A stretch of 64,000 nucleotides of DNA from a virus: IMG/VR virus record IMGVR_UViG_3300029319_008461, positions 16,845 to 80,844 of that record, one strand, 5' to 3'. This document shows positions 1 to 64,000 of this stretch, piece by piece. The notes under the pieces were generated by a model that had not been told where the DNA came from, did not search any database, and saw only the letters and a program-made list of their open reading frames with translations. The first letter of the stretch is position 1. Each line of letters begins with the position of its first letter. Made by a program: the position numbers and the translations under genes.

Positions 1-2
1 TT

Positions 3-1001
3 TTATGGTTTATGACAGATCCAAGGTTTTATGAGTGGTTGTGGGATTTTGAAGATGAAATCAGGGCAGTTGTTCCGATGGTTTATTACCATGTTTGGGA
101 TAACTATCCACTGCCTAAGTTTAACAAACCATTTTACATGTCTAACGACGTTATTGCCACAATATCGAAAGTCACGTCTGACATTGTTCAGAACGTCGCC
201 CCAGAAGTTGAGGAGCACTACATTCCGCATGCGGTTAATCCAACTATTTTTAGAAAACATGCAACACCCCAAGAACTTATATCTCTTAATAGTATCCGAA
301 GAGATAATAACTTAGAGGGTAAATTTGTCGCATTTTGGAACAACCGAAATGCAAGAAGGAAAATGAGCGGCTCTGTGGTATGGTGGTGGAAGACTTTTTG
401 TGACGAGGTAGGCCACGATAACGCCTCTCTAATAATGCATACGGACACAAACGATCCCCACGGTCAGCCACTAGAATTTTTAGCTCATGAGTTAGGACTT
501 ACCGGGGGTCAAATAACTTTTTCAAAGGACAAGGTTCAACCTGAACATCTAGCCATATATTACAATTTAGCCGACGTAACAATAAATATTGCTGACGCCG
601 AAGGGTTTGGACTTGCGACATTGGAATCGTTGTCTTGTGGAACACCTGTTGTTCTTACAAAAACTGGTGGATTACAAGAGCAAATATCTGACGGCAAGAA
701 TGAATTCGGCGTAGGTATTGAACCAACTTCCAGGGCAGTCATAGGATCTCAACAGGTGCCATACATTTATGAGGACAGGATTAACGAGGAAGTTTTTGTT
801 GCTGCCTTAAAAAAGATGTACGATATGCCTAAAGAAGATAGAGCTAAACTGGGTGACCTTGGAGCAGAGCATGTCCGTAAAAATTATAACTTTGAACAAT
901 TTAATAAACAATGGACAGATTTGATGTTAAATGTTTATGAGGAGCGTGGTTCCTGGGAGAACAGAAAAAATTATCAAGCGTGGGAGTGTATTGAATTATG
1001 A
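3..1001 (+). CDS. Glycosyltransferase, GT4-like family (5'-truncated by window edge)
   Basis: This is a retaining glycosyltransferase of the GT-B fold, expected to move a sugar from a nucleotide donor onto a glycan acceptor. The reading frame is open to the left edge with no stop before the first ATG at base 12. The visible part begins inside the N-terminal Rossmann domain, so the true start is probably upstream and the protein is partial. The C-terminal donor domain carries the GT4 E-x7-E signature (AEGFGLATLESLSCG; Glu197 and Glu205 counted from the ATG at 12). The stop overlaps the next gene by four bases (ATGA), indicating translational coupling in a glycan operon. Donor and acceptor cannot be told from the sequence. 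Confidence 0.85.
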   Translation, partial: LWFMTDPRFYEWLWDFEDEIRAVVPMVYYHVWDNYPLPKFNKPFYMSNDVIATISKVTSDIVQNVAPEVEEHYIPHAVNPTIFRKHATPQELISLNSIRRDNNLEGKFVAFWNNRNARRKMSGSVVWWWKTFCDEVGHDNASLIMHTDTNDPHGQPLEFLAHELGLTGGQITFSKDKVQPEHLAIYYNLADVTINIADAEGFGLATLESLSCGTPVVLTKTGGLQEQISDGKNEFGVGIEPTSRAVIGSQQVPYIYEDRINEEVFVAALKKMYDMPKEDRAKLGDLGAEHVRKNYNFEQFNKQWTDLMLNVYEERGSWENRKNYQAWECIEL

Positions 1002-2272
1002 TTAAAGTTATATTGAAAGGTCCTATTCTGAGTCGTAGTGGCTACGGCGAACATACGAGATATATGTATAGAGCCTTAGCATCTCGGCCAGATATTTTTG
1101 ATTTGTACATTCATCCCACTGGATGGGGACAGTCAAGTTGGGTTCTGACCGGCAAAGAAACGAGAGCAGTTGAAAAATGTATTGAAAAAATACACCACTT
1201 CAAAGGTACGTTTGATTTGTCCTTGCAAGTATTAATACCCAGCGAATTTGAAAACATAGCCACTAAGAATATTGGAGTTACTGCTGCTGTAGAGACTACG
1301 GCTGCTTCAGCACAATGGATTAACAAGGCTAATCATATGGACGCTGTATTTGTAACCTCTGAACACGCAAAAAAATCTCTGGTGACTCCAAACTATTCTG
1401 TGAAAGCAGAAGATGGGATGACATATGAAATTATGATGCAAAAACCCGTCGAGGTTATTTCGTACCCGTTTAGAGAATTTGAAAACAACAAGGACACTCA
1501 CAAGAGAATTGATCTTGAAACAGAATTTAATTTTTACACGTCCGCACAATTTGGACCAAGAAAAAACTTAATGAACACTATTCATTGGTTTGTTCAAGAA
1601 TTTAAAGACGATGAGGACGTTGGCCTTGTTGTTAAAGCACACCATAAAAACAATAGTCAAATCGATCGTCAAAAGATGATTGTTCAATTATCAGCAGCAG
1701 TTCATAGTGTGCCTCATAGAAAGTGTAAAGTCTATTTGCTTCATGGATCGATGGAAGATGACGAGATGAACTCGGTTTATACGCATCCTGACATTCACGC
1801 TTACATTACAGCAACACACGGTGAGGGTTTTGGGTTGCCAATATTTGAAGCAGCTTGTAATGGACTCCCAGTAGTTGCTCCGGCTTGGTCAGGACATGTT
1901 GATTTTTTATATGACAATGTTAAAAATGAAAAATCAGGACGTGTAAAAAGAACTCCAATGTTTACGAAAGTAAAATATACACTTGGAAAAATACAACAAG
2001 AGGCAGTTTGGGATACTGTTCTCAATGCCGAGACCGAGTGGTGTTATCCAGATGAGGCAGCTTTTAAAAAGGCTGTCAGAAGTGTTAAGACTGCTTATAT
2101 AGCTAAGAAAAAGACAGCAGAGAAATTGCAAGAATCTCTTAGGGAAAGACTAGACCAAGATAAGATGCTTCAATATGTTGTCGATAGAGTCTTGGAGGTC
2201 TGTCCGCAAGATTTTGTTGAACTGGAGGGCTTCTTTAATAATCTCTCTGAAGAATTAGAAGTTCATGACTAG
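998..2272 (+). CDS. Glycosyltransferase, GT4-like family
   Basis: This 424-aa protein is a second GT-B glycosyltransferase. The N-terminus (ILKGPILSRSGYGEHTR) resembles the glycine-rich acceptor-domain loop of this family. The C-terminal domain has the E-x7-E motif in HGEGFGLPIFEAACNG (Glu276, Glu284), which contacts the nucleotide-sugar donor. A charged helical tail of about 90 residues follows the catalytic core. It overlaps the genes before and after it by a few bases, so it is co-translated with the other transferases. Its role in building a surface or virion glycan is inferred from context; the sugar is unknown. Confidence 0.85.
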   Translation: MIKVILKGPILSRSGYGEHTRYMYRALASRPDIFDLYIHPTGWGQSSWVLTGKETRAVEKCIEKIHHFKGTFDLSLQVLIPSEFENIATKNIGVTAAVETTAASAQWINKANHMDAVFVTSEHAKKSLVTPNYSVKAEDGMTYEIMMQKPVEVISYPFREFENNKDTHKRIDLETEFNFYTSAQFGPRKNLMNTIHWFVQEFKDDEDVGLVVKAHHKNNSQIDRQKMIVQLSAAVHSVPHRKCKVYLLHGSMEDDEMNSVYTHPDIHAYITATHGEGFGLPIFEAACNGLPVVAPAWSGHVDFLYDNVKNEKSGRVKRTPMFTKVKYTLGKIQQEAVWDTVLNAETEWCYPDEAAFKKAVRSVKTAYIAKKKTAEKLQESLRERLDQDKMLQYVVDRVLEVCPQDFVELEGFFNNLSEELEVHD

Positions 2273-3113
2273 GATACATTTTATTGCCGATGTTTTTGCG
2301 GAACAACATCTTGGAGGTGGAGAACTAAGCAACCAAGAGTTGATAAAGTTACTAGGGCAAAAAGATAAAGAAGTTATTCAGTGTCTTTCTGCGCAAGTCA
2401 CCCCAGATTACATCTTGGAAAATAGGGGTGATAAATTCATTGTTGGGAATTTCTTAGGCCTGTCCGAGGACAGCAAGAAATGTTTGATGGACAATTGTAG
2501 TTACATAATTTACGAACACGACCACAAGTATTTAATCTCTAGAGATCCGTCTGTGTATGAAAATTATCAGGCACCTGATAGTCATATCATAAATAAAGAT
2601 TTTTATGAATCATCAGTAGGTGTTATTTGCCAGTCAAAACTTCACAGAGATGTTGTTAAACAAAACTTAAAACTTGATAATATTATCTCAGTTGGTGGCA
2701 ATCTTTGGGATGATCACACCCTTAATCTTTTACGAAAACTTTGTAACAAGGACAAACGTCAGCGCTACTCAATCTGGGATTCTGTGAATCCGATTAAGAA
2801 CACTCCAATGACAGTTGCTTACTGCAAAAGAAATGAAATACCTTTTGACTTAGTTGGCTTTCTTCCTTATGATAAGTTTTTAGAGGACATCACTAACAAT
2901 GATACTTTTATATTTTTGCCTCAAACTTTAGAAACTCTATGTCGAGTAGCTGTTGAGTGTAGAATGGCCGGAATGAAAGTTATCACCAATAAGAAAATCG
3001 GAGCCTCAAGCGAAGATTGGTTTAAATTAAAGGGAGAAGAGTTGATAGACTATATGGCAGAAAAGAAACACCAAATATGTCTTAAGGTGGAGGAGTTGTT
3101 TGATGAGTCCTAA
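2265..3113 (+). CDS. Probable glycosyltransferase-like protein, GT-B half
   Basis: This 282-aa protein begins with a beta-strand and an acceptor-loop-like segment (HFIADVFAEQHLGGGELSNQ), as in GT4 enzymes. It has a C-terminal stretch (FLPQTLETLCRVAVECRMAG) in the position of the donor-binding E-x7-E region, with Glu at the matching places. It is shorter than a normal GT4 enzyme of about 350-400 aa. The ATG at 2265 overlaps the upstream stop by eight bases. It lies between a GT4 and a GT2 gene, which supports a role in glycan assembly. Family membership is less certain than for its neighbours. Confidence 0.6.
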   Translation: MTRIHFIADVFAEQHLGGGELSNQELIKLLGQKDKEVIQCLSAQVTPDYILENRGDKFIVGNFLGLSEDSKKCLMDNCSYIIYEHDHKYLISRDPSVYENYQAPDSHIINKDFYESSVGVICQSKLHRDVVKQNLKLDNIISVGGNLWDDHTLNLLRKLCNKDKRQRYSIWDSVNPIKNTPMTVAYCKRNEIPFDLVGFLPYDKFLEDITNNDTFIFLPQTLETLCRVAVECRMAGMKVITNKKIGASSEDWFKLKGEELIDYMAEKKHQICLKVEELFDES

Positions 3114-3840
3114 GTTTACAATTATTATACCCTGTTATAATGCCGAGAACTATATTGAACAATGTGTCAAATCAGCGCTGAATCAAGACTATGAAAACTT
3201 TGAAGTTATTGTTGTTGATAATGATAGTGGCGATGATAGTTATGAAATAGTGGAATCCCTCCAGGATGAATATGATTTCTCCCTTGATACAGCACAAAAC
3301 TTATATCCTTTCTCTTGGTCAGAACCAGTTGAAAAGGCCCTAGAAGAATTTACGGGAGATTACTTTACTATCTTGGGTGCAGACGATTACCTGTCCCCAG
3401 ATTATGTTTCCAATATTATGAAATATATTCAAGAGTCTGATGAGGAGATCCACTGTTTTCAGAGTGCCCTTAGGACCGTAGATAAAAACGGAGAATTGCA
3501 AGGTGGAGAATTATCTCACGATTACAATGACTTAGATGATCTAAAGGAAAAATTACTCGATAGGTGCGTTGTGACCACACCGTCAGTTGTTTTTTCTAGA
3601 GAATTATTCCGAAAAGGTTTGACAAAGTGGGACTCTGAAAATTATCTTGGTGCAGCAGATTACGCTTTATATTTCTCACTTGTTGACGAGGGAGTGCATA
3701 TTCACCTTAACAAAGAGTGGTTAGGATACTACTATAGATGGCACGAAAAGCAGGCCACCTGGGGAATGCAACAACAACCTGTCAATTATGACTTTATGCT
3801 ACAGAATAAGTGGCGTCAAAAGTGGGAAAATGAAAACTAG
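3103..3840 (+). CDS. Glycosyltransferase family 2 (GT-A fold)
   Basis: This is an inverting GT2-type enzyme of 245 aa. The N-terminal motif FTIIIPCYNAENYIEQCVKS and the segment VIVVDNDSGDDS are the classic GT2 nucleotide-binding strands. GADDYLSPDY supplies the DxD-like metal and donor site. I chose the ATG at 3103 because a strong GGAGGAG ribosome site lies just upstream. The gene overlaps the end of the preceding one and its 3' end holds the start of the TPP enzyme. It probably adds one sugar to the glycan built by this operon. Acceptor and donor are unknown. Confidence 0.85.
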   Translation: MSPKFTIIIPCYNAENYIEQCVKSALNQDYENFEVIVVDNDSGDDSYEIVESLQDEYDFSLDTAQNLYPFSWSEPVEKALEEFTGDYFTILGADDYLSPDYVSNIMKYIQESDEEIHCFQSALRTVDKNGELQGGELSHDYNDLDDLKEKLLDRCVVTTPSVVFSRELFRKGLTKWDSENYLGAADYALYFSLVDEGVHIHLNKEWLGYYYRWHEKQATWGMQQQPVNYDFMLQNKWRQKWENEN

Positions 3841-5623
3841 AGTTGTAGATTATATTGCCGACAAAATAGTAGAGCTTGGAGTTAGAGATGTGTTTACTCT
3901 AACTGGTGGCGGAGCTATGTTTCTTAACGATTGTGTTGCAAAGCATCCACAGTTAGAAGCCATATGTAATCATCATGAACAAGCTTGTGCAATGGGTGCT
4001 GTTGGTTACGCTAAATATACTAATGGGTTTGGTGTATCGATGGTCACCACAGGATGTGGCAGCACTAATGCTATCACAGGATTACTGGAAGCTTGGCAAG
4101 ATAACGTAAAGTGTTTGTTTTTTTCTGGTCAAGTTAATAAATCACAAACAACACACGGATCTAATTTGCCACTCCGACAGCTTGGGGTACAAGAGGCTAA
4201 TATAATCGATGTGGTAGCGCCGTTGTGCAAATATTCAATTATGATAACTGATGCCAATGATATTAGGTATGAGCTTGAGAAAGCTATACACTTGTGTCAG
4301 ACGGGCCGCCCAGGTCCTGTGTGGATTGATATTCCTATGGATATACAAGGGGCATATGTTGATATTGATGAGTTAAGGGGGTACAGTGAAACCCCAGAAG
4401 TTAAAACTGATGTTACAACTGATGAGATTCTTCAAATTAAACAAATGTTTAACCAAGCAAAGAGGCCAGTTCTTTTGGTTGGTAATGGGGTTAGGTTATC
4501 CGGCGCAACAAAAGAACTTAAGCAATTTGTTGAAAAATACAATATACCAACTGTAGCTACTTTTCTTGGCGTTGACTTACTAGAAAGTGACAACCCTCTA
4601 ATGATAGGTCGAGTTGGGATCAAGGGAAATAGGGCTGCAAATTTTGCAATGCAGAATGCAGACTTGTTAATAACTGTGGGTACAAGACTTGGTGTTCCCG
4701 TAACAGGATACAATTATGAGACTTTTGCCAGAGAGGCAAAGATAGTTGTTGTGGACATTGAAAAAGAGGAACACCTAAAAGATACAATCAAAATAGATAA
4801 GCTAATCGCTGCTGATGCAAAGAAATTCTTTACCTCCACCGTGCTAGATAAACAAGCGTCAAGACAGTGGGCAATGATTTGTCTGGATTGGAAAAACAAG
4901 TGGCGTGTATGTAACCCAGAATGGAATCAAGATAAAGATGGTATTGATCTGTATTACTTTACAGATAAGTTATCCAAGGCAAATAAGAAAGATTCTGTTG
5001 TTGTATCTGACGCTGGATCTGCTTATTATGTACCATCTCAATTTTTAGATATAAAAGATCAACAGAGGTACGTTACTTCTGGCGCACAAGCTGATATGGG
5101 ATTTACAATCCCGGCTGCCATTGGTGTTAGTGTGGCCAAGAACAAAGAAGAGGTTATTGGTATTACCGGTGATGGCTCTTTCCAGACAAATATACAGGAA
5201 CTTCAAACAATAAAACACTATCAGCTTCCAGTTAAGATATTTGTTTGGAATAACCATGGTTACTTATCAATTCGTACAACGCAAAACAAATTTTTTAAGG
5301 GCAGGTTTATAGGGGTTGATCAGGACTCTGGGGTCTCACTGCCGGACATTCAAAAGATAACCGAGGCGTATGGACTTAAGTATTTTAAGATTGAAAACAC
5401 AAAAGAACTAGAATCAGGCATCAGTCAAGTTCTAGATTATGATGGTCCTGTTGTATGCGAAGTTATGTGCCAAAAATGGCAGGAAGTTGTTCCTACCCTT
5501 ATATCAACCAAAACCAAAGATGGCAGAATTGTGTCACGGCCTTTTGAGGATATGTATCCGTTGTTAACTCGTGATGAGTTCTATGATAATATGATAATAG
5601 ATCCTATCAAATATGAGGAGTGA
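3830..5623 (+). CDS. TPP-dependent enzyme, acetolactate synthase / YerE-like
   Basis: This 597-aa protein has all three domains of the acetolactate synthase/pyruvate oxidase family. The N-terminal pyrimidine domain carries the activating glutamate (HHEQA, Glu50). A central domain is followed by the C-terminal pyrophosphate domain with GDGSFQ at about 447 and a downstream Asn pair (WNNHG). The start is ATG 3830; an alternative upstream start at 3788 would lie deep inside the previous gene. In the family such enzymes decarboxylate pyruvate and transfer the two-carbon unit. In Yersinia, YerE does this to a CDP-3,6-dideoxy-4-keto-hexose to make yersiniose. The RfbH-like and RmlB-like genes nearby suggest the same kind of sugar branching, but plain acetolactate-type chemistry cannot be excluded. 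Confidence 0.8.
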   Translation: MKTRVVDYIADKIVELGVRDVFTLTGGGAMFLNDCVAKHPQLEAICNHHEQACAMGAVGYAKYTNGFGVSMVTTGCGSTNAITGLLEAWQDNVKCLFFSGQVNKSQTTHGSNLPLRQLGVQEANIIDVVAPLCKYSIMITDANDIRYELEKAIHLCQTGRPGPVWIDIPMDIQGAYVDIDELRGYSETPEVKTDVTTDEILQIKQMFNQAKRPVLLVGNGVRLSGATKELKQFVEKYNIPTVATFLGVDLLESDNPLMIGRVGIKGNRAANFAMQNADLLITVGTRLGVPVTGYNYETFAREAKIVVVDIEKEEHLKDTIKIDKLIAADAKKFFTSTVLDKQASRQWAMICLDWKNKWRVCNPEWNQDKDGIDLYYFTDKLSKANKKDSVVVSDAGSAYYVPSQFLDIKDQQRYVTSGAQADMGFTIPAAIGVSVAKNKEEVIGITGDGSFQTNIQELQTIKHYQLPVKIFVWNNHGYLSIRTTQNKFFKGRFIGVDQDSGVSLPDIQKITEAYGLKYFKIENTKELESGISQVLDYDGPVVCEVMCQKWQEVVPTLISTKTKDGRIVSRPFEDMYPLLTRDEFYDNMIIDPIKYEE

Positions 5624-5625
5624 TA

Positions 5626-6555
5626 ATGTCTAAGGAAAGAAAAAAAGTAACAATCCTAACTCTTAGGAAAAATAAAAGAGAAAATAAAAAATCAGTTTTT
5701 GTAACAGCATACGACTACCCACAAGCAATGTTAGCTCATAGGGCTGGTGTGGATGGGATATTGGTTGGTGACTCACTTGGTATGACCACACTAGGTCACA
5801 AAACAACAATTCCAGTTACAATGGATGATATGATTAGGCACGCAGAGGCCGTTGCTAGGGGTGCAAAGGCTCCATTCCTAGTTGGAGATATGCCTTACAT
5901 GTCTTATCAAGCATCTAATGCTGATGCTGTTCGTAATGCTGGAAGATTTATTAGAGCCGGAATGGACGCTGTAAAGGTAGAAGGAGCAATGGTCGATCGC
6001 ATCAAAGCCATCGCTGATGCGGGCATCCTAGTGCAAAGCCACCTGGGACTAACTCCTCACACCATGGCAATGCAGGGAGGATATAGAGTCCAGGGAAAAA
6101 CAGCAAAAAGCACAGAAATAATTCTCAACCAAGCGCTAGAACTTCAGGAAGCAGGTTGTGCGTTTTTGTTACTAGAGGCAATGCCAAGAGAATCAGCGCA
6201 GGCAGTAGCAAGAGAATTATCAATACCTGTTTTTGGTATTGGTGCTGGTGATCTTGTCGATGGCCAGTTAGTTATTATGCATGACCTTGTTGGTCTTTTT
6301 TGGGACTTCAAATCAAAGTTTGTAAAAAGATATTGTGAAGCCGGTGCTATGATTCAAGATTCTCTAGAGCAATACGCTCAAGAGGTTCGAGATGGGTCAT
6401 TCCCGTCCGAAGAAAACTTTTACGAAATTAAAGACGAGGAACTGGAAAAAATTACCAATTGGAAATACGAAACTGATCAAGGATTCCCAACGAATCACAG
6501 TGCTACGCCTAATACTGTTACACCTAAAAAAGATATATTTGACGGTAAAAAATGA
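5626..6555 (+). CDS. panB: 3-methyl-2-oxobutanoate hydroxymethyltransferase (PanB) homologue
   Basis: This 309-aa protein matches ketopantoate hydroxymethyltransferase over its whole length. PanB moves a hydroxymethyl group from 5,10-methylene-tetrahydrofolate to 2-oxoisovalerate in pantothenate synthesis. The metal ligands and catalytic residues are present: Asp49 (VGDSLGM), Asp88 (GDMPYM), Lys117 and Glu119 (VKVEG), Glu184 (LLLEAMP). The ATG at 5626 has a GAGGAG ribosome site; a GTG at 5620 is less likely. A C-terminal tail of about 50 residues extends beyond the usual PanB end. No panC or panD is seen. Its place between a TPP enzyme and sugar dehydratases suggests it hydroxymethylates a 2-oxo acid or keto compound for the glycan pathway, but that is inference. 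Confidence 0.85.
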   Translation: MSKERKKVTILTLRKNKRENKKSVFVTAYDYPQAMLAHRAGVDGILVGDSLGMTTLGHKTTIPVTMDDMIRHAEAVARGAKAPFLVGDMPYMSYQASNADAVRNAGRFIRAGMDAVKVEGAMVDRIKAIADAGILVQSHLGLTPHTMAMQGGYRVQGKTAKSTEIILNQALELQEAGCAFLLLEAMPRESAQAVARELSIPVFGIGAGDLVDGQLVIMHDLVGLFWDFKSKFVKRYCEAGAMIQDSLEQYAQEVRDGSFPSEENFYEIKDEELEKITNWKYETDQGFPTNHSATPNTVTPKKDIFDGKK

Positions 6556-7388
6556 GAGTTCTCATAACTGGACGGAACGGGTTTCTTGCAAGGGAGCTAT
6601 CCGATCGTCTTGACGATTTTGAGGTAACCTGTGTCGGTCGCCAAGAGGTGGACCTCACTAACTCTCATAATGTTGATTTATTTTTTGAAGATAAAACTTT
6701 TGATGCTGTTTTGCACACAGCCATTATTGGTGGACGTCGAGGACAACAAGATGAGTTTAAAGATTTTTCTGACAACGTATCAATGTTCAGTAACTTACTA
6801 AGACATAAAGATAAGTTTAACAAGTTTATAAACTTTTGTTCTGGTGCGGCCTTTGGAAGATGTGCTGACATATATGAGTGGCACGAAAACAGAATCCATT
6901 CTTGGCTGCCTGGCGGAGGCGACTATTATGGAATGTCAAAAAACATAATTGGACGAGAGTGCAATAAGCTGGATGGTTTTTATAATTTAAGATTGTTTGG
7001 ATGTTTCGGGTTTCATGAAGCAGAAAAAAGGTTTGTTAAATCAGCTTTGGAAAAAGCATTAGTTGGAGAACCAATAGTTATTCATCAGAATAAAATGATG
7101 GACTATATTTCTGCTGAAGATATCTGCACAGTGGTAAGACATTATCTTGTGAGTGATATTAAAAAAGAACTTCAGGACATTAATATTTGCTATGAGGACA
7201 AAACCACTCTGAGAGGTATTGCGGTAAAAATTGTAAACTTAACAAAATCAGAATCAGAGATAATAATAGAAGAGCCAGGATTCTCTGTATCATATACAGG
7301 CAACGCTGATAAGTTGAAAAGTCTTAATTTAAGCCTGCAAGGAATAGAAAAGGGACTCTTAGCTCTCTTGGAGAAATTAATTGGATAA
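6552..7388 (+). CDS. NAD(P)-dependent epimerase/reductase of nucleotide sugars
   Basis: This 278-aa extended short-chain dehydrogenase has the N-terminal Rossmann motif RVLITGRNGFLAREL (GxxGxxA) and the catalytic Tyr-x3-Lys in YYGMSKNIIG. Overall it resembles GDP-L-fucose synthase and RmlD-type reductases. It is therefore likely to reduce, or epimerise and reduce, a 4-keto-6-deoxy nucleotide sugar. Its ATG overlaps the panB stop by four bases. Lying between the TPP/PanB genes and the RfbH-like dehydratase, it could be the final reductase of a branched dideoxysugar, a YerF-like role. The exact substrate is not visible. Confidence 0.75.
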   Translation: MRVLITGRNGFLARELSDRLDDFEVTCVGRQEVDLTNSHNVDLFFEDKTFDAVLHTAIIGGRRGQQDEFKDFSDNVSMFSNLLRHKDKFNKFINFCSGAAFGRCADIYEWHENRIHSWLPGGGDYYGMSKNIIGRECNKLDGFYNLRLFGCFGFHEAEKRFVKSALEKALVGEPIVIHQNKMMDYISAEDICTVVRHYLVSDIKKELQDINICYEDKTTLRGIAVKIVNLTKSESEIIIEEPGFSVSYTGNADKLKSLNLSLQGIEKGLLALLEKLIG

Positions 7389-8724
7389 GCTTCAAAAAAT
7401 ACTTTCACTAGTCGAAGAATATGCTCAAGAAAACCTTTTAGATAAAAGCTGGGAACCTGGACAATGGGTTAATTATTCTGGACCTCATTTTAGCACTGAC
7501 GAGTTTCGGGCAGCCGTCGAGGCTTTGCTAGGTGGCTGGCTTGTGTTTGGAAAGAAGGCCAGAGTTTTTGAACAAACATTCCCGGAGCACTTAGGTAAAA
7601 ACTTTGGGATGTTAACAAACTCAGGAAGCTCAGCCAACTTGATAATGACTCAAGCTTTAACTAGTAAAAAAAGCTTTATGAAAAAGTATCATTTACCTAA
7701 GGGTAGTAAGATTATCACCCCAGTGGTTTGTTTCCCAACAACCTTGAATCCTATTATACAGACAGGATATGAACCAGTATTTGTAGACGTGGACTTGCCA
7801 TCTTTGAACTTAAATTTAGATCAGGTAGAAAAAATCCTTGAAGAGGATAGTTCAATCAGAGGTATTGTTTTTGCTCACGTTCTGGGAAATCCTCCTGATA
7901 TGGATAGGCTTATGCATTTAGTTGATAAGTATAAACTTATTTTCTTGGAGGATTCATGTGATGCCTTGGGTTCTTTTTATGATGATAAAAAACTAGGTTC
8001 CTTCGGGCACATGTCAAGCTGTTCATTTTACCCCGCTCATCATATGACTTTGGGAGAGGGCGGATTTGTAGCTACAGATGACCCAAGACTCAGAAGGGCG
8101 TTGGCCAGTTTTAGAGACTGGGGTCGTGCTTGTTATTGTAACGAGCAAAAACCTGGAGACGTCACTGCTGGAACAGCTTGCGGCAATAGGTTTAAGCCCT
8201 GGCTTAAATACGGCAAAGAAAGAATAAATTATGATCACCGTTATGTGTTCGATGAGATTGGTTTTAACTTGAAGCCGCTAGAGTTACAAGCAGCTATTGG
8301 ACTAGAACAACTACATAAGCTACCGGAGATGGATTCAGCCAGACGGGAAAACTTTCGATCTTTCACTAAAATATTTTCAAAATACGAGGAGTATTTTATG
8401 CTCCCGAGGGCTACAGATAAATCAGATCCAAATTGGTTTGGATATTTGTTGACAGTTAAAGAAGGTAGCGGGTTCAGTCGTGAGCAGTTTGTCCAGCATT
8501 TAGAGGACAACAAAATACAGACAAGATCTTATTTTGCAGGGAATTGTTTATATCATCCGGCTTATGTAGAGTTCGCTAGCAAATACGACAATCTTAGGGA
8601 CGAGTTTCCTAATGCTCACAAGGCCACAGTCGGATCTTTTTTTCTAGGAACCTTTATTGGTATAACAGAGCAAAAATTAAACTATATTGAGGGGGTTGTT
8701 GATGAGTTCTTCAAAAACCTATGA
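7381..8724 (+). CDS. rfbH: RfbH/E1-type PLP, iron-sulfur 3-dehydratase
   Basis: This 447-aa DegT/DnrJ-fold protein closely follows E1/RfbH, which removes the C3 hydroxyl of CDP-4-keto-6-deoxyglucose. The PLP Schiff-base lysine of ordinary aminotransferases is replaced by His220 in YPAHHMT, as in E1. The four iron-sulfur cysteines are present: Cys193, Cys251, Cys253 and Cys267, spaced C-X57-C-X1-C-X13-C. The first three spacings are those of E1; the last is six residues longer. Translation must start at the TTG at 7381: a GGAGAA site sits upstream and the next Met is far inside the fold. No E3-type reductase is encoded nearby, so electrons would have to come from elsewhere. Confidence 0.85.
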   Translation: MDKLQKILSLVEEYAQENLLDKSWEPGQWVNYSGPHFSTDEFRAAVEALLGGWLVFGKKARVFEQTFPEHLGKNFGMLTNSGSSANLIMTQALTSKKSFMKKYHLPKGSKIITPVVCFPTTLNPIIQTGYEPVFVDVDLPSLNLNLDQVEKILEEDSSIRGIVFAHVLGNPPDMDRLMHLVDKYKLIFLEDSCDALGSFYDDKKLGSFGHMSSCSFYPAHHMTLGEGGFVATDDPRLRRALASFRDWGRACYCNEQKPGDVTAGTACGNRFKPWLKYGKERINYDHRYVFDEIGFNLKPLELQAAIGLEQLHKLPEMDSARRENFRSFTKIFSKYEEYFMLPRATDKSDPNWFGYLLTVKEGSGFSREQFVQHLEDNKIQTRSYFAGNCLYHPAYVEFASKYDNLRDEFPNAHKATVGSFFLGTFIGITEQKLNYIEGVVDEFFKNL

Positions 8725-9676
8725 TATGAAAATTATATGTGTAACTGGATGTTTAGGGTTCATACCTTCTTACTTCGTTGAAAAATGTCTTAAGCGTGGC
8801 TGGATGGTGTATGGTATTGATAAGTTGACCTACGCAGCTAACCTGGGTTTCTTAGAAGAGCTTAATAAGTATGATAATTTTAAGTTTGTAAACGCTGATA
8901 TAAAAGACATAAAAGCAATATGCGACTGTGATTATGTTGTGAACTTTGCTGCCGAATCCCACGTTGGAAATAGTATTATTAACAGTGAGGAATTTATAAA
9001 CACGAATATTGTCGGCACAAAAAACCTTCTTGATCTTGTGCGGTTCAAGCCAAGAAATTGTGGAACTAGACCCGTGTTCATTCAGATTAGCACTGATGAA
9101 GTATATGGTGATATATTAGAGGGGGAACACACAGAAGAGGATTTACTACACCCTAGTAATCCATATTCAGCAGCTAAAGCTGCTGCCGACATGCTTGTTT
9201 TAGCTTGGTCTAGAACTTATGATCTAGAATATTTGATAGTTCGGCCTACTAATAATTACGGAATCAGACAATACCCTGAAAAGCTTATACCTCTTGCTGT
9301 TAAGAATTTACTACGAGGCAGAAAAATTTCTCTTCACAATAATGGAACACCAATAAGAAACTGGTTACATGCTGATGATACAGCAGAAGCTGTTTTAACT
9401 CTTATAGACAACGAGGTTGTTAATGAGATTTACAACGTCTCTGGTGATTTTGAGCAATCAAACGCTGAGACGGTTAGAAAAGTTATACAATCATTTTTTG
9501 GAACAGAAGAAAACTGGCAAAGCCATGTTGATTATTCATATGTTAGAAAGGGACAAGACCTAAGGTATTGTCTTGGGGATTCTAAAATTAGAAATCTTGG
9601 CTGGACGCCTAAAAAAGAATTTGATAATGAGATAGACTCTATTGTAGATTACTACAAGAATAATTTTATTTGGTAA
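8702..9676 (+). CDS. RmlB/RfbG-like nucleotide-sugar 4,6-dehydratase
   Basis: This 324-aa extended SDR resembles dTDP-glucose 4,6-dehydratase. It has the Rossmann motif VTGCLGFIPSYF near the N-terminus and the catalytic STDEVYG segment (Thr-Asp-Glu). The Tyr155-x3-Lys159 pair (YSAAK) and the substrate-binding region RPTNNYG follow. It would convert an NDP-hexose to the 4-keto-6-deoxy form. Next to an RfbH-like enzyme the substrate could be CDP-glucose (the RfbG role) as well as dTDP-glucose. ATG 8702 overlaps the dehydratase stop and has a GGGGG-rich ribosome site; an internal ATG at 8726 is possible. Confidence 0.8.
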   Translation: MSSSKTYDMKIICVTGCLGFIPSYFVEKCLKRGWMVYGIDKLTYAANLGFLEELNKYDNFKFVNADIKDIKAICDCDYVVNFAAESHVGNSIINSEEFINTNIVGTKNLLDLVRFKPRNCGTRPVFIQISTDEVYGDILEGEHTEEDLLHPSNPYSAAKAAADMLVLAWSRTYDLEYLIVRPTNNYGIRQYPEKLIPLAVKNLLRGRKISLHNNGTPIRNWLHADDTAEAVLTLIDNEVVNEIYNVSGDFEQSNAETVRKVIQSFFGTEENWQSHVDYSYVRKGQDLRYCLGDSKIRNLGWTPKKEFDNEIDSIVDYYKNNFIW

Positions 9677-9679
9677 CAT

Positions 9680-10633
9680 ATGAAACTAACATTTGATGAC
9701 ATCATAGACAAACATAAAGGAGAGACGTGCGTCATTTCTTTGCACGGCCCAAGCTTGGAGCCTTATATAGAAAAGATCCAAGAACTACAGAGAGATAACA
9801 AAATTACCAGATTCTCTGTCAATGAGTGGTTTGATTACTTTGAGGAAAAACCAGACTATTGGGTGGTATCAAATACAGAGTTTAATATAAGGGACTCTAT
9901 TCTTAATGAGAACATTTGGAAACTTAGAAAATATCCGGTCGATGTTTTCAACACATATAAAGTTCCGTTGTTCTATAATAAGGCGGCGGATCTCACTGAC
10001 CCCTCTTTTGTGGATGATAATTTAAAGTTTGATTATCTCCCGTATGACAACAAGCACTTCAAGGGGCATGGTTGCATTGAGATACTTAAAAACTTCAAAA
10101 ATTATTACGAAGAGAACAAAAATTTAAATTTTGAAATGTATGGCAACAACAAGCAAATGTGGCAGTTTCCTGACACAAAAAATGAAAACGTTAACGAGTT
10201 TTGTGCCCACGTCCACGCTGGACTAGCAGGCGGTTGGTCAAGGACAGGCCACTGTTGTCATCTTAAGGATGATAATCCAACACTACAAGAGAAACTACAA
10301 CAATATTCAGGACATGATCGCCATTGTGGAGTTGGACAAACTGTGGGGTTGTTTTGTGTGGCTTTTGCCATATTGATGGGGTTTAAAAAAATATACATTG
10401 TAGGGCTTGACTTAGATTATTCTTTGGGGTATGCTGAGGGGTACCCTGAAGACAAAAACTATTATGTCCCTAATGTTGCACAAGTTGGTCACTGGAGATA
10501 TGTGTACAAAGACTTTTTGACTGATGATATGAAAATTTTACGGGAAAGTGCTGCCCTAAAAGGCACAGAGATTATTAACCTAAACAAAGAAGCATGGTAT
10601 GATGAATTTACCAAAGGAGATTTAAAGGTATGA
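9680..10633 (+). CDS. Possible sialyltransferase-like or DUF115-like protein
   Basis: I do not recognise this 317-aa protein with certainty. The N-terminal third has a GPSL motif (VISLHGPSLEPYI) followed by FSVNEWFDYF. The C-terminal third has FAILMGFKKIYIVGLDLDYS. The order GPSL, a short loop, then a hydrophobic strand with a G(L/I)D turn is shared by GT42 sialyltransferases (Cst-type) and DUF115/Maf-type proteins. The gene lies directly before NeuB-like and NeuA-like genes and overlaps NeuB by four bases, so a nonulosonic-acid transferase is a reasonable guess. The middle region is Cys/His-rich (HCCHL, HDRHCG), which is not typical of either family. Confidence 0.4.
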   Translation: MKLTFDDIIDKHKGETCVISLHGPSLEPYIEKIQELQRDNKITRFSVNEWFDYFEEKPDYWVVSNTEFNIRDSILNENIWKLRKYPVDVFNTYKVPLFYNKAADLTDPSFVDDNLKFDYLPYDNKHFKGHGCIEILKNFKNYYEENKNLNFEMYGNNKQMWQFPDTKNENVNEFCAHVHAGLAGGWSRTGHCCHLKDDNPTLQEKLQQYSGHDRHCGVGQTVGLFCVAFAILMGFKKIYIVGLDLDYSLGYAEGYPEDKNYYVPNVAQVGHWRYVYKDFLTDDMKILRESAALKGTEIINLNKEAWYDEFTKGDLKV

Positions 10634-11466
10634 GTGTTTTTGTAATTGCAGAAATCGGTATTAACCACAACGGCAGCCTGGATATCGCTAAGCAGCTTAT
10701 TAGTGAGGCCGCAGCAGCAGGTTGTGATGCAGTTAAGTTCCAAAAAAGAACTATTGAAAAAGTTTATTCAAAGGAGGAGCTTGATAAGCCAAGAGAGAGC
10801 CCTTGGGGGACAACAAACAGAGAACAAAAGAATGGATTAGAATTTACCGAATCTGACTATGAGCAGATTGACGCTTACTGCAAAGAAAAGAATATTGAAT
10901 GGTTCGCATCTGCTTGGGATGTTGATAGTCAAATTTTCATGCGTCGGTTTAATTGTAAATACAATAAAGTTGCGTCGGCTATGCTTACACACAGAGAACT
11001 TCTAGAAGAAATTGCATCTGAAAAGAAACATACTTTTATTTCTACTGGAATGAGTACACTTGAACAAATTGATAAGGTAGTTGAAATTTTTAAAAGCCAC
11101 GACTGCTCTTTTGAACTTATGCATTGTAACAGCACCTACCCGATGCAACTTGAAGATGCAAATCTGCGTGTGATGCACACGCTGCAAGATAGGTACGGTT
11201 GTAATGTTGGATACAGTGGCCACGAAACAGGTATTATTATTAGTTGTGCTGCTGTTGCCATTGGTGCCTCATCTTTGGAAAGACACATTACTCTTGACCG
11301 AGCGATGTATGGATCAGATCAGTCTGCGTCCTTGGAGATCGTTGGACTTAAAAGAATGATGGATTATGTTAGGGATATCATCGCCTGTATGGGTTCTCCC
11401 GAAAAGAAGGTTATGGATACTGAAGTTTCTATCGCTGAGAAGCTACGAAAGGTAGATACTCTGTGA
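10630..11466 (+). CDS. neuB: NeuB-type nonulosonate synthase lacking the SAF domain
   Basis: NeuB enzymes condense phosphoenolpyruvate with an N-acyl-hexosamine to form sialic, legionaminic or related nine-carbon acids. This 278-aa protein shows the family TIM barrel: IAEIGINHNG at the N-terminus, AVKFQKRT, STGMSTLEQI, and the two metal-binding His regions GYSGHETG and LERHITLDR. Typical NeuB proteins have about 340-350 aa, with a C-terminal SAF (antifreeze-like) domain that reaches into the partner subunit. That domain is absent, and the following gene starts at the stop codon. The phage enzyme may accept a different substrate or work less tightly as a dimer. Confidence 0.85.
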   Translation: MSVFVIAEIGINHNGSLDIAKQLISEAAAAGCDAVKFQKRTIEKVYSKEELDKPRESPWGTTNREQKNGLEFTESDYEQIDAYCKEKNIEWFASAWDVDSQIFMRRFNCKYNKVASAMLTHRELLEEIASEKKHTFISTGMSTLEQIDKVVEIFKSHDCSFELMHCNSTYPMQLEDANLRVMHTLQDRYGCNVGYSGHETGIIISCAAVAIGASSLERHITLDRAMYGSDQSASLEIVGLKRMMDYVRDIIACMGSPEKKVMDTEVSIAEKLRKVDTL

Positions 11467-12203
11467 GTAGAATAAATGCCTTAATACCTGCAAGGGGCGG
11501 TAGTAAAGGTGTGCCCAAGAAGAATATTAAACTTCTTCACGGTCATCCGCTAATAGCTTATTCGATCATTGCTTGTCAACAATCAAAAATGATCGATAAA
11601 GTTATTGTATCTACAGATGATCAAGAAATTGCTAATGTGGCTTTGCAGTACGGGGCAGAAGTTCCATTCTTGAGGCCATCTGAATTAGCTGGCGACCGAT
11701 CTAGGGACGAGGAAGTGATACAACACTACTTTGATTCTCTAGGCGGGTCTGATATTGCTTATGTCAGGCCTACTACACCTCTAAGAGATCCAGAAGTAAT
11801 AGACGAAGAGATTAAAAGATATTTTCACACTAAGATACTTGTTTCGACTGGTGTAAGGTCAATGCATAAGTTGCCTGAATCTCCCCACAAGATGTTTCAA
11901 CTTGATAAGAACGGTTACTGTTGTGGTTTTTTTGAGGACTTCAAGGGAGAAAAAAATTATACAAACTTACCAAGACAAGTGTTTCCAGCAGCCTATCAAC
12001 CAAATGGTTATTTGGACATTGTAAAGAGAGTTACACTTCAAGATGGTGATGCGTTTGGCGAAACAGTCTTGCCTATAATCACTGATTTTGTTTTGGAGGT
12101 TGATACTGAATATGAGTTTGAACTTATAGATTATCATCTGGCCACAAGAGGTCATAAGTTGTTGGATAAATTAAATGAAGCAAAAAGTAAAAACGAATCA
12201 TAG
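11463..12203 (+). CDS. neuA: CMP-nonulosonate cytidylyltransferase (NeuA/PtmB-like)
   Basis: This 246-aa protein activates a nonulosonic acid with CTP. The signature ALIPARGGSKGVPKKNIK for CTP binding is at the N-terminus, and ELAGDRSRDEEV and YVRPTTPLRDPEVID match the conserved family segments. Length agrees with single-domain NeuA/PtmB enzymes. It uses a GTG start that overlaps the NeuB stop (GTGA), so the two proteins are coupled. Together they would give a CMP-activated sialic-, legionaminic- or pseudaminic-like sugar. Which one cannot be decided here because the upstream amino-sugar enzymes are not clearly present. Confidence 0.85.
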   Translation: MSRINALIPARGGSKGVPKKNIKLLHGHPLIAYSIIACQQSKMIDKVIVSTDDQEIANVALQYGAEVPFLRPSELAGDRSRDEEVIQHYFDSLGGSDIAYVRPTTPLRDPEVIDEEIKRYFHTKILVSTGVRSMHKLPESPHKMFQLDKNGYCCGFFEDFKGEKNYTNLPRQVFPAAYQPNGYLDIVKRVTLQDGDAFGETVLPIITDFVLEVDTEYEFELIDYHLATRGHKLLDKLNEAKSKNES

Positions 12204-13440
12204 ATCCATAAACGATGGTTACCGTTTAAAACAAAACAAATTACACGACAAACGACACTCTACAGAGACCGAGGCAAACGGACACCAGGTGCCGGTTGTC
12301 TGGGATCGTGCATACGACTACAATGTCTTTGATAAGGACGGTAACAAATGGATTGATATGACCTCTGGTATATTTGTTACTAATGCTGGACATGCCAATC
12401 CACAAATTAAAAAAGCTATCAAAGATCAGGTTGATGCCGATCTAATATTTGCTTACCAGTATATAACCGAGATAAGACAGGAGTATGTTAACAAGCTTTT
12501 AGAAGCCTCTCCTAATCACTTTGAAAAATCGATACTTCTTAACACTGGTTCTGAGGCTACTGATGCAGCCTATCGACTGGTTAAATCTTGGGCAAAAAAG
12601 AACAACAAAAAATATATTATAACTTTCAACGGTAGTTATCACGGAAGAGTTCTCGGTTCGGCCTTTATATGTGGGTCCAAGGACGCAACAGAGTGGTCTT
12701 CTATGGTAGATGATGATGTGGTGTTTATAGACTTTCCTATAGATCCAGATGCTGAGTTTGATCCTAGCATCCTGCCACCCGCTGATCAGATCGCAGCATT
12801 TTTCCTAGAGACGTACCAAGGTTGGGCTGCTTGGATGTATCCACCTCAATATATTCAAGCTCTTTACAAGTTTGCAAGAGACAACGGAGCACTTGTTTGT
12901 TTTGATGAGGTCCAGTCAGGGTTCTATAGGATGGGTGAGTTGTATGGATACATGACCTATGGTGACAACATTGAGCCAGATCTTATTTGTCTTGGAAAAG
13001 GAATATCATCGTCAATTCCTATGTCAGCTATACTTGGCACAAAAGAAATTATTGATGTTGATCTAAATGCTAATCTAAGTGGTACACATGCTGGAAATAC
13101 TTTGGGGTGTGCAGCCTGTTTAGCAAACATAAAATTCTTAACAGATAAAAAGTTTCAAAAGGAACTTAACAAAAGAATACAGGTTTTTGAAAAGAGAAGT
13201 CACAAACTTCTAGACTATGATTGTGTCACTAATGTTAACGCTAGGGGTATGGTGGCCGGTATTGTTTTTGACACAACAGAAAGAACAAATAAAATTGTTA
13301 CTGATTGTATTGAAAATGGAGTCCTGCCGGTCTGTACTTTTAGAGAGTCAATAAAATTAGGACCGCCACTAACTTTACCCATTGAAGCTATTGACGAAGC
13401 TTTTGACGTAATAGAGCAATGTATCAATAAGAACATATAG
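12175..13440 (+). CDS. Class III PLP aminotransferase
   Basis: This 421-aa protein belongs to the fold-type I class III aminotransferases (acetylornithine, GABA and glutamate-1-semialdehyde type). Visible features are SGIFVTNAGHANPQI near the N-terminus and the cofactor phosphate loop LLNTGSEATDAAYR. FDEVQSGFYRMGELY carries the PLP-ring aspartate, and LICLGKGIS has the Schiff-base Lys275. The start ATG lies 29 bases inside the neuA gene, an unusually long overlap. This is a different superfamily from the DegT-type sugar aminotransferases, so it may act on an open-chain amino acid or keto acid for an acyl substituent rather than on a nucleotide sugar. Confidence 0.8.
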   Translation: MKQKVKTNHRSINDGYRLKQNKLHDKRHSTETEANGHQVPVVWDRAYDYNVFDKDGNKWIDMTSGIFVTNAGHANPQIKKAIKDQVDADLIFAYQYITEIRQEYVNKLLEASPNHFEKSILLNTGSEATDAAYRLVKSWAKKNNKKYIITFNGSYHGRVLGSAFICGSKDATEWSSMVDDDVVFIDFPIDPDAEFDPSILPPADQIAAFFLETYQGWAAWMYPPQYIQALYKFARDNGALVCFDEVQSGFYRMGELYGYMTYGDNIEPDLICLGKGISSSIPMSAILGTKEIIDVDLNANLSGTHAGNTLGCAACLANIKFLTDKKFQKELNKRIQVFEKRSHKLLDYDCVTNVNARGMVAGIVFDTTERTNKIVTDCIENGVLPVCTFRESIKLGPPLTLPIEAIDEAFDVIEQCINKNI

Positions 13441-13442
13441 TT

Positions 13443-13865
13443 ATGTTAAATATTAGACACACTGGAATAGTTGTAACAGATATGCAGAAGTCCATAGACT
13501 TCTACGAGAGTCTGGGGTTTGAGATAAAAAAAGATATGATAGAGTCTGGTCCTTATATTGATAGTTTACTTTCTATAGATGGTGGCGAGGTCAACACAGT
13601 TAAAATGAGTTTGAGGGATGGGGGTATGGTGGAACTTCTTCATTTTAAGAACCATCAAGAGGAACCGACACCTGGTAGTTTAACTAATATTGGTTGCACT
13701 CATTTTGCCATGACTGTTGACAATCTGGAAGAAACATATAATAATCTTGTAATATCGGGGGTTGAGTTTGTTAGCGAGCCACAGTTTTCACCAGATGGCT
13801 TTGCGAGAGTTGTGTTTTGTAAGGACCCCGATGGAACTTTTATAGAGTTAGTAGAGGAAGTTTGA
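13443..13865 (+). CDS. VOC (glyoxalase/dioxygenase superfamily) protein
   Basis: This 140-aa protein has two beta-alpha-beta-beta-beta repeats typical of the vicinal oxygen chelate fold. The first repeat begins at IRHTGIVVTDMQKSIDFYESLGF, here cited only by its key residues His6 and the FYESLGF turn. The second has THFAMTVDNLEETYNNL. The C-terminal strand FCKDPDGTFIELVEE carries the usual metal-ligand glutamate. It is closest in look to methylmalonyl-CoA epimerase or lactoylglutathione lyase, but the reaction cannot be assigned. It sits two bases after the class III aminotransferase and one base before a TIM-barrel gene, so it probably handles an intermediate of the same unknown branch. Confidence 0.7.
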   Translation: MLNIRHTGIVVTDMQKSIDFYESLGFEIKKDMIESGPYIDSLLSIDGGEVNTVKMSLRDGGMVELLHFKNHQEEPTPGSLTNIGCTHFAMTVDNLEETYNNLVISGVEFVSEPQFSPDGFARVVFCKDPDGTFIELVEEV

Positions 13866-14638
13866 TGAAACTTGGAATGATACAAGGACGGTTGCTTAGG
13901 CCGGAGGACGGTGGTATTCAGGAATTTCCATCTTGTTGGAAAGAGGAATTTGATAGAGCAAAAAGCTTAGGTCTTAATCACATTGAATGGATTGTAACAA
14001 CTAGATCTTTCAGTTATAATGCGATTTTTTCTAAGGACTGTTCTGAGTTTCCAATCAGTTCCTTGTGTGCCGATAATCTTGTTGACGATAGATTCACTCA
14101 GAGTGATTTCTTGCGTGATAATTTAGATCCAATTTGCAAAGCTGCTATTGACAATAGTGTCATGTGGGTTACTGTACCGCTACTAGAGAAGAGTGCTATA
14201 CACGACGCACAAAAAAGACAAGCGTTCAAGCAGGAGATATTAAAGTATGCCGAAAGATATCCAAGGTTAAATTTTTCGTTCGAGGCCGAAACCACAGCAG
14301 AGAATGTTTTGGATATAGTCAAGGAGAATAAGAATTTTTGGATCACTTATGACACAGGGAATATAACCTCTGAAAGAATTGATCACAAGGATTACATCCA
14401 AAAAACACACAACAGGATAAGCAATGTGCATTTGAAGGATAGGACATTTGATGCTAAAACTGTTATACCTTTGAGCGGTGATACTCCCTTTGATGACATT
14501 TTTAACACTTTGTCAACCGTAAACTATAATAACCTATACACTATGCAGACTGCTCGTGGTGTTACGGGCTCTGAATTAATGACTATGAAACAACATAAGA
14601 ATATTTTTGAAAGGATTTATCATGCAGCGAACCCCTGA
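13865..14638 (+). CDS. Xylose-isomerase-like TIM-barrel protein
   Basis: This 257-aa protein starts KLGMIQGRLLRPEDGG and continues with strand-like segments HIEWIVTT, LNFSFEAETT, WITYDTGN and ISNVHLKDRTF. These are typical of the AP-endonuclease-2 / xylose-isomerase-like TIM-barrel family, with Glu, Asp and His in the metal-binding positions. Related proteins act as sugar or sugar-phosphate isomerases and epimerases, and members occur in nonulosonate and surface-sugar loci. I chose ATG 13865, which overlaps the previous stop by one base. The specific substrate is unknown. Confidence 0.65.
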   Translation: MKLGMIQGRLLRPEDGGIQEFPSCWKEEFDRAKSLGLNHIEWIVTTRSFSYNAIFSKDCSEFPISSLCADNLVDDRFTQSDFLRDNLDPICKAAIDNSVMWVTVPLLEKSAIHDAQKRQAFKQEILKYAERYPRLNFSFEAETTAENVLDIVKENKNFWITYDTGNITSERIDHKDYIQKTHNRISNVHLKDRTFDAKTVIPLSGDTPFDDIFNTLSTVNYNNLYTMQTARGVTGSELMTMKQHKNIFERIYHAANP

Positions 14639-15449
14639 TTTATTTGACTTGTCCGGTAAAACAGCGCTAATCACTGGCGCTGGCGGATTGCTGGGACCTA
14701 AACACGCAGAGGCTCTTATTGAGTGTGGCGCACAGGTGATCATCACAGATCACCACGAGGATCGTGCTGTTGCCCGTGCAGAAGAATTGAATGAAAAGTA
14801 TGGCAAACTTGTGGCCACGTCGCATCGGATGGACGTAACTAATAAGTTAGAAATCGAAAATGTTTTTTCTAAGTACGATACGATTGATATCTTAATTAAC
14901 AATGCTGCTAAGGACCCAAAAGTAAAAAAAGATGGTGGACTTAAACCAGACTCTAGATTTGAAACTATGTCCGAGGAATACTGGTCGGAGGGCATTGATG
15001 CCGCCGTTAATGGAACTTTTTTATGCTCCCAGGTTGCCGCAAATAAAATGCTGCAAAACGATACGCCTGGTGTTATCCTAAACATATCATCAGATCTTGG
15101 TGTAATTGCTCCAGACCAGAGGATCTATAGAAAGCCGGGAGTAGAGGAGGACATGCAAAATGTTAAGCCCATTACTTATTCGGCAGCCAAATGGGCAATC
15201 GTTGGTATGACAAAGTATTTGGCCGTTTACTTTGCGAACAAGAATATTCGTGTAAACTGCTTAAGTCCAACCGGCGTGTTCAACAACCATCCAGAGGAGT
15301 TTGTTAAAAAGCTTTCTGGAATTATTCCAATGGGACGAATGGCTCACATTGACGAGTACAAAGGTGCTATTGCATTTTTGTGTTCTGATGCTAGCACATA
15401 TATGACTGGCGAAAACATGGTTATTGATGGGGGCAAAACAGTATGGTAA
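14622..15449 (+). CDS. Short-chain dehydrogenase, PtmA-like
   Basis: This is a classical SDR of 275 aa. It shows the cofactor motif ALITGAGGLLGPKHAEAL, the structural DILINNAAKDP, the catalytic Ser in LNISSDLG, and Tyr-x3-Lys in YSAAKWAIVG. The C-terminal MTGENMVIDGGKT is also typical. The long insert between Ser and Tyr and the overall pattern resemble PtmA-type oxidoreductases that accompany PtmB (a NeuA homologue) in legionaminic-acid and flagellin-modification loci. That fits the NeuB/NeuA pair upstream. ATG 14622 has an AAGGA site seven bases before it. Confidence 0.75.
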   Translation: MQRTPDLFDLSGKTALITGAGGLLGPKHAEALIECGAQVIITDHHEDRAVARAEELNEKYGKLVATSHRMDVTNKLEIENVFSKYDTIDILINNAAKDPKVKKDGGLKPDSRFETMSEEYWSEGIDAAVNGTFLCSQVAANKMLQNDTPGVILNISSDLGVIAPDQRIYRKPGVEEDMQNVKPITYSAAKWAIVGMTKYLAVYFANKNIRVNCLSPTGVFNNHPEEFVKKLSGIIPMGRMAHIDEYKGAIAFLCSDASTYMTGENMVIDGGKTVW

Positions 15450-15808
15450 ACAAAGTTTCACTAGATATGAAACACGTTGACAAAGGATGGGGCTTTGAAC
15501 GTTGGATTGTTAATAAAGAAGAATATTGTGGCAAGTTACTATTCTTTAATAAAGATAAAAGATGTTCTTGGCATTACCATAAAATAAAAGATGAAGTTTT
15601 TTATTTGCAGTCTGGTAAAATGATTGTAAAGTATGGAGACACAGATAGTCTCGAAGAGGCCAATGAGATAGTCCTTAACCCAGGAGACAACTTCTATGTT
15701 TATGTGGGACTAAGACATCAAATGATAGCGTTAGAAGATTCAGAATTGTTTGAGTTTTCAACACAGCATTTTGATAGTGATAGTTATAGGGTGGTAAAAG
15801 GTGACTAA
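15443..15808 (+). CDS. Cupin-fold protein, PMI-like
   Basis: This small 121-aa protein has a single cupin barrel. The metal-binding motif 1 is visible as WHYHKIKDEVFYLQSG (His-x-His and Glu), and motif 2 lies around VGLRHQM. The ending FEFSTQHFDSDSYRV is typical of the mannose-6-phosphate-isomerase-like cupins found in surface-sugar loci. It overlaps the SDR stop by seven bases and the following transferase by eight. It may isomerise or epimerise a sugar intermediate; the reaction is not shown by the sequence. Confidence 0.7.
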   Translation: MVNKVSLDMKHVDKGWGFERWIVNKEEYCGKLLFFNKDKRCSWHYHKIKDEVFYLQSGKMIVKYGDTDSLEEANEIVLNPGDNFYVYVGLRHQMIALEDSELFEFSTQHFDSDSYRVVKGD

Positions 15809-16724
15809 GAAAATAAAAGTAAATCTATTTGATAGTTTAGCTCCTGATTTTTATGATGAGTATTGGGGCTTTCATAATTTTTCAAGCGAGTTTGAACCCA
15901 CCAAGGTTGAGTGGCTAAAACAAAATATTGGGATGGGTTATCCTGAGTTTGATGGTATTACAGTATTCACAGATAAAAACATAGTTGACCCTTGGGTTGA
16001 CAAAGTTAAATCAAAATACAAGGTTGCCTTTCTTGTTGAGTGTCGTGGTGTACACGACTGGGCCTACGAACAAATAAAGCGAGTTGAACATAAATTTGAT
16101 CGTATCTTTACTTTTGATGAAGAGTTGTTAGCAAGAAGTGATAAGTATGTGAAAAATCTGATTGGAACGTCAAGAGTTTCAAATGAGGATGCCGGTATTC
16201 ATGCAAAAAGTAAAATGCTATCAATGATCGCCTCCAAACAAGTTTTAACTCGTGGTCACAGATTGAGACACAAGGTAGCAGACGCCATTAAAGGAAGGTA
16301 TGAAGTTGATATGTGGGGAGGGGGATATAGACCCTTTGGAAAAAGTATATCTGGTAGGACCGCTGGGGCTATTAGAGAGGGAAAAAACGAACCTTTACAG
16401 GATTACAGATTCAGTATTACGATTATGAATTCAAGCGAAAATAACTATTTCACAGAAACTTTAGTAGATGTCTTTCGTCAAGGTACTATTCCAATTTTTT
16501 GGGGTTGTCCAAATATCGCAGAGTATTTTAATAAAGATGGTATCTTGCATTTTAACACAGGACAAGAACTATTTGACATACTAGACAATATCTCAGAGGA
16601 TCTCTACGAAAGCAAGCTTGAAGCAGTTAGGGAAAACTATGAACTAGCCAAACAATATGTCTCAATGGATGACACTTTCGCTACAAACTTAATAAACGAA
16701 TTTCCGGAGCTACTAGATGACTAG
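15801..16724 (+). CDS. GT10-type (fucosyltransferase-like) glycosyltransferase
   Basis: This 307-aa protein carries the C-terminal alpha-fucosyltransferase motif region. It reads YRFSITIMNSSENNYFTE, then LVDVFRQGTIPIFWGCPNIAEYF at about residues 205-245, matching the GDP-fucose site of GT10 enzymes. The N-terminal half is divergent. GT10 enzymes use GDP-L-fucose or close analogues. The Gmd, ColD-like and fucose-synthase-like genes downstream could supply GDP-fucose, GDP-colitose or a branched relative. The start is GTG 15801, overlapping the cupin gene. Confidence 0.75.
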   Translation: MTKKIKVNLFDSLAPDFYDEYWGFHNFSSEFEPTKVEWLKQNIGMGYPEFDGITVFTDKNIVDPWVDKVKSKYKVAFLVECRGVHDWAYEQIKRVEHKFDRIFTFDEELLARSDKYVKNLIGTSRVSNEDAGIHAKSKMLSMIASKQVLTRGHRLRHKVADAIKGRYEVDMWGGGYRPFGKSISGRTAGAIREGKNEPLQDYRFSITIMNSSENNYFTETLVDVFRQGTIPIFWGCPNIAEYFNKDGILHFNTGQELFDILDNISEDLYESKLEAVRENYELAKQYVSMDDTFATNLINEFPELLDD

Positions 16725-17115
16725 AAAATATTTACCAACACTTTCAGAGTTGATTGATAGATTATCTATCGCTCAACTTAAGGAGGTGTTTATCACTGAT
16801 CACAAAGAAGAGTATGCGCAAGAGATTAAAGATATCGTTCACGATATAGACTTGTGCCTAAAAGAGACAAAACATCTAAACGCAGAAGTTATTAGAGCCG
16901 TGGTCGTGTTATCTCAGATGAATCTTCACATTTGGCACAATGAATCAAATTATAGAAAAGGCATAAAGGACGGCAATAACTTGGAATTAACTCATGGTCT
17001 TAACGGTATCCGCAATACGGCCAAGAATAAAATTCAAGAGATTGCCGGTGGGCGAAAAGACTACAAAATAGATTGTCTGGCTGCGGAGTTCAAGGACTGG
17101 GATATTAGCTGGTAA
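16717..17115 (+). CDS. Small helical protein of unknown function in glycan cluster
   Basis: I do not recognise this 132-aa protein. It is mostly alpha-helical by residue pattern, opens with LPTLSELIDRLSIAQLKEVF, and has a charged centre and the pattern GLNGIRNTAKNKIQEIAGG near the C-terminus. There is no signal peptide or membrane segment. It overlaps the GT10-like gene by eight bases and is followed after two bases by the RmlC-like gene, so it belongs to the same operon. It could be an accessory subunit of a transferase; nothing in the sequence proves this. Confidence 0.6.
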   Translation: MTRKYLPTLSELIDRLSIAQLKEVFITDHKEEYAQEIKDIVHDIDLCLKETKHLNAEVIRAVVVLSQMNLHIWHNESNYRKGIKDGNNLELTHGLNGIRNTAKNKIQEIAGGRKDYKIDCLAAEFKDWDISW

Positions 17116-17117
17116 CA

Positions 17118-17600
17118 ATGTTTTTCCCAGAGGTTAAGATTTTTGAAGCTGATATGTTTAGGGAATATCGTGGAGATATTTGGACAACGTATAAGAAAAA
17201 AACATTCCCAGTAGACTTAGATTTTGTACACGACAAGTTCTCATCCTCCAGGAGAAACGTAATCCGAGGAATACATGGAGACTATAAAACTTGGAAACTA
17301 GTAAGTTGTCTGCAAGGTGAACTGTATTTCGTTGTAGTTGATAACAGAAAAGAATCACAAAATTACCTTAAGTGGGATTGTATGATGCTTGATGACAAAG
17401 ACCGTAGACAGGTTTTGTTACCCCCTGGGTTTGGAAATGGATTTTGTGTGATGAGCGACTCTGCTGTATTTAGTTACAAGTTGGCCTATGAAGGTGAATA
17501 CTCGGACGTCGATCAGCAATTTACCTTAAAATGGAATGATACTCATGTTAACATAAACTGGCCAATAGATAGCCCAATATTACAAGCGAGAGATAAATGA
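17118..17600 (+). CDS. RmlC-like dTDP-sugar 3,5-epimerase family protein
   Basis: This 160-aa cupin resembles dTDP-4-dehydrorhamnose 3,5-epimerase. The catalytic His segment is kept as NVIRGIHGD, and the PPGFGNGFCVMSD segment corresponds to the family PxGFAHGF motif, with the His changed to Asn. Usual RmlC enzymes have about 180 aa. The change of a conserved His and the shorter length suggest a relative that catalyses single epimerisation (3- or 5-only) or isomerisation, as in FdtA/RmlC-like branches. No RmlA or RmlD is present here. It lies between the GT10 and E1-alpha genes. Confidence 0.7.
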   Translation: MFFPEVKIFEADMFREYRGDIWTTYKKKTFPVDLDFVHDKFSSSRRNVIRGIHGDYKTWKLVSCLQGELYFVVVDNRKESQNYLKWDCMMLDDKDRRQVLLPPGFGNGFCVMSDSAVFSYKLAYEGEYSDVDQQFTLKWNDTHVNINWPIDSPILQARDK

Positions 17601-18223
17601 ATATACCTGACCACCTAGAAAAAGTTAGAGAGGTATCTTTAACCCCCCAGGAGTTGATTGATTTTGAAACAAAAGTCAAAGAAACATATGAGGCTGGAAA
17701 AATTAAAGGACCAATCCATCTAGCCAAGAATAATGAAAATGAACTGATAGAAATATTCCAGTACATAAGCCCCGATGATTGGGTTTTTGTTCCCTGGAGA
17801 AATCACTATCACGCTCTTTTGCACGGCGTTGACCCTGACAAATTGTTTAATTCAATTGTAGAAGGTAGAAGTATGGGCACAAATAATTTAAAGCCAAACT
17901 TTTATGCCTCCTCGATTGTTGGTGGTATCATACCTCTTGCACTGGGGGTTGCTTTGGGGATCAAACAGAGAGGTAAAAACAATCGTGTTTGGTGTTTTGT
18001 TGGTGACATGACTATGGAGACTGGTGTGTTCCATGAGGCTTACAAATATAGTAAGAACTTTGATCTACCCATCCAGTGGGTTGTTGAGGATAATGATATG
18101 AGTGTTCACACCCCAACCGATATGGCCTGGGGTAAAAAACAAGAGGTACCTGATGGTGTAATTTATTATAGATATGAAATGGAATATCCTCATCACGGAA
18201 CAGGAAAGTGGGTAAATTTTTAA
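17597..18223 (+). CDS. TPP enzyme E1-alpha / transketolase N-terminal half
   Basis: This 208-aa protein is the thiamine-diphosphate-binding half of a two-subunit E1 enzyme. The cofactor motif begins at Gly136-Asp137 (VGDMTMETG) and ends at Asn166 (VEDND), the expected spacing of about 30 residues. Pyruvate dehydrogenase E1-alpha is usually over 320 aa, so this is a minimal version. No E2 or E3 gene is present, so it is not an acyl-CoA-forming dehydrogenase here. Paired alpha and beta E1-like proteins are known to attach two-carbon units to sugars in avilamycin biosynthesis (AviB1/AviB2, eurekanate). The neighbouring ColD-like dehydratase makes such a role attractive. Confidence 0.75.
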   Translation: MNIPDHLEKVREVSLTPQELIDFETKVKETYEAGKIKGPIHLAKNNENELIEIFQYISPDDWVFVPWRNHYHALLHGVDPDKLFNSIVEGRSMGTNNLKPNFYASSIVGGIIPLALGVALGIKQRGKNNRVWCFVGDMTMETGVFHEAYKYSKNFDLPIQWVVEDNDMSVHTPTDMAWGKKQEVPDGVIYYRYEMEYPHHGTGKWVNF

Positions 18224-18759
18224 TGAAATATAAAAGCGAACTTATCAGATCTATGAACTGGCTTGCTAAGAAGAGAGATACAGTGTTTCTTGGGCAAGCT
18301 TGTAAAGTTAGTGGTCACGCTATTTCTAGCACCTTGGTAGAAGTTCCTGATGAAAAAAGAATTGAACTACCTGTATTTGAGGAAACTCAAATGGGCATCT
18401 CAACAGGTATGGCTCTGGAAGGGTATGTGCCAATTACAATGTATCCTCGATTTGATTTTTTTATTCTAGCTTGCAATCAATTAGTGAATCATCTTGATAA
18501 AATGAGAGATATGTCAAAAGGGGAAATGACTCCTCGTGTTATTATAAGAGTAGCTGTCGGAACAAAGAATCCTATTGATGCGGGACCGCAGCATACTCAA
18601 GATCACACAGAGGCTTTTCGCAGAATGTTAACCGAAGTGAACGTTGTGGATCTTTTTGAGCCAGAGGATATCTTCGCAGCTTTTAAAGAGGCATATGAGA
18701 GGCCTGATTCAAAATCAACACTATTAATTGAACACGGAGAATTTTATGGGACAAAATAG
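18223..18759 (+). CDS. TPP enzyme E1-beta / transketolase pyrimidine domain
   Basis: This 178-aa protein is the partner of the preceding gene. It contains the pyrimidine-binding domain with the cofactor-activating glutamate in LPVFEETQMGIS (Glu53 or Glu54) and MALEGYVPITMYPRF. It ends before the C-terminal transketolase domain found in full E1-beta proteins of about 320 aa. The start is ATG 18223, sharing one base with the upstream TAA (TAATG), which favours equal synthesis of the two subunits. The two proteins together should form a small alpha2-beta2 TPP enzyme. The proposed sugar-branching activity is inference from context. Confidence 0.75.
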   Translation: MKYKSELIRSMNWLAKKRDTVFLGQACKVSGHAISSTLVEVPDEKRIELPVFEETQMGISTGMALEGYVPITMYPRFDFFILACNQLVNHLDKMRDMSKGEMTPRVIIRVAVGTKNPIDAGPQHTQDHTEAFRRMLTEVNVVDLFEPEDIFAAFKEAYERPDSKSTLLIEHGEFYGTK

Positions 18760-19921
18760 TTTTTCTTGGCCTTTGATAAATGATAATATAACAGAGGAAG
18801 ATAAGGCTGCTTTGATTAAGTGGTTGCAAGAACCTAACGTTAGATTTACTCAATCAAAGTATGTAAAAAAATTTGAACAAGCTTGGTCTGAATGGCTTGG
18901 AGTTAAATATACAGTCTTTGTAAACTCTGGTGCGTCTGCCAACTACATTATGACTTCAATTATGAAGGAGCTTAAAGGTGGCGGCGAAGTGATTGTACCG
19001 CCAATTGGCTGGGTCTCTGATATAGCTCCAGTGGTCAATCTTGGGATGACTCCTGTTTTTGTGGATGTTGATCCTGAGAGTTTGGCCATTACTGCTGAGA
19101 ACATTGAAAATGCAATCACAGACAAGACAGTTGGGATTGTGTTAGTTCATGCATTGGGGTTCAATGGCTTGACTGACAAACTTGTAGAACTCGCAGAAAA
19201 ACACAACCTAATTTTGATTGAGGATTGCTGCGAGTCTCACGGCGCTACGTTCGATGGACAAAAGATTGGAACTGTTGGCGATATGTCAAATTTTTCTTTC
19301 TACTTTGGACACCATATCACAACAGTCGAAGGTGGGGTTGTTTGCACAAACGATAAGAATATCTATGAGCTAGCGAAGATGTTTAGGTCACACGGAATGA
19401 TTAGGGAAGCTGGGGATGAGGTATATGATGCATACACAGAAAAATATCCAGACTTAAACCCACTGTTTCTTTTTGCCGTCCCTGGATATAATCTAAGGAA
19501 TACAGAGTTCAATGCTGTGTTGGGACTTGAGCAATTAGGAAGGTTAGATAGAGCAGCTACGATTAGGGCAGAAAATTTTAAGACCTGGATTGATAACTTA
19601 GATACTAACAAGTTTCAAACAAGTTATCTTGAAGAAGGTAACAGTAGCTTTGCACTGCCACTAATTCTGAGAGAAAAAGATAAAGATTTGTTTGAAAGAG
19701 TCTGTTCTGTTTTGCGGCAAGAAAGAGTAGAGTATCGCATTGGAACCGCTGGCGGTGGCAACCAAGCTAGGCAACCTTATCTAGAAAAGTACGATCATAG
19801 GATTGTGGGTAACCTAGAGATCTCAGATCACATACATGATTTTGGACTTTACATTGGTAACCATACCGAACTTGAAAAAGAAACTATTATTAAATTGTGT
19901 GAGGTTATAAATGACTGTTGA
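18746..19921 (+). CDS. ColD-type PLP-dependent nucleotide-sugar 3-dehydratase
   Basis: This 391-aa DegT/DnrJ-fold protein carries SFYFGHHITTVEGG, with His189 where aminotransferases have the Schiff-base Lys. That substitution marks ColD, the GDP-4-keto-6-deoxymannose 3-dehydratase of colitose biosynthesis (His188 in ColD). Other fold motifs are FVNSGASANYIM and LIEDCCESHGAT. Unlike the RfbH-like protein at 7381 it has no C-x-C cluster after the His, so it should not need iron-sulfur. The Gmd gene at 22543 could provide its substrate. ATG 18746 has a GGAGA site just upstream; a TTG at 18728 is unlikely. Confidence 0.85.
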   Translation: MGQNSFSWPLINDNITEEDKAALIKWLQEPNVRFTQSKYVKKFEQAWSEWLGVKYTVFVNSGASANYIMTSIMKELKGGGEVIVPPIGWVSDIAPVVNLGMTPVFVDVDPESLAITAENIENAITDKTVGIVLVHALGFNGLTDKLVELAEKHNLILIEDCCESHGATFDGQKIGTVGDMSNFSFYFGHHITTVEGGVVCTNDKNIYELAKMFRSHGMIREAGDEVYDAYTEKYPDLNPLFLFAVPGYNLRNTEFNAVLGLEQLGRLDRAATIRAENFKTWIDNLDTNKFQTSYLEEGNSSFALPLILREKDKDLFERVCSVLRQERVEYRIGTAGGGNQARQPYLEKYDHRIVGNLEISDHIHDFGLYIGNHTELEKETIIKLCEVINDC

Positions 19922-20888
19922 TTTTAAAAACCAAAGTGTTTTAGTTACTGGCGGGACTGGGATGATAGGCCGCCAACTTGTTGATCTGTTGGTAGAGAGA
20001 GGAGCTAAGGTATATGTTGTATCTCTTGACCCTCCGAGGGGACTGCCTGAGGGTGTGATGTACAAGCTTGCAGATCTTACAGACTTCTCTGCTTGTCAGG
20101 AAGTTTGTGAAGGCATGGATTATGTTTTCAATTTGGTGGGCGTTAAGGGTTCCCCAAAGATGTGCAAGGAACAGCCAGCAGACTTTATGGTTCCGATGCT
20201 CCAGTTCAATACCAATATGATGGAAGCAGCAAGGCGTGCAGGAGTAAAGTGGTATTTGTACACTAGTAGTGTGGGTGTTTATCATCCAGCGGAGGTTTTT
20301 AAAGAAGATGATGTTTGGTCAACTTTTCCGTCGGACAACGATAGGTTTGCTGGCTGGGCGAAAAGAATTGGAGAACTGCAAGCAGAAGCGTATAGTATCC
20401 AGTATGGTTGGGATTGTGTTTCGATCGTAAGGCCCGCAAACGTTTACGGACCATATGATAACTTTGACCCAGAGAATGCAATGGTCATCCCTTCGCTGAT
20501 TCGCAAAGCGTTTGAAAATGATAAACTGGAAGTTTGGGGAGATGGCTCTCCGATTAGAGATTTTATCCACTCCAGAGATGTAGCCTTGGGTATGCTTCAC
20601 ATGGTAGACAACAAAGTGACAAAACCTGTCAACCTTGGTAGCGGTGAAGGGATCGCAATTAAGCAGATTGTGGATATCGTTGTTGACAAATGTCCTAAGG
20701 ATCTTGATGTAGTCTGGCAAACAGACAAGCCAACTGGCGACAAAAAAAGAATCCTTGATTCTTCCCGTGCAAAAGAAGTAGGGTTTCAGACAACAATCAG
20801 CCTCGAAGAGGGTATTCAGGAAACGATCGAATGGTTTGAAGAAAACAGGAGTATGATTGATGACAGGCATAATGCCTTTAGGAAATAG
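19911..20888 (+). CDS. NAD(P)-dependent epimerase/reductase with missing catalytic Tyr
   Basis: This 325-aa extended SDR has a good cofactor motif (LVTGGTGMIGRQLVDLL) and the downstream substrate segments RPANVYGPYDNFD and DGSPIRDFIHSRDVA. At the catalytic site it reads FAGWAKRIGELQ, so Lys151 is present but the residue four positions before it is Ala147 instead of Tyr. It resembles GDP-fucose-synthase/ColC-type proteins. It may still act if a shifted residue takes the role, or it may be a specialised epimerase. It overlaps the ColD-like stop by eleven bases, so it probably works on that product. Confidence 0.7.
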   Translation: MTVDFKNQSVLVTGGTGMIGRQLVDLLVERGAKVYVVSLDPPRGLPEGVMYKLADLTDFSACQEVCEGMDYVFNLVGVKGSPKMCKEQPADFMVPMLQFNTNMMEAARRAGVKWYLYTSSVGVYHPAEVFKEDDVWSTFPSDNDRFAGWAKRIGELQAEAYSIQYGWDCVSIVRPANVYGPYDNFDPENAMVIPSLIRKAFENDKLEVWGDGSPIRDFIHSRDVALGMLHMVDNKVTKPVNLGSGEGIAIKQIVDIVVDKCPKDLDVVWQTDKPTGDKKRILDSSRAKEVGFQTTISLEEGIQETIEWFEENRSMIDDRHNAFRK

Positions 20889-21594
20889 TGTACTTGTTAC
20901 AGGTGGTAACAGTGGCCTTGGTAAATACATTGCATCCAACATTAATTGTGTTGCGCTAACCAGAGAAAACGCTGAATCTGTCTTTAAAAGACACAACCAC
21001 TTTGACTTGATTATACACTGTGCGTTTAATGCCTCAAAGAAAACCAATGATTACTACAAAGTTTTACAAGACAATATTTTCTTAACAAAGCGTTTGTGTT
21101 CATTGTCTCACAACAAATTTGTATTCTTATCGTCAATTGATGTTTACCGAGAAGAGGATAGTCTTTATAAAACAACAAAATTAATGGCAGAGTCTATTGT
21201 TAAAGAAGAAGCGACAAACCCATTAATTGTTCGGACAAGTGCCATTGTTGGCCCAACAATGAGAACTAATAGTCTCTTAAGAATACTGGATGACGATAGT
21301 CCGGACTTATCCTTGTCTGAAAATTCAACGTTTAACTATGTTCTACAAAGTGATATACTGTCTATGATACAGGTGTCTGCAAAGAACAAATACTCTGGTA
21401 TTATAGACTTTGTGGCATCAAAAAATATAAGACTTAAAGACCTGGCAACTCATTTTTCTAAGACTGTAAATTTTGGAGACTACTTTTATGAAACACCTAT
21501 TATATCAAACAGGCATCTTCAAGAAAAATTCCCAACAGCTTGGTATACATCACTAGGAAATATTGAAAGATTTATGAAGGAAAGAACCAAATGA
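20860..21594 (+). CDS. NAD(P)-dependent sugar reductase, RmlD-like SDR
   Basis: This short extended SDR of 244 aa has the cofactor motif SVLVTGGNSGLGKYIASN, the segment FVFLSSIDVYREEDSLY with the catalytic Ser, and Tyr-x3-Lys in YKTTKLMAESIV. It is smaller than most nucleotide-sugar epimerases (about 300 aa) and similar in size to reductases that reduce a 4-keto group. ATG 20860 follows an AGGAG site and overlaps the previous gene; ATG 20872 is the alternative and removes only four residues. It could reduce the product of the ColD-like and E1-alpha/beta steps. Confidence 0.7.
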   Translation: MTGIMPLGNSVLVTGGNSGLGKYIASNINCVALTRENAESVFKRHNHFDLIIHCAFNASKKTNDYYKVLQDNIFLTKRLCSLSHNKFVFLSSIDVYREEDSLYKTTKLMAESIVKEEATNPLIVRTSAIVGPTMRTNSLLRILDDDSPDLSLSENSTFNYVLQSDILSMIQVSAKNKYSGIIDFVASKNIRLKDLATHFSKTVNFGDYFYETPIISNRHLQEKFPTAWYTSLGNIERFMKERTK

Positions 21595-22550
21595 AAAAAA
21601 TTCTTTTGTGCGGTGCCACTGGGTTTATTGGTAAGAACTTGTTAGAGCACTTCTCCAGCAGAGGGAATTATAGTATTCGAGCGATATATCACAATAAACT
21701 TCCAGACATTGAGCCGAGCGAACATCCTAATGTTGAGTTTATTTTTGCTGATTTAAACAATAAGGAAGATGTAGACAGAGTAATGGAGGGCGTAAACATT
21801 GTTCTCCAGTTTGCAGCCACAACTTCTGGGGCCAAAGATATTACAACAAAGCCGTTCATTCACGTTACAGATAATGCAGTTATGAACTCTTTGTTGTTAC
21901 GATCTGCCTATGAGAATAATGTTGAACATTTTGTTTTCCCGAGTTGCACGGTGATGTACCAGCCGAGTGAAGAGGCTCTATCTGAGGACGATTTCTCTGG
22001 AGAAGACGAAATATACCCAAAATACTTTGGTGTGGGTAATACAAAAGTTTATATTGAAAAGATGTGCGACTTCTACTCTAGGCTTGGAAGAACAAAACAC
22101 ACAGTTATTAGACACTCTAATATATACGGACCTCATGACAAGTACGATCTTGAGCGCAGTCATGTCTTTGGCGCAACCGTAACTAAAGTTATGACTGCAA
22201 AAGATAAAGTTGTTATGTGGGGGACCGGAGAGGAAAAGAGAGATCTTCTACACGTTGATGATTTGTGCAGGTTTGTTGAATTAGCTTTAAAGAACCAGAA
22301 GAAAGAATATGAGTTATTCAACGTTGGCCTGGGTCAAGCGGTTCCGGTTCGTGACCTTGTTCAGAAAATTATCAACGCTTCAGGTAAGAGGCTAAAGATT
22401 GAATCAGATTTAACTAAACCAACTATTAAAACTAGTTTATACTTGGATTGGAAAAAAGCGTTTACTACGTTAGGTTGGTGCCCCGAGATAACTCTTGATA
22501 AGGGGATAGAGAAAACTTTGAAGTGGTATAAGGAAAATATAGATGTCTAA
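21591..22550 (+). CDS. NAD(P)-dependent epimerase, GDP-fucose-synthase-like
   Basis: This 319-aa extended SDR begins KKILLCGATGFIGKNLLEHF (GxxGxxG cofactor site) and has FVFPSCTVMYQPSEEAL, RHSNIYGPHDKYD and EEKRDLLHVDDLC in family order. The active-site region reads YFGVGNTKVYIEKM; the residue four before Lys152 is Val148, so the usual Tyr-x3-Lys spacing is not seen and Tyr145 or Tyr154 may substitute. Its position just before Gmd suggests a role on GDP-4-keto-6-deoxymannose or a later derivative. It overlaps the genes on both sides by four and eight bases. Confidence 0.7.
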   Translation: MKKILLCGATGFIGKNLLEHFSSRGNYSIRAIYHNKLPDIEPSEHPNVEFIFADLNNKEDVDRVMEGVNIVLQFAATTSGAKDITTKPFIHVTDNAVMNSLLLRSAYENNVEHFVFPSCTVMYQPSEEALSEDDFSGEDEIYPKYFGVGNTKVYIEKMCDFYSRLGRTKHTVIRHSNIYGPHDKYDLERSHVFGATVTKVMTAKDKVVMWGTGEEKRDLLHVDDLCRFVELALKNQKKEYELFNVGLGQAVPVRDLVQKIINASGKRLKIESDLTKPTIKTSLYLDWKKAFTTLGWCPEITLDKGIEKTLKWYKENIDV

Positions 22551-23553
22551 AAATGTCTTTATCACTGGTGTTACGGGAATGGTCGGCTCTCACTTAGCCG
22601 ACTTTCTTTTAGAGAATACAGATTGGAAAATTTATGGGTTCTGTAGGTGGAATGATAATTTTGAAAATATACAGCACTTATTTCCAAGAATAAACACAAA
22701 AGACAGGGTGCAGTTAATTTATGGTGACTTAAATGATTTCCCGTCTCTCATGACCGCTGTTGAGGAGTCAGCGCCTGATTATGTTTTTCACCTAGCGGCC
22801 CAGAGTTATCCTCAGACTAGTTTTGTGGCTCCTTTGGAGACTCTTGAGACAAATATCCTTGGCACTGCAAAACTTTTGGAAGCCATTAATAAATCACCGT
22901 ATGATCCTGTGATACATGTATGCGCTAGTTCTGAGGTCTTTGGAAGGGTGCCAAAAGAATATTTACCAATTAATGAAGAGGTCACGTTTCACCCCGCCTC
23001 TCCATATGCTATTTCTAAAGTGGGGACTGACCTAATCGGTAGGTACTATGCCGAAGCTTATGGTATGACTGTGATGACAACAAGGATGTTTACTCACACA
23101 GGACCAAGAAGAGGTGATGTTTTTGCAGAGTCAACTTTTGCAAAACAGATTGCTATGATTGAGTCTGGAAAACTCCCTCCTGTTATCAAGGTTGGAAATT
23201 TACAGTCACTAAGAACTTGGTCTGATGTCCGAGATGCGGTTAGAGCGTATTATTTGCTTGTAACTCACAACCCAACAGCCGGAGAGTATTATAATATTGG
23301 CGGCACTTACAGTTGTACAGTGGAGGATATGTTAAATTATCTCATCAGCCAATCAACAGTTAAGAATATAAAAGTTGAAACGGACCCCGAGAGGCTCCGA
23401 CCAATTGATGCAGATTTGCAGGTCCCTGATACGGCCAAGTTTAAAAGCCACACTGGATGGGAACCAACGATACCTTTTGAGGAAACAATGACTGACTTAC
23501 TGAACTACTGGAGAGAAAAGGTTCAGGGCGACAGGGAGTTCCTATCTAGATAA
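22543..23553 (+). CDS. gmd: GDP-mannose 4,6-dehydratase (Gmd)
   Basis: This 336-aa extended SDR matches Gmd. It has FITGVTGMVGSHLADFL at the N-terminus, CASSEVFG with the Ser-Ser-Glu triad, and Tyr155-x3-Lys159 in PYAISKVG. TRMFTHTGPRRGDVF and LQSLRTWSDVRDAV, the NADP and GDP-mannose contacts of the family, follow. It converts GDP-D-mannose to GDP-4-keto-6-deoxy-D-mannose, the entry point to GDP-fucose, GDP-colitose, GDP-perosamine and related sugars. It most likely feeds the ColD-like, E1-alpha/beta and epimerase genes upstream in this operon and, through them, the GT10-like transferase. Confidence 0.85.
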   Translation: MSKNVFITGVTGMVGSHLADFLLENTDWKIYGFCRWNDNFENIQHLFPRINTKDRVQLIYGDLNDFPSLMTAVEESAPDYVFHLAAQSYPQTSFVAPLETLETNILGTAKLLEAINKSPYDPVIHVCASSEVFGRVPKEYLPINEEVTFHPASPYAISKVGTDLIGRYYAEAYGMTVMTTRMFTHTGPRRGDVFAESTFAKQIAMIESGKLPPVIKVGNLQSLRTWSDVRDAVRAYYLLVTHNPTAGEYYNIGGTYSCTVEDMLNYLISQSTVKNIKVETDPERLRPIDADLQVPDTAKFKSHTGWEPTIPFEETMTDLLNYWREKVQGDREFLSR

Positions 23554-24296
23554 TGTCTTCTAAAGTTTTAGTCATAGGCGAAAGCTGCAAGGATGTTTTT
23601 AATTACGGTAACTGTGATCGCTTGTGTCCTGACGCCCCGGTTCCTGTTTTCAACGGGACGGCAACTACAGTATCCGACGGCATGGCAATGAATGTCTTAC
23701 ACAACATTAAATCACTTGGAGTTGAGTGTGACATTATAACTAATAGCAATTGGCAACTGATTAAAAAAAGTAGGTACATTGATAACAAAACAAACCAGAT
23801 GCTTTTACGAATTGATGAAAACGATGAGGTGATAGACGAGCTTGACCTGTCTTTACTTGAAAAGAATATAAAAAACTACGGTGCGGTTATTATATCTGAT
23901 TATTGCAAGGGATATCTCTCTGAAGAAATTATGGCAAAGATATCTAAAATGCACGATAAGGTTTTTTTAGATACCAAAAAACTATTAGGCGATTGGTGTG
24001 ACGATATGGCATACATCAAGATAAACTATTATGAGCATGCCAGAACCAAACATCTACTAAAGAAAAGTTTATACGATCAGCTTATAATAACTCTTGGCTC
24101 CAATGGGTGTGAACACCGTGGCAAAACTTATCCCGTAGAGAAGGTAGAGATAAAAGACTCTTCAGGCGCTGGCGATACATTTATAGCAGGACTTGTGGCC
24201 GAGTATTTGAAAAATTATAGCATAGATGATGCAATACATTTTGCTAACCAATGTGCCACAAAAGTTGTTCAAAAGCGAGGTGTAAGTATAGTATGA
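23553..24296 (+). CDS. Compact PfkB-family kinase, HldE1/RfaE1-like
   Basis: This 247-aa protein resembles the kinase half of HldE, which phosphorylates D-glycero-D-manno-heptose-7-phosphate at C1. It keeps the N-terminal VLVIGESCKDVF strand, the RLCPDAPVPVF heptose-kinase segment and the anion-hole motif DSSGAGDTF with catalytic Asp208. The family usually has about 310-330 residues. Here the region between VLHNIKSLGVE and LIKKSRYID is shortened by roughly 50 residues, where the lid and a GxDxxG segment would be. The next gene is the nucleotidyltransferase half, coupled by an ATGA overlap. A heptose phosphate substrate is likely but not proven. Confidence 0.75.
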   Translation: MSSKVLVIGESCKDVFNYGNCDRLCPDAPVPVFNGTATTVSDGMAMNVLHNIKSLGVECDIITNSNWQLIKKSRYIDNKTNQMLLRIDENDEVIDELDLSLLEKNIKNYGAVIISDYCKGYLSEEIMAKISKMHDKVFLDTKKLLGDWCDDMAYIKINYYEHARTKHLLKKSLYDQLIITLGSNGCEHRGKTYPVEKVEIKDSSGAGDTFIAGLVAEYLKNYSIDDAIHFANQCATKVVQKRGVSIV

Positions 24297-24691
24297 AGAT
24301 TGTGTGGACAAATGGTTGTTTTGATGTTTTGCATCGTGGACATATTGAATTGTTTAAATATGCGAGATCATTAGGCGATAAACTTATTGTTGGTCTTGAT
24401 ACAGATGAGAAAGTCAAAGCTGCTAAGGGCGATGATCGGCCATTTAACACTCTAGAAGATAGAGAGTTTTTAGTAAGATCGATAAGATATGTTGATGATA
24501 CAATTTCATTTTCATCAAAAAGTGATTTAGAAAGCTTAATAAAATCCATAAAGCCTGATATTCTTGTTGTAGGATCAGATTGGGAAGGAAAATATGTCGT
24601 TGGCTCACAATATGCAAAAGAACTAAAGTTTTTTGATCGTATTGGTGAATATTCAACGACTAAAGTTTTAAAAAATGCTAATCTACGTTGA
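24293..24691 (+). CDS. Cytidylyltransferase-like nucleotidyltransferase, HldE2/RfaE2-like
   Basis: This 132-aa protein is the nucleotidyltransferase half of HldE. It contains WTNGCFDVLHRGH with the HxGH motif (His14 and His17) and LIVGLDTDEKVKA. RPFNTLEDRE and ILVVGSDWEGKYVVGS complete the core. It should activate a heptose-1-phosphate (ADP- or GDP-linked) or a glycerol-phosphate-like compound. The true start is ATG 24293, four bases before the kinase stop; longer upstream extensions lie within the kinase gene. In many bacteria the two domains are fused; here they are separate and in different frames. Confidence 0.8.
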   Translation: MKIVWTNGCFDVLHRGHIELFKYARSLGDKLIVGLDTDEKVKAAKGDDRPFNTLEDREFLVRSIRYVDDTISFSSKSDLESLIKSIKPDILVVGSDWEGKYVVGSQYAKELKFFDRIGEYSTTKVLKNANLR

Positions 24692-24992
24692 CATAGACGA
24701 TACAATTTGCACTTACGAGGGAGAGCGTCACTATCCAGACGCCATCCCAATTATGGAAAGAATACAAAAAATTAATGACCTTTATGACGAAGGTCATCAA
24801 ATAGTTTATTGGACAGCTAGGGGTGGCACTACAGGGATTGACTGGACGGAGCTAACCAACCAACAATTGAAAGATTGGGGTGTGAAGTGCCATGAGATTA
24901 AGATGTGGAAGCCACCTTACGATTTGTTCATATGCGATAAAGCCATAAACACTTTAGAATATTTTAAGGAGAAAAAAAGTGAAATTATCTAA
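24675..24992 (+). CDS. Small HAD-superfamily phosphatase-like protein
   Basis: This 105-aa HAD-type protein has motif I in YVDIDDTICTYEG (nucleophile Asp6, acid Asp8) and motif II as VYWTARGG. LFICDKA near the C-terminus is the likely motif IV region. It lacks a cap domain and matches the small hydrolases found in capsule and surface-sugar loci. Following the split HldE pair, it could remove a phosphate in a heptose pathway (a GmhB-like role), although GmhB is larger. It overlaps the nucleotidyltransferase gene by 17 bases and marks the end of the sugar cluster. Confidence 0.7.
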   Translation: MLIYVDIDDTICTYEGERHYPDAIPIMERIQKINDLYDEGHQIVYWTARGGTTGIDWTELTNQQLKDWGVKCHEIKMWKPPYDLFICDKAINTLEYFKEKKSEII

Positions 24993-25167
24993 TCAAGCAA
25001 TCGGGGCATTATTGATGACGTTGCAAAAATGCTTGGCCGAAGAATCAGATATTACTGAGTTGTTGTCTGACTGGAACTTGTCGGTTCAAAAGGGCGAGAT
25101 TTGGGTTGATAACCCACCTGGCGTTTACATGGCAGACGATAAAGAAAATAAGTTTGAAACAGAGTAA
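24979..25167 (+). CDS. Small phage protein of unknown function
   Basis: This 62-aa protein starts at GTG 24979, six bases after a good AAGGAGA ribosome site. The N-terminus is a helix (NQAIGALLMTLQKCLAEE) and the C-terminus is acidic, with an NPPGVYMADD segment. I do not recognise a family. It overlaps the HAD gene by 14 bases and ends one base before the next ATG. It starts a block of small phage genes leading to the late sigma factor. Confidence 0.6.
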   Translation: MKLSNQAIGALLMTLQKCLAEESDITELLSDWNLSVQKGEIWVDNPPGVYMADDKENKFETE

Positions 25168-25422
25168 ATGCCAACTTATGTTTACAAATGCAATGCTTGC
25201 GAGTCGGTGTTTGAATATTTTCACTCTTATAGAGTCAAAAAGACCACTTGCGAAAAATGTGGTAAGGAAGCTTTGCAAAAATTGTTAAATACACCTATAA
25301 ACATTGCAAAAAGACCGCAGGTGCAAAGCAAAGCACCCGGCGAAGTAATTAAAGATACTATTGAGGAAACTAAAAAAGAGATGGACAAAGATAAAGAAAG
25401 ACTAAGGAGACGGACAGAATAA
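25168..25422 (+). CDS. FmdB-like zinc-ribbon protein
   Basis: This 84-aa protein opens with PTYVYKCNACESVFEYF and continues with TTCEKCGKEALQKLLN. These two Cys-x2-Cys pairs form a zinc ribbon of the FmdB/CxxC_CXXC_SSSS type. The C-terminal half is a highly charged helix. The family is found in bacteria and phages and is often called a putative regulatory protein, but its molecular role is not established. It starts directly after the stop of the previous gene and the next gene starts directly after its stop. Confidence 0.75.
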   Translation: MPTYVYKCNACESVFEYFHSYRVKKTTCEKCGKEALQKLLNTPINIAKRPQVQSKAPGEVIKDTIEETKKEMDKDKERLRRRTE

Positions 25423-25731
25423 ATGTTTTCCTGGTTTCTTGTGCTTCTGTTCGTGTCTGTTTCCTTGTTCCTAGCTTGGTATGTTAGGGAATTATTAAAA
25501 AGGTTCAGATTCTTATCTGACAACAGTTTTGTTCTAAGAGAAAAAGTTGAGAGGTACGGGCAGCATTTACAGAGTGTTTATGAATTGCCTACTTTTTATG
25601 GCGACGAAACCATAAAGGGTCTTATGGCACATACGCAAGCTTTGGTACAAGATTTACAAGAGCTTGAAGAAGTATTCTTTCTAACTGATATAGAAGAGGA
25701 GGAGTACAATGCCGAAGAAGAAGAAAGCTAA
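25423..25731 (+). CDS. Small single-pass membrane protein
   Basis: This 102-aa protein has an N-terminal hydrophobic segment of about 18 residues (FSWFLVLLFVSVSLFLAW, residues 2-19). A basic stretch and a helical acidic C-terminus follow (LEEVFFLTDIEEEEYNAEEEES). It is probably inserted in the membrane with its C-terminus in the cytoplasm. No family is recognised. Its end overlaps the sigma-factor gene by 23 bases, so the two are likely co-translated. Confidence 0.6.
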   Translation: MFSWFLVLLFVSVSLFLAWYVRELLKRFRFLSDNSFVLREKVERYGQHLQSVYELPTFYGDETIKGLMAHTQALVQDLQELEEVFFLTDIEEEEYNAEEEES

Positions 25732-26392
25732 CTATTATTTTACCTCAGAGACCGAAGAGGCCATCATTGACTACACGAGGACTGAATGCAAACAGGTTCG
25801 TGAGGATCTTTACAGATACAAGATACAGCCAGCTTTTGATGAGTTAGTTGACAAGATTGTGTATACATATAAATTTACGTCCCTTGAAAACATAGATGTT
25901 TTAAAAGATGATTGCAAGATCTGGCTGACTACGATTTTAGGAAAATTTGATTCGTCAAAAGGAACAAAAGCATTTTCATATTTTTCTGTTGTCACAAAGA
26001 ATTGGTTCACGCACAAAGCAAAGAAACAAACTCAACGCAACAAAAGAGAAATAAACTATGATGATCTTGTAAAAGAAATAGAAGTTGTTAGCGCAAACGA
26101 AAGAAAAACTTTTGAAGAGAAGCAAGAAGATGCTGAGTTTTGGATGCACTTGCTGACAGAGATAAAAAGCTGGGATAGGCCAAACCTTAGGGATAACGAA
26201 AAATGCGTTCTTAATGCGGTTCTAACTTTGATGGAAAGCATTGACCAAATAGAAATCTTCAACAAAAAAGCGATCTACTTGTACCTTAGGGAAATTACAG
26301 GGCTTAACACAAAACAGATTGTTAGTTGCCTAAACAAGATGAGAGAAAAATACGGTACCTTCAAGAAAAAATGGGACAACGGAGAAATATAA
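25709..26392 (+). CDS. 55: Late-transcription sigma factor, T4 gp55-like
   Basis: This 227-aa protein resembles the T4 gp55 family, which directs host RNA polymerase to phage late promoters together with the sliding clamp. The segment SLENIDVLKDDCKIWLTTIL is followed by the region-2-like KFDSSKGTKAFSYFSVVTKN. WFTHKAKKQTQRNKREINYDD matches the conserved core of gp55 from T4-like phages in order and character. It is somewhat longer than T4 gp55 (185 aa), with a helical extension at the C-terminus. A strong GAGGAGG site precedes ATG 25709. Its location immediately before the baseplate genes fits a late-gene control role. Confidence 0.75.
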   Translation: MPKKKKANYYFTSETEEAIIDYTRTECKQVREDLYRYKIQPAFDELVDKIVYTYKFTSLENIDVLKDDCKIWLTTILGKFDSSKGTKAFSYFSVVTKNWFTHKAKKQTQRNKREINYDDLVKEIEVVSANERKTFEEKQEDAEFWMHLLTEIKSWDRPNLRDNEKCVLNAVLTLMESIDQIEIFNKKAIYLYLREITGLNTKQIVSCLNKMREKYGTFKKKWDNGEI

Positions 26393-26427
26393 TAAGGACC
26401 TACTTACAATAAGCGGAGGTGTTGTTT

Positions 26428-26724
26428 ATGAAAAAGGATCTAGATTCTCTGATAGAGCAAGCTTTAGATAACATTAAAAACGACAGGCAAATAACAGAAA
26501 CTCTGTTGTTAGAATTACAAGAGTATATGGGTGTCCCTGGTAACCAAGATAGATACTCAGATTCTGGTCCTGTGGCCGCTAAATTTGTTGAGACCTTGCA
26601 ACGAAGCAATGAACAATTAGTAAAGCTTGCAACACTTGTCCAAAAGAAAGATGCTGCCTCAGCACAGGAAGGTTTAACCGACCTTGATCGGGAAAATATT
26701 TTTAAAATGATCAAGGAGGATTAA
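26428..26724 (+). CDS. Small phage protein of unknown function
   Basis: This 98-aa protein is mostly helical and acidic, with no membrane segment. It contains ALDNIKNDRQITETLLLELQ, a short Gly/Pro/Asp loop around GVPGNQDRYSDSGP, and a second helix ending FKMIKED. I chose ATG 26428 because GGAGG lies eight bases before it; the frame extends to 26419 by a non-ATG codon. It sits between gp55 and the hub protein, one base before the latter. No family is recognised; a chaperone or small virion component is possible but not shown. Confidence 0.55.
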   Translation: MKKDLDSLIEQALDNIKNDRQITETLLLELQEYMGVPGNQDRYSDSGPVAAKFVETLQRSNEQLVKLATLVQKKDAASAQEGLTDLDRENIFKMIKED

Positions 26725-26725
26725 A

Positions 26726-28228
26726 ATGTCTAGCAGTAAGCGAGCCGTCGCAGATACTAATTCCGCAAAGGTATCTACTCCACAGCAACACAAGCTTAAT
26801 CGCCCCTATGCCCCTAGTAGAGAGGGGTTTATGGATACCCTTCAGGATGTGTTCTTCAAAGATCTTTCGGTTACCGCCAATGAAAATATGGACAAAAAAT
26901 CTCACCTTGCAACGGTTTATAGAGTTGATAAGGAGGCAGGATTTTTTGATTTCTTTTTTGGCAGTGATGTCGTGAGAGTGAGAGCTAGGATTGATGAGCC
27001 AGATAATCTACACAGCACGCTAAGAATCCCAAAGAATTTCAAAGATGAGGCCGCAATCAACTTGCTTGTTGAATTTGAGGGGAGCATTGAAGAGCTTAAA
27101 GGGGAACCAAAATTAGGCGACACGATTGAGGTTGATTTTTATAACAAAAACCACGTTACTAAGACGCATGGCAATGGTAGAATTTTAAAAATACTGCCGA
27201 CCAGCAAAGTGGCCGGAGTCAACGACACATCACTGTCAGACCTAGACACTGGACAAACACCTAATCTATTTAAGCCAACAAGAGATGAGTGTGATGCGAA
27301 TGTAAAGACAGGGGCCGCTACCGGAGCAACTTTGGTTGGTGAGAACAAAGCAGCAACAGTTAGCGAAAGAAATCCAAGAAAGCTTAACTCGCCAACAGAG
27401 GATTCGACTCCTGCGATTGCTAATTCTAGGAAGCCAGAACAACAGCCAAATAATAATAATCCAACGCCTGGTCCTACTGCTAATCCGAATGCAAAAGGAA
27501 CAAACGCAGTCTCCTCTGGTCCCGGACCATTCCAAGCATCACCGGGCTCTAATCAGGTGACCCCTAGTCAGGGGCCTAAAAAACAAGAACCTTGTGACTG
27601 TCAAATAACAACGCTTGGTGAGCTTACTAATTCTCCTGGTGCAACTGCCCCAGAGGCAGTTAGAGGACCACCGGAGCCAACTTGGGATATCCATACTGAT
27701 CGCAGAATTAAAAAAATGCACCCTGATGCAAGAAAAAAAGTTTCGCAGTTTATAAACAAGGCTGCTGAACAAGGAATTTACCTTAGGGTTACGGAAACAT
27801 ATAGAACCGTTGATCGCCAGAATCAGCTTTATGCTAAGGGTAGAACTGCACCTAAAAAAGGTAGAACAGTTACTAAAGCAAGGGGTCTACCAAAAAGTAG
27901 TATTCACCAGTTTGGTATTGCTTTTGATTGTGTCGAAGTAGGTTCAGGTAGGGACAGGAGAACTAAGAAAAAATTCAAAGCTGATTGGGCAACAAACGGT
28001 AGAACATCTGGATTTAGTAAAGGGTACCCTAGACAAAGATGGCACTTGATCGGTGATTTTGGAAAGTCGTTTGGTTTTGTGTGGGGTGGTAATTTTAGAG
28101 GATTCTTTGATGGTCCACACTTTGAAGTGTTTAGAGCAAGAGCATCACAACTTAGGAGAAAGGAGGCACGAGGCGAAATCGTTATTGATCCAAGACTTGG
28201 ACCAAACTATAAGTTTCCAAAATTTTAG
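26726..28228 (+). CDS. gp5-like baseplate hub protein with M15 (VanY-type) peptidase domain
   Basis: This 500-aa protein combines a gp5-type hub and a cell-wall enzyme. Residues about 55-160 look like the OB-fold domain of phage hub/spike proteins (LATVYRVDKEAG to IEVDFYNKNH). A Pro/Asn/Gly-rich linker spans about 165-315. Residues about 320-480 form a zinc D,D/L,D-peptidase of family M15. SSIHQFGIAFD supplies His394 and Asp401, FFDGPHFEVF supplies His465, and the substrate-side motif is TETYRTVDRQNQLYAKGR. In T4 the equivalent gp5 carries a lysozyme; here a peptide-cutting enzyme is in its place. It would open peptidoglycan during infection. Confidence 0.8.
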   Translation: MSSSKRAVADTNSAKVSTPQQHKLNRPYAPSREGFMDTLQDVFFKDLSVTANENMDKKSHLATVYRVDKEAGFFDFFFGSDVVRVRARIDEPDNLHSTLRIPKNFKDEAAINLLVEFEGSIEELKGEPKLGDTIEVDFYNKNHVTKTHGNGRILKILPTSKVAGVNDTSLSDLDTGQTPNLFKPTRDECDANVKTGAATGATLVGENKAATVSERNPRKLNSPTEDSTPAIANSRKPEQQPNNNNPTPGPTANPNAKGTNAVSSGPGPFQASPGSNQVTPSQGPKKQEPCDCQITTLGELTNSPGATAPEAVRGPPEPTWDIHTDRRIKKMHPDARKKVSQFINKAAEQGIYLRVTETYRTVDRQNQLYAKGRTAPKKGRTVTKARGLPKSSIHQFGIAFDCVEVGSGRDRRTKKKFKADWATNGRTSGFSKGYPRQRWHLIGDFGKSFGFVWGGNFRGFFDGPHFEVFRARASQLRRKEARGEIVIDPRLGPNYKFPKF

Positions 28229-28231
28229 AAA

Positions 28232-29155
28232 ATGGTATTAAAAAGAGCACAAAGTACAGTTGGTGTACAACCATCAGAGCTAGATAAACTTAAGCAAGTA
28301 CCCAACGCTAAAGAGTTGAACAGCGGGAAGTTTAACACCACTGTTGTTGAACCTGTGCCAAATTACAACATTACAAATGCCGAGACTGTCCAAAAGGGAA
28401 AACACAACGCATTTATTATAATGGGTCGTGACAGACCAAGAGATATAGAATCAGGGTACGGCGGCATTGGTGTAACCCAGTGCGGAACAATAGATATTGT
28501 GGCCGGTCTTGGTGGTGCTTTGGCAACTGAGGTTAATGAAGAAGGCGAGACTGTCTATACGGACAAGAGCCCTGAACTCGATTCAGCCAGAATTTATTTA
28601 AGTCAGAGAACAGATGTTGATTATAATTTTGGCTTACCTGATGGAAGAGTTGGTAAATCTATAGGCAAGTCAGCAGCAGCTATAAAAGCTGATGCTGTTC
28701 GTTTAGTCGCTAGGGATGGCATTAAGTTAGTTACTGGTACCGATACCTACGACGGACAGGGTGTAAGAATTGACATCCAAGAGGGTATAGATCTTATAGC
28801 CGGAAATAATGATGAGGGACTTCAGCCCCTTGTTAAGGGTCATAATTTACAAATTGCTTTGAGAGAAATTATAGATTTGATTGCAGATATAAACGGAGTG
28901 ACTACAACGTTGGCCACAATGTATTTTAATCTTTTGAACGCTTTAGTGTTTCATACTCACATCGCCATCGCACCCGGTTCCCCAACAACACCATCGCCAG
29001 ATTTTGCTGTGACAGCAGTCAGTCAGTATTCTCAATTAGTAAAAATGTTTTTTGATTTGGGAATCCACCAGAAAAATGTCGTGGCTACAAAAATGGATTA
29101 CACTTATGAGACAGGTGGGGGTTATATCAATAGCTTATTTAACCATACCAACTAG
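28232..29155 (+). CDS. Putative baseplate central spike / hub-associated protein
   Basis: This 307-aa protein follows the hub gene by three bases. It has glycine- and valine-rich strand repeats around KADAVRLVARDGIKLVTG and RIDIQEGIDLIAGNND, which resemble the beta-rich segments of spike or hub components in T4-like phages. A helical section (about residues 205-235) and a HTHIAIAPGSPTTPSP segment follow. It may supply the spike that gp5 carries as its C-terminal beta-helix in T4. The assignment rests on repeat character and gene order only. There is no clear ribosome site; translation is probably coupled to the hub gene. Confidence 0.5.
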   Translation: MVLKRAQSTVGVQPSELDKLKQVPNAKELNSGKFNTTVVEPVPNYNITNAETVQKGKHNAFIIMGRDRPRDIESGYGGIGVTQCGTIDIVAGLGGALATEVNEEGETVYTDKSPELDSARIYLSQRTDVDYNFGLPDGRVGKSIGKSAAAIKADAVRLVARDGIKLVTGTDTYDGQGVRIDIQEGIDLIAGNNDEGLQPLVKGHNLQIALREIIDLIADINGVTTTLATMYFNLLNALVFHTHIAIAPGSPTTPSPDFAVTAVSQYSQLVKMFFDLGIHQKNVVATKMDYTYETGGGYINSLFNHTN

Positions 29156-29163
29156 ATAATTTT

Positions 29164-32100
29164 ATGAAGAATATAGTAAACCCAATACCGGAAATATTTG
29201 TAGACGCAATACCTCAGCCTGTACTTAGAGATCTGACAGAGCAAGAGACTATTGATCTTAATCGTTATTCTACTGGTGACCGCACAGCAAAGTATGTCCC
29301 AGCGATAAAGATTAATAACGTCAATAAGATTATAACTGGTTGGAGTATAACTCCTGGACCTGGACAAGTCCTAAGAAACGGTAGTGGCTATGACTATGAA
29401 GATGAACGAAACAAGTTTATTATTGATATGATACATACCGCTTATCTTGGTGGGTATGGTCATTTGAATATCGGACAGGAAATAGCTAAGGCCATTAGGA
29501 ATGGAAGTTATGGGTTGAATGATGAGAATAGGTTCTTGCTCTTAAAAGATGCCATGGCTTATGCGGCACTTTATCCACAAAACGCCGCAGTTGCACTGTC
29601 GCCAACCGCTCCACCTAACCCTCAAAATCCTAGACTTAACGGCAAATCTTTTGCGCTTATTTTTGTTGGCGAGGAGGAGAAACAAAAAGTTCTCACGAGG
29701 ATCACCACAGTATTAGGACAGCGAAATGCAACAAAGAATTCTGCATTTGATACGGTAACCACAGAACAAGCTCAAAAAGCCTCTAATCAAAATGATGTTA
29801 ACAACCCTGATCCTTTTGCGCAACCTAAGAAAGCGACTTACACAGTTAAGTCTAATGGAGAAACTTTTTCTACTATTGCCAATAAGTTTAAAATAGGCAG
29901 ATTAGAATTACAACGAGTCAACCAAAATAAGAAAAGGCCACCACCTAATCAGAATCAAAATATTCTTGACGTTGATTTGAGCCCTGGTGATATAGTTGAC
30001 TTGCCTTTTAATTCAATTAACGCAAGAGTTCCTAGCATAATTCCATCGCATTCGAGACTTAGGATCAACGAGTTGCTAGAGGCAGCTACTAGGCCAACAG
30101 GTTCAATACCATCAGGACTTACAGTTATCAAGAAAGATTTATCGGAAGAAAAAAAGAAAGTTGACTCTCAAGTTGACTCATCCGATTGGACAGCCAATGT
30201 TCCTAGTGATACATCTCCAGAACAATCTCAAACGGATGTTTCATCTGATGTTGCTGTTAATATTACATCTTACAAAAGCAAAAATCTTCTTAAGAAAGTC
30301 TATTACAATCAAGCTGAAAAAAACTACTGGTGTGTGTTTAGAACTTTAGCGAAGAATCCAAAATCTTTTGATATTGCTGGCGGCGAGGCGGCGATACAGA
30401 ACATAAACAATTTTAAGTTTGACTTTGCTGTGCCCGAAATTTTAAAATTTGCTAGCAGAGATACCACTCAAAATCGTGCCGCTATTGATCCGTCTAAGGT
30501 TGAATTTCTTAGTAGGTATGGCAGTTTAAACAGGCCACAGCCTGTGCCGGCTGGACAGAGCTTTTGGATAATAGCGGTAAAAATACCCGAGTCAGAAATT
30601 GAAAAATTAAATCCCCGAGGAGCTAAGTCTAGCACGGATGATATCCCATCCCCTCTTCAGAGGGCTAAAGATTTAGTGGCTGAAAAAGGAGTGCCGGGAA
30701 AACCGGGTCTGCGCCGAGCCCCTTTTAGTATGTCAGAACTTCAATCGACAATAGCCACGGCTGCGATTGTTGTTGATAGGTATGCTGATGAACTTGACAA
30801 AGAGGGTATAACCCCCGGTATGATGACGCCCAGCACAAATGTTAGGATTAGGGCGGAGGACCTTAAAAGATTCTATAGCGTTGTTCAAAGATATGCTGAA
30901 CGTACATTGGATACAGATATAACCATAAACGACAAAATAGAATTTGTTTTCGATTCAAAATATAAGTTAGTAAATGTTTTTTACAATGGTGCTCAATACG
31001 CTGGGTTAGCTGATCCAAAAACTGGACTTTACACGGCATTTGGAGCAGTTTCTAAAGGAACATTTGCGCTTGTTTTCTATGCAAACGAAATAGCAGCGTT
31101 ATTCACAAAAGAGGACAAGCCCTCCGCCGTTGAATTTGTACAAAAATACATGTACCCAAGTCCGGTTATTAAGCCAACAGACATAAAGAACAAAAAAGAA
31201 GAGAACAAAAAGTCTAACAAAAACCCACCAGAAAATCAGAGTGCTGGCCTTGGAAAAAACACGTTTGAAACAAAACCAGAGAAAAAGAAAAAGACGAGCA
31301 AACCAAAAACAAAAGCAGAGGTAGAACGCCAGTTCCAGAGAAGATTTCAAGCGGGCGCAGACGCCTTTGGTTTCTATACCAGCGTTCTTAATAACGCAGG
31401 TTGTGAGACGCCGCTTGCAAAATATCTTAATGATGCTTTTTTAATATATCAACTTTTTGGCGGTAAAGCAAGTGTGTCACAAGTTGTAGGGGTTGTTGTA
31501 AAGCTTCTTAGAGATGAGTTTATTGAAATTAAAAAGAATGAGCAGTTATTGCTACAGGGTGCCGCTTACCTTGATGATCCTGATCGGTTTCTTAGAGACA
31601 TAGAAGCAGAAGTAAATAGACAGTTTTTTGATTGCTTTAGGGTTTTGGGTGATGTCCTAGCCAAGGAAGTTTTAGAGCCTGGCGGTGTTCCTCCTGAAGT
31701 ACAATCACTTGTTAAGCAAGGATTAACACCACCCTTCGGTATAAGTTTGGGCAAGACGCCCACTGCCGATTTATGGGCCTTGTGGAGAAAAAAGTTATTA
31801 GACCTTATAATTGAGTTTATCAAGCAGCTAATATTACAAGCTTTCAAAGAATTACTCCTGGCTGTTTCGGGTTGTGGTCCGGAGACAGTGGTTGATCCGT
31901 CAAATATAACAAAGAACAGGAACCCTAATGTTAATTCACCTTATGGTATTATAAGGATCAATGATCTGGTTGATTATGCCGGGGTTGATTTGATTGAAGT
32001 TGCTAAAGAGCTTAACATGCGAAACGTGCTGCCAAATGAGGACCGCACTGACATTATTGAAACGCCAGTTACACTGGAGCAACTTAGACGACTAAATGAT

Positions 32101-35100
32101 GATGCTTCAGATCTAATGGTTGATAATGATGTAGTAGCTATTTTACAGGGATCAGGAGGACAGGCGTTAATAGATTCTTTGTTCCGAGGTTTTAACCTGG
32201 GGTCCATTAATTTAAACGAACTTTCAGCGGCTGACCAAAGAAAAATTCAGGGCGAAGAATATAATGATACGGTCAGCAGAGCGTTATTAAATACTGTCCA
32301 AGAATCCCTGTATCCTGGGGATGTCAGATATGCCACTTTGGACCTTGATAAAGAACTAATAGTTTTATACTTTAAAAGGCTTGGACAATTAGTAGGATCA
32401 GACATTGCTCTTGGGTTAGAGAAGCCGCTAGACACGAAGGAGGCATACTGTGATAGTCGTGACCTCCTGGCTTATGGTCTTGGGTCTGGGCTTGAAGTTG
32501 GACTTGAGGAATTGGCCGACATTGGAGACAGTGGTGTTGTTGCAGGAGGGTTATCTAAAGCACAATTAGCATCTCAGATAGGTCAGGAGATTGATCGCAA
32601 CGCATTTAAGATAGAGCTTTTGTGTGAGTTGGCATCAAAGAATTTTGATTTTGCTCTAGAGATACAAAATTTTTGGGACACCTTAGGATTTGCCGAGTGG
32701 TTCATGGAACTTTTACGCCTCCTAAGCTTCGCATCTCAACAAGCTCAGGGTGTAGGAGCAAAAGCGATAGCTGATGGTATGAGAGCCAGGGGGGATCGAT
32801 TTATTGAGCAACAATCGGTTGAGTTATCCCCAGCCGAACTATCAGAACTAAAAACCAAATCCTCTCAGATATATCGATATTATCAACATTATTTTGGAGA
32901 CATAGATACCGAGGCTGATGAAATAAGCGGAAACCCCCAGTTAAACAGTCGTCAAATACTTCCGCCCGAAACTCTTAAGTTTGTGTATGAACCAGTTGCT
33001 GGTCTCGGCGACGATCGTCCTCATTATGTTATAGGTTCTCTTGACACATCCATAGGTAAGGAGGCCACTCCAAGAAATGACAGATCATTCGGTAGATTAC
33101 AATTAGATTATTTAAATGATGATGGTCTGGTTCGAGTTTATTTTAACGATAACGAACGTGCGATTATTGGCAACGAATTAGGATATAGAGAGACTCCCTT
33201 TGAACTTCTGTGTGAGTTTGGTCTTGTAGATGACAATACTCCTAATGGCGAAGGAGAGTTTTCTGTTAAGCGAGCTATAGTCAGAAGTAGGCAGCCAATA
33301 ATAAGACAAGGGCGTCCAGATGATTTTGCTAATATTATTAACGATTTCCATAAAAAAGTTATGAACGTTAGTTTTGGTTCTCAGTTAAACTTAGATGGCA
33401 CCACAAGCTTTGGTGGTGGAGAGAATACAGAAACAGTAAGAAACGCTGTGGCCGAAAATGTTTTTGTCGGGACAGGAGTTGATGGAACCGCTTTATTACA
33501 GGTAGCCACGCCTTATCTCAATAGCTTATATAACGTAACGCAAATGGTGTCAACAAACTTATATTCTAACGATCAGTTTAAAAGCAGGGTTGATGAGACT
33601 GTCATATTAGCGTCAAAACTACCTTTTGGGCCTAATGGAGACCCTTGTAATTTAGGTGCGGATGAGCAAAATGCAATCATTACCATTAATGCAATTCATC
33701 AAAGAATATTTAACTTTATACTAAATGTAGCCCCACTTTTTAACAACGGGTATGGACTAGAGACCCCTGATACTTTAAATATGTTGTCCTCATATTTGGA
33801 AAATAAAATTATAAGAGATTTTGAACAGAGAAAGATTCTTGGCTTCGTTATTGAAGGGGTTTCATTTATATCAAGAACCTGTTCAACAACAGAGATAGAA
33901 GACGGTATAGAATTTAATCCAGCATTGATATCTGATCCCCAAGAGAAACTAAGATATATCATTAAGCAAATGCTTAAGAAGACGCTTTTTAATCTTTCAA
34001 CATTGGGAGCACCTGATATATCAGAATTTTCAGGCTGGGGTGCCATGACAAGAAATATGTTTGATGACATCAATGGTGTTGATGGCGGAGAAATAAAAAA
34101 TCAACAGGGAACGGTAGTCCTTAATAAAAAGACAACCTACAAAATGTTGGCAAACCTACTCTATACCGGGAGGGGTTATGGTCCATTAGGTGATCTAGAC
34201 GCTGAAGGGCTTTCTGCGGGTGCTCAAAACAATGCTACTCGAACTTATGATTTTGGTGGCAACGTAGCATACCTTGGACAAGCTCGCCAATCTCTTGCAA
34301 ACTATGGCTTTGTCGCAACAGTGGATGGTTTTAAAGACAATCAATTTCTTGGACTTATTCCAATGCCATTGTTAGTTGGATTACAATATATTTACTTTGA
34401 TAAAGTTGTGGCCATTAACGATCAATTCCCGCAGATGGCGTATTATGCGAAGAAAAGAATAGACTCAGCAGATGAAGCGCTGAGAACCGCTATAGATCCA
34501 GCATCATCACAATCTTACAGTTTCGCACTGTCAACGCCTCAACAACCTAAGACGCTTGACGAGAGCAAACAAGACGACGCCGACCTAGAAGCAGATTTGC
34601 GTGGAGCTTTGCAACAAGAGCGGGATTTGATTGAAAATCTTAACGTCGCTGCTGAGGATGCCATACAAGAACAAACGCCTGGCGCTCCGGGACGAAATGA
34701 CCAAGGTGAGGAACTAGCTAGACGATTACAAGATGCCCCACCTGGAAACGCTCAACAACCCGCTGGACAAAGCACAAGAGATATGCAACAAGAGCAAGAA
34801 GCAGAGGGCATATCACAAAGTGAACGTGAACGCCGTGCGGCTGAAAGACGAGAGCAAGTTCGCCGGGAAGGAACACAAGGACAGCAACGACAATTACAAT
34901 CACCAACACCACCAGTACAGCAACAGCAACAAAATGATGGGTCGTTCCCCGCCCAAGTTGGACCATTTACATACGCTAATGCAGATGAGGTTAGAACCCG
35001 CAAAGCCAAGTATAACGCTTTACTTGTGCGTGTAAACAGGATAAGAGATTATAAGACTGCACTTGAGACTCGACTTAGAAGGTGCGCTGGACAGCTTCAG

Positions 35101-35769
35101 GTTGCTGAAAGGATATGGGAAGACGATGGCATTTTTAGAGGTTACGATGATCTTACCCCGTCTGGACGGAATGACTGGACGATGAGAAAATCATTAAACG
35201 TTATCCTTAACAAGATCAATGAAGCATCGTCGTTGGATATAACTTATTTTGGAAGGACAGGAGCCGGTGGCGGTGGTGGTCACCGAGCATATAACCCCAC
35301 GAGAGATTGTCTTGTCAGAGGCAAGGATATTATTAGGCAAACAGATTTTGATACCGCAGCGGCTCTTCACCCTCGTCTTCCACTTACAAGAGCACAAGCG
35401 TTTGCAACTAGGCCAGGATTACAAGATTACAAAAATTTAATGGACGAAGGTTTTAGAGGGGGAGATGCTGGTATGCGAGACAGGTTTGAGAAAACAGAAT
35501 TTTACACACGGCTAATTAATGCCATGGAAGAATTCCAAGGGTTTTCGGTACGCCCTCGTCCTGAAGCCAATGCTGATTATTCACCATTAAATCGTGCCAC
35601 TCAGGCGTCCAGAGGAAATAATTTTATAAGCATACTTGCGATGATCACAAAAGAAATAGCGGATCTTAAAGAAAGTAATCTGATAACAGATTTAAGGCTT
35701 GAGAAATGGGGCGCTGAAGAAAGAAATGATGTTGGGCGCATAATTAGAGAACTGAACAGGCTTTTATGA
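29164..35769 (+). CDS. Giant LysM-containing virion/baseplate protein (2201 aa)
   Basis: This 2201-aa protein lies between the hub genes and gp25, so it is almost certainly a virion protein. Residues about 224-282 form a LysM-like peptidoglycan-binding module (YTVKSNGETFSTIANKFKIG, ending LSPGDIVDLPF). A Lys/Glu/Pro-rich linker lies around 670-725. Long helical regions follow. A Gln/Arg/Pro-rich low-complexity stretch spans about 1790-1925, and the C-terminal domain ends in a helical IIRELNRLL tail. There is no signal peptide. T4 has no direct counterpart of this size; it may combine several baseplate hub functions. The frame is intact throughout. Confidence 0.7.
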   Translation: MKNIVNPIPEIFVDAIPQPVLRDLTEQETIDLNRYSTGDRTAKYVPAIKINNVNKIITGWSITPGPGQVLRNGSGYDYEDERNKFIIDMIHTAYLGGYGHLNIGQEIAKAIRNGSYGLNDENRFLLLKDAMAYAALYPQNAAVALSPTAPPNPQNPRLNGKSFALIFVGEEEKQKVLTRITTVLGQRNATKNSAFDTVTTEQAQKASNQNDVNNPDPFAQPKKATYTVKSNGETFSTIANKFKIGRLELQRVNQNKKRPPPNQNQNILDVDLSPGDIVDLPFNSINARVPSIIPSHSRLRINELLEAATRPTGSIPSGLTVIKKDLSEEKKKVDSQVDSSDWTANVPSDTSPEQSQTDVSSDVAVNITSYKSKNLLKKVYYNQAEKNYWCVFRTLAKNPKSFDIAGGEAAIQNINNFKFDFAVPEILKFASRDTTQNRAAIDPSKVEFLSRYGSLNRPQPVPAGQSFWIIAVKIPESEIEKLNPRGAKSSTDDIPSPLQRAKDLVAEKGVPGKPGLRRAPFSMSELQSTIATAAIVVDRYADELDKEGITPGMMTPSTNVRIRAEDLKRFYSVVQRYAERTLDTDITINDKIEFVFDSKYKLVNVFYNGAQYAGLADPKTGLYTAFGAVSKGTFALVFYANEIAALFTKEDKPSAVEFVQKYMYPSPVIKPTDIKNKKEENKKSNKNPPENQSAGLGKNTFETKPEKKKKTSKPKTKAEVERQFQRRFQAGADAFGFYTSVLNNAGCETPLAKYLNDAFLIYQLFGGKASVSQVVGVVVKLLRDEFIEIKKNEQLLLQGAAYLDDPDRFLRDIEAEVNRQFFDCFRVLGDVLAKEVLEPGGVPPEVQSLVKQGLTPPFGISLGKTPTADLWALWRKKLLDLIIEFIKQLILQAFKELLLAVSGCGPETVVDPSNITKNRNPNVNSPYGIIRINDLVDYAGVDLIEVAKELNMRNVLPNEDRTDIIETPVTLEQLRRLNDDASDLMVDNDVVAILQGSGGQALIDSLFRGFNLGSINLNELSAADQRKIQGEEYNDTVSRALLNTVQESLYPGDVRYATLDLDKELIVLYFKRLGQLVGSDIALGLEKPLDTKEAYCDSRDLLAYGLGSGLEVGLEELADIGDSGVVAGGLSKAQLASQIGQEIDRNAFKIELLCELASKNFDFALEIQNFWDTLGFAEWFMELLRLLSFASQQAQGVGAKAIADGMRARGDRFIEQQSVELSPAELSELKTKSSQIYRYYQHYFGDIDTEADEISGNPQLNSRQILPPETLKFVYEPVAGLGDDRPHYVIGSLDTSIGKEATPRNDRSFGRLQLDYLNDDGLVRVYFNDNERAIIGNELGYRETPFELLCEFGLVDDNTPNGEGEFSVKRAIVRSRQPIIRQGRPDDFANIINDFHKKVMNVSFGSQLNLDGTTSFGGGENTETVRNAVAENVFVGTGVDGTALLQVATPYLNSLYNVTQMVSTNLYSNDQFKSRVDETVILASKLPFGPNGDPCNLGADEQNAIITINAIHQRIFNFILNVAPLFNNGYGLETPDTLNMLSSYLENKIIRDFEQRKILGFVIEGVSFISRTCSTTEIEDGIEFNPALISDPQEKLRYIIKQMLKKTLFNLSTLGAPDISEFSGWGAMTRNMFDDINGVDGGEIKNQQGTVVLNKKTTYKMLANLLYTGRGYGPLGDLDAEGLSAGAQNNATRTYDFGGNVAYLGQARQSLANYGFVATVDGFKDNQFLGLIPMPLLVGLQYIYFDKVVAINDQFPQMAYYAKKRIDSADEALRTAIDPASSQSYSFALSTPQQPKTLDESKQDDADLEADLRGALQQERDLIENLNVAAEDAIQEQTPGAPGRNDQGEELARRLQDAPPGNAQQPAGQSTRDMQQEQEAEGISQSERERRAAERREQVRREGTQGQQRQLQSPTPPVQQQQQNDGSFPAQVGPFTYANADEVRTRKAKYNALLVRVNRIRDYKTALETRLRRCAGQLQVAERIWEDDGIFRGYDDLTPSGRNDWTMRKSLNVILNKINEASSLDITYFGRTGAGGGGGHRAYNPTRDCLVRGKDIIRQTDFDTAAALHPRLPLTRAQAFATRPGLQDYKNLMDEGFRGGDAGMRDRFEKTEFYTRLINAMEEFQGFSVRPRPEANADYSPLNRATQASRGNNFISILAMITKEIADLKESNLITDLRLEKWGAEERNDVGRIIRELNRLL

Positions 35770-35785
35770 TAAAGGGGAAAAATAA

Positions 35786-36190
35786 ATGGCGAACAAATTA
35801 GAAGGTATATCTGTTTCTCTTCCATTAACTTATGATAATGTTGATGGGCCTTACGAGCTTAACAAAACTTTAAAAGATGTAGTCAAGCAAAATTTAAAAA
35901 ATTTAGTGTTGACATCACCAGGAGAAAGAGTTATGTTGCCAGACTTTGGTGCCGGTATTCGTCGTTTGCTTTTTGAGCCGAATACAGGGCAGGTTTTTTC
36001 GACGGCCAAAGACAGAATAACTGCTCAAGTAACAAGGTATATGCCCTTTGTGCAGCTTGAAGATTTGGTAATTTTAACATCAGATCAGGACGCCAGTTTG
36101 TCTCCTAACGCAGCCAGGTTAATTTTGAAGTACAACATAGGTGCGATTAATGAGAGCGATACCTTGATAATAACTCAGAACCAGAACTAA
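35786..36190 (+). CDS. 25: Baseplate wedge protein, T4 gp25-like
   Basis: This 134-aa protein matches the gp25/GpW family that joins the baseplate wedge to the sheath. The hallmark segment LVLTSPGERVMLPDFGAGIRRLLFEP is present (cited by its key residues: Pro-Gly-Glu-Arg, Phe-Gly, and Leu-Phe-Glu-Pro). The length fits the T4 protein (132 aa). It has an AAGGGG ribosome site and lies just before the gp6-like gene, the same order as in T4-like phages. The C-terminus ends in a short strand and an Asn/Gln tail. Confidence 0.9.
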   Translation: MANKLEGISVSLPLTYDNVDGPYELNKTLKDVVKQNLKNLVLTSPGERVMLPDFGAGIRRLLFEPNTGQVFSTAKDRITAQVTRYMPFVQLEDLVILTSDQDASLSPNAARLILKYNIGAINESDTLIITQNQN

Positions 36191-36214
36191 TTACTGAAGC
36201 TTAGAGGTTTAGTG

Positions 36215-38008
36215 ATGCCAAAACGCCCAATAAATTATACAAGCAGAGAATTTGAGACAATCAAAGAATCTCTTGTAAATTATGCAAAACGTTATTATGC
36301 GAATACATTTCAAGATTTCAACGAGGCGTCCTTTGGCGCACTGATGTTAGATTTGGTGGCCTACGTTGGTGATCAATTATCTTTTTACACAGATTACCAA
36401 GCAAACGAAAGCTTTCTAGACACAGCTATAGAATTGTCTAATGTTCAGAGACTAGCAAAGCAACTGGGTTATAAAATGCCTGGGTCCCCAACTTCTACAG
36501 GTGTTTGTAACTTTTATGTTCTTGTTCCGGCAGCAGCCACAACAGGCGGTCCCGACACAAACTACATTCCAATTTTAAAAACAGGAGCTATAGTTAGTGC
36601 TGATGGAGGCGGGGTATTTACTTTAACTCAGGATATAGATTTTACTGATAGCAATAACGCTATAACAGTTGCGAAAGTTGACTCAGATACTGGTGTACCA
36701 ACCGAGTTTGCCATCAAGGGTCAAGGTCAAGTTGTCTCCGGTAGACTACGAGAAGAGGAAATAACTGTTGGAAGCTATCAAAGATTCCTGAGATTGAGAA
36801 TGTCGGCTGATAATGTTTCAGAAATTATATCAGTCGTGGATTCTCAAGGTAATGAATATCATCAGGTAGACTACCTTACTCAAGATATTGTATTGTCAAA
36901 AGAGCCTAACCGAGGAACGAATAGAGATCTTGTTCCATTTATAATGAAAACCAAACCATGTCCAAGAAGGTTCGTAACAGAATTTGATAGCGAAGGAAAT
37001 GCTTTCTTACAGTTTGGGTATGGTTCAGCGGACAATATTACTGGTGACTTGATAGCGAGCCCGGCCGATGTTGTTCTAGATGTTGTCGGGAGAGAGTATG
37101 TATCCGACACTACATTTGACCCCAGTAATTTAATAAAGTCGGATAAGTTTGGGGTTGTACCTGAGGACACAACACTGACGGTAACTTATAGAACAAATGA
37201 AAACACAACAATAAACGCCGCCGCAAGCTCAGTGAATGAAGTGCTCTTATCATCCTTTACGTTTACTAATCGAGACATCTTGACTGACACGTTAGCTCTT
37301 GGGGTCGAGGGGTCACTAGAGGTAGAAAATCCTGAACCAATACTTGGGGACACCGAAGAACTCACGGCGGACGAAGTTAGAATTAGAGCGTATGCAACGT
37401 ATGCCTCACAGAACAGAGCCGTTACTAGAGAGGATTATATAAGTATATGTTACCGTATGCCAGCAGGATTCGGAAAAGTAAAGCGTGTTAACATAATACA
37501 GGACCCTAGATCAACCACAAGAAATCTAAACCTTTATGTTTTGTCTGAGGATTCTAATGGTAATTTTACAGCACCAACAAGTCAACTAAAAACAAATTTA
37601 AAAACCTGGATTGATCGTTATAGAATGATTAATGATAGTGTTGATATATTAGACGGAAAAGTTATAAACTATGGTATACAGTTCGAGGTGGTAGCTGAAA
37701 CTGGAACTAATCGTTTTGAGGTTCTAAACGCCTGTGTAAATAAGTTACAAGAGAAAGTTTTAAACGTCTCTAAAGAACTCGGCGAGCCTGTGTATATCTC
37801 TGAGTTGTTTAAGATGCTGAACAGTGTGCCAGGAGTTGTTGATACAACCGTTGTAAAGTTGATTAATAAAACTGGCGGATCTTACAGTTCTTTTAATTAT
37901 GAGATTGATAAAAACCTATCTCAAGATGGAAGGTTTCTTATAGTCCCCCCTGATGCAGTGGCGGATGTGTTGTTTCCTAACGACGATATAGTTGGAGTTG
38001 TTAAGTAA
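36215..38008 (+). CDS. 6: Baseplate wedge protein, T4 gp6/GpJ-like
   Basis: This 597-aa protein belongs to the gp6/GpJ family that forms the continuous inner ring of the baseplate. The N-terminus INYTSREFETIKESLVNYAK and the segment FGALMLDLVAYVGDQLSFY are characteristic. The core domain SQNRAVTREDYISICYRMP is typical of GpJ proteins. I chose ATG 36215 because AGAGG lies seven bases upstream; the GTG at 36212 would add one residue. It shares one base with the stop/start of the next gene. It should assemble with the gp25-like protein. Confidence 0.88.
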   Translation: MPKRPINYTSREFETIKESLVNYAKRYYANTFQDFNEASFGALMLDLVAYVGDQLSFYTDYQANESFLDTAIELSNVQRLAKQLGYKMPGSPTSTGVCNFYVLVPAAATTGGPDTNYIPILKTGAIVSADGGGVFTLTQDIDFTDSNNAITVAKVDSDTGVPTEFAIKGQGQVVSGRLREEEITVGSYQRFLRLRMSADNVSEIISVVDSQGNEYHQVDYLTQDIVLSKEPNRGTNRDLVPFIMKTKPCPRRFVTEFDSEGNAFLQFGYGSADNITGDLIASPADVVLDVVGREYVSDTTFDPSNLIKSDKFGVVPEDTTLTVTYRTNENTTINAAASSVNEVLLSSFTFTNRDILTDTLALGVEGSLEVENPEPILGDTEELTADEVRIRAYATYASQNRAVTREDYISICYRMPAGFGKVKRVNIIQDPRSTTRNLNLYVLSEDSNGNFTAPTSQLKTNLKTWIDRYRMINDSVDILDGKVINYGIQFEVVAETGTNRFEVLNACVNKLQEKVLNVSKELGEPVYISELFKMLNSVPGVVDTTVVKLINKTGGSYSSFNYEIDKNLSQDGRFLIVPPDAVADVLFPNDDIVGVVK

Positions 38009-39516
38009 TGGCTATTAAGAGATACTTTGCGTCGCAAGACAATACCATAACAAATGCCTTCAAGGCCAATCTTAGGACTAGAGGCACAGGGTCAAATATG
38101 GGAGCATCTGATATTCTGGAGGCGTTTGTCATCCATGGGCAAACAACTGCGTCCATAGATGCTGCAAACGCCGAACAAGCTAGAATACTAATACAGTTTC
38201 CTGTGGATTCAATTGTTTCTGATGTTACAAATGGCGTGGTGCCATCCTCTAGTGTTGAGTATAGGTTAAAAATGTTTAATGCACCACACGGTGATTCATT
38301 ACCGTATGAGTATCCACTTAAGGTAGCCGTTGTCAGTGGTAACTTCTGGAGTGAAGGTCGTGGGTTAGACATGAACGAATACACTGACTTTGGTGTATGT
38401 AATTGGATTTCTAGCTCCGAGGGAATAGCTTGGGAACATCAGGGCGGCGATTTTTATAACAGTGCAAGCAGTGGAGATAGGGCTTATTCCTCAAGTTATT
38501 ATTTCTCTGGGGGACTTGAAGATCTTGATGTTGATGTGAGTTTTGCCATAGATCTGTGGCGATCTGACGGTATTGGTACAGCGTCGAATTTTGGGTTTAT
38601 GATAAAGCACGACGACGATATAATTTCAGGAACATCGGGATCGTTTTTCACCAAGAAGTTTTTTGGTAGAACAAGCGAATATTTCTTGAAGAGGCCTTAC
38701 ATCGAGGCAAGGTGGGACGATTCTAGAAAGGATCAAAGAGGTCTTAGTTTCATATCAAGTGCTCTTGCACCGCCTTCTGACAACTTGAATACAGTTTATC
38801 TCTATAATAGAATTCGAGGAACCCTAAAGGACATACCTAGCCTGGTCGGGACAGATCAAATAATATATGTTAGTTTCTTTAGTGGAAGCAATGATGACAT
38901 ACCAACAGGCCATCGTCTGCATGTTTTAGATGCGGCTGGACTAGTACAACAGGAAATAACTGGTGGAATTGTTGTTGAGAATGGTGTTGCCCAAACGGGG
39001 ATTTACAGTTGTTCTTTTGCAATAACAAGCTCTTTGGATACGGTTCACGATGTTTGGCATTCTGGTAGTATAGAATATTTTACTGGTTCGATTAACCTAG
39101 AGGGACTAACAGCGAGTTTTGTTCAGTATGAAACGCAACATATAAGCGACATAACAAATCTCAAGAAGTCTTATGTCCAAGGACAAAAACCAGTTCTTAG
39201 AGTTTATGCAAGAGAGAAAAACTGGAATCCAAATGTGTACAGTGTGGCCGCATCAGAGCCCCCAACTCAAATTATCGAGAATGCTTATTGGAGATTGTTC
39301 AGGGTAGTTGACAATATGGATGTCGTACCTTATGGTACGGGCTCCACTAATCACACTAAAATGTCTTATGATGTTAGTGGTAACTATTTTGAAATTGATA
39401 CCTCGATATTAGATCAGGGCTATGCTTATGGGTTACAGTTTGTTTATCTGCTGAATGGAAACTATGTAGAACAACCAGAGATATTTAAGTTCAAGGTTGA
39501 TGAAGAGCCCGCATGA
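38008..39516 (+). CDS. Virion structural protein, baseplate/fibre-associated
   Basis: This 502-aa protein is beta-rich and follows gp6 directly (one-base overlap). Visible segments include FFTKKFFGRTSEYFLKRPYIEARWDDS and KMSYDVSGNYFEIDTSILDQGYAYG, of which the key parts are the Phe-Gly-Arg turn and the Tyr-Ile-Glu-Ala-Arg-Trp strand. I know similar segments from virion proteins of T4-like marine phages. A carbohydrate-binding or fibre-attachment role is possible. The exact T4 counterpart (gp7, gp8 or gp10) cannot be stated. It overlaps the next gene by four bases (ATGA). Confidence 0.6.
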   Translation: MAIKRYFASQDNTITNAFKANLRTRGTGSNMGASDILEAFVIHGQTTASIDAANAEQARILIQFPVDSIVSDVTNGVVPSSSVEYRLKMFNAPHGDSLPYEYPLKVAVVSGNFWSEGRGLDMNEYTDFGVCNWISSSEGIAWEHQGGDFYNSASSGDRAYSSSYYFSGGLEDLDVDVSFAIDLWRSDGIGTASNFGFMIKHDDDIISGTSGSFFTKKFFGRTSEYFLKRPYIEARWDDSRKDQRGLSFISSALAPPSDNLNTVYLYNRIRGTLKDIPSLVGTDQIIYVSFFSGSNDDIPTGHRLHVLDAAGLVQQEITGGIVVENGVAQTGIYSCSFAITSSLDTVHDVWHSGSIEYFTGSINLEGLTASFVQYETQHISDITNLKKSYVQGQKPVLRVYAREKNWNPNVYSVAASEPPTQIIENAYWRLFRVVDNMDVVPYGTGSTNHTKMSYDVSGNYFEIDTSILDQGYAYGLQFVYLLNGNYVEQPEIFKFKVDEEPA

Positions 39517-42500
39517 GCATAAAAAAGTTATTTGAAAATAATAAGCAAGGAAACTCTGTAGGGAAATATCTCAAGAGTAGTGCAGTAGCGTCTTTAAGTG
39601 GCGGCATTGAATCTTCGCAACACCTGAGTGAGACTCTAAGAAGGCAGCAAGAATTCACAGCGCCACTAGATTACGGTGATCCAGATGAGTTTGCAAAATA
39701 TGGCTCAGCCGAAAAATATTACGAGAATAGTTTTAATTATATCTTACAAAATTATCCTTACGATGGCTCTGGGTTTGAGAAAGAAAAATTTTATAACGAT
39801 TTAAATCCACTAGAAAAGTTTATCTTCAATGAGAGATATCCAAAGAGCACCGGGTTTGCATCTATCGGGACAAATTATGGCACTGCGGTATCTCACAGTT
39901 CTCATTATTTCTCGTCTCCAAAGACAGAGTTTATTCAGGTAAAGGGTGGGCCTCATTCAGGTACTTTGTTCGCATCAAACTTTAGGCAAAACAATCTTGA
40001 GTTTGGTGGACCGAGTGGATCGACAGTAGAATTTTTCCTTTCTAAGTCTGATATACCTGGCGGCGGAGAGGTGGTTACAACCCAATCACCAAGGCAGGTT
40101 ATATTTGACTTGTGGAACGGTGTGTCTACAGGCTCAGTAGACGATGACGAAACAAACGGCTGCTATGGTAACTTGAGAATTGAGCTTTCAAAAAGCTTAG
40201 AAGATAGATTTTTGGTTACGATGTTGTCGGGCACAAAAGGATATGTAACTCAATCTATTCCAACGACTGGCGGTGTTGGGAATTATATTACAGGTAGCGG
40301 ATTTAATCACTTTGCTTTCGTATTTAATACTTCGGAAAGTTCTCCTACAATAGATTTTTATATCAATGGGGTGTGTCATGAAACAGGGATCTCTCCCACG
40401 GGACACCAAGCAGGACAAATAAGCCTAGTAACCGGCTCGTTGGTAGCTAATATTGGTGCGCTTAGAGTTGCACCATCTGGCGTATCTGATACAAACTCAA
40501 TGGAAGGACGTGGTAAGCTATCCGGAACTCTTGATGAGTTTAGGTTTTGGCGAACCGCCAGGTCCGGCGAAGATGTGGGGAGAAACTGGTTTACGCATGT
40601 TAATGGCGGGGCCGACAAGCAGGATGCCAACTCTGCTCTTGGTATGTATTTTAAGTTTAACGAAGGGATCACAGGGACAAGCAGTGTCGATAGCGTTGTT
40701 CTAGATTATTCAGGCAGAATATCGAATGGCTCTTGGACCGGGTACGCTGCTGGCGCAAGAGACACTGGGTCAGCTATAACACAACAGGCACTAACACAGT
40801 CTGTTGCTGGAAGAACAGAATTAGAAGATCCAATAGTAATCCCATCGGCCTCGGTATTAACTACTAGAAGAGATGAGTTGAAAGAAATAGGTGAGTATCA
40901 CGACTCAAAAAACCCATCCTTTATCCTCAATTCCTTTCCTGATTGGATAGTTCAAGAGGACTCAGAATTTGGTAACGAACTAAGAAATTCAACCCAAATA
41001 ATTTCAACTTACTTTGACACGCTGTATTCGCAAATATCACACTTAACCAAGATAAAGTCGATGGATTACCTTAGTGGTAGTGCAACTGGCAGCGTATTTG
41101 AGTTTCCTCACAATGATCGTCTGGTTGAACAATTAGGGGTTGAAGCTCCAGAATTGTTTGAGAACGCTGATTTGTTGTCTCAGTTCTTGAAAAGAGGCGA
41201 AGACATAAACTTTAAATATGACTTGAGCACGATCAAGAATACGATTTACAAAAACATATACAACAACTTAAATCATATTTTAAAATCTAAGGGTAACGAA
41301 AAGGCCATAAGAAACTTAGTCAGATGTTTTGGTGTGGATGAGGAAATTATAAAGGTCAATATATATTCCGACAACTCCACATACAAACTAGACAACAATT
41401 ATAGGTCAGACACAAGTAACAAAAAATATGCTGATTTCACAGGTTTGCTGGATCAAGAATCATCAAATGCAACCGTCTATCAGTACCCTAACTCAGACCT
41501 TCCGGAATCATACGGTGTAATAAGCGGTAGCAGTGGAAGCCTTAGTTTGATAGAATATGGATTTACTGCCCAGTGTGAGTTTGTATTTCCTAATAGAAAA
41601 GAGGTAGACACCCTAACGCACACACCACTACAGGTTGTGACATCATCACTTTTTGGTTGGCACACGCCACGGGGTGAGCACAAGTTGTTGTCCTCTTCCA
41701 CGGACACAAGTTGGCACTATCCTAATGCGGACTCCGGGTTACAAGTTGTTGCTATCAAATCAGCGTCCCAGATGGCCGAGATTATATCACCAACACATCG
41801 AGTTAAAGATGTTTTCTTTAAAGTTCTAGACAGGCACAACAATGAGTTAATTGTTTCGGATGTTTTTAGAAATGTTTATGAAAACAAAAAATGGAACATC
41901 GCTTTATCTGTGCATCCTAAGAGGTTCCCGTTTGCGCAAACATCAGGAGCAAATGCAAATGTTCATGATGGATATGACATTGATTTTTACGCTGTTAATT
42001 ACGATTCCGGTATTAGACAGGAGAGTTTCTTTAAGACAGGATCATTGACATATAAATCGGGATCTGATATAGTTTCTGCTGCAAAAAGATATTATGTTGG
42101 AGCACATAGAACAGACTTTACGGGCACAGTGTTAACATCTAGTGATGTGCGTGCGTCTAGTTTCCGTTATTGGACTGATGTGCTACCAACGGGTGCTATT
42201 GATATGCACGCAAGAAGCGCAGATAATTACGGGACACTAAATCCAACTAGACAAGCATACACTTTCCAAAGCAAAAACCCAGGTGTTTATATCCCCCAGG
42301 CAGACACACTTGCCGTTCATTGGGATTTTGCTGACGTAACGGGTAGTGATGCTTCGGGAAGATTTAACGTTAATGATTTTTCATCTGGGTCTTTAGACTC
42401 AGGTAGTGGTGGTGATTTATTCCATGAATCGCCACAGCACATAAATTCAAGACAGCACACAGGACGAGGTGACTTTTTCCCGGCCTCGGATAAGCCCATC

Positions 42501-45500
42501 CGCAAGGAACTTCTTTACACAGACAAACTAGAGCTACCAGAGTATGCCGTTAGTAGCGATATGGTTAAGATAAAAAATATTGATGATGCAGCATATGCAC
42601 CAATGTTAAGACCAGAGCGATTATTTTATGCGGTAGAGAAAAGCATGTATCGAGGTATATCTGAGCGTATGCTTCAATTATTTGCCTCGGTTGAAGAGTT
42701 GAATAACCTTATTGGCGATCCTGTTAATAGGTACAGACCAAACTACAAGTCGATGGAAAAGCTTCGACAAATCTTTTTCTCAAAGGTTGGAAACACTCCA
42801 GATCTACAAAAGTACCTTGACTATTATCAGTGGCTAGACTCTGCACTGGGTCAAATGTTGGAGCAGATGTTCCCAGCTTCGGCCAAAGTTGCACCTGGTG
42901 TAAGAAATATAATTGAATCCCACCTACTCGAAAGGAACAAGTTTAATTATACCTTTATGGGTAACCGTAAAAAGTCAACCCGCCAATCAGTAGTTTCAAA
43001 TCCAGCCTCGGAAGAAATTGTTATTTCTAACGCTGAGCCTGGTGGTGTTGCCAATAATCAGGTGGTGCAAGAAGAAGATCCACCGCCAGAAAGACGCCCT
43101 GATGCAGCTAGGCCAACCAATCCACCACCAGCCATTACGGAACCAAAAGGACTTACAATATCTAACAACAACGGTGCAGGTCAAGTTGCAATACCGTATG
43201 ACAAGAAAAAAGCACCTCTGCCAGAATCGCCCCCACCAGAAAATAGAAATCGCTGGTGGTGGATGACCCGTGCCGAAAGAAACACGGTTACAATTTCACA
43301 ATCTAATCCTGGAGTTATGGCAAGTCGAGAGGCAATTTTTAGACAAGCAAAGTCTTACTATGCTCCTAATAGATTAGTAAACATCGGTGCTTTTTTACCG
43401 CAAGAAAATAAACCAACAAACCAAGGTATTGGAAACGTAAAAGAGAGCAAAACAGAAGTTGCTGTTGCCAAAGTTAAATTTGGTGATCTTAAGTTAGATG
43501 AGGACGTCAAAGATGAAATAGTTCCTAATGTCAAGAAGCAAAGGAAAGTGCGAGCCTCTGTAGACGGCGAAGATGTTAAAGGTCAGACTGTCTTACCATT
43601 TACGCCTGTGAGTTCTACCGTTAGCTCTGGGTACCAAAAACAACTACAAGATGCAGGATTGACAAATGTTGACCTGGCTAACCTACATGTTCGCCCAGTG
43701 GCGGCACAGACACCATTCACTTTGGCCCACGTTGGTGGACAACAAGCACGCTCTGCTCCGGTTGGTGCAAAACTGAACCAATCAGATAATGTTAGAAAAG
43801 AATCATATCAATTAGAAATAGCCTCTGCTGCCGGCGAGTTTGATGAAACGCCAGCTAAGACACCTAAAGGTCAGTATAAACGTGGGTCAGGAGCATCTAG
43901 ACCTGTTAATGTAGCAAACATACAGACACTTACAACTGATATTGCGCCAGAGGGCGGTGTTAGGGTTCTCGGTAACTTCTCTAAGTTTTACGAAGTATTA
44001 AACACTTCAAACCGTGCTGCTACTAATATGGATCTGGCCTTTAACCCTGATGCTTATCATACTTCTTCTTTGTTGTTGCAAAGCGGTACAATGCCATCCG
44101 CATTTTTGACAGATGTTCCAAGAAGAAATCAGGGGTTAACAGGCTCCGCTGAGTTTACGGCTCCGAGACAAAGATCGGGAGTCAGAACAAACAATACGAT
44201 CATAGCCGACAGATTCTCTGCTCCGGGCAGCAAAGAGGACTCCAAGCAATTATTTAGAGACAGAACTTCTGATCAGTTTTCTCCGAACAATGCGTTACCG
44301 TTTAGAAACATAAAAGTTAGACAGCGATTTAACACGCTTCTTAGAAGACACACCGGCTTCGGTGGGTTTCAAACTTCATCTTTGGTCACACTTTTAGACA
44401 GGTATGACTCCATAGACTTAGGAGCCTTCAATGACGGCATAGTAATACCATCAGGTGGTCTGCCTGCGGTTCACGGTGATCCACTTTCCATTCACACAGC
44501 TTCTCTAGTGGCAGTACACAAAACACAAAGAAATGGCATACTAAGACCAGAACTAGTCTCTGGCAATCTTAACTCACCGTTGGTGCCAATTATGACCACA
44601 GGTGCAGTTCGAGATAATGCCTTTGTGACAAGACCAATACCTGCGGGTGACAGATATGCTTGGTTTATGGCCTTGTCCCACTCTCAAGCAACCCCAGGCG
44701 ATCACCCTGGTCAAAATGTTGGTGACAACTTTCACAACTTCATTTTGTCTTCCTCAAGGTTCCCAGAGGATATCACGCTATACACCTCGTCGCTAGCACA
44801 TTCAGAAAAAAATCGTTTGTACCCCGGTAGTTTTGTTGTTCAAGCGAACGGAGTCTTCAGTAACTCTGGAGGTGGTTTTACTTATATATGGGAAAGAAAT
44901 GGCGCTGGGTTGTGGGCACCCTGGACTCAGACTCGTTATGGTCAGTTTACTACAAAGGGTATGTTTAACTCTAAGCAGAACTTTTATCTCATCGACGCCG
45001 CTAACATAACCACGAAGGCCGAGTCCGTTGATCAGATTACAGGTAAAAAATTAATTGCTACTGAAAAAGGCGAGACTGTAAAAGATTTTCAAAAATCAAT
45101 TGTGCAAGATCAAGACAACGCCCTGCAAATTTTCCAAGGGGGTGGGGGTAATATTCTTACACACCATATCTCAAAGAGATATAAAGAGCCACCGCTTACA
45201 TCGAGATATAAGCCATTAGTGCATCACATAAAAACCAGGAGAGGAACACCAGCGTTAACAGAGAAAAAGTCTGTTGATGTTTCCGTTAAGTATTCTTATG
45301 GTAATGAGTTGCAGGGTTTTGCTAATAGAGGGCTTAATATAGATCTTGGGAACAAGCAAGATTTTAAACTAGGGCAACTAAAAAGGCCTTACGAAGTGTT
45401 TAGAGATACATTTGTGGACGGAGTTGACCCATCGGTTGACGGCGTTGAACTCATAAAGCTGATGAGTTATAAAGAAACAATTTATCCGAAAGAGATTTAT

Positions 45501-48500
45501 ACTTACCTGTCCGCTACTAGAGCAAGAAATTTTTACAGAAATAGTTTCTGGAAGGCAGACATAGCAACAGGATCTGCTCAGGAACTTATAGCTCGAAACA
45601 TAACAGAAATGTCAGGATTGATACATGATGCTAACATAGAAGATTTTAATAACTTTTGGGAAAGAAGCGTTACTGATGAAGGTGCAGGTCGTGGCTTCTC
45701 TTCATCCTTTGACTATTTTGTTAAAATGGACGAGCAGTTTCCAGTAGCATTATTCCAGGGTGACACCTCCGGTAATGTTGGTTATCTTCCTCGTCCAAAA
45801 TTCACACCGTATGTTGATGGTGAAGGCAATCGTGCTGAGGGTACCGGATCGAAATGGCCATTAGACTCATTTTATTACTCAGAATTTTCTGGAACTTTAT
45901 TTACCTCGTCGTTTACCGGCAGCGACCCGATCCTCACCGACGCCGGCACTAATCTTCTGTTTTGTATGGCCTCAACCTTGCCGGCGGGTGAATTGATGAT
46001 GCCACATTATGGTATTGTTATGAGTGGTAACGCAGTCAACAGTGGCTCGGAGCAAGGCGGGGTTAGGTTTAATACCTCAAGCCTTAACTCTCCTCAGTAT
46101 GTTTACACCGTGCCAACTGAAAAAATTAGAACAACTGATTTGGCCAATGGGAAAGCAGTGTTTATTGCAGAAGCTCAAGCTGTGGCTGGTCCGGTAACTA
46201 GACCACCTTGGACTGCGGCAAGAAGAAGAAAATTTGTTGATGGGCCAAAGAAAAATACACTTGCACCTGCAAGATATCCGTGGTATAATAGTTACGAAGA
46301 CTGGCAACAAGAACTAAGAAATCTAGGAAAAGATTACACAATTATTCCAGAGTATAGAATTAGTGAGCTTATGCCAACTTACAAAGAGCTTGGTAATTTT
46401 GGTGCGGTTCTATCGGGGGCTCTTAGTGTTACTGGTGCTACCAATGATACAGGTTCACAAACAGCATTTAATAGTGCTGATAGAGAATTTTTGCCAAGGT
46501 ATGCGACATCAGATGCTGCGGAATACCTAAAAACATTTATGAAAGCGGGATCTAAGGATGCAGAGTTTAATAAGAGCCCAAGACACCTAGAGGTCAAGTC
46601 TGAAGCGTTATTGAAACTGCTTCCTTACGAGGGATTTTATCCTGTTCTTAGAACACTGGAATTAGCTAGGTTATTCTCGCAGTCCTATGCCCCTGTGATT
46701 GAATACTCTGGTGAGGACAACCTAGTAGCGCCAGCCGGTGGATTCTATCCAAGCTTTAAAACACTTGAACCCCCGAGTCCAGACGAATCCTCTCCTTTGC
46801 AACCTAGAGCTTTTAGGGCCATATCCCGTCCATTTTTTGCGCCAGGTATTGTTTATAACTCTATTAAAGCTGGTGTCGGTGTTCAGTATCCAATACTTCG
46901 TAAAGGCATGGCTGCTCTCAGTCCAAGTTCTATACAAGATCCATTAGACGGACACTTCAGTGCATCAATATTTTTCTCTCTTGCTACCGGCGATTTAAAC
47001 GTTTCTGGTTCACCAGAAACTGCAATTACTTTGCCTGGTGGTCGCAGAAGAAGAAAAGAGGGTACTGCTGAGAATTTTGATTTCTTTAAGCTTGATGAAG
47101 GTGTTGTAGGCGATCAGTTGAAAGACGGTAGCCGAGGAGCCCCTCACCGAATGTTCTATTCTGATGTTGTTCCTTTCGAGGGCATCTTTAAGCCGATGGA
47201 GCACATATCAATGGACAAGCGAGGTGTTGTTTTAGCCGATATAAATCCTGTGCTTTTTCAGCAAATCACAGCATCAGTGCCAACAAGCGGTGCCCTTGTA
47301 TCATTCCTGCGTCACCCAGAAGGAGAGGGAGATCTTGAAACGGTTACGGAGTTTTTCAAATTTGATGATGATTTGTATCGTCTTGGTATGTCAAACTTTA
47401 TGGCAAATATTCCACGATTCTTTTTGAAAAAACAAAAAGACGGCGGCTTTATGTCTAAATTTATTGCAGAGATCCCAGCAAAAGCACCAGCAGATAATCC
47501 GGCCGGCGCTGCGGCTGCACAACAAAATGAAGCAAGAACTGTTACAGTGTCTAAAGACAAGGCTTATATAATGGAAATTGGTATGAAGCAAACCGATAGG
47601 CATATGATGTACAGCAACCCAGCGGCTTTCGGTCCTGCTACTGCTACAGGCTCCTTTGACTGGAACGAGATGTTGGCTGGTGGTCACGATGCTTCAGCCG
47701 CTAAGGCAGTGGATTTTGGCACAAGAGCTACTGCAACTCTTGAGATTAATACCTTTGACGAAAATCAGCTTGATGGTAAATTTATTGGAATAACAGGATC
47801 GTCCGATCCTTTGGGCGTAACAACTAGAGTGTCCTTTGCGTTTGATAAAAGTGTTGCAGGAAGTTCTCCAGCTAGGTCTAGTGCTACAGAATATGTGATC
47901 GGTGCTCAGAGCCCTGCTGATGCTGTAGCTGTGGGCAATGCGATTAAAGCCGCTTTAGATTTAGCGAGCACTAACAATGATCTCAAGATAATATCCTCCG
48001 TCAATCTTTCAACTGGTGACGTTACTATAACTCAAGACCTGTTTACAGATCGTTTCAACGGGGATGAAATAGTTGGCTCTGCTGTTGAACCGCCTAACCC
48101 TGGGGTGGGTGTTACAGTAGCAGGTCCATTTGCTGGTGGTCGTATTGCTCCGCTTTATACCGCAGCGACAGCGGAGCAAACTGGCGGAGTTCCACAAGGA
48201 AGAGATTGGCCGTACTCTAGAGCGGAATTTGCACCGTATACACCAACATACTTCTATGGTCCAAGTGTAGTAAGAATAACCTATGTTCCGAGAAAATCTG
48301 GAGAGGTTACACTAAGAGATATTCTAAGTGGAGAGGATTTGTTTGTTGAGTATAACAACGAGAATGGATATTATTACGATTTTGACTCTGGGTCCTTTAT
48401 TGGAGTAAACGAGCAGATATTGAGTCTTGATGGTGTACCGGCATATGGTTTTAATCGTGCTTGGCAAAACAGACAGGATCTAGATGCGTCTTTGGTTATT

Positions 48501-50408
48501 GACAATGTTTACCCAACAGATGCGGCAGATATTTCACCACGAGATCAAAACAAGTGGGTTATTATGCCTAAATGGGAATGCCCAGTATTAGATTTCCAAA
48601 ATTCTGAAGGCGGATACAACTTTAGTGCTTCTGTTAATGTTGGAGAGCATTCCCCAGATGTTAAGGGAATGTGGCACCAATATGGGGTGATGCCATCATC
48701 CTCGGCCGAGGGCGTGTTTATGTTTATATCGGATGTGTCCGCAGACTCTACAGAATTAAGACTCCTTGGTAATCCAACAGGGTCTGGTGCTAATAGAACA
48801 ATTGAAACGAGTGGGTCTTTTGTGTCTACATTAACTGGATCTGCAAGAGTTGAAGTCGTGAAGAAGGTCCCTAAATTTGTCTTGGATTCGGGACGTGAGG
48901 TTGACTCGCTGGCAAGATTGGTTGGATTTAAGGAAGATGATATTCAGGCACCCGGAACTTTCCAGCCAGAAAAAGCGAAAAGACTTGGACAATTAGCAGA
49001 GAACGGCGAGAAGACAATATCTGAAGCTGTTCTAGCGATGCCATATTATCTAGATCCAACATCGCAAGAGATGAAAGTTATGACTCTTAAGGGTAATATG
49101 GATGCGCTTGGTCCTAAAGTAAAAGAGTTTAGAAAGAACTTTACAAAGTATTCTTTGCCTCCATCGCTGAAGAAACAGTTAGCTTCTTTATTGCCGCCAA
49201 ATTATCCAAAGGTGTCTAAGTTTATTAATCCTTTCGGCGGTGACGACTACGATTCAATTATTCCAACTGAGGAAGATGTTAATATACCTATCGTGTATTT
49301 GTTAGAACATACTGTGGCCTTATCGAGGCAAGACTTAGCAGATATTTGGCAAGGTATTATGCCTGACATTGCAGCGACTATGAAAACAAGTGTATCTGCT
49401 ATTGACCACTATATGCCAGGAGATAGAGTTTCAGGAGTAGGCAGTAAGACAATATTCCCTGAGCTTGTTCTAAAAGAGCTTGAACTTGGTATACCGAGAA
49501 ATGGTCACCCAAGAGTCGATCTAATAGATGTTGCGCCTCTTGGATCTAATGATGGATTTATACCCGACATTAAATGGATGATATTCAAAGTTAAGGAGAG
49601 AGGTGTTGATACATTCTCGACCTTCATTTCGGAAGAATTAAATGGTGGACCTGGAACATTTTCGTACGATAGTGTTTTTGGAGTGATAGCTGACAATTTA
49701 CCAGACGAACAAAAAGATTTCTTAAAGCGTAAGAAAGCGGAGTATACCAAAGGGTTGTACGTTAGTGACGATCTTGGCGTGGCTGGTAACACTTACAACT
49801 GGCCGTATGACTATTGTTCGCTTGTTGAGATGGGCAAATTGTCTATAAACGTTGGTTTCCGACCAGAGCTTGAGAGAGAGATTGAGGACATATCTGAAGA
49901 GCAAGAAACAAACGCTCGAAGCCGAGGCGAAAGAAACAAGAAAGTCTTAGAGAATAAACAACTAGAGCAGACAAGAGTAAACGCTCCAAGACAGTTGCCG
50001 CCTGTTGGCAGTGGCGTGGCACCTCAAGCCACAACCTTTATTCAACCCCCGCCTGGCGCTGAAATCATAGGGCAGCCTCCTGGCGCACCACTACCCGATG
50101 ATCTGCCATTCCCAGCCGATATCCCCGAGGGTATGACGCCTCCTGTTCCTGGGCAACAAGTTGATCCATTTGCAGGGGAATCACCCCTTCAACAAGAGCA
50201 GTTTGACCCAGGTAAAATGAACCAGGGGGATATACCGGCTGAATTTAGAAACCTCACGCCAGCACAGATGGAACGCCGCCGAACTGAGGAGATGGCCAAG
50301 AGGAATGAGCCACAACAGAATTTTACACCTAGTTCGGCACCACCTAGAAGAGGTGGCGGTGGCGGCGGAGGCACTAGTGGCGGTTCTGGCGGCGGCGGTG
50401 GATATTAA
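39513..50408 (+). CDS. Giant virion protein with LamG-like domain (3631 aa)
   Basis: This 3631-aa protein is encoded by one intact frame and is the largest in the window. The N-terminus (FAKYGSAEKYYENSFNYI, then YPYDGSGFEKEKFYNDLNP) resembles openings of large baseplate proteins in T4-like phages. Residues about 125-390 form a LamG/concanavalin-like domain (NHFAFVFNTSE, LSGTLDEFRFWRTAR), a fold that often binds glycans. A Pro-rich hinge lies around 1180-1245. The last 250 residues are Gln/Pro/Arg-rich and the tail is almost pure glycine and serine. Its position after gp6 corresponds to gp7 in T4 (about 1030 aa), but equivalence is not shown. It may be a wedge or fibre-like scaffold. Confidence 0.65.
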   Translation: MSIKKLFENNKQGNSVGKYLKSSAVASLSGGIESSQHLSETLRRQQEFTAPLDYGDPDEFAKYGSAEKYYENSFNYILQNYPYDGSGFEKEKFYNDLNPLEKFIFNERYPKSTGFASIGTNYGTAVSHSSHYFSSPKTEFIQVKGGPHSGTLFASNFRQNNLEFGGPSGSTVEFFLSKSDIPGGGEVVTTQSPRQVIFDLWNGVSTGSVDDDETNGCYGNLRIELSKSLEDRFLVTMLSGTKGYVTQSIPTTGGVGNYITGSGFNHFAFVFNTSESSPTIDFYINGVCHETGISPTGHQAGQISLVTGSLVANIGALRVAPSGVSDTNSMEGRGKLSGTLDEFRFWRTARSGEDVGRNWFTHVNGGADKQDANSALGMYFKFNEGITGTSSVDSVVLDYSGRISNGSWTGYAAGARDTGSAITQQALTQSVAGRTELEDPIVIPSASVLTTRRDELKEIGEYHDSKNPSFILNSFPDWIVQEDSEFGNELRNSTQIISTYFDTLYSQISHLTKIKSMDYLSGSATGSVFEFPHNDRLVEQLGVEAPELFENADLLSQFLKRGEDINFKYDLSTIKNTIYKNIYNNLNHILKSKGNEKAIRNLVRCFGVDEEIIKVNIYSDNSTYKLDNNYRSDTSNKKYADFTGLLDQESSNATVYQYPNSDLPESYGVISGSSGSLSLIEYGFTAQCEFVFPNRKEVDTLTHTPLQVVTSSLFGWHTPRGEHKLLSSSTDTSWHYPNADSGLQVVAIKSASQMAEIISPTHRVKDVFFKVLDRHNNELIVSDVFRNVYENKKWNIALSVHPKRFPFAQTSGANANVHDGYDIDFYAVNYDSGIRQESFFKTGSLTYKSGSDIVSAAKRYYVGAHRTDFTGTVLTSSDVRASSFRYWTDVLPTGAIDMHARSADNYGTLNPTRQAYTFQSKNPGVYIPQADTLAVHWDFADVTGSDASGRFNVNDFSSGSLDSGSGGDLFHESPQHINSRQHTGRGDFFPASDKPIRKELLYTDKLELPEYAVSSDMVKIKNIDDAAYAPMLRPERLFYAVEKSMYRGISERMLQLFASVEELNNLIGDPVNRYRPNYKSMEKLRQIFFSKVGNTPDLQKYLDYYQWLDSALGQMLEQMFPASAKVAPGVRNIIESHLLERNKFNYTFMGNRKKSTRQSVVSNPASEEIVISNAEPGGVANNQVVQEEDPPPERRPDAARPTNPPPAITEPKGLTISNNNGAGQVAIPYDKKKAPLPESPPPENRNRWWWMTRAERNTVTISQSNPGVMASREAIFRQAKSYYAPNRLVNIGAFLPQENKPTNQGIGNVKESKTEVAVAKVKFGDLKLDEDVKDEIVPNVKKQRKVRASVDGEDVKGQTVLPFTPVSSTVSSGYQKQLQDAGLTNVDLANLHVRPVAAQTPFTLAHVGGQQARSAPVGAKLNQSDNVRKESYQLEIASAAGEFDETPAKTPKGQYKRGSGASRPVNVANIQTLTTDIAPEGGVRVLGNFSKFYEVLNTSNRAATNMDLAFNPDAYHTSSLLLQSGTMPSAFLTDVPRRNQGLTGSAEFTAPRQRSGVRTNNTIIADRFSAPGSKEDSKQLFRDRTSDQFSPNNALPFRNIKVRQRFNTLLRRHTGFGGFQTSSLVTLLDRYDSIDLGAFNDGIVIPSGGLPAVHGDPLSIHTASLVAVHKTQRNGILRPELVSGNLNSPLVPIMTTGAVRDNAFVTRPIPAGDRYAWFMALSHSQATPGDHPGQNVGDNFHNFILSSSRFPEDITLYTSSLAHSEKNRLYPGSFVVQANGVFSNSGGGFTYIWERNGAGLWAPWTQTRYGQFTTKGMFNSKQNFYLIDAANITTKAESVDQITGKKLIATEKGETVKDFQKSIVQDQDNALQIFQGGGGNILTHHISKRYKEPPLTSRYKPLVHHIKTRRGTPALTEKKSVDVSVKYSYGNELQGFANRGLNIDLGNKQDFKLGQLKRPYEVFRDTFVDGVDPSVDGVELIKLMSYKETIYPKEIYTYLSATRARNFYRNSFWKADIATGSAQELIARNITEMSGLIHDANIEDFNNFWERSVTDEGAGRGFSSSFDYFVKMDEQFPVALFQGDTSGNVGYLPRPKFTPYVDGEGNRAEGTGSKWPLDSFYYSEFSGTLFTSSFTGSDPILTDAGTNLLFCMASTLPAGELMMPHYGIVMSGNAVNSGSEQGGVRFNTSSLNSPQYVYTVPTEKIRTTDLANGKAVFIAEAQAVAGPVTRPPWTAARRRKFVDGPKKNTLAPARYPWYNSYEDWQQELRNLGKDYTIIPEYRISELMPTYKELGNFGAVLSGALSVTGATNDTGSQTAFNSADREFLPRYATSDAAEYLKTFMKAGSKDAEFNKSPRHLEVKSEALLKLLPYEGFYPVLRTLELARLFSQSYAPVIEYSGEDNLVAPAGGFYPSFKTLEPPSPDESSPLQPRAFRAISRPFFAPGIVYNSIKAGVGVQYPILRKGMAALSPSSIQDPLDGHFSASIFFSLATGDLNVSGSPETAITLPGGRRRRKEGTAENFDFFKLDEGVVGDQLKDGSRGAPHRMFYSDVVPFEGIFKPMEHISMDKRGVVLADINPVLFQQITASVPTSGALVSFLRHPEGEGDLETVTEFFKFDDDLYRLGMSNFMANIPRFFLKKQKDGGFMSKFIAEIPAKAPADNPAGAAAAQQNEARTVTVSKDKAYIMEIGMKQTDRHMMYSNPAAFGPATATGSFDWNEMLAGGHDASAAKAVDFGTRATATLEINTFDENQLDGKFIGITGSSDPLGVTTRVSFAFDKSVAGSSPARSSATEYVIGAQSPADAVAVGNAIKAALDLASTNNDLKIISSVNLSTGDVTITQDLFTDRFNGDEIVGSAVEPPNPGVGVTVAGPFAGGRIAPLYTAATAEQTGGVPQGRDWPYSRAEFAPYTPTYFYGPSVVRITYVPRKSGEVTLRDILSGEDLFVEYNNENGYYYDFDSGSFIGVNEQILSLDGVPAYGFNRAWQNRQDLDASLVIDNVYPTDAADISPRDQNKWVIMPKWECPVLDFQNSEGGYNFSASVNVGEHSPDVKGMWHQYGVMPSSSAEGVFMFISDVSADSTELRLLGNPTGSGANRTIETSGSFVSTLTGSARVEVVKKVPKFVLDSGREVDSLARLVGFKEDDIQAPGTFQPEKAKRLGQLAENGEKTISEAVLAMPYYLDPTSQEMKVMTLKGNMDALGPKVKEFRKNFTKYSLPPSLKKQLASLLPPNYPKVSKFINPFGGDDYDSIIPTEEDVNIPIVYLLEHTVALSRQDLADIWQGIMPDIAATMKTSVSAIDHYMPGDRVSGVGSKTIFPELVLKELELGIPRNGHPRVDLIDVAPLGSNDGFIPDIKWMIFKVKERGVDTFSTFISEELNGGPGTFSYDSVFGVIADNLPDEQKDFLKRKKAEYTKGLYVSDDLGVAGNTYNWPYDYCSLVEMGKLSINVGFRPELEREIEDISEEQETNARSRGERNKKVLENKQLEQTRVNAPRQLPPVGSGVAPQATTFIQPPPGAEIIGQPPGAPLPDDLPFPADIPEGMTPPVPGQQVDPFAGESPLQQEQFDPGKMNQGDIPAEFRNLTPAQMERRRTEEMAKRNEPQQNFTPSSAPPRRGGGGGGGTSGGSGGGGGY

Positions 50409-50444
50409 TTGTTACAGTAATTTATAACGGAATGTATTTAATGT

Positions 50445-51461
50445 ATGTCTAAGTTTTTGGATAGGAAAGAGCAAGTCATAGAAATAGAACTTACCAGGTG
50501 GGGTAGGGCGTCTTTTGCTGCCGGTAAATTTACTCCAAAATTTTACTCATTTCATGATGATGACATACTATATGATAAAGAGTTTGCCCCAAGCGGAAGC
50601 ATCCAAAAAGATAATCCTAAAGTATCAGAAGAAAAACAAAATGACATTGTTAATAGGATTAAAACAACTCCGAGAGTATCAATAATAAGTGATGGTGGCT
50701 GGGAAGTAAATCATAAGTCTTCTACTGCAACTGGCGACAAACATAAAGAAAGCGCAAATGTTGGTGCGTTAACTCCAAATCAAATTTCACCTGCTACCGC
50801 AAAATTTTTAAGACCTATTGGCACCAGCAGTCCATTCAAAGAGTTTGCTCCGGCTTGGGAAATAAAAGCCATGGCAGGAAGCGAGCCCTTATTTGTTTCA
50901 GGAACCGAAGAGTTCCCCTATCGTAACGGTGCTGAGGGTTCTGAAATAATAGTGCCTTATTTTTCTGCTAGTCTACCGCTAGAATATGATGTAGATCAGT
51001 TAACTATAAATGTTGACGCTGATGATGTCGTTGTTGAGCAGGGTGGACGAGAGGTTACTGAAAATCTATTCGAGTTAACAACTGAAGGCCGCTTGTTGCT
51101 AGACGTCCAAGAGCTTAATACAATATTTAAAACAAATGGCAATTTTGACATTGAGGTTTTTAGGGCACCGATAAGAGAGGGACGAACACTAGAATTACAA
51201 AGGCTGCATTTTATAAATGATAAGTTTGTAGGTGCTGGTGGTTTATCTGTTCAAGAAGACCCGGACGAGTACGCTAGAGCACTTGCAGGTGATGATGAGG
51301 TTATTGGACAAAATGTTCCTTTGTTAGATCCTACTTATGTTGAGTATTTTCTATCCATAAAGACTGATGGTGGTATAGATGACTTAGAGGCACCTGTAAG
51401 GGGAGAAACTCTTTATCAAGGCGGTTCATCCGATCCTGTTGATCCGTGTGAGGAGGTATAA
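50445..51461 (+). CDS. Virion structural protein of unknown role
   Basis: This 338-aa protein begins SKFLDRKEQVIEIELTRWGR and continues with AAGKFTPKFYSFHDDDILYD. The pattern Leu-Thr-x-Trp/Tyr-Gly-Arg followed by Tyr-Ser-Phe-x-Asp-Asp-Asp is known to me from several phage tail and baseplate proteins. The middle is acidic and beta-rich. It ends DPCEEV just before the next ATG. It is probably a baseplate component. A weak CGGA is the only ribosome site near ATG 50445. Confidence 0.6.
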   Translation: MSKFLDRKEQVIEIELTRWGRASFAAGKFTPKFYSFHDDDILYDKEFAPSGSIQKDNPKVSEEKQNDIVNRIKTTPRVSIISDGGWEVNHKSSTATGDKHKESANVGALTPNQISPATAKFLRPIGTSSPFKEFAPAWEIKAMAGSEPLFVSGTEEFPYRNGAEGSEIIVPYFSASLPLEYDVDQLTINVDADDVVVEQGGREVTENLFELTTEGRLLLDVQELNTIFKTNGNFDIEVFRAPIREGRTLELQRLHFINDKFVGAGGLSVQEDPDEYARALAGDDEVIGQNVPLLDPTYVEYFLSIKTDGGIDDLEAPVRGETLYQGGSSDPVDPCEEV

Positions 51462-54400
51462 ATGGCCAGCAATATCTCGCTAAATGAAAATAACTTTTTC
51501 CCAGATTTGATACCAGATCTTCAACGTAAGTCGGGTTTAGTTTATCTTTCCTCAAACTATCCTAGTGTTACGATAAATAGCGTTGATATAACCAATGACA
51601 TCAGGGCAGTTGGCGAAGGACAAAAAGAAGAAACAACAATCGTCACTGTCAACACGAATATATCAGAGGCCATACTAGACGAATTAGTTAACGACGATGA
51701 ATTTGTAAGGTTCTATAATACTCCAAATTATATTAGCAACTTAAGGGTAAGGATAGTCGCATGTTTTGGGACACAAGGACAATCCTTGGACTACATCACT
51801 CAAAGAATGAACGAATACCAGGCCGGACTAATGACGATCTCTGGGCAAGCTGACGCCGATGAGTTTTATATTAAGCTGATTAACAATTTGACATCCACAG
51901 AATTCTCCTTGTTGTCTTCAGCCGGACCATTCGGATCGGATACTATTTTGAACACCCTCAAGACAAACCTTCAGGATAAAATTTATTATAGCCCATCCAG
52001 TGACAACGACGGTATTATTTTATGTGACTTGCCTCTCGATGATGTTCTACAAAAAGATAAAGATGGTAACGTTCTAACGAACAAAAAAACAAGATCACTG
52101 ATCAAGAACACCACTGCGGACGGCTCTGAAAACTTTGCGAACTATGTGGTGCAGACCATAGATCTAAAGCCGTTTGTTTTTAGAATAGGATCTGCTGAGC
52201 GATATACCAACAGTGAACTATCGGATGTTAGGTTTTACGCTTTTACATATATGGATAACCAGGCTTTCTTAGAGAGTCAAGGTTTATCTAAGGATTCTAC
52301 AATAGGGGAAGAGGATCGACTTATAGAAACTGGGATGGGCTTTGTAAAAAGCGCAGTCTTTAGGGGTGTTGAATATGATTACCTAACACAGGAACAAAGT
52401 TCTGTAATCACAAACCCAGAGATTGAATCTGAAACTTTGTCCCCAATGGCTTCAAAAATGTCAGATCGACGTGGTTATCAAAGATTAAATTTAGTTGATT
52501 TTAAAAACCAAATTATCTTAAACACCACTGGGCTCCTTAAAGAACTTGATGTTAATAATAAGACCTACCAAAGTATAGAAACCAGTAATTTTTTCTCTGA
52601 CTTTTGGGTAACCAAGTGTGAAGATGACAATGCAAGGTTTGGCTTTGTGTTTGATAAGCTGGCCTATCTTTCTAAGAATAGCGAGTTCCCCTTCTTATAC
52701 TCAAATCCTAACACTGCTAAGGATCTTATGACTGGAGGGGGCGACTTACAGCTTACAGAGGACGAAATTGTAAAATGTTTAGATATTACAATGTCTAAAC
52801 GACAAATAAGAGAAGACTCTACCATTGCTGTTAATAAATTGACATTTGGTAAACAAAAAAAGTTTGATGAGTCTTACTATAGGCCGGAAGAAATAGTCGA
52901 TAAGCCAATATTAATAGATAGCTTAGGACAATTCTTGAACCCAGGTATCTCTAGAAGGATGAGCTTTTACGAGGGGTACGATACATATGCGGATGAGTTT
53001 AAGACACAGACTGCCGGAACCTTTCAGTATGCCGCTGAGGTAAACGTATATGACCCATCGTTAAACTATCTTAGAAAAATATCTGACAGACTAAGAGAAA
53101 TATCTCACAGAACTGTAAACTTATACGAATTGATTGTCAACTCACCACCAAGTGAACTGGAAAGGAAGTTAGATTTAGTAGCCGATGGGGTAGGTCTTTA
53201 TGACCCAATTAAAAACGAGAGAATTGTTGCTCTTAGTTCAATAGCCTACAATAACCAGACGGCCAAGCAATCTTTGATGTCAGACATTAGGGGCTATGTT
53301 AGGTTGTTTACAAAAATGTCCTTGACAAACACTCTTAGTTCTAATGCAGTAGAAACGATGCTAATGGCTATGGTTGAGAAAAAAGATCCTTATGGTATTA
53401 TGGAATTTAATGATGTTGTTGATTCCTTTAAGAGAGGCATTGATCAAATCATAGAAACCAAGATGCCTAAAGATCCTAATTTGGAGTCTACAACTGCGCT
53501 ACAAAAATTGGCCGCTAACACAACACCAACAAAAATAAATATACTAAACTTCAAACACTATTTTGACGACCTGTTTGAATATGGCAAAAGGTACGGAACA
53601 GGGTATCTTTACTTATCACAGGAGGTCCAGGGTAACATTCCTAATCCTGCTGGTCTGCCAACTTTCTCTAGAGATTTTTTCACAGACCGAAGACGAGAGG
53701 AGTTTAACAAATATTTTGGCAGCTATAATCAACCAGGCGCACCATCATCTTTTGCAAATCCTGATGGAACTCCATATGAGATATCAAGTTATCAATATTT
53801 TACGCCTAAGGGCATTAAGAGCTTTGGAAAAGAAATGATTGTTCAAACCTCATACCGAGCACAAGATGAAAACATTTTGTCTTATGATATAGACAGATAC
53901 GCTGATCTGTTTAATGACCTTGTTAGAAGCCGAATATATTCTTATGATTACAACTTACCCTTTTACTCAGCACAAGATTTTGATGTAACTCCAAGAGACT
54001 TATTTGACAGTGCTAATAGCTCTCTGTTTGCACACGGTTGTGTTGTTAGTGAAGGTATACAAGAGCAATTTACCATCCCCACTGTTGGTGAAAATATAAG
54101 CAAAGTAATTAAAATTGGCAAAGATGGCAACGAAAACCCAGAGGTTGATGCCCCGAGAATTGTAGGCACATTTTTGGGCGGGGACAGCGATACTGATATA
54201 GAGGCAAAAGATTTTCTTAGGACAACAGAGAAAGAACTTACTCCTTTTGCTACAGGAACTTACGGTGCTGTTTTTGATCCATCTGCAATCGATAAAGATG
54301 AGATACCGTTGGTTCCGGCCGGTCTACCGCCAACTAAATTAACTTTTGCCATACTTGGTGAACTTGAGCTAGATTCTAAAGTGGACAGCACACCATACTT

Positions 54401-55049
54401 GAAAGAAACCTTCAATTCTATGGTCAGGAATGTTAACAAGTTAGGGCTCGATGATATTAGCATCCAGAGCGCAATAGAAAACAAATATGCGCCAATTCCT
54501 AACCAACTTAAGTCAATGTTTGTTATTGCTACTTCGCAGAGAGCAAAGTCTTTGGGTGGGGCTGGTTTTGATGCTGTTAGACCACAGCTTGAGGATGCTG
54601 ACACAGCCGATTTTGTTGATTCGATTTCATATATTGATCAGAACGAAGAGTTCCCACCATATAATTCAACTCGTGATCCCATGAAGACATACGCTAAGTT
54701 TTTAACTTTTTGGATGAACTACAAGCAGATTGCTGTAATAGAATATTTATCCGGATTTGAGAACCTTGATAGCATACCATTTGGTATTAGAGTTACAGAA
54801 GATGACCCAACTTTTTCAAGAAAAGCTCTAAGACCAGTGTGGCAAAAATTTACCCCTGGCCTTTTTAACTCAACTAGTAGACAGACACTTTTGTGTCGAG
54901 TTAGAAACATATCTAAAAATGATTTAGTCGTGGTGTCTGATGATGAGTCCAGAACAAGATCGGACCTTAATAAAGGTGTGGATATAGACTTTAGAGAAAT
55001 ATTTGATCTTCCTATTTATAACAGATACTTTATTTTGAGAGGACAATAA
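51462..55049 (+). CDS. Large virion structural protein (1195 aa), unknown
   Basis: I do not recognise this 1195-aa protein. It starts directly after the previous stop with a GAGGAGG ribosome site. The sequence mixes beta-rich parts (SVTINSVDITNDIRAV, TTIVTVNTNISEAI) with helical segments (LRKISDRLREISHRTVNLYE, LVNDLVRSR-like regions). No enzyme motif, signal peptide or membrane segment is seen. The C-terminus SKNDLVVVSDDESRTRSD is soluble and charged. Its place in the baseplate/tail operon makes a virion role likely. Confidence 0.6.
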   Translation: MASNISLNENNFFPDLIPDLQRKSGLVYLSSNYPSVTINSVDITNDIRAVGEGQKEETTIVTVNTNISEAILDELVNDDEFVRFYNTPNYISNLRVRIVACFGTQGQSLDYITQRMNEYQAGLMTISGQADADEFYIKLINNLTSTEFSLLSSAGPFGSDTILNTLKTNLQDKIYYSPSSDNDGIILCDLPLDDVLQKDKDGNVLTNKKTRSLIKNTTADGSENFANYVVQTIDLKPFVFRIGSAERYTNSELSDVRFYAFTYMDNQAFLESQGLSKDSTIGEEDRLIETGMGFVKSAVFRGVEYDYLTQEQSSVITNPEIESETLSPMASKMSDRRGYQRLNLVDFKNQIILNTTGLLKELDVNNKTYQSIETSNFFSDFWVTKCEDDNARFGFVFDKLAYLSKNSEFPFLYSNPNTAKDLMTGGGDLQLTEDEIVKCLDITMSKRQIREDSTIAVNKLTFGKQKKFDESYYRPEEIVDKPILIDSLGQFLNPGISRRMSFYEGYDTYADEFKTQTAGTFQYAAEVNVYDPSLNYLRKISDRLREISHRTVNLYELIVNSPPSELERKLDLVADGVGLYDPIKNERIVALSSIAYNNQTAKQSLMSDIRGYVRLFTKMSLTNTLSSNAVETMLMAMVEKKDPYGIMEFNDVVDSFKRGIDQIIETKMPKDPNLESTTALQKLAANTTPTKINILNFKHYFDDLFEYGKRYGTGYLYLSQEVQGNIPNPAGLPTFSRDFFTDRRREEFNKYFGSYNQPGAPSSFANPDGTPYEISSYQYFTPKGIKSFGKEMIVQTSYRAQDENILSYDIDRYADLFNDLVRSRIYSYDYNLPFYSAQDFDVTPRDLFDSANSSLFAHGCVVSEGIQEQFTIPTVGENISKVIKIGKDGNENPEVDAPRIVGTFLGGDSDTDIEAKDFLRTTEKELTPFATGTYGAVFDPSAIDKDEIPLVPAGLPPTKLTFAILGELELDSKVDSTPYLKETFNSMVRNVNKLGLDDISIQSAIENKYAPIPNQLKSMFVIATSQRAKSLGGAGFDAVRPQLEDADTADFVDSISYIDQNEEFPPYNSTRDPMKTYAKFLTFWMNYKQIAVIEYLSGFENLDSIPFGIRVTEDDPTFSRKALRPVWQKFTPGLFNSTSRQTLLCRVRNISKNDLVVVSDDESRTRSDLNKGVDIDFREIFDLPIYNRYFILRGQ

Positions 55050-55050
55050 C

Positions 55051-58000
55051 TTGGCAGCCGGCGATAGAAATCAAGAACAAGAACAGTCACCAGATCTTCG
55101 ACAACAGGAATTAGTCCGAGAGAGGAGAAGGTTTTATGACCGCCTCACCAATGTGGAGTCTGGACAGTTTGTCGGCAGCGGGGTTGATTTCTATGAGTTT
55201 GTGCAGCCAGAAGGAGCAGTCAATCAAAAAGCGCAATCTATCGATGTTTTGTCGGGGGAAAGAAGCCCGGACTTTGTATCAAGACAAGTCATAGCACAAA
55301 GAAATTTAACTACTCTTGACCCAATAAACAGATACTACGCTATGGGCGGAGATAGAGTGCTTAGGGCTAAGGTTACTTTCACGCCACTAGAGTCAAACGA
55401 TGCTTATGGGAACCAAAGACTGACCCCAGAGGCACCCACATCAGTGAATGTCAATTTTAATGTTGGCGGTTATAAGCGTGAGGGGTCTAGGACAGAAATT
55501 AAAGGGGTTGTCCGATCGCAAAAAACAGACATTCTAAATGCTTTCTCTAATACAGCCGTGGAAAAAAATCCTAACCTTCCTTTTGCTGAAGGAAAATATA
55601 GAGGGTTTGTTTTCCCAAGAGGGTCTGGACGCCAAGAAGAACCGTTTAATTTTTATACTGAGATAAGTAACTTGGCATCTGCTGGTGGCGGAGAAGTCTT
55701 TACAACCTTTAGTCAGGTTGAGGCGTACTTTCCCCTGTCTCAAGGTGGACGTGGACAGGGAAGACAAAATGGGCCTCTGACTAAGACTATTGGCGGTGAT
55801 CCAGAAGTGGTCGATACCCCAGGGGGACAAAGAAGCTTGTTTGCTATAAGTCCGAGAATGGAAAGAATTCTTAGAGTCTTAGATTATGACACATTTGAAG
55901 AATTCACGACTGATCACCCGATGTTTAGAACTGAGCCTGTTGGTGGATTTGGTGCTGGATATTCGGACAAACAAGTGCCGCAGAACAGAGGTGGTTCTCC
56001 TTATGATGGATACACTAATGAAATCAGGGCAGTCCTTGAAAGGATTAGAGACTCATATGATCTTAGTAAGGCTTTGGAGGCCGCAAATGCTACATTGACT
56101 AGGACAGAAAGAATTATAATACAAAACCAACGAGATCCTGTCGTATATGAATTTTATGATTTTGAAACTAAGACTAGCTTTGTAGACGATCCTTATATTT
56201 CTGTCTTGAACCAAAATGCAGGAACTCGGCCTCAAAGACAGTTATCCGTGTCACGTTTTCGACCTGCAAAGGTAGAGGCTGTTTTTAATTATGCACTTGA
56301 GGGCTACGATAATAATATTGCAAATCGCACTATACCTGAATCTGCTCTTCCTAATTTGTATGTTTATCAATTAGCGGTTGGAGCAGATCCCATCCAGGGG
56401 CTGACCGGGGAAGGTTGGGACGCATCTCCTCAAGGAAGAGAGGTCAAAAGAGGATACGATGGGTTAGTCACTTTAAACGAATTTATATCTGGAACTTTGC
56501 CAAGGCTTAGGGCAGATCAAAATGGTGAAGACGGAGCCATTTCTGAGTATCTAACTCAATATGGACAAGCTACCCAGAACTCAAATGTTGTTGTTGATCT
56601 AACTTCCTCAGTTGCTAGAAGATATTATAATCAAATCACTGATGCGACATCAATGAATTTGTATGAAGAGTTTAATCAGTACAAACATCAGTTCCCATTA
56701 TATAATGAAGTATCCATTCCGATGACAGAAAGAGGTAGTCTTAACACTTTGTTAAACCAAAGTATTGGCGCAACTTCTATGGTGAATTCAATCTTAAATG
56801 CTACCCCGGAAACAACTCCATTTAACTTTACAAGCTATGGTGCCATAGCACCCGGTGTTAGAAGCTTTGGCGGCGAAGGGGATGAACAACGAAGAGAGAT
56901 TGCAATCGTTGAGGCCAATTTAACAACTAAAGTTTACAACTTTGACACTTGGTTAGATGCGACCTCTGCTGCACTTAATCTTGATGATACGGCAGAACTA
57001 AGCTTGAATGGACCCTGGCGAGAAAGAAATGGTGGACAAGCCGCTGTAAGTGCCTGGAAGAACCAGGTTAGGAGTCTTGTTACTAGAGAAGCTCGTCAAA
57101 AAATGATAATGTATAAAGATTTGCTAGAGGGCACCAGAACACTAAGTGATTCAACCACTATCATGTATAAGTTGGTAAAGTATGCAGCAGGCGATAGAAT
57201 ATATGACACCCAAAAACGAACAGTTGTGCAGAACTTCTTTTTTGCTAACACTAATGAAATAGATCTTTTAAACTTTGTCGATACACAGGTAAAGTCAAAT
57301 AAATTCTATCAGTATGAATTATACGCTTATGATGTTGTTTACGGTTCTAAGTTTGAATTTAGAACAAGATTTGCAACATACCCAGTTGAGGGAGACACTA
57401 TAATAGAAAGAAGATCTCAAACTCGTGGTACGTTGGCCTTTTTCTCTTTTAACGTGAACACTAAACCAAGCGTTAAGATAGTTGAGTATCCTTTAACAAT
57501 TGGTGGCTGGCGACGCAGGATAACAGTTGGTCCGCAGAAAGGTCAACTAGGCACCGTTGCTGTCCCGACCATACAAGAACGGCCAGATCTCGTCATTGGT
57601 GGTGTAAGCTACCCTATAACAAAAATTATAGCTTCGCCTCCATTGGCACCGGAAGCTAGTATTCTGTCGTACCAAAACACTAGCAATAAGATTCTAATAA
57701 ATTTACAAAGGTCCGTTGGAGAATATCTAGGGCGTGATGCATTGCCTTATGTAGCATTTAATGAAACGGAAGAAGAATTTTTAGCAGACTTGTCAGCAAA
57801 CCAAAAACTGGCCGATCCAAACCAAAGGGGTAGAACAGTTGCATACAAAGCGGCAAAAGGAGCCCCTCAGATGTTAATATACAGAGCCGACCAAATAAAT
57901 ACTGACGTTGCAACACCTCTTGATTTTTATAAGTCATTTTCTGGCAAACTGTACAAGACCTTAAACATTACGCAAGGAGCTAATCTTCAAAACTCTGCTC

Positions 58001-58434
58001 TAGCTTATGACTTTGTTGACAACATAGAGCCAAACAGAAAATACTATTATACTTTCCGATCGGCCGTTGGTGATCTTTTTTCTAATCCCACACCCATTTT
58101 TGAGGTTGAACTTAAATTAACCAACGGCTTTTATTCTCCAATAGTTAAGGAATTTGTAGCTAGCGCTTCAACAACTCAGATGCCAGCCAAAACTATGAAT
58201 AGATTTATAGAAATAAAAGGTGCAGATATTCAAACTTTACCTTTTGCTGAGGTTAGTCAAAATAGTGGGTTTGTGGACGCCAGAACTGGACTTTTTGCAT
58301 CCGAAAAAAGCCTTGTTGAGCAAACAGGTATCAATGGAATTACCGGGAACAAATTTATTGTTAGGTTAACATCCAGAGATACGGGGCGAAAAGTTAATAT
58401 TGTTCTGGACTTTACGAGCAAGGAAAACAGGTAA
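55051..58434 (+). CDS. Large virion structural protein (1127 aa), TTG start
   Basis: This 1127-aa protein is probably another tail or baseplate component. It begins at TTG 55051, one base after the previous stop, with GAGAGGA seven bases before it. No ATG is available in the N-terminal region, so the rare start is well supported. The N-terminus is charged and helical (RQQELVRERRRFYDRLTN). Later parts contain fibronectin-like strand patterns (NKIIASPPLAPEASILSYQN type, around 860-890, and NRKYYYTFRSAVGD around 990-1010). The last domain ends RDTGRKVNIVLDF. No enzyme signature is visible. Confidence 0.6.
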   Translation: MAAGDRNQEQEQSPDLRQQELVRERRRFYDRLTNVESGQFVGSGVDFYEFVQPEGAVNQKAQSIDVLSGERSPDFVSRQVIAQRNLTTLDPINRYYAMGGDRVLRAKVTFTPLESNDAYGNQRLTPEAPTSVNVNFNVGGYKREGSRTEIKGVVRSQKTDILNAFSNTAVEKNPNLPFAEGKYRGFVFPRGSGRQEEPFNFYTEISNLASAGGGEVFTTFSQVEAYFPLSQGGRGQGRQNGPLTKTIGGDPEVVDTPGGQRSLFAISPRMERILRVLDYDTFEEFTTDHPMFRTEPVGGFGAGYSDKQVPQNRGGSPYDGYTNEIRAVLERIRDSYDLSKALEAANATLTRTERIIIQNQRDPVVYEFYDFETKTSFVDDPYISVLNQNAGTRPQRQLSVSRFRPAKVEAVFNYALEGYDNNIANRTIPESALPNLYVYQLAVGADPIQGLTGEGWDASPQGREVKRGYDGLVTLNEFISGTLPRLRADQNGEDGAISEYLTQYGQATQNSNVVVDLTSSVARRYYNQITDATSMNLYEEFNQYKHQFPLYNEVSIPMTERGSLNTLLNQSIGATSMVNSILNATPETTPFNFTSYGAIAPGVRSFGGEGDEQRREIAIVEANLTTKVYNFDTWLDATSAALNLDDTAELSLNGPWRERNGGQAAVSAWKNQVRSLVTREARQKMIMYKDLLEGTRTLSDSTTIMYKLVKYAAGDRIYDTQKRTVVQNFFFANTNEIDLLNFVDTQVKSNKFYQYELYAYDVVYGSKFEFRTRFATYPVEGDTIIERRSQTRGTLAFFSFNVNTKPSVKIVEYPLTIGGWRRRITVGPQKGQLGTVAVPTIQERPDLVIGGVSYPITKIIASPPLAPEASILSYQNTSNKILINLQRSVGEYLGRDALPYVAFNETEEEFLADLSANQKLADPNQRGRTVAYKAAKGAPQMLIYRADQINTDVATPLDFYKSFSGKLYKTLNITQGANLQNSALAYDFVDNIEPNRKYYYTFRSAVGDLFSNPTPIFEVELKLTNGFYSPIVKEFVASASTTQMPAKTMNRFIEIKGADIQTLPFAEVSQNSGFVDARTGLFASEKSLVEQTGINGITGNKFIVRLTSRDTGRKVNIVLDFTSKENR

Positions 58435-58458
58435 AAGGATCAAAAAGGTAAAAACAAT

Positions 58459-58496
58459 ACTACTTATTAAGAACTTGAACGTTCAATAAGAATAGT
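58459..58496 (+). promoter_or_regulatory. Bulged inverted repeat / RNA hairpin in intergenic gap
   Basis: The 83-base gap between two virion genes holds an extended inverted repeat. The outer arms are ACTA and TAGT, the next arms CTTATT and AATAAG, and the inner arms GAAC and GTTC, closed by a TTGAAC loop. An AA bulge lies on each side at different levels, giving 14 paired bases in all. No run of T follows, so it is not a classical intrinsic terminator. It may be a processing or stability element, or a weak attenuator, in the late mRNA. Confidence 0.5.
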
Positions 58497-58517
58497 TATT
58501 CACAAGAGGGAGCCAAA

Positions 58518-59558
58518 ATGGCGTTTTTAGATAACAGTGGCGATATCATCTTAGATGCGGTTTTAACTGACACAGGTAGAAAAAGATTAGCAGCAGGTGA
58601 CGGAAGTTTTCGTATTGCAAAATTTGCTGTTGGTGACGACGAAATAGATTACAATCTTTATAGAAATAGTAATAGTTCTGAGGGTGCTCATCCTAGCGGC
58701 TCTGCTTTCTATGATGTTAACATTCTTCAGTCTCCTGTGCTAGAGGCCTTCACTAACAACACATCTATTATGAACCACAAGCTGGTGTCTTACTCTCGTG
58801 ACGATTTGCTTTATTTGCCCGTTATCAAGAATAATGATACTGTTTCTCAAACAGTCGATAAAAACACAACTGCATTTACAGATATTCCAGTTGGTGGATA
58901 TTTGGTAACTACAGATTACACAACATCTGATCCTGACACGTTTTCGTCAGCTACGTCTACTTCTCCATTTAGAACGTTTGTGGGTGTTGTTCGTGGAAAT
59001 CGCAGCTTCGCAACTGCTGGTCAATTTATTTGTCTTGATCAGGGTATAGATAATACAGACCTGTCTGTGCAGAAACTAGACAGCGCAGATGCGCTTAGAG
59101 AAACCCAGTATCTTGTAGAGATGGACAATAGATTAGTTCAAGTGTTGTCTTTGGATGGTACCACCGTAGCTCGGCCTTCATTCATTGATGATGATAATAT
59201 TGCAAGCTACTACTTCTCTTTAAATTCAAACGCACAATACTTTGCAGCACCGGATGGACAAGCGCCAGGTGTAGCAGAGTTTAATAGATCCACCAACGAA
59301 GATTCACCTGCCGATACATTTTCAGTTATAGGCGATACAAACGGTGGACGTTATGGCACTAGGTTTGCTTTCCGTCTTTTGGCGGCAGAAAACCTACAGA
59401 CTAGCAACGTTCTGTTTGATAAACTAGGTGGCAATACAGCGTCTAATTACGTTAATAGCGGTGCTGTGTTTAGGTTTATTGACTCAACAATTAGAGTCAC
59501 AGGTTTTACAACTGGATATAGAGTTGATATTCCTGTTAGATTTGTAAAGAAAACATAA
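58518..59558 (+). CDS. Virion structural protein, conserved in T4-like phages
   Basis: This 346-aa protein starts AFLDNSGDIILDAVLTDTGR and continues KRLAAGDGSFRIAKFAVGDDE. I know this opening from tail/baseplate structural proteins of several large myoviruses. The rest is beta-rich (FRTFVGVVRGNRSFATAG, RVTGFTTGYRVDIPVRF). A GAGGGAG ribosome site precedes ATG 58518. It follows the hairpin and may begin a separately translated part of the late message. The exact place in the virion is unknown. Confidence 0.65.
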   Translation: MAFLDNSGDIILDAVLTDTGRKRLAAGDGSFRIAKFAVGDDEIDYNLYRNSNSSEGAHPSGSAFYDVNILQSPVLEAFTNNTSIMNHKLVSYSRDDLLYLPVIKNNDTVSQTVDKNTTAFTDIPVGGYLVTTDYTTSDPDTFSSATSTSPFRTFVGVVRGNRSFATAGQFICLDQGIDNTDLSVQKLDSADALRETQYLVEMDNRLVQVLSLDGTTVARPSFIDDDNIASYYFSLNSNAQYFAAPDGQAPGVAEFNRSTNEDSPADTFSVIGDTNGGRYGTRFAFRLLAAENLQTSNVLFDKLGGNTASNYVNSGAVFRFIDSTIRVTGFTTGYRVDIPVRFVKKT

Positions 59559-59572
59559 ATAAGGGTTAAATA

Positions 59573-60721
59573 ATGGCGACATCATTCAAAACATTACAGG
59601 CTTCTGATATACAATCATCAAGAACTAGACTTCACGAGGCCATTCCGATAACAGGAACAATCGTCTCGGGCACCTATTTGGTCGCCAATGCATCTACTAA
59701 TGTAAAAAACTTTAGTCACGGGATGTTCCAGAGCGTTTTTGACTATCCTTTCCTGAGTTCATCTGCGAACCACATATTTGACATTACAGTCGGACTTAGT
59801 GCTAACTCTGCCTTGTCCGCTTCAACAAATACTCAGGGCAAGCAAAAACTTCAATTGTACAATCAAATGGCTCAAATTCTAGTGGGACACGATGCTACTG
59901 GTAGTATTAGAGAGTTTGATAAAGATGGAGATTTGACGTCAGGAGAGAAGTTTCATGACGCACTGTTCTTTAACTTTTCAAGATTGTTGGTGAAAGATGA
60001 GATTCAAAAGGGTACGTTTAGGATGGAATTTAGTGTCGATCCTACAGGTGCTTATGATCAGATCTCTAGAACCAACCGTGTCATTAAGATTGAGGACTCG
60101 TCCGGCTCAAATTCATTTAAGACAAATTCGCCTGCTGGCGAATATGGTATTTTGTTTGTTACCTCGTCAACTAGTGGTACTCTTAATACTGACCTTGAGC
60201 ACAACCAAGGACTTCCTTGTGGGCTCTTGTATTATCAAGCCGGCATCGCTGTGCTTACATCATCCTTATTCAAGGTCCACGCAAGTGGTGGTCTTCTTGG
60301 TAATGAGTTATATGGTTGGGGTGGAAACTTAGCTCCAAACACGGGCGGTAAAGTTACCATGGACAGTGCCTCAAATCGTAACATTGACGAGACGCTGAAG
60401 TTAAATTCAATCAGCGGATCGGCCGATGATCTAAGGAACAGACTTCAGGATATCTATTTTGCTAACACGACGGAGCTTAACTCAACGATTTATTTCTGCC
60501 GTGCAAATGCAACAGATTTTAATTACTCAAGTAACCCAACGTATTTGTCTAAGAGTCAGATTCGTGTTAAAGAGACCAGAGAAGATTCGCCCGTGTCGTA
60601 TATAACGACGGTTGGCTTGTATGGTGCAAACAATGAGTTGCTCGCTGTTGCCAAACTAAGCGAACCACTTAAGAAGACTCCAGCGAACGAGTTTACCTTG
60701 CGGGTTAGATTAGACTACTAA
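59573..60721 (+). CDS. Virion structural protein, paralogue of the next gene
   Basis: This 382-aa protein is beta-rich, with Ser/Thr/Asn-rich surfaces (YLVANASTNVKNFSHG, SSSANHIFDITVGL). The C-terminal domain ends ITTVGLYGANNELLAVAKLS and LRVRLDY. The same ending pattern, with KVAIYDEDKNLLGIAKL and LKLDF, closes the next protein, so the two are likely paralogues. They may form related fibre or baseplate parts. A late-promoter-like CATAAATA sits at 59554-59561, but it is too close to the ATG to be convincing. Confidence 0.6.
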   Translation: MATSFKTLQASDIQSSRTRLHEAIPITGTIVSGTYLVANASTNVKNFSHGMFQSVFDYPFLSSSANHIFDITVGLSANSALSASTNTQGKQKLQLYNQMAQILVGHDATGSIREFDKDGDLTSGEKFHDALFFNFSRLLVKDEIQKGTFRMEFSVDPTGAYDQISRTNRVIKIEDSSGSNSFKTNSPAGEYGILFVTSSTSGTLNTDLEHNQGLPCGLLYYQAGIAVLTSSLFKVHASGGLLGNELYGWGGNLAPNTGGKVTMDSASNRNIDETLKLNSISGSADDLRNRLQDIYFANTTELNSTIYFCRANATDFNYSSNPTYLSKSQIRVKETREDSPVSYITTVGLYGANNELLAVAKLSEPLKKTPANEFTLRVRLDY

Positions 60722-60733
60722 CGGGGGTGCAAA

Positions 60734-62080
60734 ATGCCGTTCCTCCATGAGTTTGGTCCCGACGATATTTTCCAGAACGACTTGGAGACAAGTCCAACTA
60801 AGAGGATTACTGCGTACAGTGGATCTTTGTATATTGATGAGGCAAGATTCAAAGGCCTTAATGTTGCCACGTCTTCGATAAGTTTATATGAGTTAAACGT
60901 TGATAGGGCAGCTACCCTTGACGACATCAATAGTATTCATGCCTTTGTGGTAAAAGACGGCAGCAATATGTCGTTCAATAGCATAACAACAGGAACCTAT
61001 AGTGAAGCAGAATATGGAACAAAGCTGACAGGTGCCTACCCGATAACGGCTAGTATTGACAGACAGTATATTTATGGTGGTAGAACTTGGCCGTTTGGAC
61101 ATTTGTTTAGACCAAATAATGCTGACAAATTACCAGAGGGAACAACTGACTTATATTTTAGCCAAAGTAAAAGTTTGTTATCTTTAAGAACATCAATTGA
61201 TAAATATAAAAAATATAGCAGTCTTTATACTTTCTCCGGAAGTAAAACAGTAGATCCAACTTTGCCTCCGTTTTTAACTGGGGCAATCAATCTTATAAGT
61301 ATACCATCAATATTTTATGGATCTACCCTCGAAAAAGGTAGTGTGGAATTAGAGTTCTACTACAGCGGTACTCTCATGGACAAGTGTCGTGATGAAAGAA
61401 GGAATGGGGAACTTATTTCGGGACAACCGGGAGCCCTAACCAGTGGAACAACAGTAGGGCTTGTTTTATATGATGAGGGCTTCATCTTGCTGTATAACGA
61501 GGAGCCTATAAATGGTGATGACGAAATATTAGATTCATACTCGGCTACAGGGTCCGAAGGCGCTGGCAAGGGGTTTAGACCAAATTGGACATATTTTTGG
61601 TCGTACAACACAGGGTCATCTGGTAGTCAGGGTATTGAAGCCGCAGACGGCGTTGACCACGCCCCTGGCGGTGCGACTAGAACAGATGCTAATTTCGGAT
61701 ACTTTCCAAGCTCCAGTCACTTTGTCATGAGCTTTAGGGGTAAAAACACTGTTCCAACAATGACCATGTTTGCCAACGCACCGGCCGGGAAATTAAATAA
61801 TTCACTGAACCCAACTTGGATATCTTCATCTTATTCTAGCTGGAAAGAGCAAATACATTTTGATAGCTCATCTTACATAGAACCTAAAGAGATCGCTATT
61901 AAGAACACTGTTGAGTCAGAATATTGCAACTTTGAAGATAAGTTTGAAAAGCAAACATTTATTAGTAAAGTTGCAATATACGACGAGGATAAAAATCTTC
62001 TGGGTATTGCTAAATTGGCGACCCCAGTCTTGAAAAAAGAAACAGATTCCTACACATTTAAACTTAAGCTTGACTTCTAG
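60734..62080 (+). CDS. Virion structural protein, paralogue of the preceding gene
   Basis: This 448-aa protein begins PFLHEFGPDDIFQNDLETSP and is rich in aromatic and Ser residues in the middle (YFWSYNTGSSGSQG, FRGKNTVPTMTMFANAP). The last 60 residues match those of the 382-aa protein in layout (FISKVAIYDEDKNLLGIAKL, then a strand ending LKLDF). A GGGGGTG ribosome site lies before ATG 60734. It is the last gene of the structural run. A carbohydrate-binding or fibre function is possible; no catalytic motif is seen. Confidence 0.6.
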   Translation: MPFLHEFGPDDIFQNDLETSPTKRITAYSGSLYIDEARFKGLNVATSSISLYELNVDRAATLDDINSIHAFVVKDGSNMSFNSITTGTYSEAEYGTKLTGAYPITASIDRQYIYGGRTWPFGHLFRPNNADKLPEGTTDLYFSQSKSLLSLRTSIDKYKKYSSLYTFSGSKTVDPTLPPFLTGAINLISIPSIFYGSTLEKGSVELEFYYSGTLMDKCRDERRNGELISGQPGALTSGTTVGLVLYDEGFILLYNEEPINGDDEILDSYSATGSEGAGKGFRPNWTYFWSYNTGSSGSQGIEAADGVDHAPGGATRTDANFGYFPSSSHFVMSFRGKNTVPTMTMFANAPAGKLNNSLNPTWISSSYSSWKEQIHFDSSSYIEPKEIAIKNTVESEYCNFEDKFEKQTFISKVAIYDEDKNLLGIAKLATPVLKKETDSYTFKLKLDF

Positions 62081-62086
62081 TATAAT
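62081..62086 (+). promoter_or_regulatory. Perfect -10-like TATAAT upstream of RuvC-like gene
   Basis: A perfect TATAAT lies six bases before the ATG at 62093. No good -35 hexamer is present at the right distance (a TTGACT at 62070 is only five bases away), and the gene has no ribosome site. If used, it would give a leaderless or nearly leaderless mRNA. Chance occurrence in AT-rich DNA is quite possible. Confidence 0.25.
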
Positions 62087-62092
62087 CACAAT

Positions 62093-62671
62093 ATGATTTT
62101 AGGACTAGATGTATCGACCACTATGGTCGGCTATGCTGTTGTAGATCCAGACACCCGTTCACTTGTGGAGGTTGATTCTTGGGATATCTCAAAGAGCGAT
62201 TCTATTTTCGATAAGGCTGAGATTATTGGGTCTGAATTGTATACCTTAAGGTCAAAATATAACATTGATAAAGTCTTTGTTGAGACAGCGCTTAAGAAAT
62301 TTCTCCCAGGCAGATCTCGTGCGGATACAATAATAAAGCTGGCTAAGTTTAATGGTATTATTTCTTGGGTATCGTTTGAGTGCTTTGATATGGAGCCAAC
62401 TTACATTAATGTCAATACAGCTAGAACACTTTATGGATTATCTTTTCCTCGTGGAACCAAAGGACCACAAAGAAAAAGAATGGTCATTGAGGCTGTCATT
62501 GAAAAAGAGAAAACATCCTTCAAGTATGAAATGGCCCGTGGTGGCAAGAACTATAAAAAGGGAACAGATGACAAAGCAGATGCTGTTGTTATAGCTCGTG
62601 CCGGCGAATATATTCTAAGGAACAAAGATAACAAGGGTTTCTTGACAGAGAAAATAATATTAGTAGACTAA
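62093..62671 (+). CDS. RuvC-like Holliday-junction resolvase
   Basis: This 192-aa protein has the RNase H-fold of RuvC. The catalytic acids are visible: Asp6 in ILGLDVSTTMVGYAV, Glu64 in VFVETALKK, and Asp159/Asp160 with Asp163 in GTDDKADAVVIARAG. It should cut branched DNA during phage recombination and before packaging. T4 itself uses the unrelated endonuclease VII (gp49) for this; RuvC-like enzymes are common in other large phages. The start is fixed because Asp6 must be included, yet no ribosome site precedes it. Confidence 0.82.
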   Translation: MILGLDVSTTMVGYAVVDPDTRSLVEVDSWDISKSDSIFDKAEIIGSELYTLRSKYNIDKVFVETALKKFLPGRSRADTIIKLAKFNGIISWVSFECFDMEPTYINVNTARTLYGLSFPRGTKGPQRKRMVIEAVIEKEKTSFKYEMARGGKNYKKGTDDKADAVVIARAGEYILRNKDNKGFLTEKIILVD

Positions 62672-62678
62672 AAATTAC

Positions 62679-62706
62679 TTGACCTGGCAAGAACTTGTGG
62701 TATTAT
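62679..62706 (+). promoter_or_regulatory. Sigma70-type promoter before HAD/primase genes
   Basis: The 57-base gap after the RuvC-like gene contains TTGACC (62679-62684), a 16-base spacer, and TATTAT (62701-62706) preceded by TGG, an extended -10 feature. A second reading, TATACT at 62704, gives a 19-base spacer. Transcription would begin just before the strong GGAGGGAGG ribosome site. This is the best host-type promoter in the window and marks a new transcription unit. Promoter strength was judged by eye only. Confidence 0.6.
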
Positions 62707-62728
62707 ACTCTTGGAGGGAGGTGTCCCT

Positions 62729-63334
62729 ATGAGATACCAAGTTTTTAGTGATATGGATGGTGTCCTCGTCAACTTCGAGGAAGGTGTCCTGAGTTATATG
62801 AACAAGCGCCTGCGAGAACTTCGCCACGAGCCTGATCATCCTGATTATAAACTCGCCCGTTCGGCAGCCAAAGAACTTGGCGGCTGGGATGTGGTGATCA
62901 ACAAGTGGCACATTGCCCGCTCTGACCAAGAGAGTAGCCTGCCTCGGAACTATCGTGTCCGAGACTTTATGTACCGAATGGTTGAGGATGACGTTGATCT
63001 CTGGGCCAATCTTGGCTGGGAGCGTGGCGGCAAAGAACTGTGGGATTACATCAAAGATATTCCAGGGTTGGAGATTTTGTCTGCTCCGATGGCTGAAGGT
63101 TCCAAAGTCGGCAAGCGAATCTGGGTTGCTCGTGAGTTGGGGCTGCCAGTTGAAAAGGTCAACTTGTCTGATAGCAAGAAACCCTATGGAGTTTGGAACG
63201 GCAAGCAGGGTCTCCTGATCGACGACCGTGACAAGTACGTTAACGAGTTCCGAGAGGGCGGTGGTATTGCCATCAAGCACGATCCCGATAATGTTGCGGC
63301 AACGATCGCTCAACTTAAAGAGCTAGGACTGTGA
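62729..63334 (+). CDS. HAD-superfamily 5'(3')-nucleotidase-like protein
   Basis: This 201-aa HAD protein has motif I in QVFSDMDGVLVNF (nucleophile Asp8, Asp10), motif II near EILSAPM, and motif III/IV around LLIDDRDKYVNEF. The layout resembles phage and bacterial 5'(3')-deoxyribonucleotidases, which dephosphorylate nucleoside monophosphates. ATG 62729 follows a strong GGAGGGAGG site. Codon third positions are richer in C and G than in the virion genes. The stop is followed in the same frame by the primase start. Confidence 0.75.
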   Translation: MRYQVFSDMDGVLVNFEEGVLSYMNKRLRELRHEPDHPDYKLARSAAKELGGWDVVINKWHIARSDQESSLPRNYRVRDFMYRMVEDDVDLWANLGWERGGKELWDYIKDIPGLEILSAPMAEGSKVGKRIWVARELGLPVEKVNLSDSKKPYGVWNGKQGLLIDDRDKYVNEFREGGGIAIKHDPDNVAATIAQLKELGL

Positions 63335-64000
63335 TTGTTTAACGACCCTAACTCAGCAAAGAAAAAGAAAATCCTTGATGAAATCCTTGGCCGACCATAC
63401 CGCCAAGGCAAGGAGTTTCTTTATCCTTCTCGCTGCTGTTCGCACCATAAACAGAAACTATCAGTCAACTTTGACAAGAATGTTGCTAAGTGCTGGACAT
63501 GTGACTGGCGCACCAAAAATTTACGACGCCTTGTCAGGCGTTGGGGCGATGTAAGTCAAGTCCATAGATGGAAGGACTTTGACGCCGATATTGAGCTAGG
63601 TGACCTAGACAACCTGTTTGCCAAGGAAGAAGATCTAAAACAGCGAATCGACCTTCCAAGTGAGTTTCAAACACTAACTGGTCGTTCTCATCCTGCCTCG
63701 GCAAGGGTGCCCCTAAACTATTTACGCAAACGTGCCGTTGGACAGAAAGACGTCCTTTATTGGAAGATTGGCTACTGCGCTTCTGGGGAATACAAAAATA
63801 GAATTATTCTCCCATCATTCGACGAAGAAGGTTATTGTAACTTTTTTACTTCCCGCACATATGACCCTAATGTTTGGCCTCCCTATCTCAACGGACCCGG
63901 TAACAAAGACATCATCTTCAACGAACTGCTGATTGACTGGGAACGAGAAGTCACTCTGGTTGAAGGCGTTTTTGACGCTATCGTTGCTGGCGAGAACAGC
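63335..64000 (+). CDS. DNA primase, DnaG/T4 gp61-like (3'-truncated by window edge)
   Basis: The frame from 63335 to the right edge is open for 222 codons. It encodes an N-terminal zinc-binding domain (PSRCCSHHKQKL, then KCWTCDWR: Cys/His then Cys-x2-Cys) and, at the edge, the start of a Toprim catalytic domain (VTLVEGVFDAIVAG; Glu and Asp). Between them is the segment LNYLRKRAV and RIILPSFDEEGYCNFFTSRTY typical of phage primases. It would make RNA primers for the lagging strand. The only start that keeps the zinc domain is TTG 63335, directly after the previous stop codon, with AGGA six bases upstream. Confidence 0.8.
   Translation, partial: MFNDPNSAKKKKILDEILGRPYRQGKEFLYPSRCCSHHKQKLSVNFDKNVAKCWTCDWRTKNLRRLVRRWGDVSQVHRWKDFDADIELGDLDNLFAKEEDLKQRIDLPSEFQTLTGRSHPASARVPLNYLRKRAVGQKDVLYWKIGYCASGEYKNRIILPSFDEEGYCNFFTSRTYDPNVWPPYLNGPGNKDIIFNELLIDWEREVTLVEGVFDAIVAGENS

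What the first reader, a model, noticed from the sequence alone, without database searches (positions are those of the whole stretch)
17597..23553. Second 3-dehydratase plus TPP module: ColD with a minimal split E1-alpha/E1-beta
A ColD-type dehydratase (His189 for Lys) directly follows two small proteins that together form a TPP E1 enzyme without E2, E3 or the C-terminal transketolase domain. Gmd and three epimerase/reductases complete the block. AviB1/AviB2, E1-like pairs, attach a two-carbon unit to a sugar in avilamycin biosynthesis. The repeat of the same logic (PLP 3-dehydratase + TPP enzyme + reductase) by non-homologous TPP proteins in one operon suggests two different branched deoxysugars, one CDP- or dTDP-linked and one GDP-linked.
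Basis: partly seen in the sequence, partly recalled or inferred. Interest (0 to 1): 0.85.

Follow-up and report, generated by a model that had tools for sequence, protein, structure and literature searches.

The report
Phage mini-enzyme pair branching GDP-heptoses
This marine phage carries a gene block that probably builds a rare branched seven-carbon-based sugar, using a stripped-down relative of the pyruvate dehydrogenase E1 enzyme that related phages repeatedly swap for another enzyme pair of the same kind, always together with one matching partner gene.

Summary
Observation confirmed: a PF00676 protein (208 aa) and a Transket_pyr protein (183 aa), with no C-terminal domain and no E2/E3 in the record, directly precede a ColD-type dehydratase (His for Lys), three SDRs and a 4,6-dehydratase. 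The window is a marine myophage, not a bacterium. Corrected: the "Gmd" and RmlC-like proteins match Campylobacter GDP-heptose enzymes, not GDP-mannose enzymes, so the block resembles the C. jejuni GDP-3,6-dideoxyheptose pathway. The refutation test failed: E1α-E1β-ColD is conserved in phages and in Verrucomicrobiota/Acidimicrobiales operons. Of 35 non-redundant viral ColD loci, 31 carry a thiamine-diphosphate (ThDP) pair: 21 mini-E1, 8 a non-orthologous full-length E1 pair, 2 split transketolase, never mini and full together. On ColD, dehydratase and epimerase trees, mini/full changes 10-11 times (about random); on the tree of SDR1, the gene after ColD, once. SDR1 therefore travels with the ThDP pair and probably handles its product. 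Best reading: the pair transfers an acyl unit (probably from pyruvate) to C4 of a GDP-dideoxy-4-ketoheptose, a YerE/AviB-like logic with a new minimal, swappable catalyst. Fused homologues (phrog_34187, unknown function) sit with a Zn-alcohol dehydrogenase and a heptose-type kinase in cyanophages. Chemistry untested.

The parts
17118..17600 (+). RmlC-like sugar epimerase (probable GDP-4-keto-deoxyheptose C3/C5- or C5-epimerase)
   Evidence: PDB best hits are Campylobacter GDP-4-keto-heptose 3-/3,5-epimerases, 162-168 bits, against 93 for dTDP RmlC; directly upstream of E1α in 20 of 41 NR viral loci
17597..18223 (+). mini-E1 alpha: ThDP diphosphate-binding (PP) domain, 208 aa
   Evidence: PF00676 5.7e-15; PDH E1α best in PDB; GD..N motif and His70, His199 conserved in 190-198 of 198 homologues
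18208..18759 (+). mini-E1 beta: ThDP pyrimidine-binding (Pyr) domain with catalytic Glu58, 183 aa, no C-terminal domain
   Evidence: PF02779 2.2e-10, no PF02780; PDH E1β best in PDB, Glu58 and His129 align with hPDH βGlu59 and βHis128; Glu58 188/188, Arg81 187/189, His95 187/189, His129 188/189
18728..19921 (+). ColD-type PLP/PMP 3-dehydratase (likely start 18746), His in place of the PLP Lys
   Evidence: ColD 2gms 197 bits, His aligns with ColD His188; His kept in all DegT neighbours examined
19911..20888 (+). SDR1: GDP-fucose-synthase-like SDR, partner of the ThDP pair
   Evidence: Fcl-like 116 bits; tracks ThDP type perfectly over 51 loci; canonical YxxxK Tyr displaced...FAGWAK
20857..21594 (+). 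SDR2: short SDR-like protein found only in mini-E1 loci
   Evidence: PF01370 7.6e-7; 24/63 mini-type loci, 0/17 full-type; directly after E1β in L054/L055
21591..22550 (+). SDR3: second GDP-fucose-synthase-like SDR
   Evidence: PF01370, Fcl-like 93 bits
22543..23553 (+).
23553..24296 (+). PfkB kinase, RfaE/HldE domain I-like, short form
   Evidence: rfaE_dom_I 118 bits, below its cut-off of 345; kinase beside the E1 pair in many loci
24251..24691 (+). nucleotidyltransferase, RfaE/HldE domain II-like
   Evidence: rfaE_dom_II 122 bits, below its cut-off of 181.5
24675..24992 (+). small HAD-like protein (putative phosphatase)
   Evidence: sequence motif only; no Pfam hit

Best explanation
The block makes a branched, deoxygenated GDP-heptose for a glycan. 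A GDP-heptose 4,6-dehydratase gives GDP-6-deoxy-4-ketoheptose; the ColD-type enzyme removes the C3 hydroxyl; the RmlC-like enzyme probably sets C5. The two small proteins form one ThDP enzyme, E1α giving the diphosphate-binding domain and E1β the pyrimidine-binding domain with the catalytic Glu. It decarboxylates a 2-oxo acid, most likely pyruvate, and adds the acyl carbanion to the 4-keto group, leaving a C4 acyl branch (a nine-carbon sugar if the donor is pyruvate). SDR1, and perhaps SDR2, then acts on that product. Shown: homology and catalytic residues, conserved order, mutual exclusion and repeated swapping with a full-length E1 pair, co-inheritance with SDR1. Inferred: heptose acceptor, position C4, pyruvate, order of steps, SDR1's reaction.
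For: E1-type, not transketolase-type, by profile and tree (mini clade SH-aLRT 98, apart from canonical E1, the full-length pair and split transketolase). Catalytic residues kept in about 190 homologues. AF2 model of a fused homologue confident (pLDDT 91.7, pTM 0.93); nearest PDB folds are transketolase/DXS-class ThDP enzymes. Neighbours match the characterised C. jejuni HS:5/HS:11 GDP-3,6-dideoxyheptose enzymes (PMC10440746). E1α-E1β-ColD in Verrucomicrobiota (15 of 146 relatives carry the pair, most of the fetched loci with ColD) and Acidimicrobiales, next to HddA/HddC-like genes. 31 of 35 NR viral ColD loci carry a ThDP pair; mini and full E1 never together (Fisher p 1.3e-4). Mini/full changes: ColD tree 10, dehydratase 10, RmlC 11 (shuffled about 12), SDR1 tree 1 with support 96. 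SDR1 identity 88.8% within type, 65.6% between types at similar ColD identity, though ColD lies between SDR1 and the pair; RmlC, dehydratase and kinase show no such effect. Precedents: YerE adds acetyl to a 4-keto-3,6-dideoxy sugar; the PDH-like pairs AviB1/AviB2 and Plm8/Plm9 add a C2 unit to deoxysugars (PMC4425429, PMC4802897).
Against: No activity or product is known. The GDP-heptose reading rests on sequence similarity. Homologues occur without ColD: 20 of 41 NR split loci in the E1-anchored survey had none within range, 9 of the GDP-heptose-dehydratase loci without ColD carry mini-E1, and the fused clade sits with Zn-ADH and a kinase, so 3-deoxygenation is not required for the whole family. 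SDR1 lacks the canonical catalytic Tyr in most mini-type loci, so 'ketoreductase' is unsure. No HddC-type guanylyltransferase (PF00483) was found in the record, so the source of GDP-heptose is open. Co-inheritance of ThDP type and SDR1 shows a functional link, not its chemistry.
Confidence: 0.55

Rival explanations
1. The pair is a reduced transketolase-like enzyme that supplies a ketose phosphate such as sedoheptulose 7-phosphate (for example from hydroxypyruvate plus ribose 5-phosphate) for the heptose pathway.
For: In Verrucomicrobiota, Acidimicrobiales and Omnitrophota operons the pair sits next to or near an HddA-like heptose kinase, and in the fused clade 21 of 22 NR viral loci have an RfaE-like kinase. 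Two NR ColD loci have a split transketolase instead. Nearest folds are transketolase/DXS.
Against: Sequence affinity is to 2-oxoacid E1, not transketolase. Several loci without ColD carry mini-E1 and a split transketolase side by side, so one does not simply replace the other. Swapping tracks SDR1, a gene expected to act late, and not the kinase or the dehydratase. A PfkB kinase is found in only 14 of 41 NR split viral loci.
Confidence: 0.18
2. The pair is a carboligase, but on a different acceptor: it extends or branches another aldehyde or ketone (the product handled by SDR1/SDR2 or by Zn-ADH), and the link with ColD only means that both sugars, or two parts of one residue, belong to the same glycan.
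For: Fused homologues pair with Zn-ADH in 21 of 22 NR viral loci without ColD; E1α-E1β-SDR2 stands alone in L054/L055; deep homologues sit with radical SAM genes in Nanoarchaeota and Desulfobacterales.
Against: Direct adjacency of E1β and ColD across phages and bacterial phyla, and mutual exclusion with the full-length E1 pair in the same slot beside ColD.
Confidence: 0.17
3. One reading: a GDP-mannose-derived branched sugar (GDP-4-keto-3,6-dideoxymannose as acceptor).
For: ColD and Gmd of E. coli act on GDP-mannose derivatives; the ColD-like protein is nearest E. coli ColD among solved structures, where no heptose C3-dehydratase appears under that name.
Against: Dehydratase 374 bits to the GDP-heptose enzyme against about 144; epimerase 168 against 93; heptose-type kinase and nucleotidyltransferase in the block; HddA/HddC in bacterial relatives.
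Confidence: 0.06
4. The pair is catalytically dead or a vestigial passenger.
For: Very short subunits; the GDG motif reads GDM in the split clade.
Against: Catalytic Glu, His and Mg ligands nearly invariant in about 190 divergent homologues, a fused form persists in many phages, and swapping with an intact full-length pair is recurrent.
Confidence: 0.04

Closest known systems
C. jejuni HS:5/HS:11 GDP-3,6-dideoxyheptose pathway (PMC10440746)
   Same: 4,6-dehydratase, PLP C3-dehydratase, RmlC-like C5-epimerase and a reductase: the same enzyme set acting on a GDP-heptose
   Different: The published four-enzyme pathway has no ThDP enzyme; here a ThDP pair and extra SDRs are in the block, and it is phage-encoded
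YerE / yersiniose (ThDP flavoprotein, acetolactate-synthase type)
   Same: ThDP acyl transfer to a 4-keto-3,6-dideoxy sugar, after a PLP/PMP 3-dehydratase
   Different: CDP-hexose, single-chain AHAS-fold enzyme. The window's other module (3788-8724) is of this kind; the pair studied here is E1-type
AviB1/AviB2, Pau11/Pau12 and Plm8/Plm9, EvdU5/EvdS3 (PDH-E1-like pairs)
   Same: E1α/E1β pair in a deoxysugar cluster, proposed or supported genetically to add a pyruvate-derived C2 branch; ketoreduction follows in paulomycin
   Different: Full length (Pau11 325 aa, Pau12 345 aa) against 208 and 183 aa; actinomycete antibiotic clusters on TDP/UDP sugars or on the attached sugar
Pyruvate dehydrogenase E1 (human 1ni4)
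   Same: Best solved relatives of both subunits, with aligned catalytic residues
   Different: About 150 aa shorter in each subunit, lacking the C-terminal domain of β; no E2/E3 in the record
Split (two-gene) transketolase
   Same: Two-gene ThDP enzyme, found in the same slot in a few loci
   Different: Separate branch (support 100); has Transketolase_C; co-occurs with mini-E1 in several loci

Membership tests
2-oxoacid dehydrogenase E1 (αβ type) | E1_dh and Transket_pyr domains with ThDP/Mg motif and catalytic Glu/His | tested here: met
2-oxoacid dehydrogenase E1 (αβ type) | C-terminal Transketolase_C domain and E2/E3 partners | tested here: not met
   no PF02780, PF00198 or PF02852 in the record; the record may be a fragment. 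Filed as a relative, not as a PDH-complex E1
AviB1/AviB2-type C2-branching pair | E1-like pair in a deoxysugar cluster | tested here: met
AviB1/AviB2-type C2-branching pair | sequence orthology with AviB1/AviB2 | not tested
   AviB sequences were not at hand; lengths differ strongly
AviB1/AviB2-type C2-branching pair | pyruvate-dependent acyl transfer to a sugar | not testable with these tools
   needs enzymology
ColD-type 3-dehydratase | DegT fold with His in place of the PLP Lys | tested here: met
ColD-type 3-dehydratase | C3 deoxygenation of a GDP-4-keto-6-deoxy sugar | not testable with these tools
   activity not assayable here
GDP-heptose 4,6-dehydratase (DmhA type) | closer to GDP-heptose than to GDP-mannose 4,6-dehydratases | tested here: met
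   374 against about 144 bits
Transketolase | Transketolase_N domain | tested here: not met
   no PF00456 hit in E1α, whose best is PF00676; separate branch on the tree
phrog_34187 (unknown function) | profile match over both halves | tested here: met
   E1α 1.1e-52 to positions 2-200, E1β 5.7e-31 to 237-404 of 405

The most novel reading that the evidence does not exclude
A previously unrecognised two-domain ThDP carboligase family, common in aquatic phages, installs C4 acyl branches on GDP-dideoxyheptoses. Phages exchange it, with a matched SDR, for a non-orthologous E1 pair, as interchangeable cassettes that change the branch on a shared sugar backbone, perhaps for surface-glycan variation of virion or host.
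Probability: 0.4. Interest if true: 0.85.

Novelty: new variant of a known kind. Interest (0 to 1): 0.74.

Why it matters
Branched heptose derivatives made by a ThDP step on a GDP-sugar were not found in the papers searched here. The block predicts a product and gives a phage family of unknown function (phrog_34187) a testable reaction. The minimal PP plus Pyr architecture, without C-terminal domain or E2, would be a compact catalyst for making tertiary alcohols on sugars. The repeated swapping of two unrelated E1 pairs, tied to one SDR, is a natural experiment that points to the partner enzyme and suggests that phages diversify glycans by cassette exchange.

Tried and rejected
Reading the dehydratase as GDP-mannose Gmd: rejected on PDB bit scores. 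Simple displacement of transketolase: rejected because mini-E1 and split transketolase coexist in several loci. RmlC co-varying with ThDP type, suggested by single pairs, was not borne out by the permutation test. Paper searches for phage mini-E1, or for thiamine enzymes with dideoxyheptoses, gave nothing relevant. The four ColD loci without a ThDP pair may be cut off: in some architectures E1α lies several kb downstream. One Pfam call failed for wrong coordinates. AviB sequences could not be obtained for direct comparison.
Full report
1. What is there. The window is bases 16845-80844 of an 80,844-base virus record. Downstream lie phage structural genes (baseplate wedge PHROGs; nearest cultured baseplate relatives are Microcystis and Flavobacterium phages at about 30% identity); bases 1-25,000 are a dense sugar-biosynthesis island. 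The finding's block is as described: RmlC-like 17118, E1α 17597 (208 aa), E1β 18208 (183 aa), ColD-like 18728, SDR1 19911, SDR2 20857, SDR3 21591, dehydratase 22543, then a PfkB kinase, a nucleotidyltransferase and a small HAD-like protein.

2. The pair is a minimal E1. E1α matches E1_dh over positions 6-173 of 300 and E1β matches Transket_pyr without Transketolase_C. No E2, E3 or Transketolase_C was found in the record. Profiles of the two families find PDH E1α (73.6 bits) and E1β (59.8 bits) as best solved relatives; split transketolase and DXS score under 30 bits for α. Over 198 α and 189 β homologues the ThDP/Mg residues and catalytic residues are nearly invariant: α Asp137 190/198, Asn166 193/198, His70 193/198, His199 198/198; β Glu58 188/188, Arg81 187/189, His95 187/189, His129 188/189. 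A fused homologue was modelled with high confidence (pLDDT 91.7, pTM 0.93) and its nearest solved folds are transketolases and DXS, the single-chain members of the same superfamily.

3. Distribution. PHROG 34187 (405 aa, unknown function) is the fused form. It occurs in cyanophages S-SM2 and P-TIM68, where it is annotated 'transketolase central region-containing protein'; a 735-kb phage has the two halves in separate genes. On a tree the mini-E1α form one branch (SH-aLRT 98) apart from canonical E1α, from the full-length pair described below and from split transketolase; most of the fused proteins form one sub-branch (99) (quick search, long branches flagged).

4. The sugar is probably a heptose. 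[quoted passage not shown] The RmlC-like protein matches Campylobacter GDP-4-ketoheptose epimerases (162-168 bits) against 93 for dTDP-RmlC. The ColD-like protein matches ColD (197 bits) with the diagnostic His. C. jejuni HS:5 and HS:11 make GDP-3,6-dideoxyheptoses with this set: 4,6-dehydratase, PLP C3-dehydratase, C5-epimerase, C4-reductase (PMC10440746). Kinase and nucleotidyltransferase are RfaE/HldE-like but below cut-off. Bacterial relatives have HddA- and HddC-like genes in their place. No HddC-type enzyme was found in this record, so whether phage or host makes GDP-heptose is open.

5. Is the link to ColD real? In 41 non-redundant split-type viral loci, a GDP-fucose-synthase-like SDR is near in 39, RmlC in 29 (directly upstream of E1α in 20), the dehydratase in 27, ColD in 21 (directly downstream of E1β in 13) and a PfkB kinase in 14. 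In Verrucomicrobiota the order HddC-HddA-E1α-E1β-ColD, followed by a B12-binding radical-SAM protein, recurs; Acidimicrobiales have HddA-E1α-E1β-ColD. From the other side, 31 of 35 NR (80%) viral ColD loci carry a ThDP pair: 21 mini-E1, 8 a full-length E1 pair (about 277 and 301 aa, with Transketolase_C), 2 a split transketolase; never mini and full together (Fisher p 1.3e-4). Related loci are not independent, so the p value is a guide only.

6. Swapping and the partner. On a tree of 87 ColD proteins the mini/full state needs 11 changes, at least 9 for the label 'full' forced by well-supported branches. In L031 (mini) and L242 (full) ColD is 95%, dehydratase 88% and kinase 83% identical, while the ThDP pair is replaced. 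Over 51 NR loci with all genes, mini/full needs 10 changes on the ColD tree, 10 on the dehydratase tree and 11 on the RmlC tree, close to shuffled labels (about 12), but 1 on the SDR1 tree (support 96). At ColD identity of 80% or more, SDR1 is 88.8% identical (median) within a type and 65.6% between types; dehydratase (87.5/87.2), kinase (73.0/74.1) and RmlC (78.3/75.9) show little or nothing; shuffles reaching the observed value were 0, 825, 412 and 194 of 1000 for SDR1, dehydratase, kinase and RmlC. ColD lies between the pair and SDR1, so plain adjacency does not explain it. The full-length pair brings a DJ-1-like protein (16/17), a cupin (16/17) and a HAD-like protein (12/17), none of them seen in 63 mini loci; SDR2 occurs in 24/63 mini loci and 0/17 full loci.

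7. Mechanism. The simplest account is that both E1 pairs act on the common GDP-4-ketosugar and SDR1 acts on their product. This is the logic of yersiniose (3-dehydratase, YerE, reduction) and of the PDH-like pairs AviB1/AviB2 and Plm8/Plm9 (PMC4425429, PMC4802897, PMC4753412); the everninomicin pair EvdU5/EvdS3 is a hypothesis of its authors (PMC10338323). Inferred, not shown: heptose acceptor, C4, pyruvate, order of RmlC and ThDP steps. A weakness: SDR1 has its YxxxK tyrosine displaced (FAGWAK in most mini types, W[YF]GGWAK in full types), so its reaction may not be a standard reduction.

8. Rivals. A role in supplying sedoheptulose 7-phosphate is suggested by heptose kinases beside the pair and by occasional split transketolases in the slot. 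It is weakened by E1-type affinity, by loci that carry mini-E1 and split transketolase side by side, and by co-inheritance with SDR1 rather than with the kinase. The fused clade, with Zn-ADH and an RfaE-like kinase in 21 of 22 NR viral loci each, may do something else; my claim concerns the split clade.

9. Limits. Gene assignment used small home-made profiles. Host and glycan are unknown.

Noticed in passing
window 3788-6555: AHAS-like ThDP enzyme directly followed by PanB (ketopantoate hydroxymethyltransferase); in L069/L070 the order is E1α-E1β-PanB-AHAS. PanB may supply an unusual 2-oxo acid donor for these ThDP enzymes.
   Followed up: partly
window 16717-17115: 132-aa protein without Pfam match, among the most conserved genes of the block (65-97% identity in most related loci), in 46 loci.
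   Followed up: no
window 19911-20888 and 21591-22550: SDR1 has the YxxxK catalytic Tyr displaced (FAGWAK), and SDR3 seems to as well (VGNTK), despite GDP-fucose-synthase-like sequences.
   Followed up: partly
L233:6100-7005 and other full-length E1β: The full-length E1β that replaces mini-E1β reads SMAD/SMSD where PDH E1β has the catalytic Glu, in all 39 copies: Asp for Glu.
   Followed up: partly
L021:12352-13920, L304:6086-7606, L334, L248: B12-binding radical-SAM protein (506-522 aa) recurs beside the ThDP-ColD genes in Verrucomicrobiota and phages, perhaps a C-methyltransferase for the same sugar.
   Followed up: partly
L022, L025, L026, L029, L005: Deep mini-E1 homologues in Nanoarchaeota, Desulfobacterales and a 735-kb phage sit beside radical SAM/SPASM genes instead of sugar enzymes.
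   Followed up: no
L080, L090, L306, L317, L343, L371: Loci without ColD that carry mini-E1 and a split transketolase side by side, each with an SDR: two ThDP systems in one cluster.
   Followed up: partly
window 10630-12203: NeuB-like and NeuA-like genes in the same island, suggesting a nonulosonic acid too.
   Followed up: no
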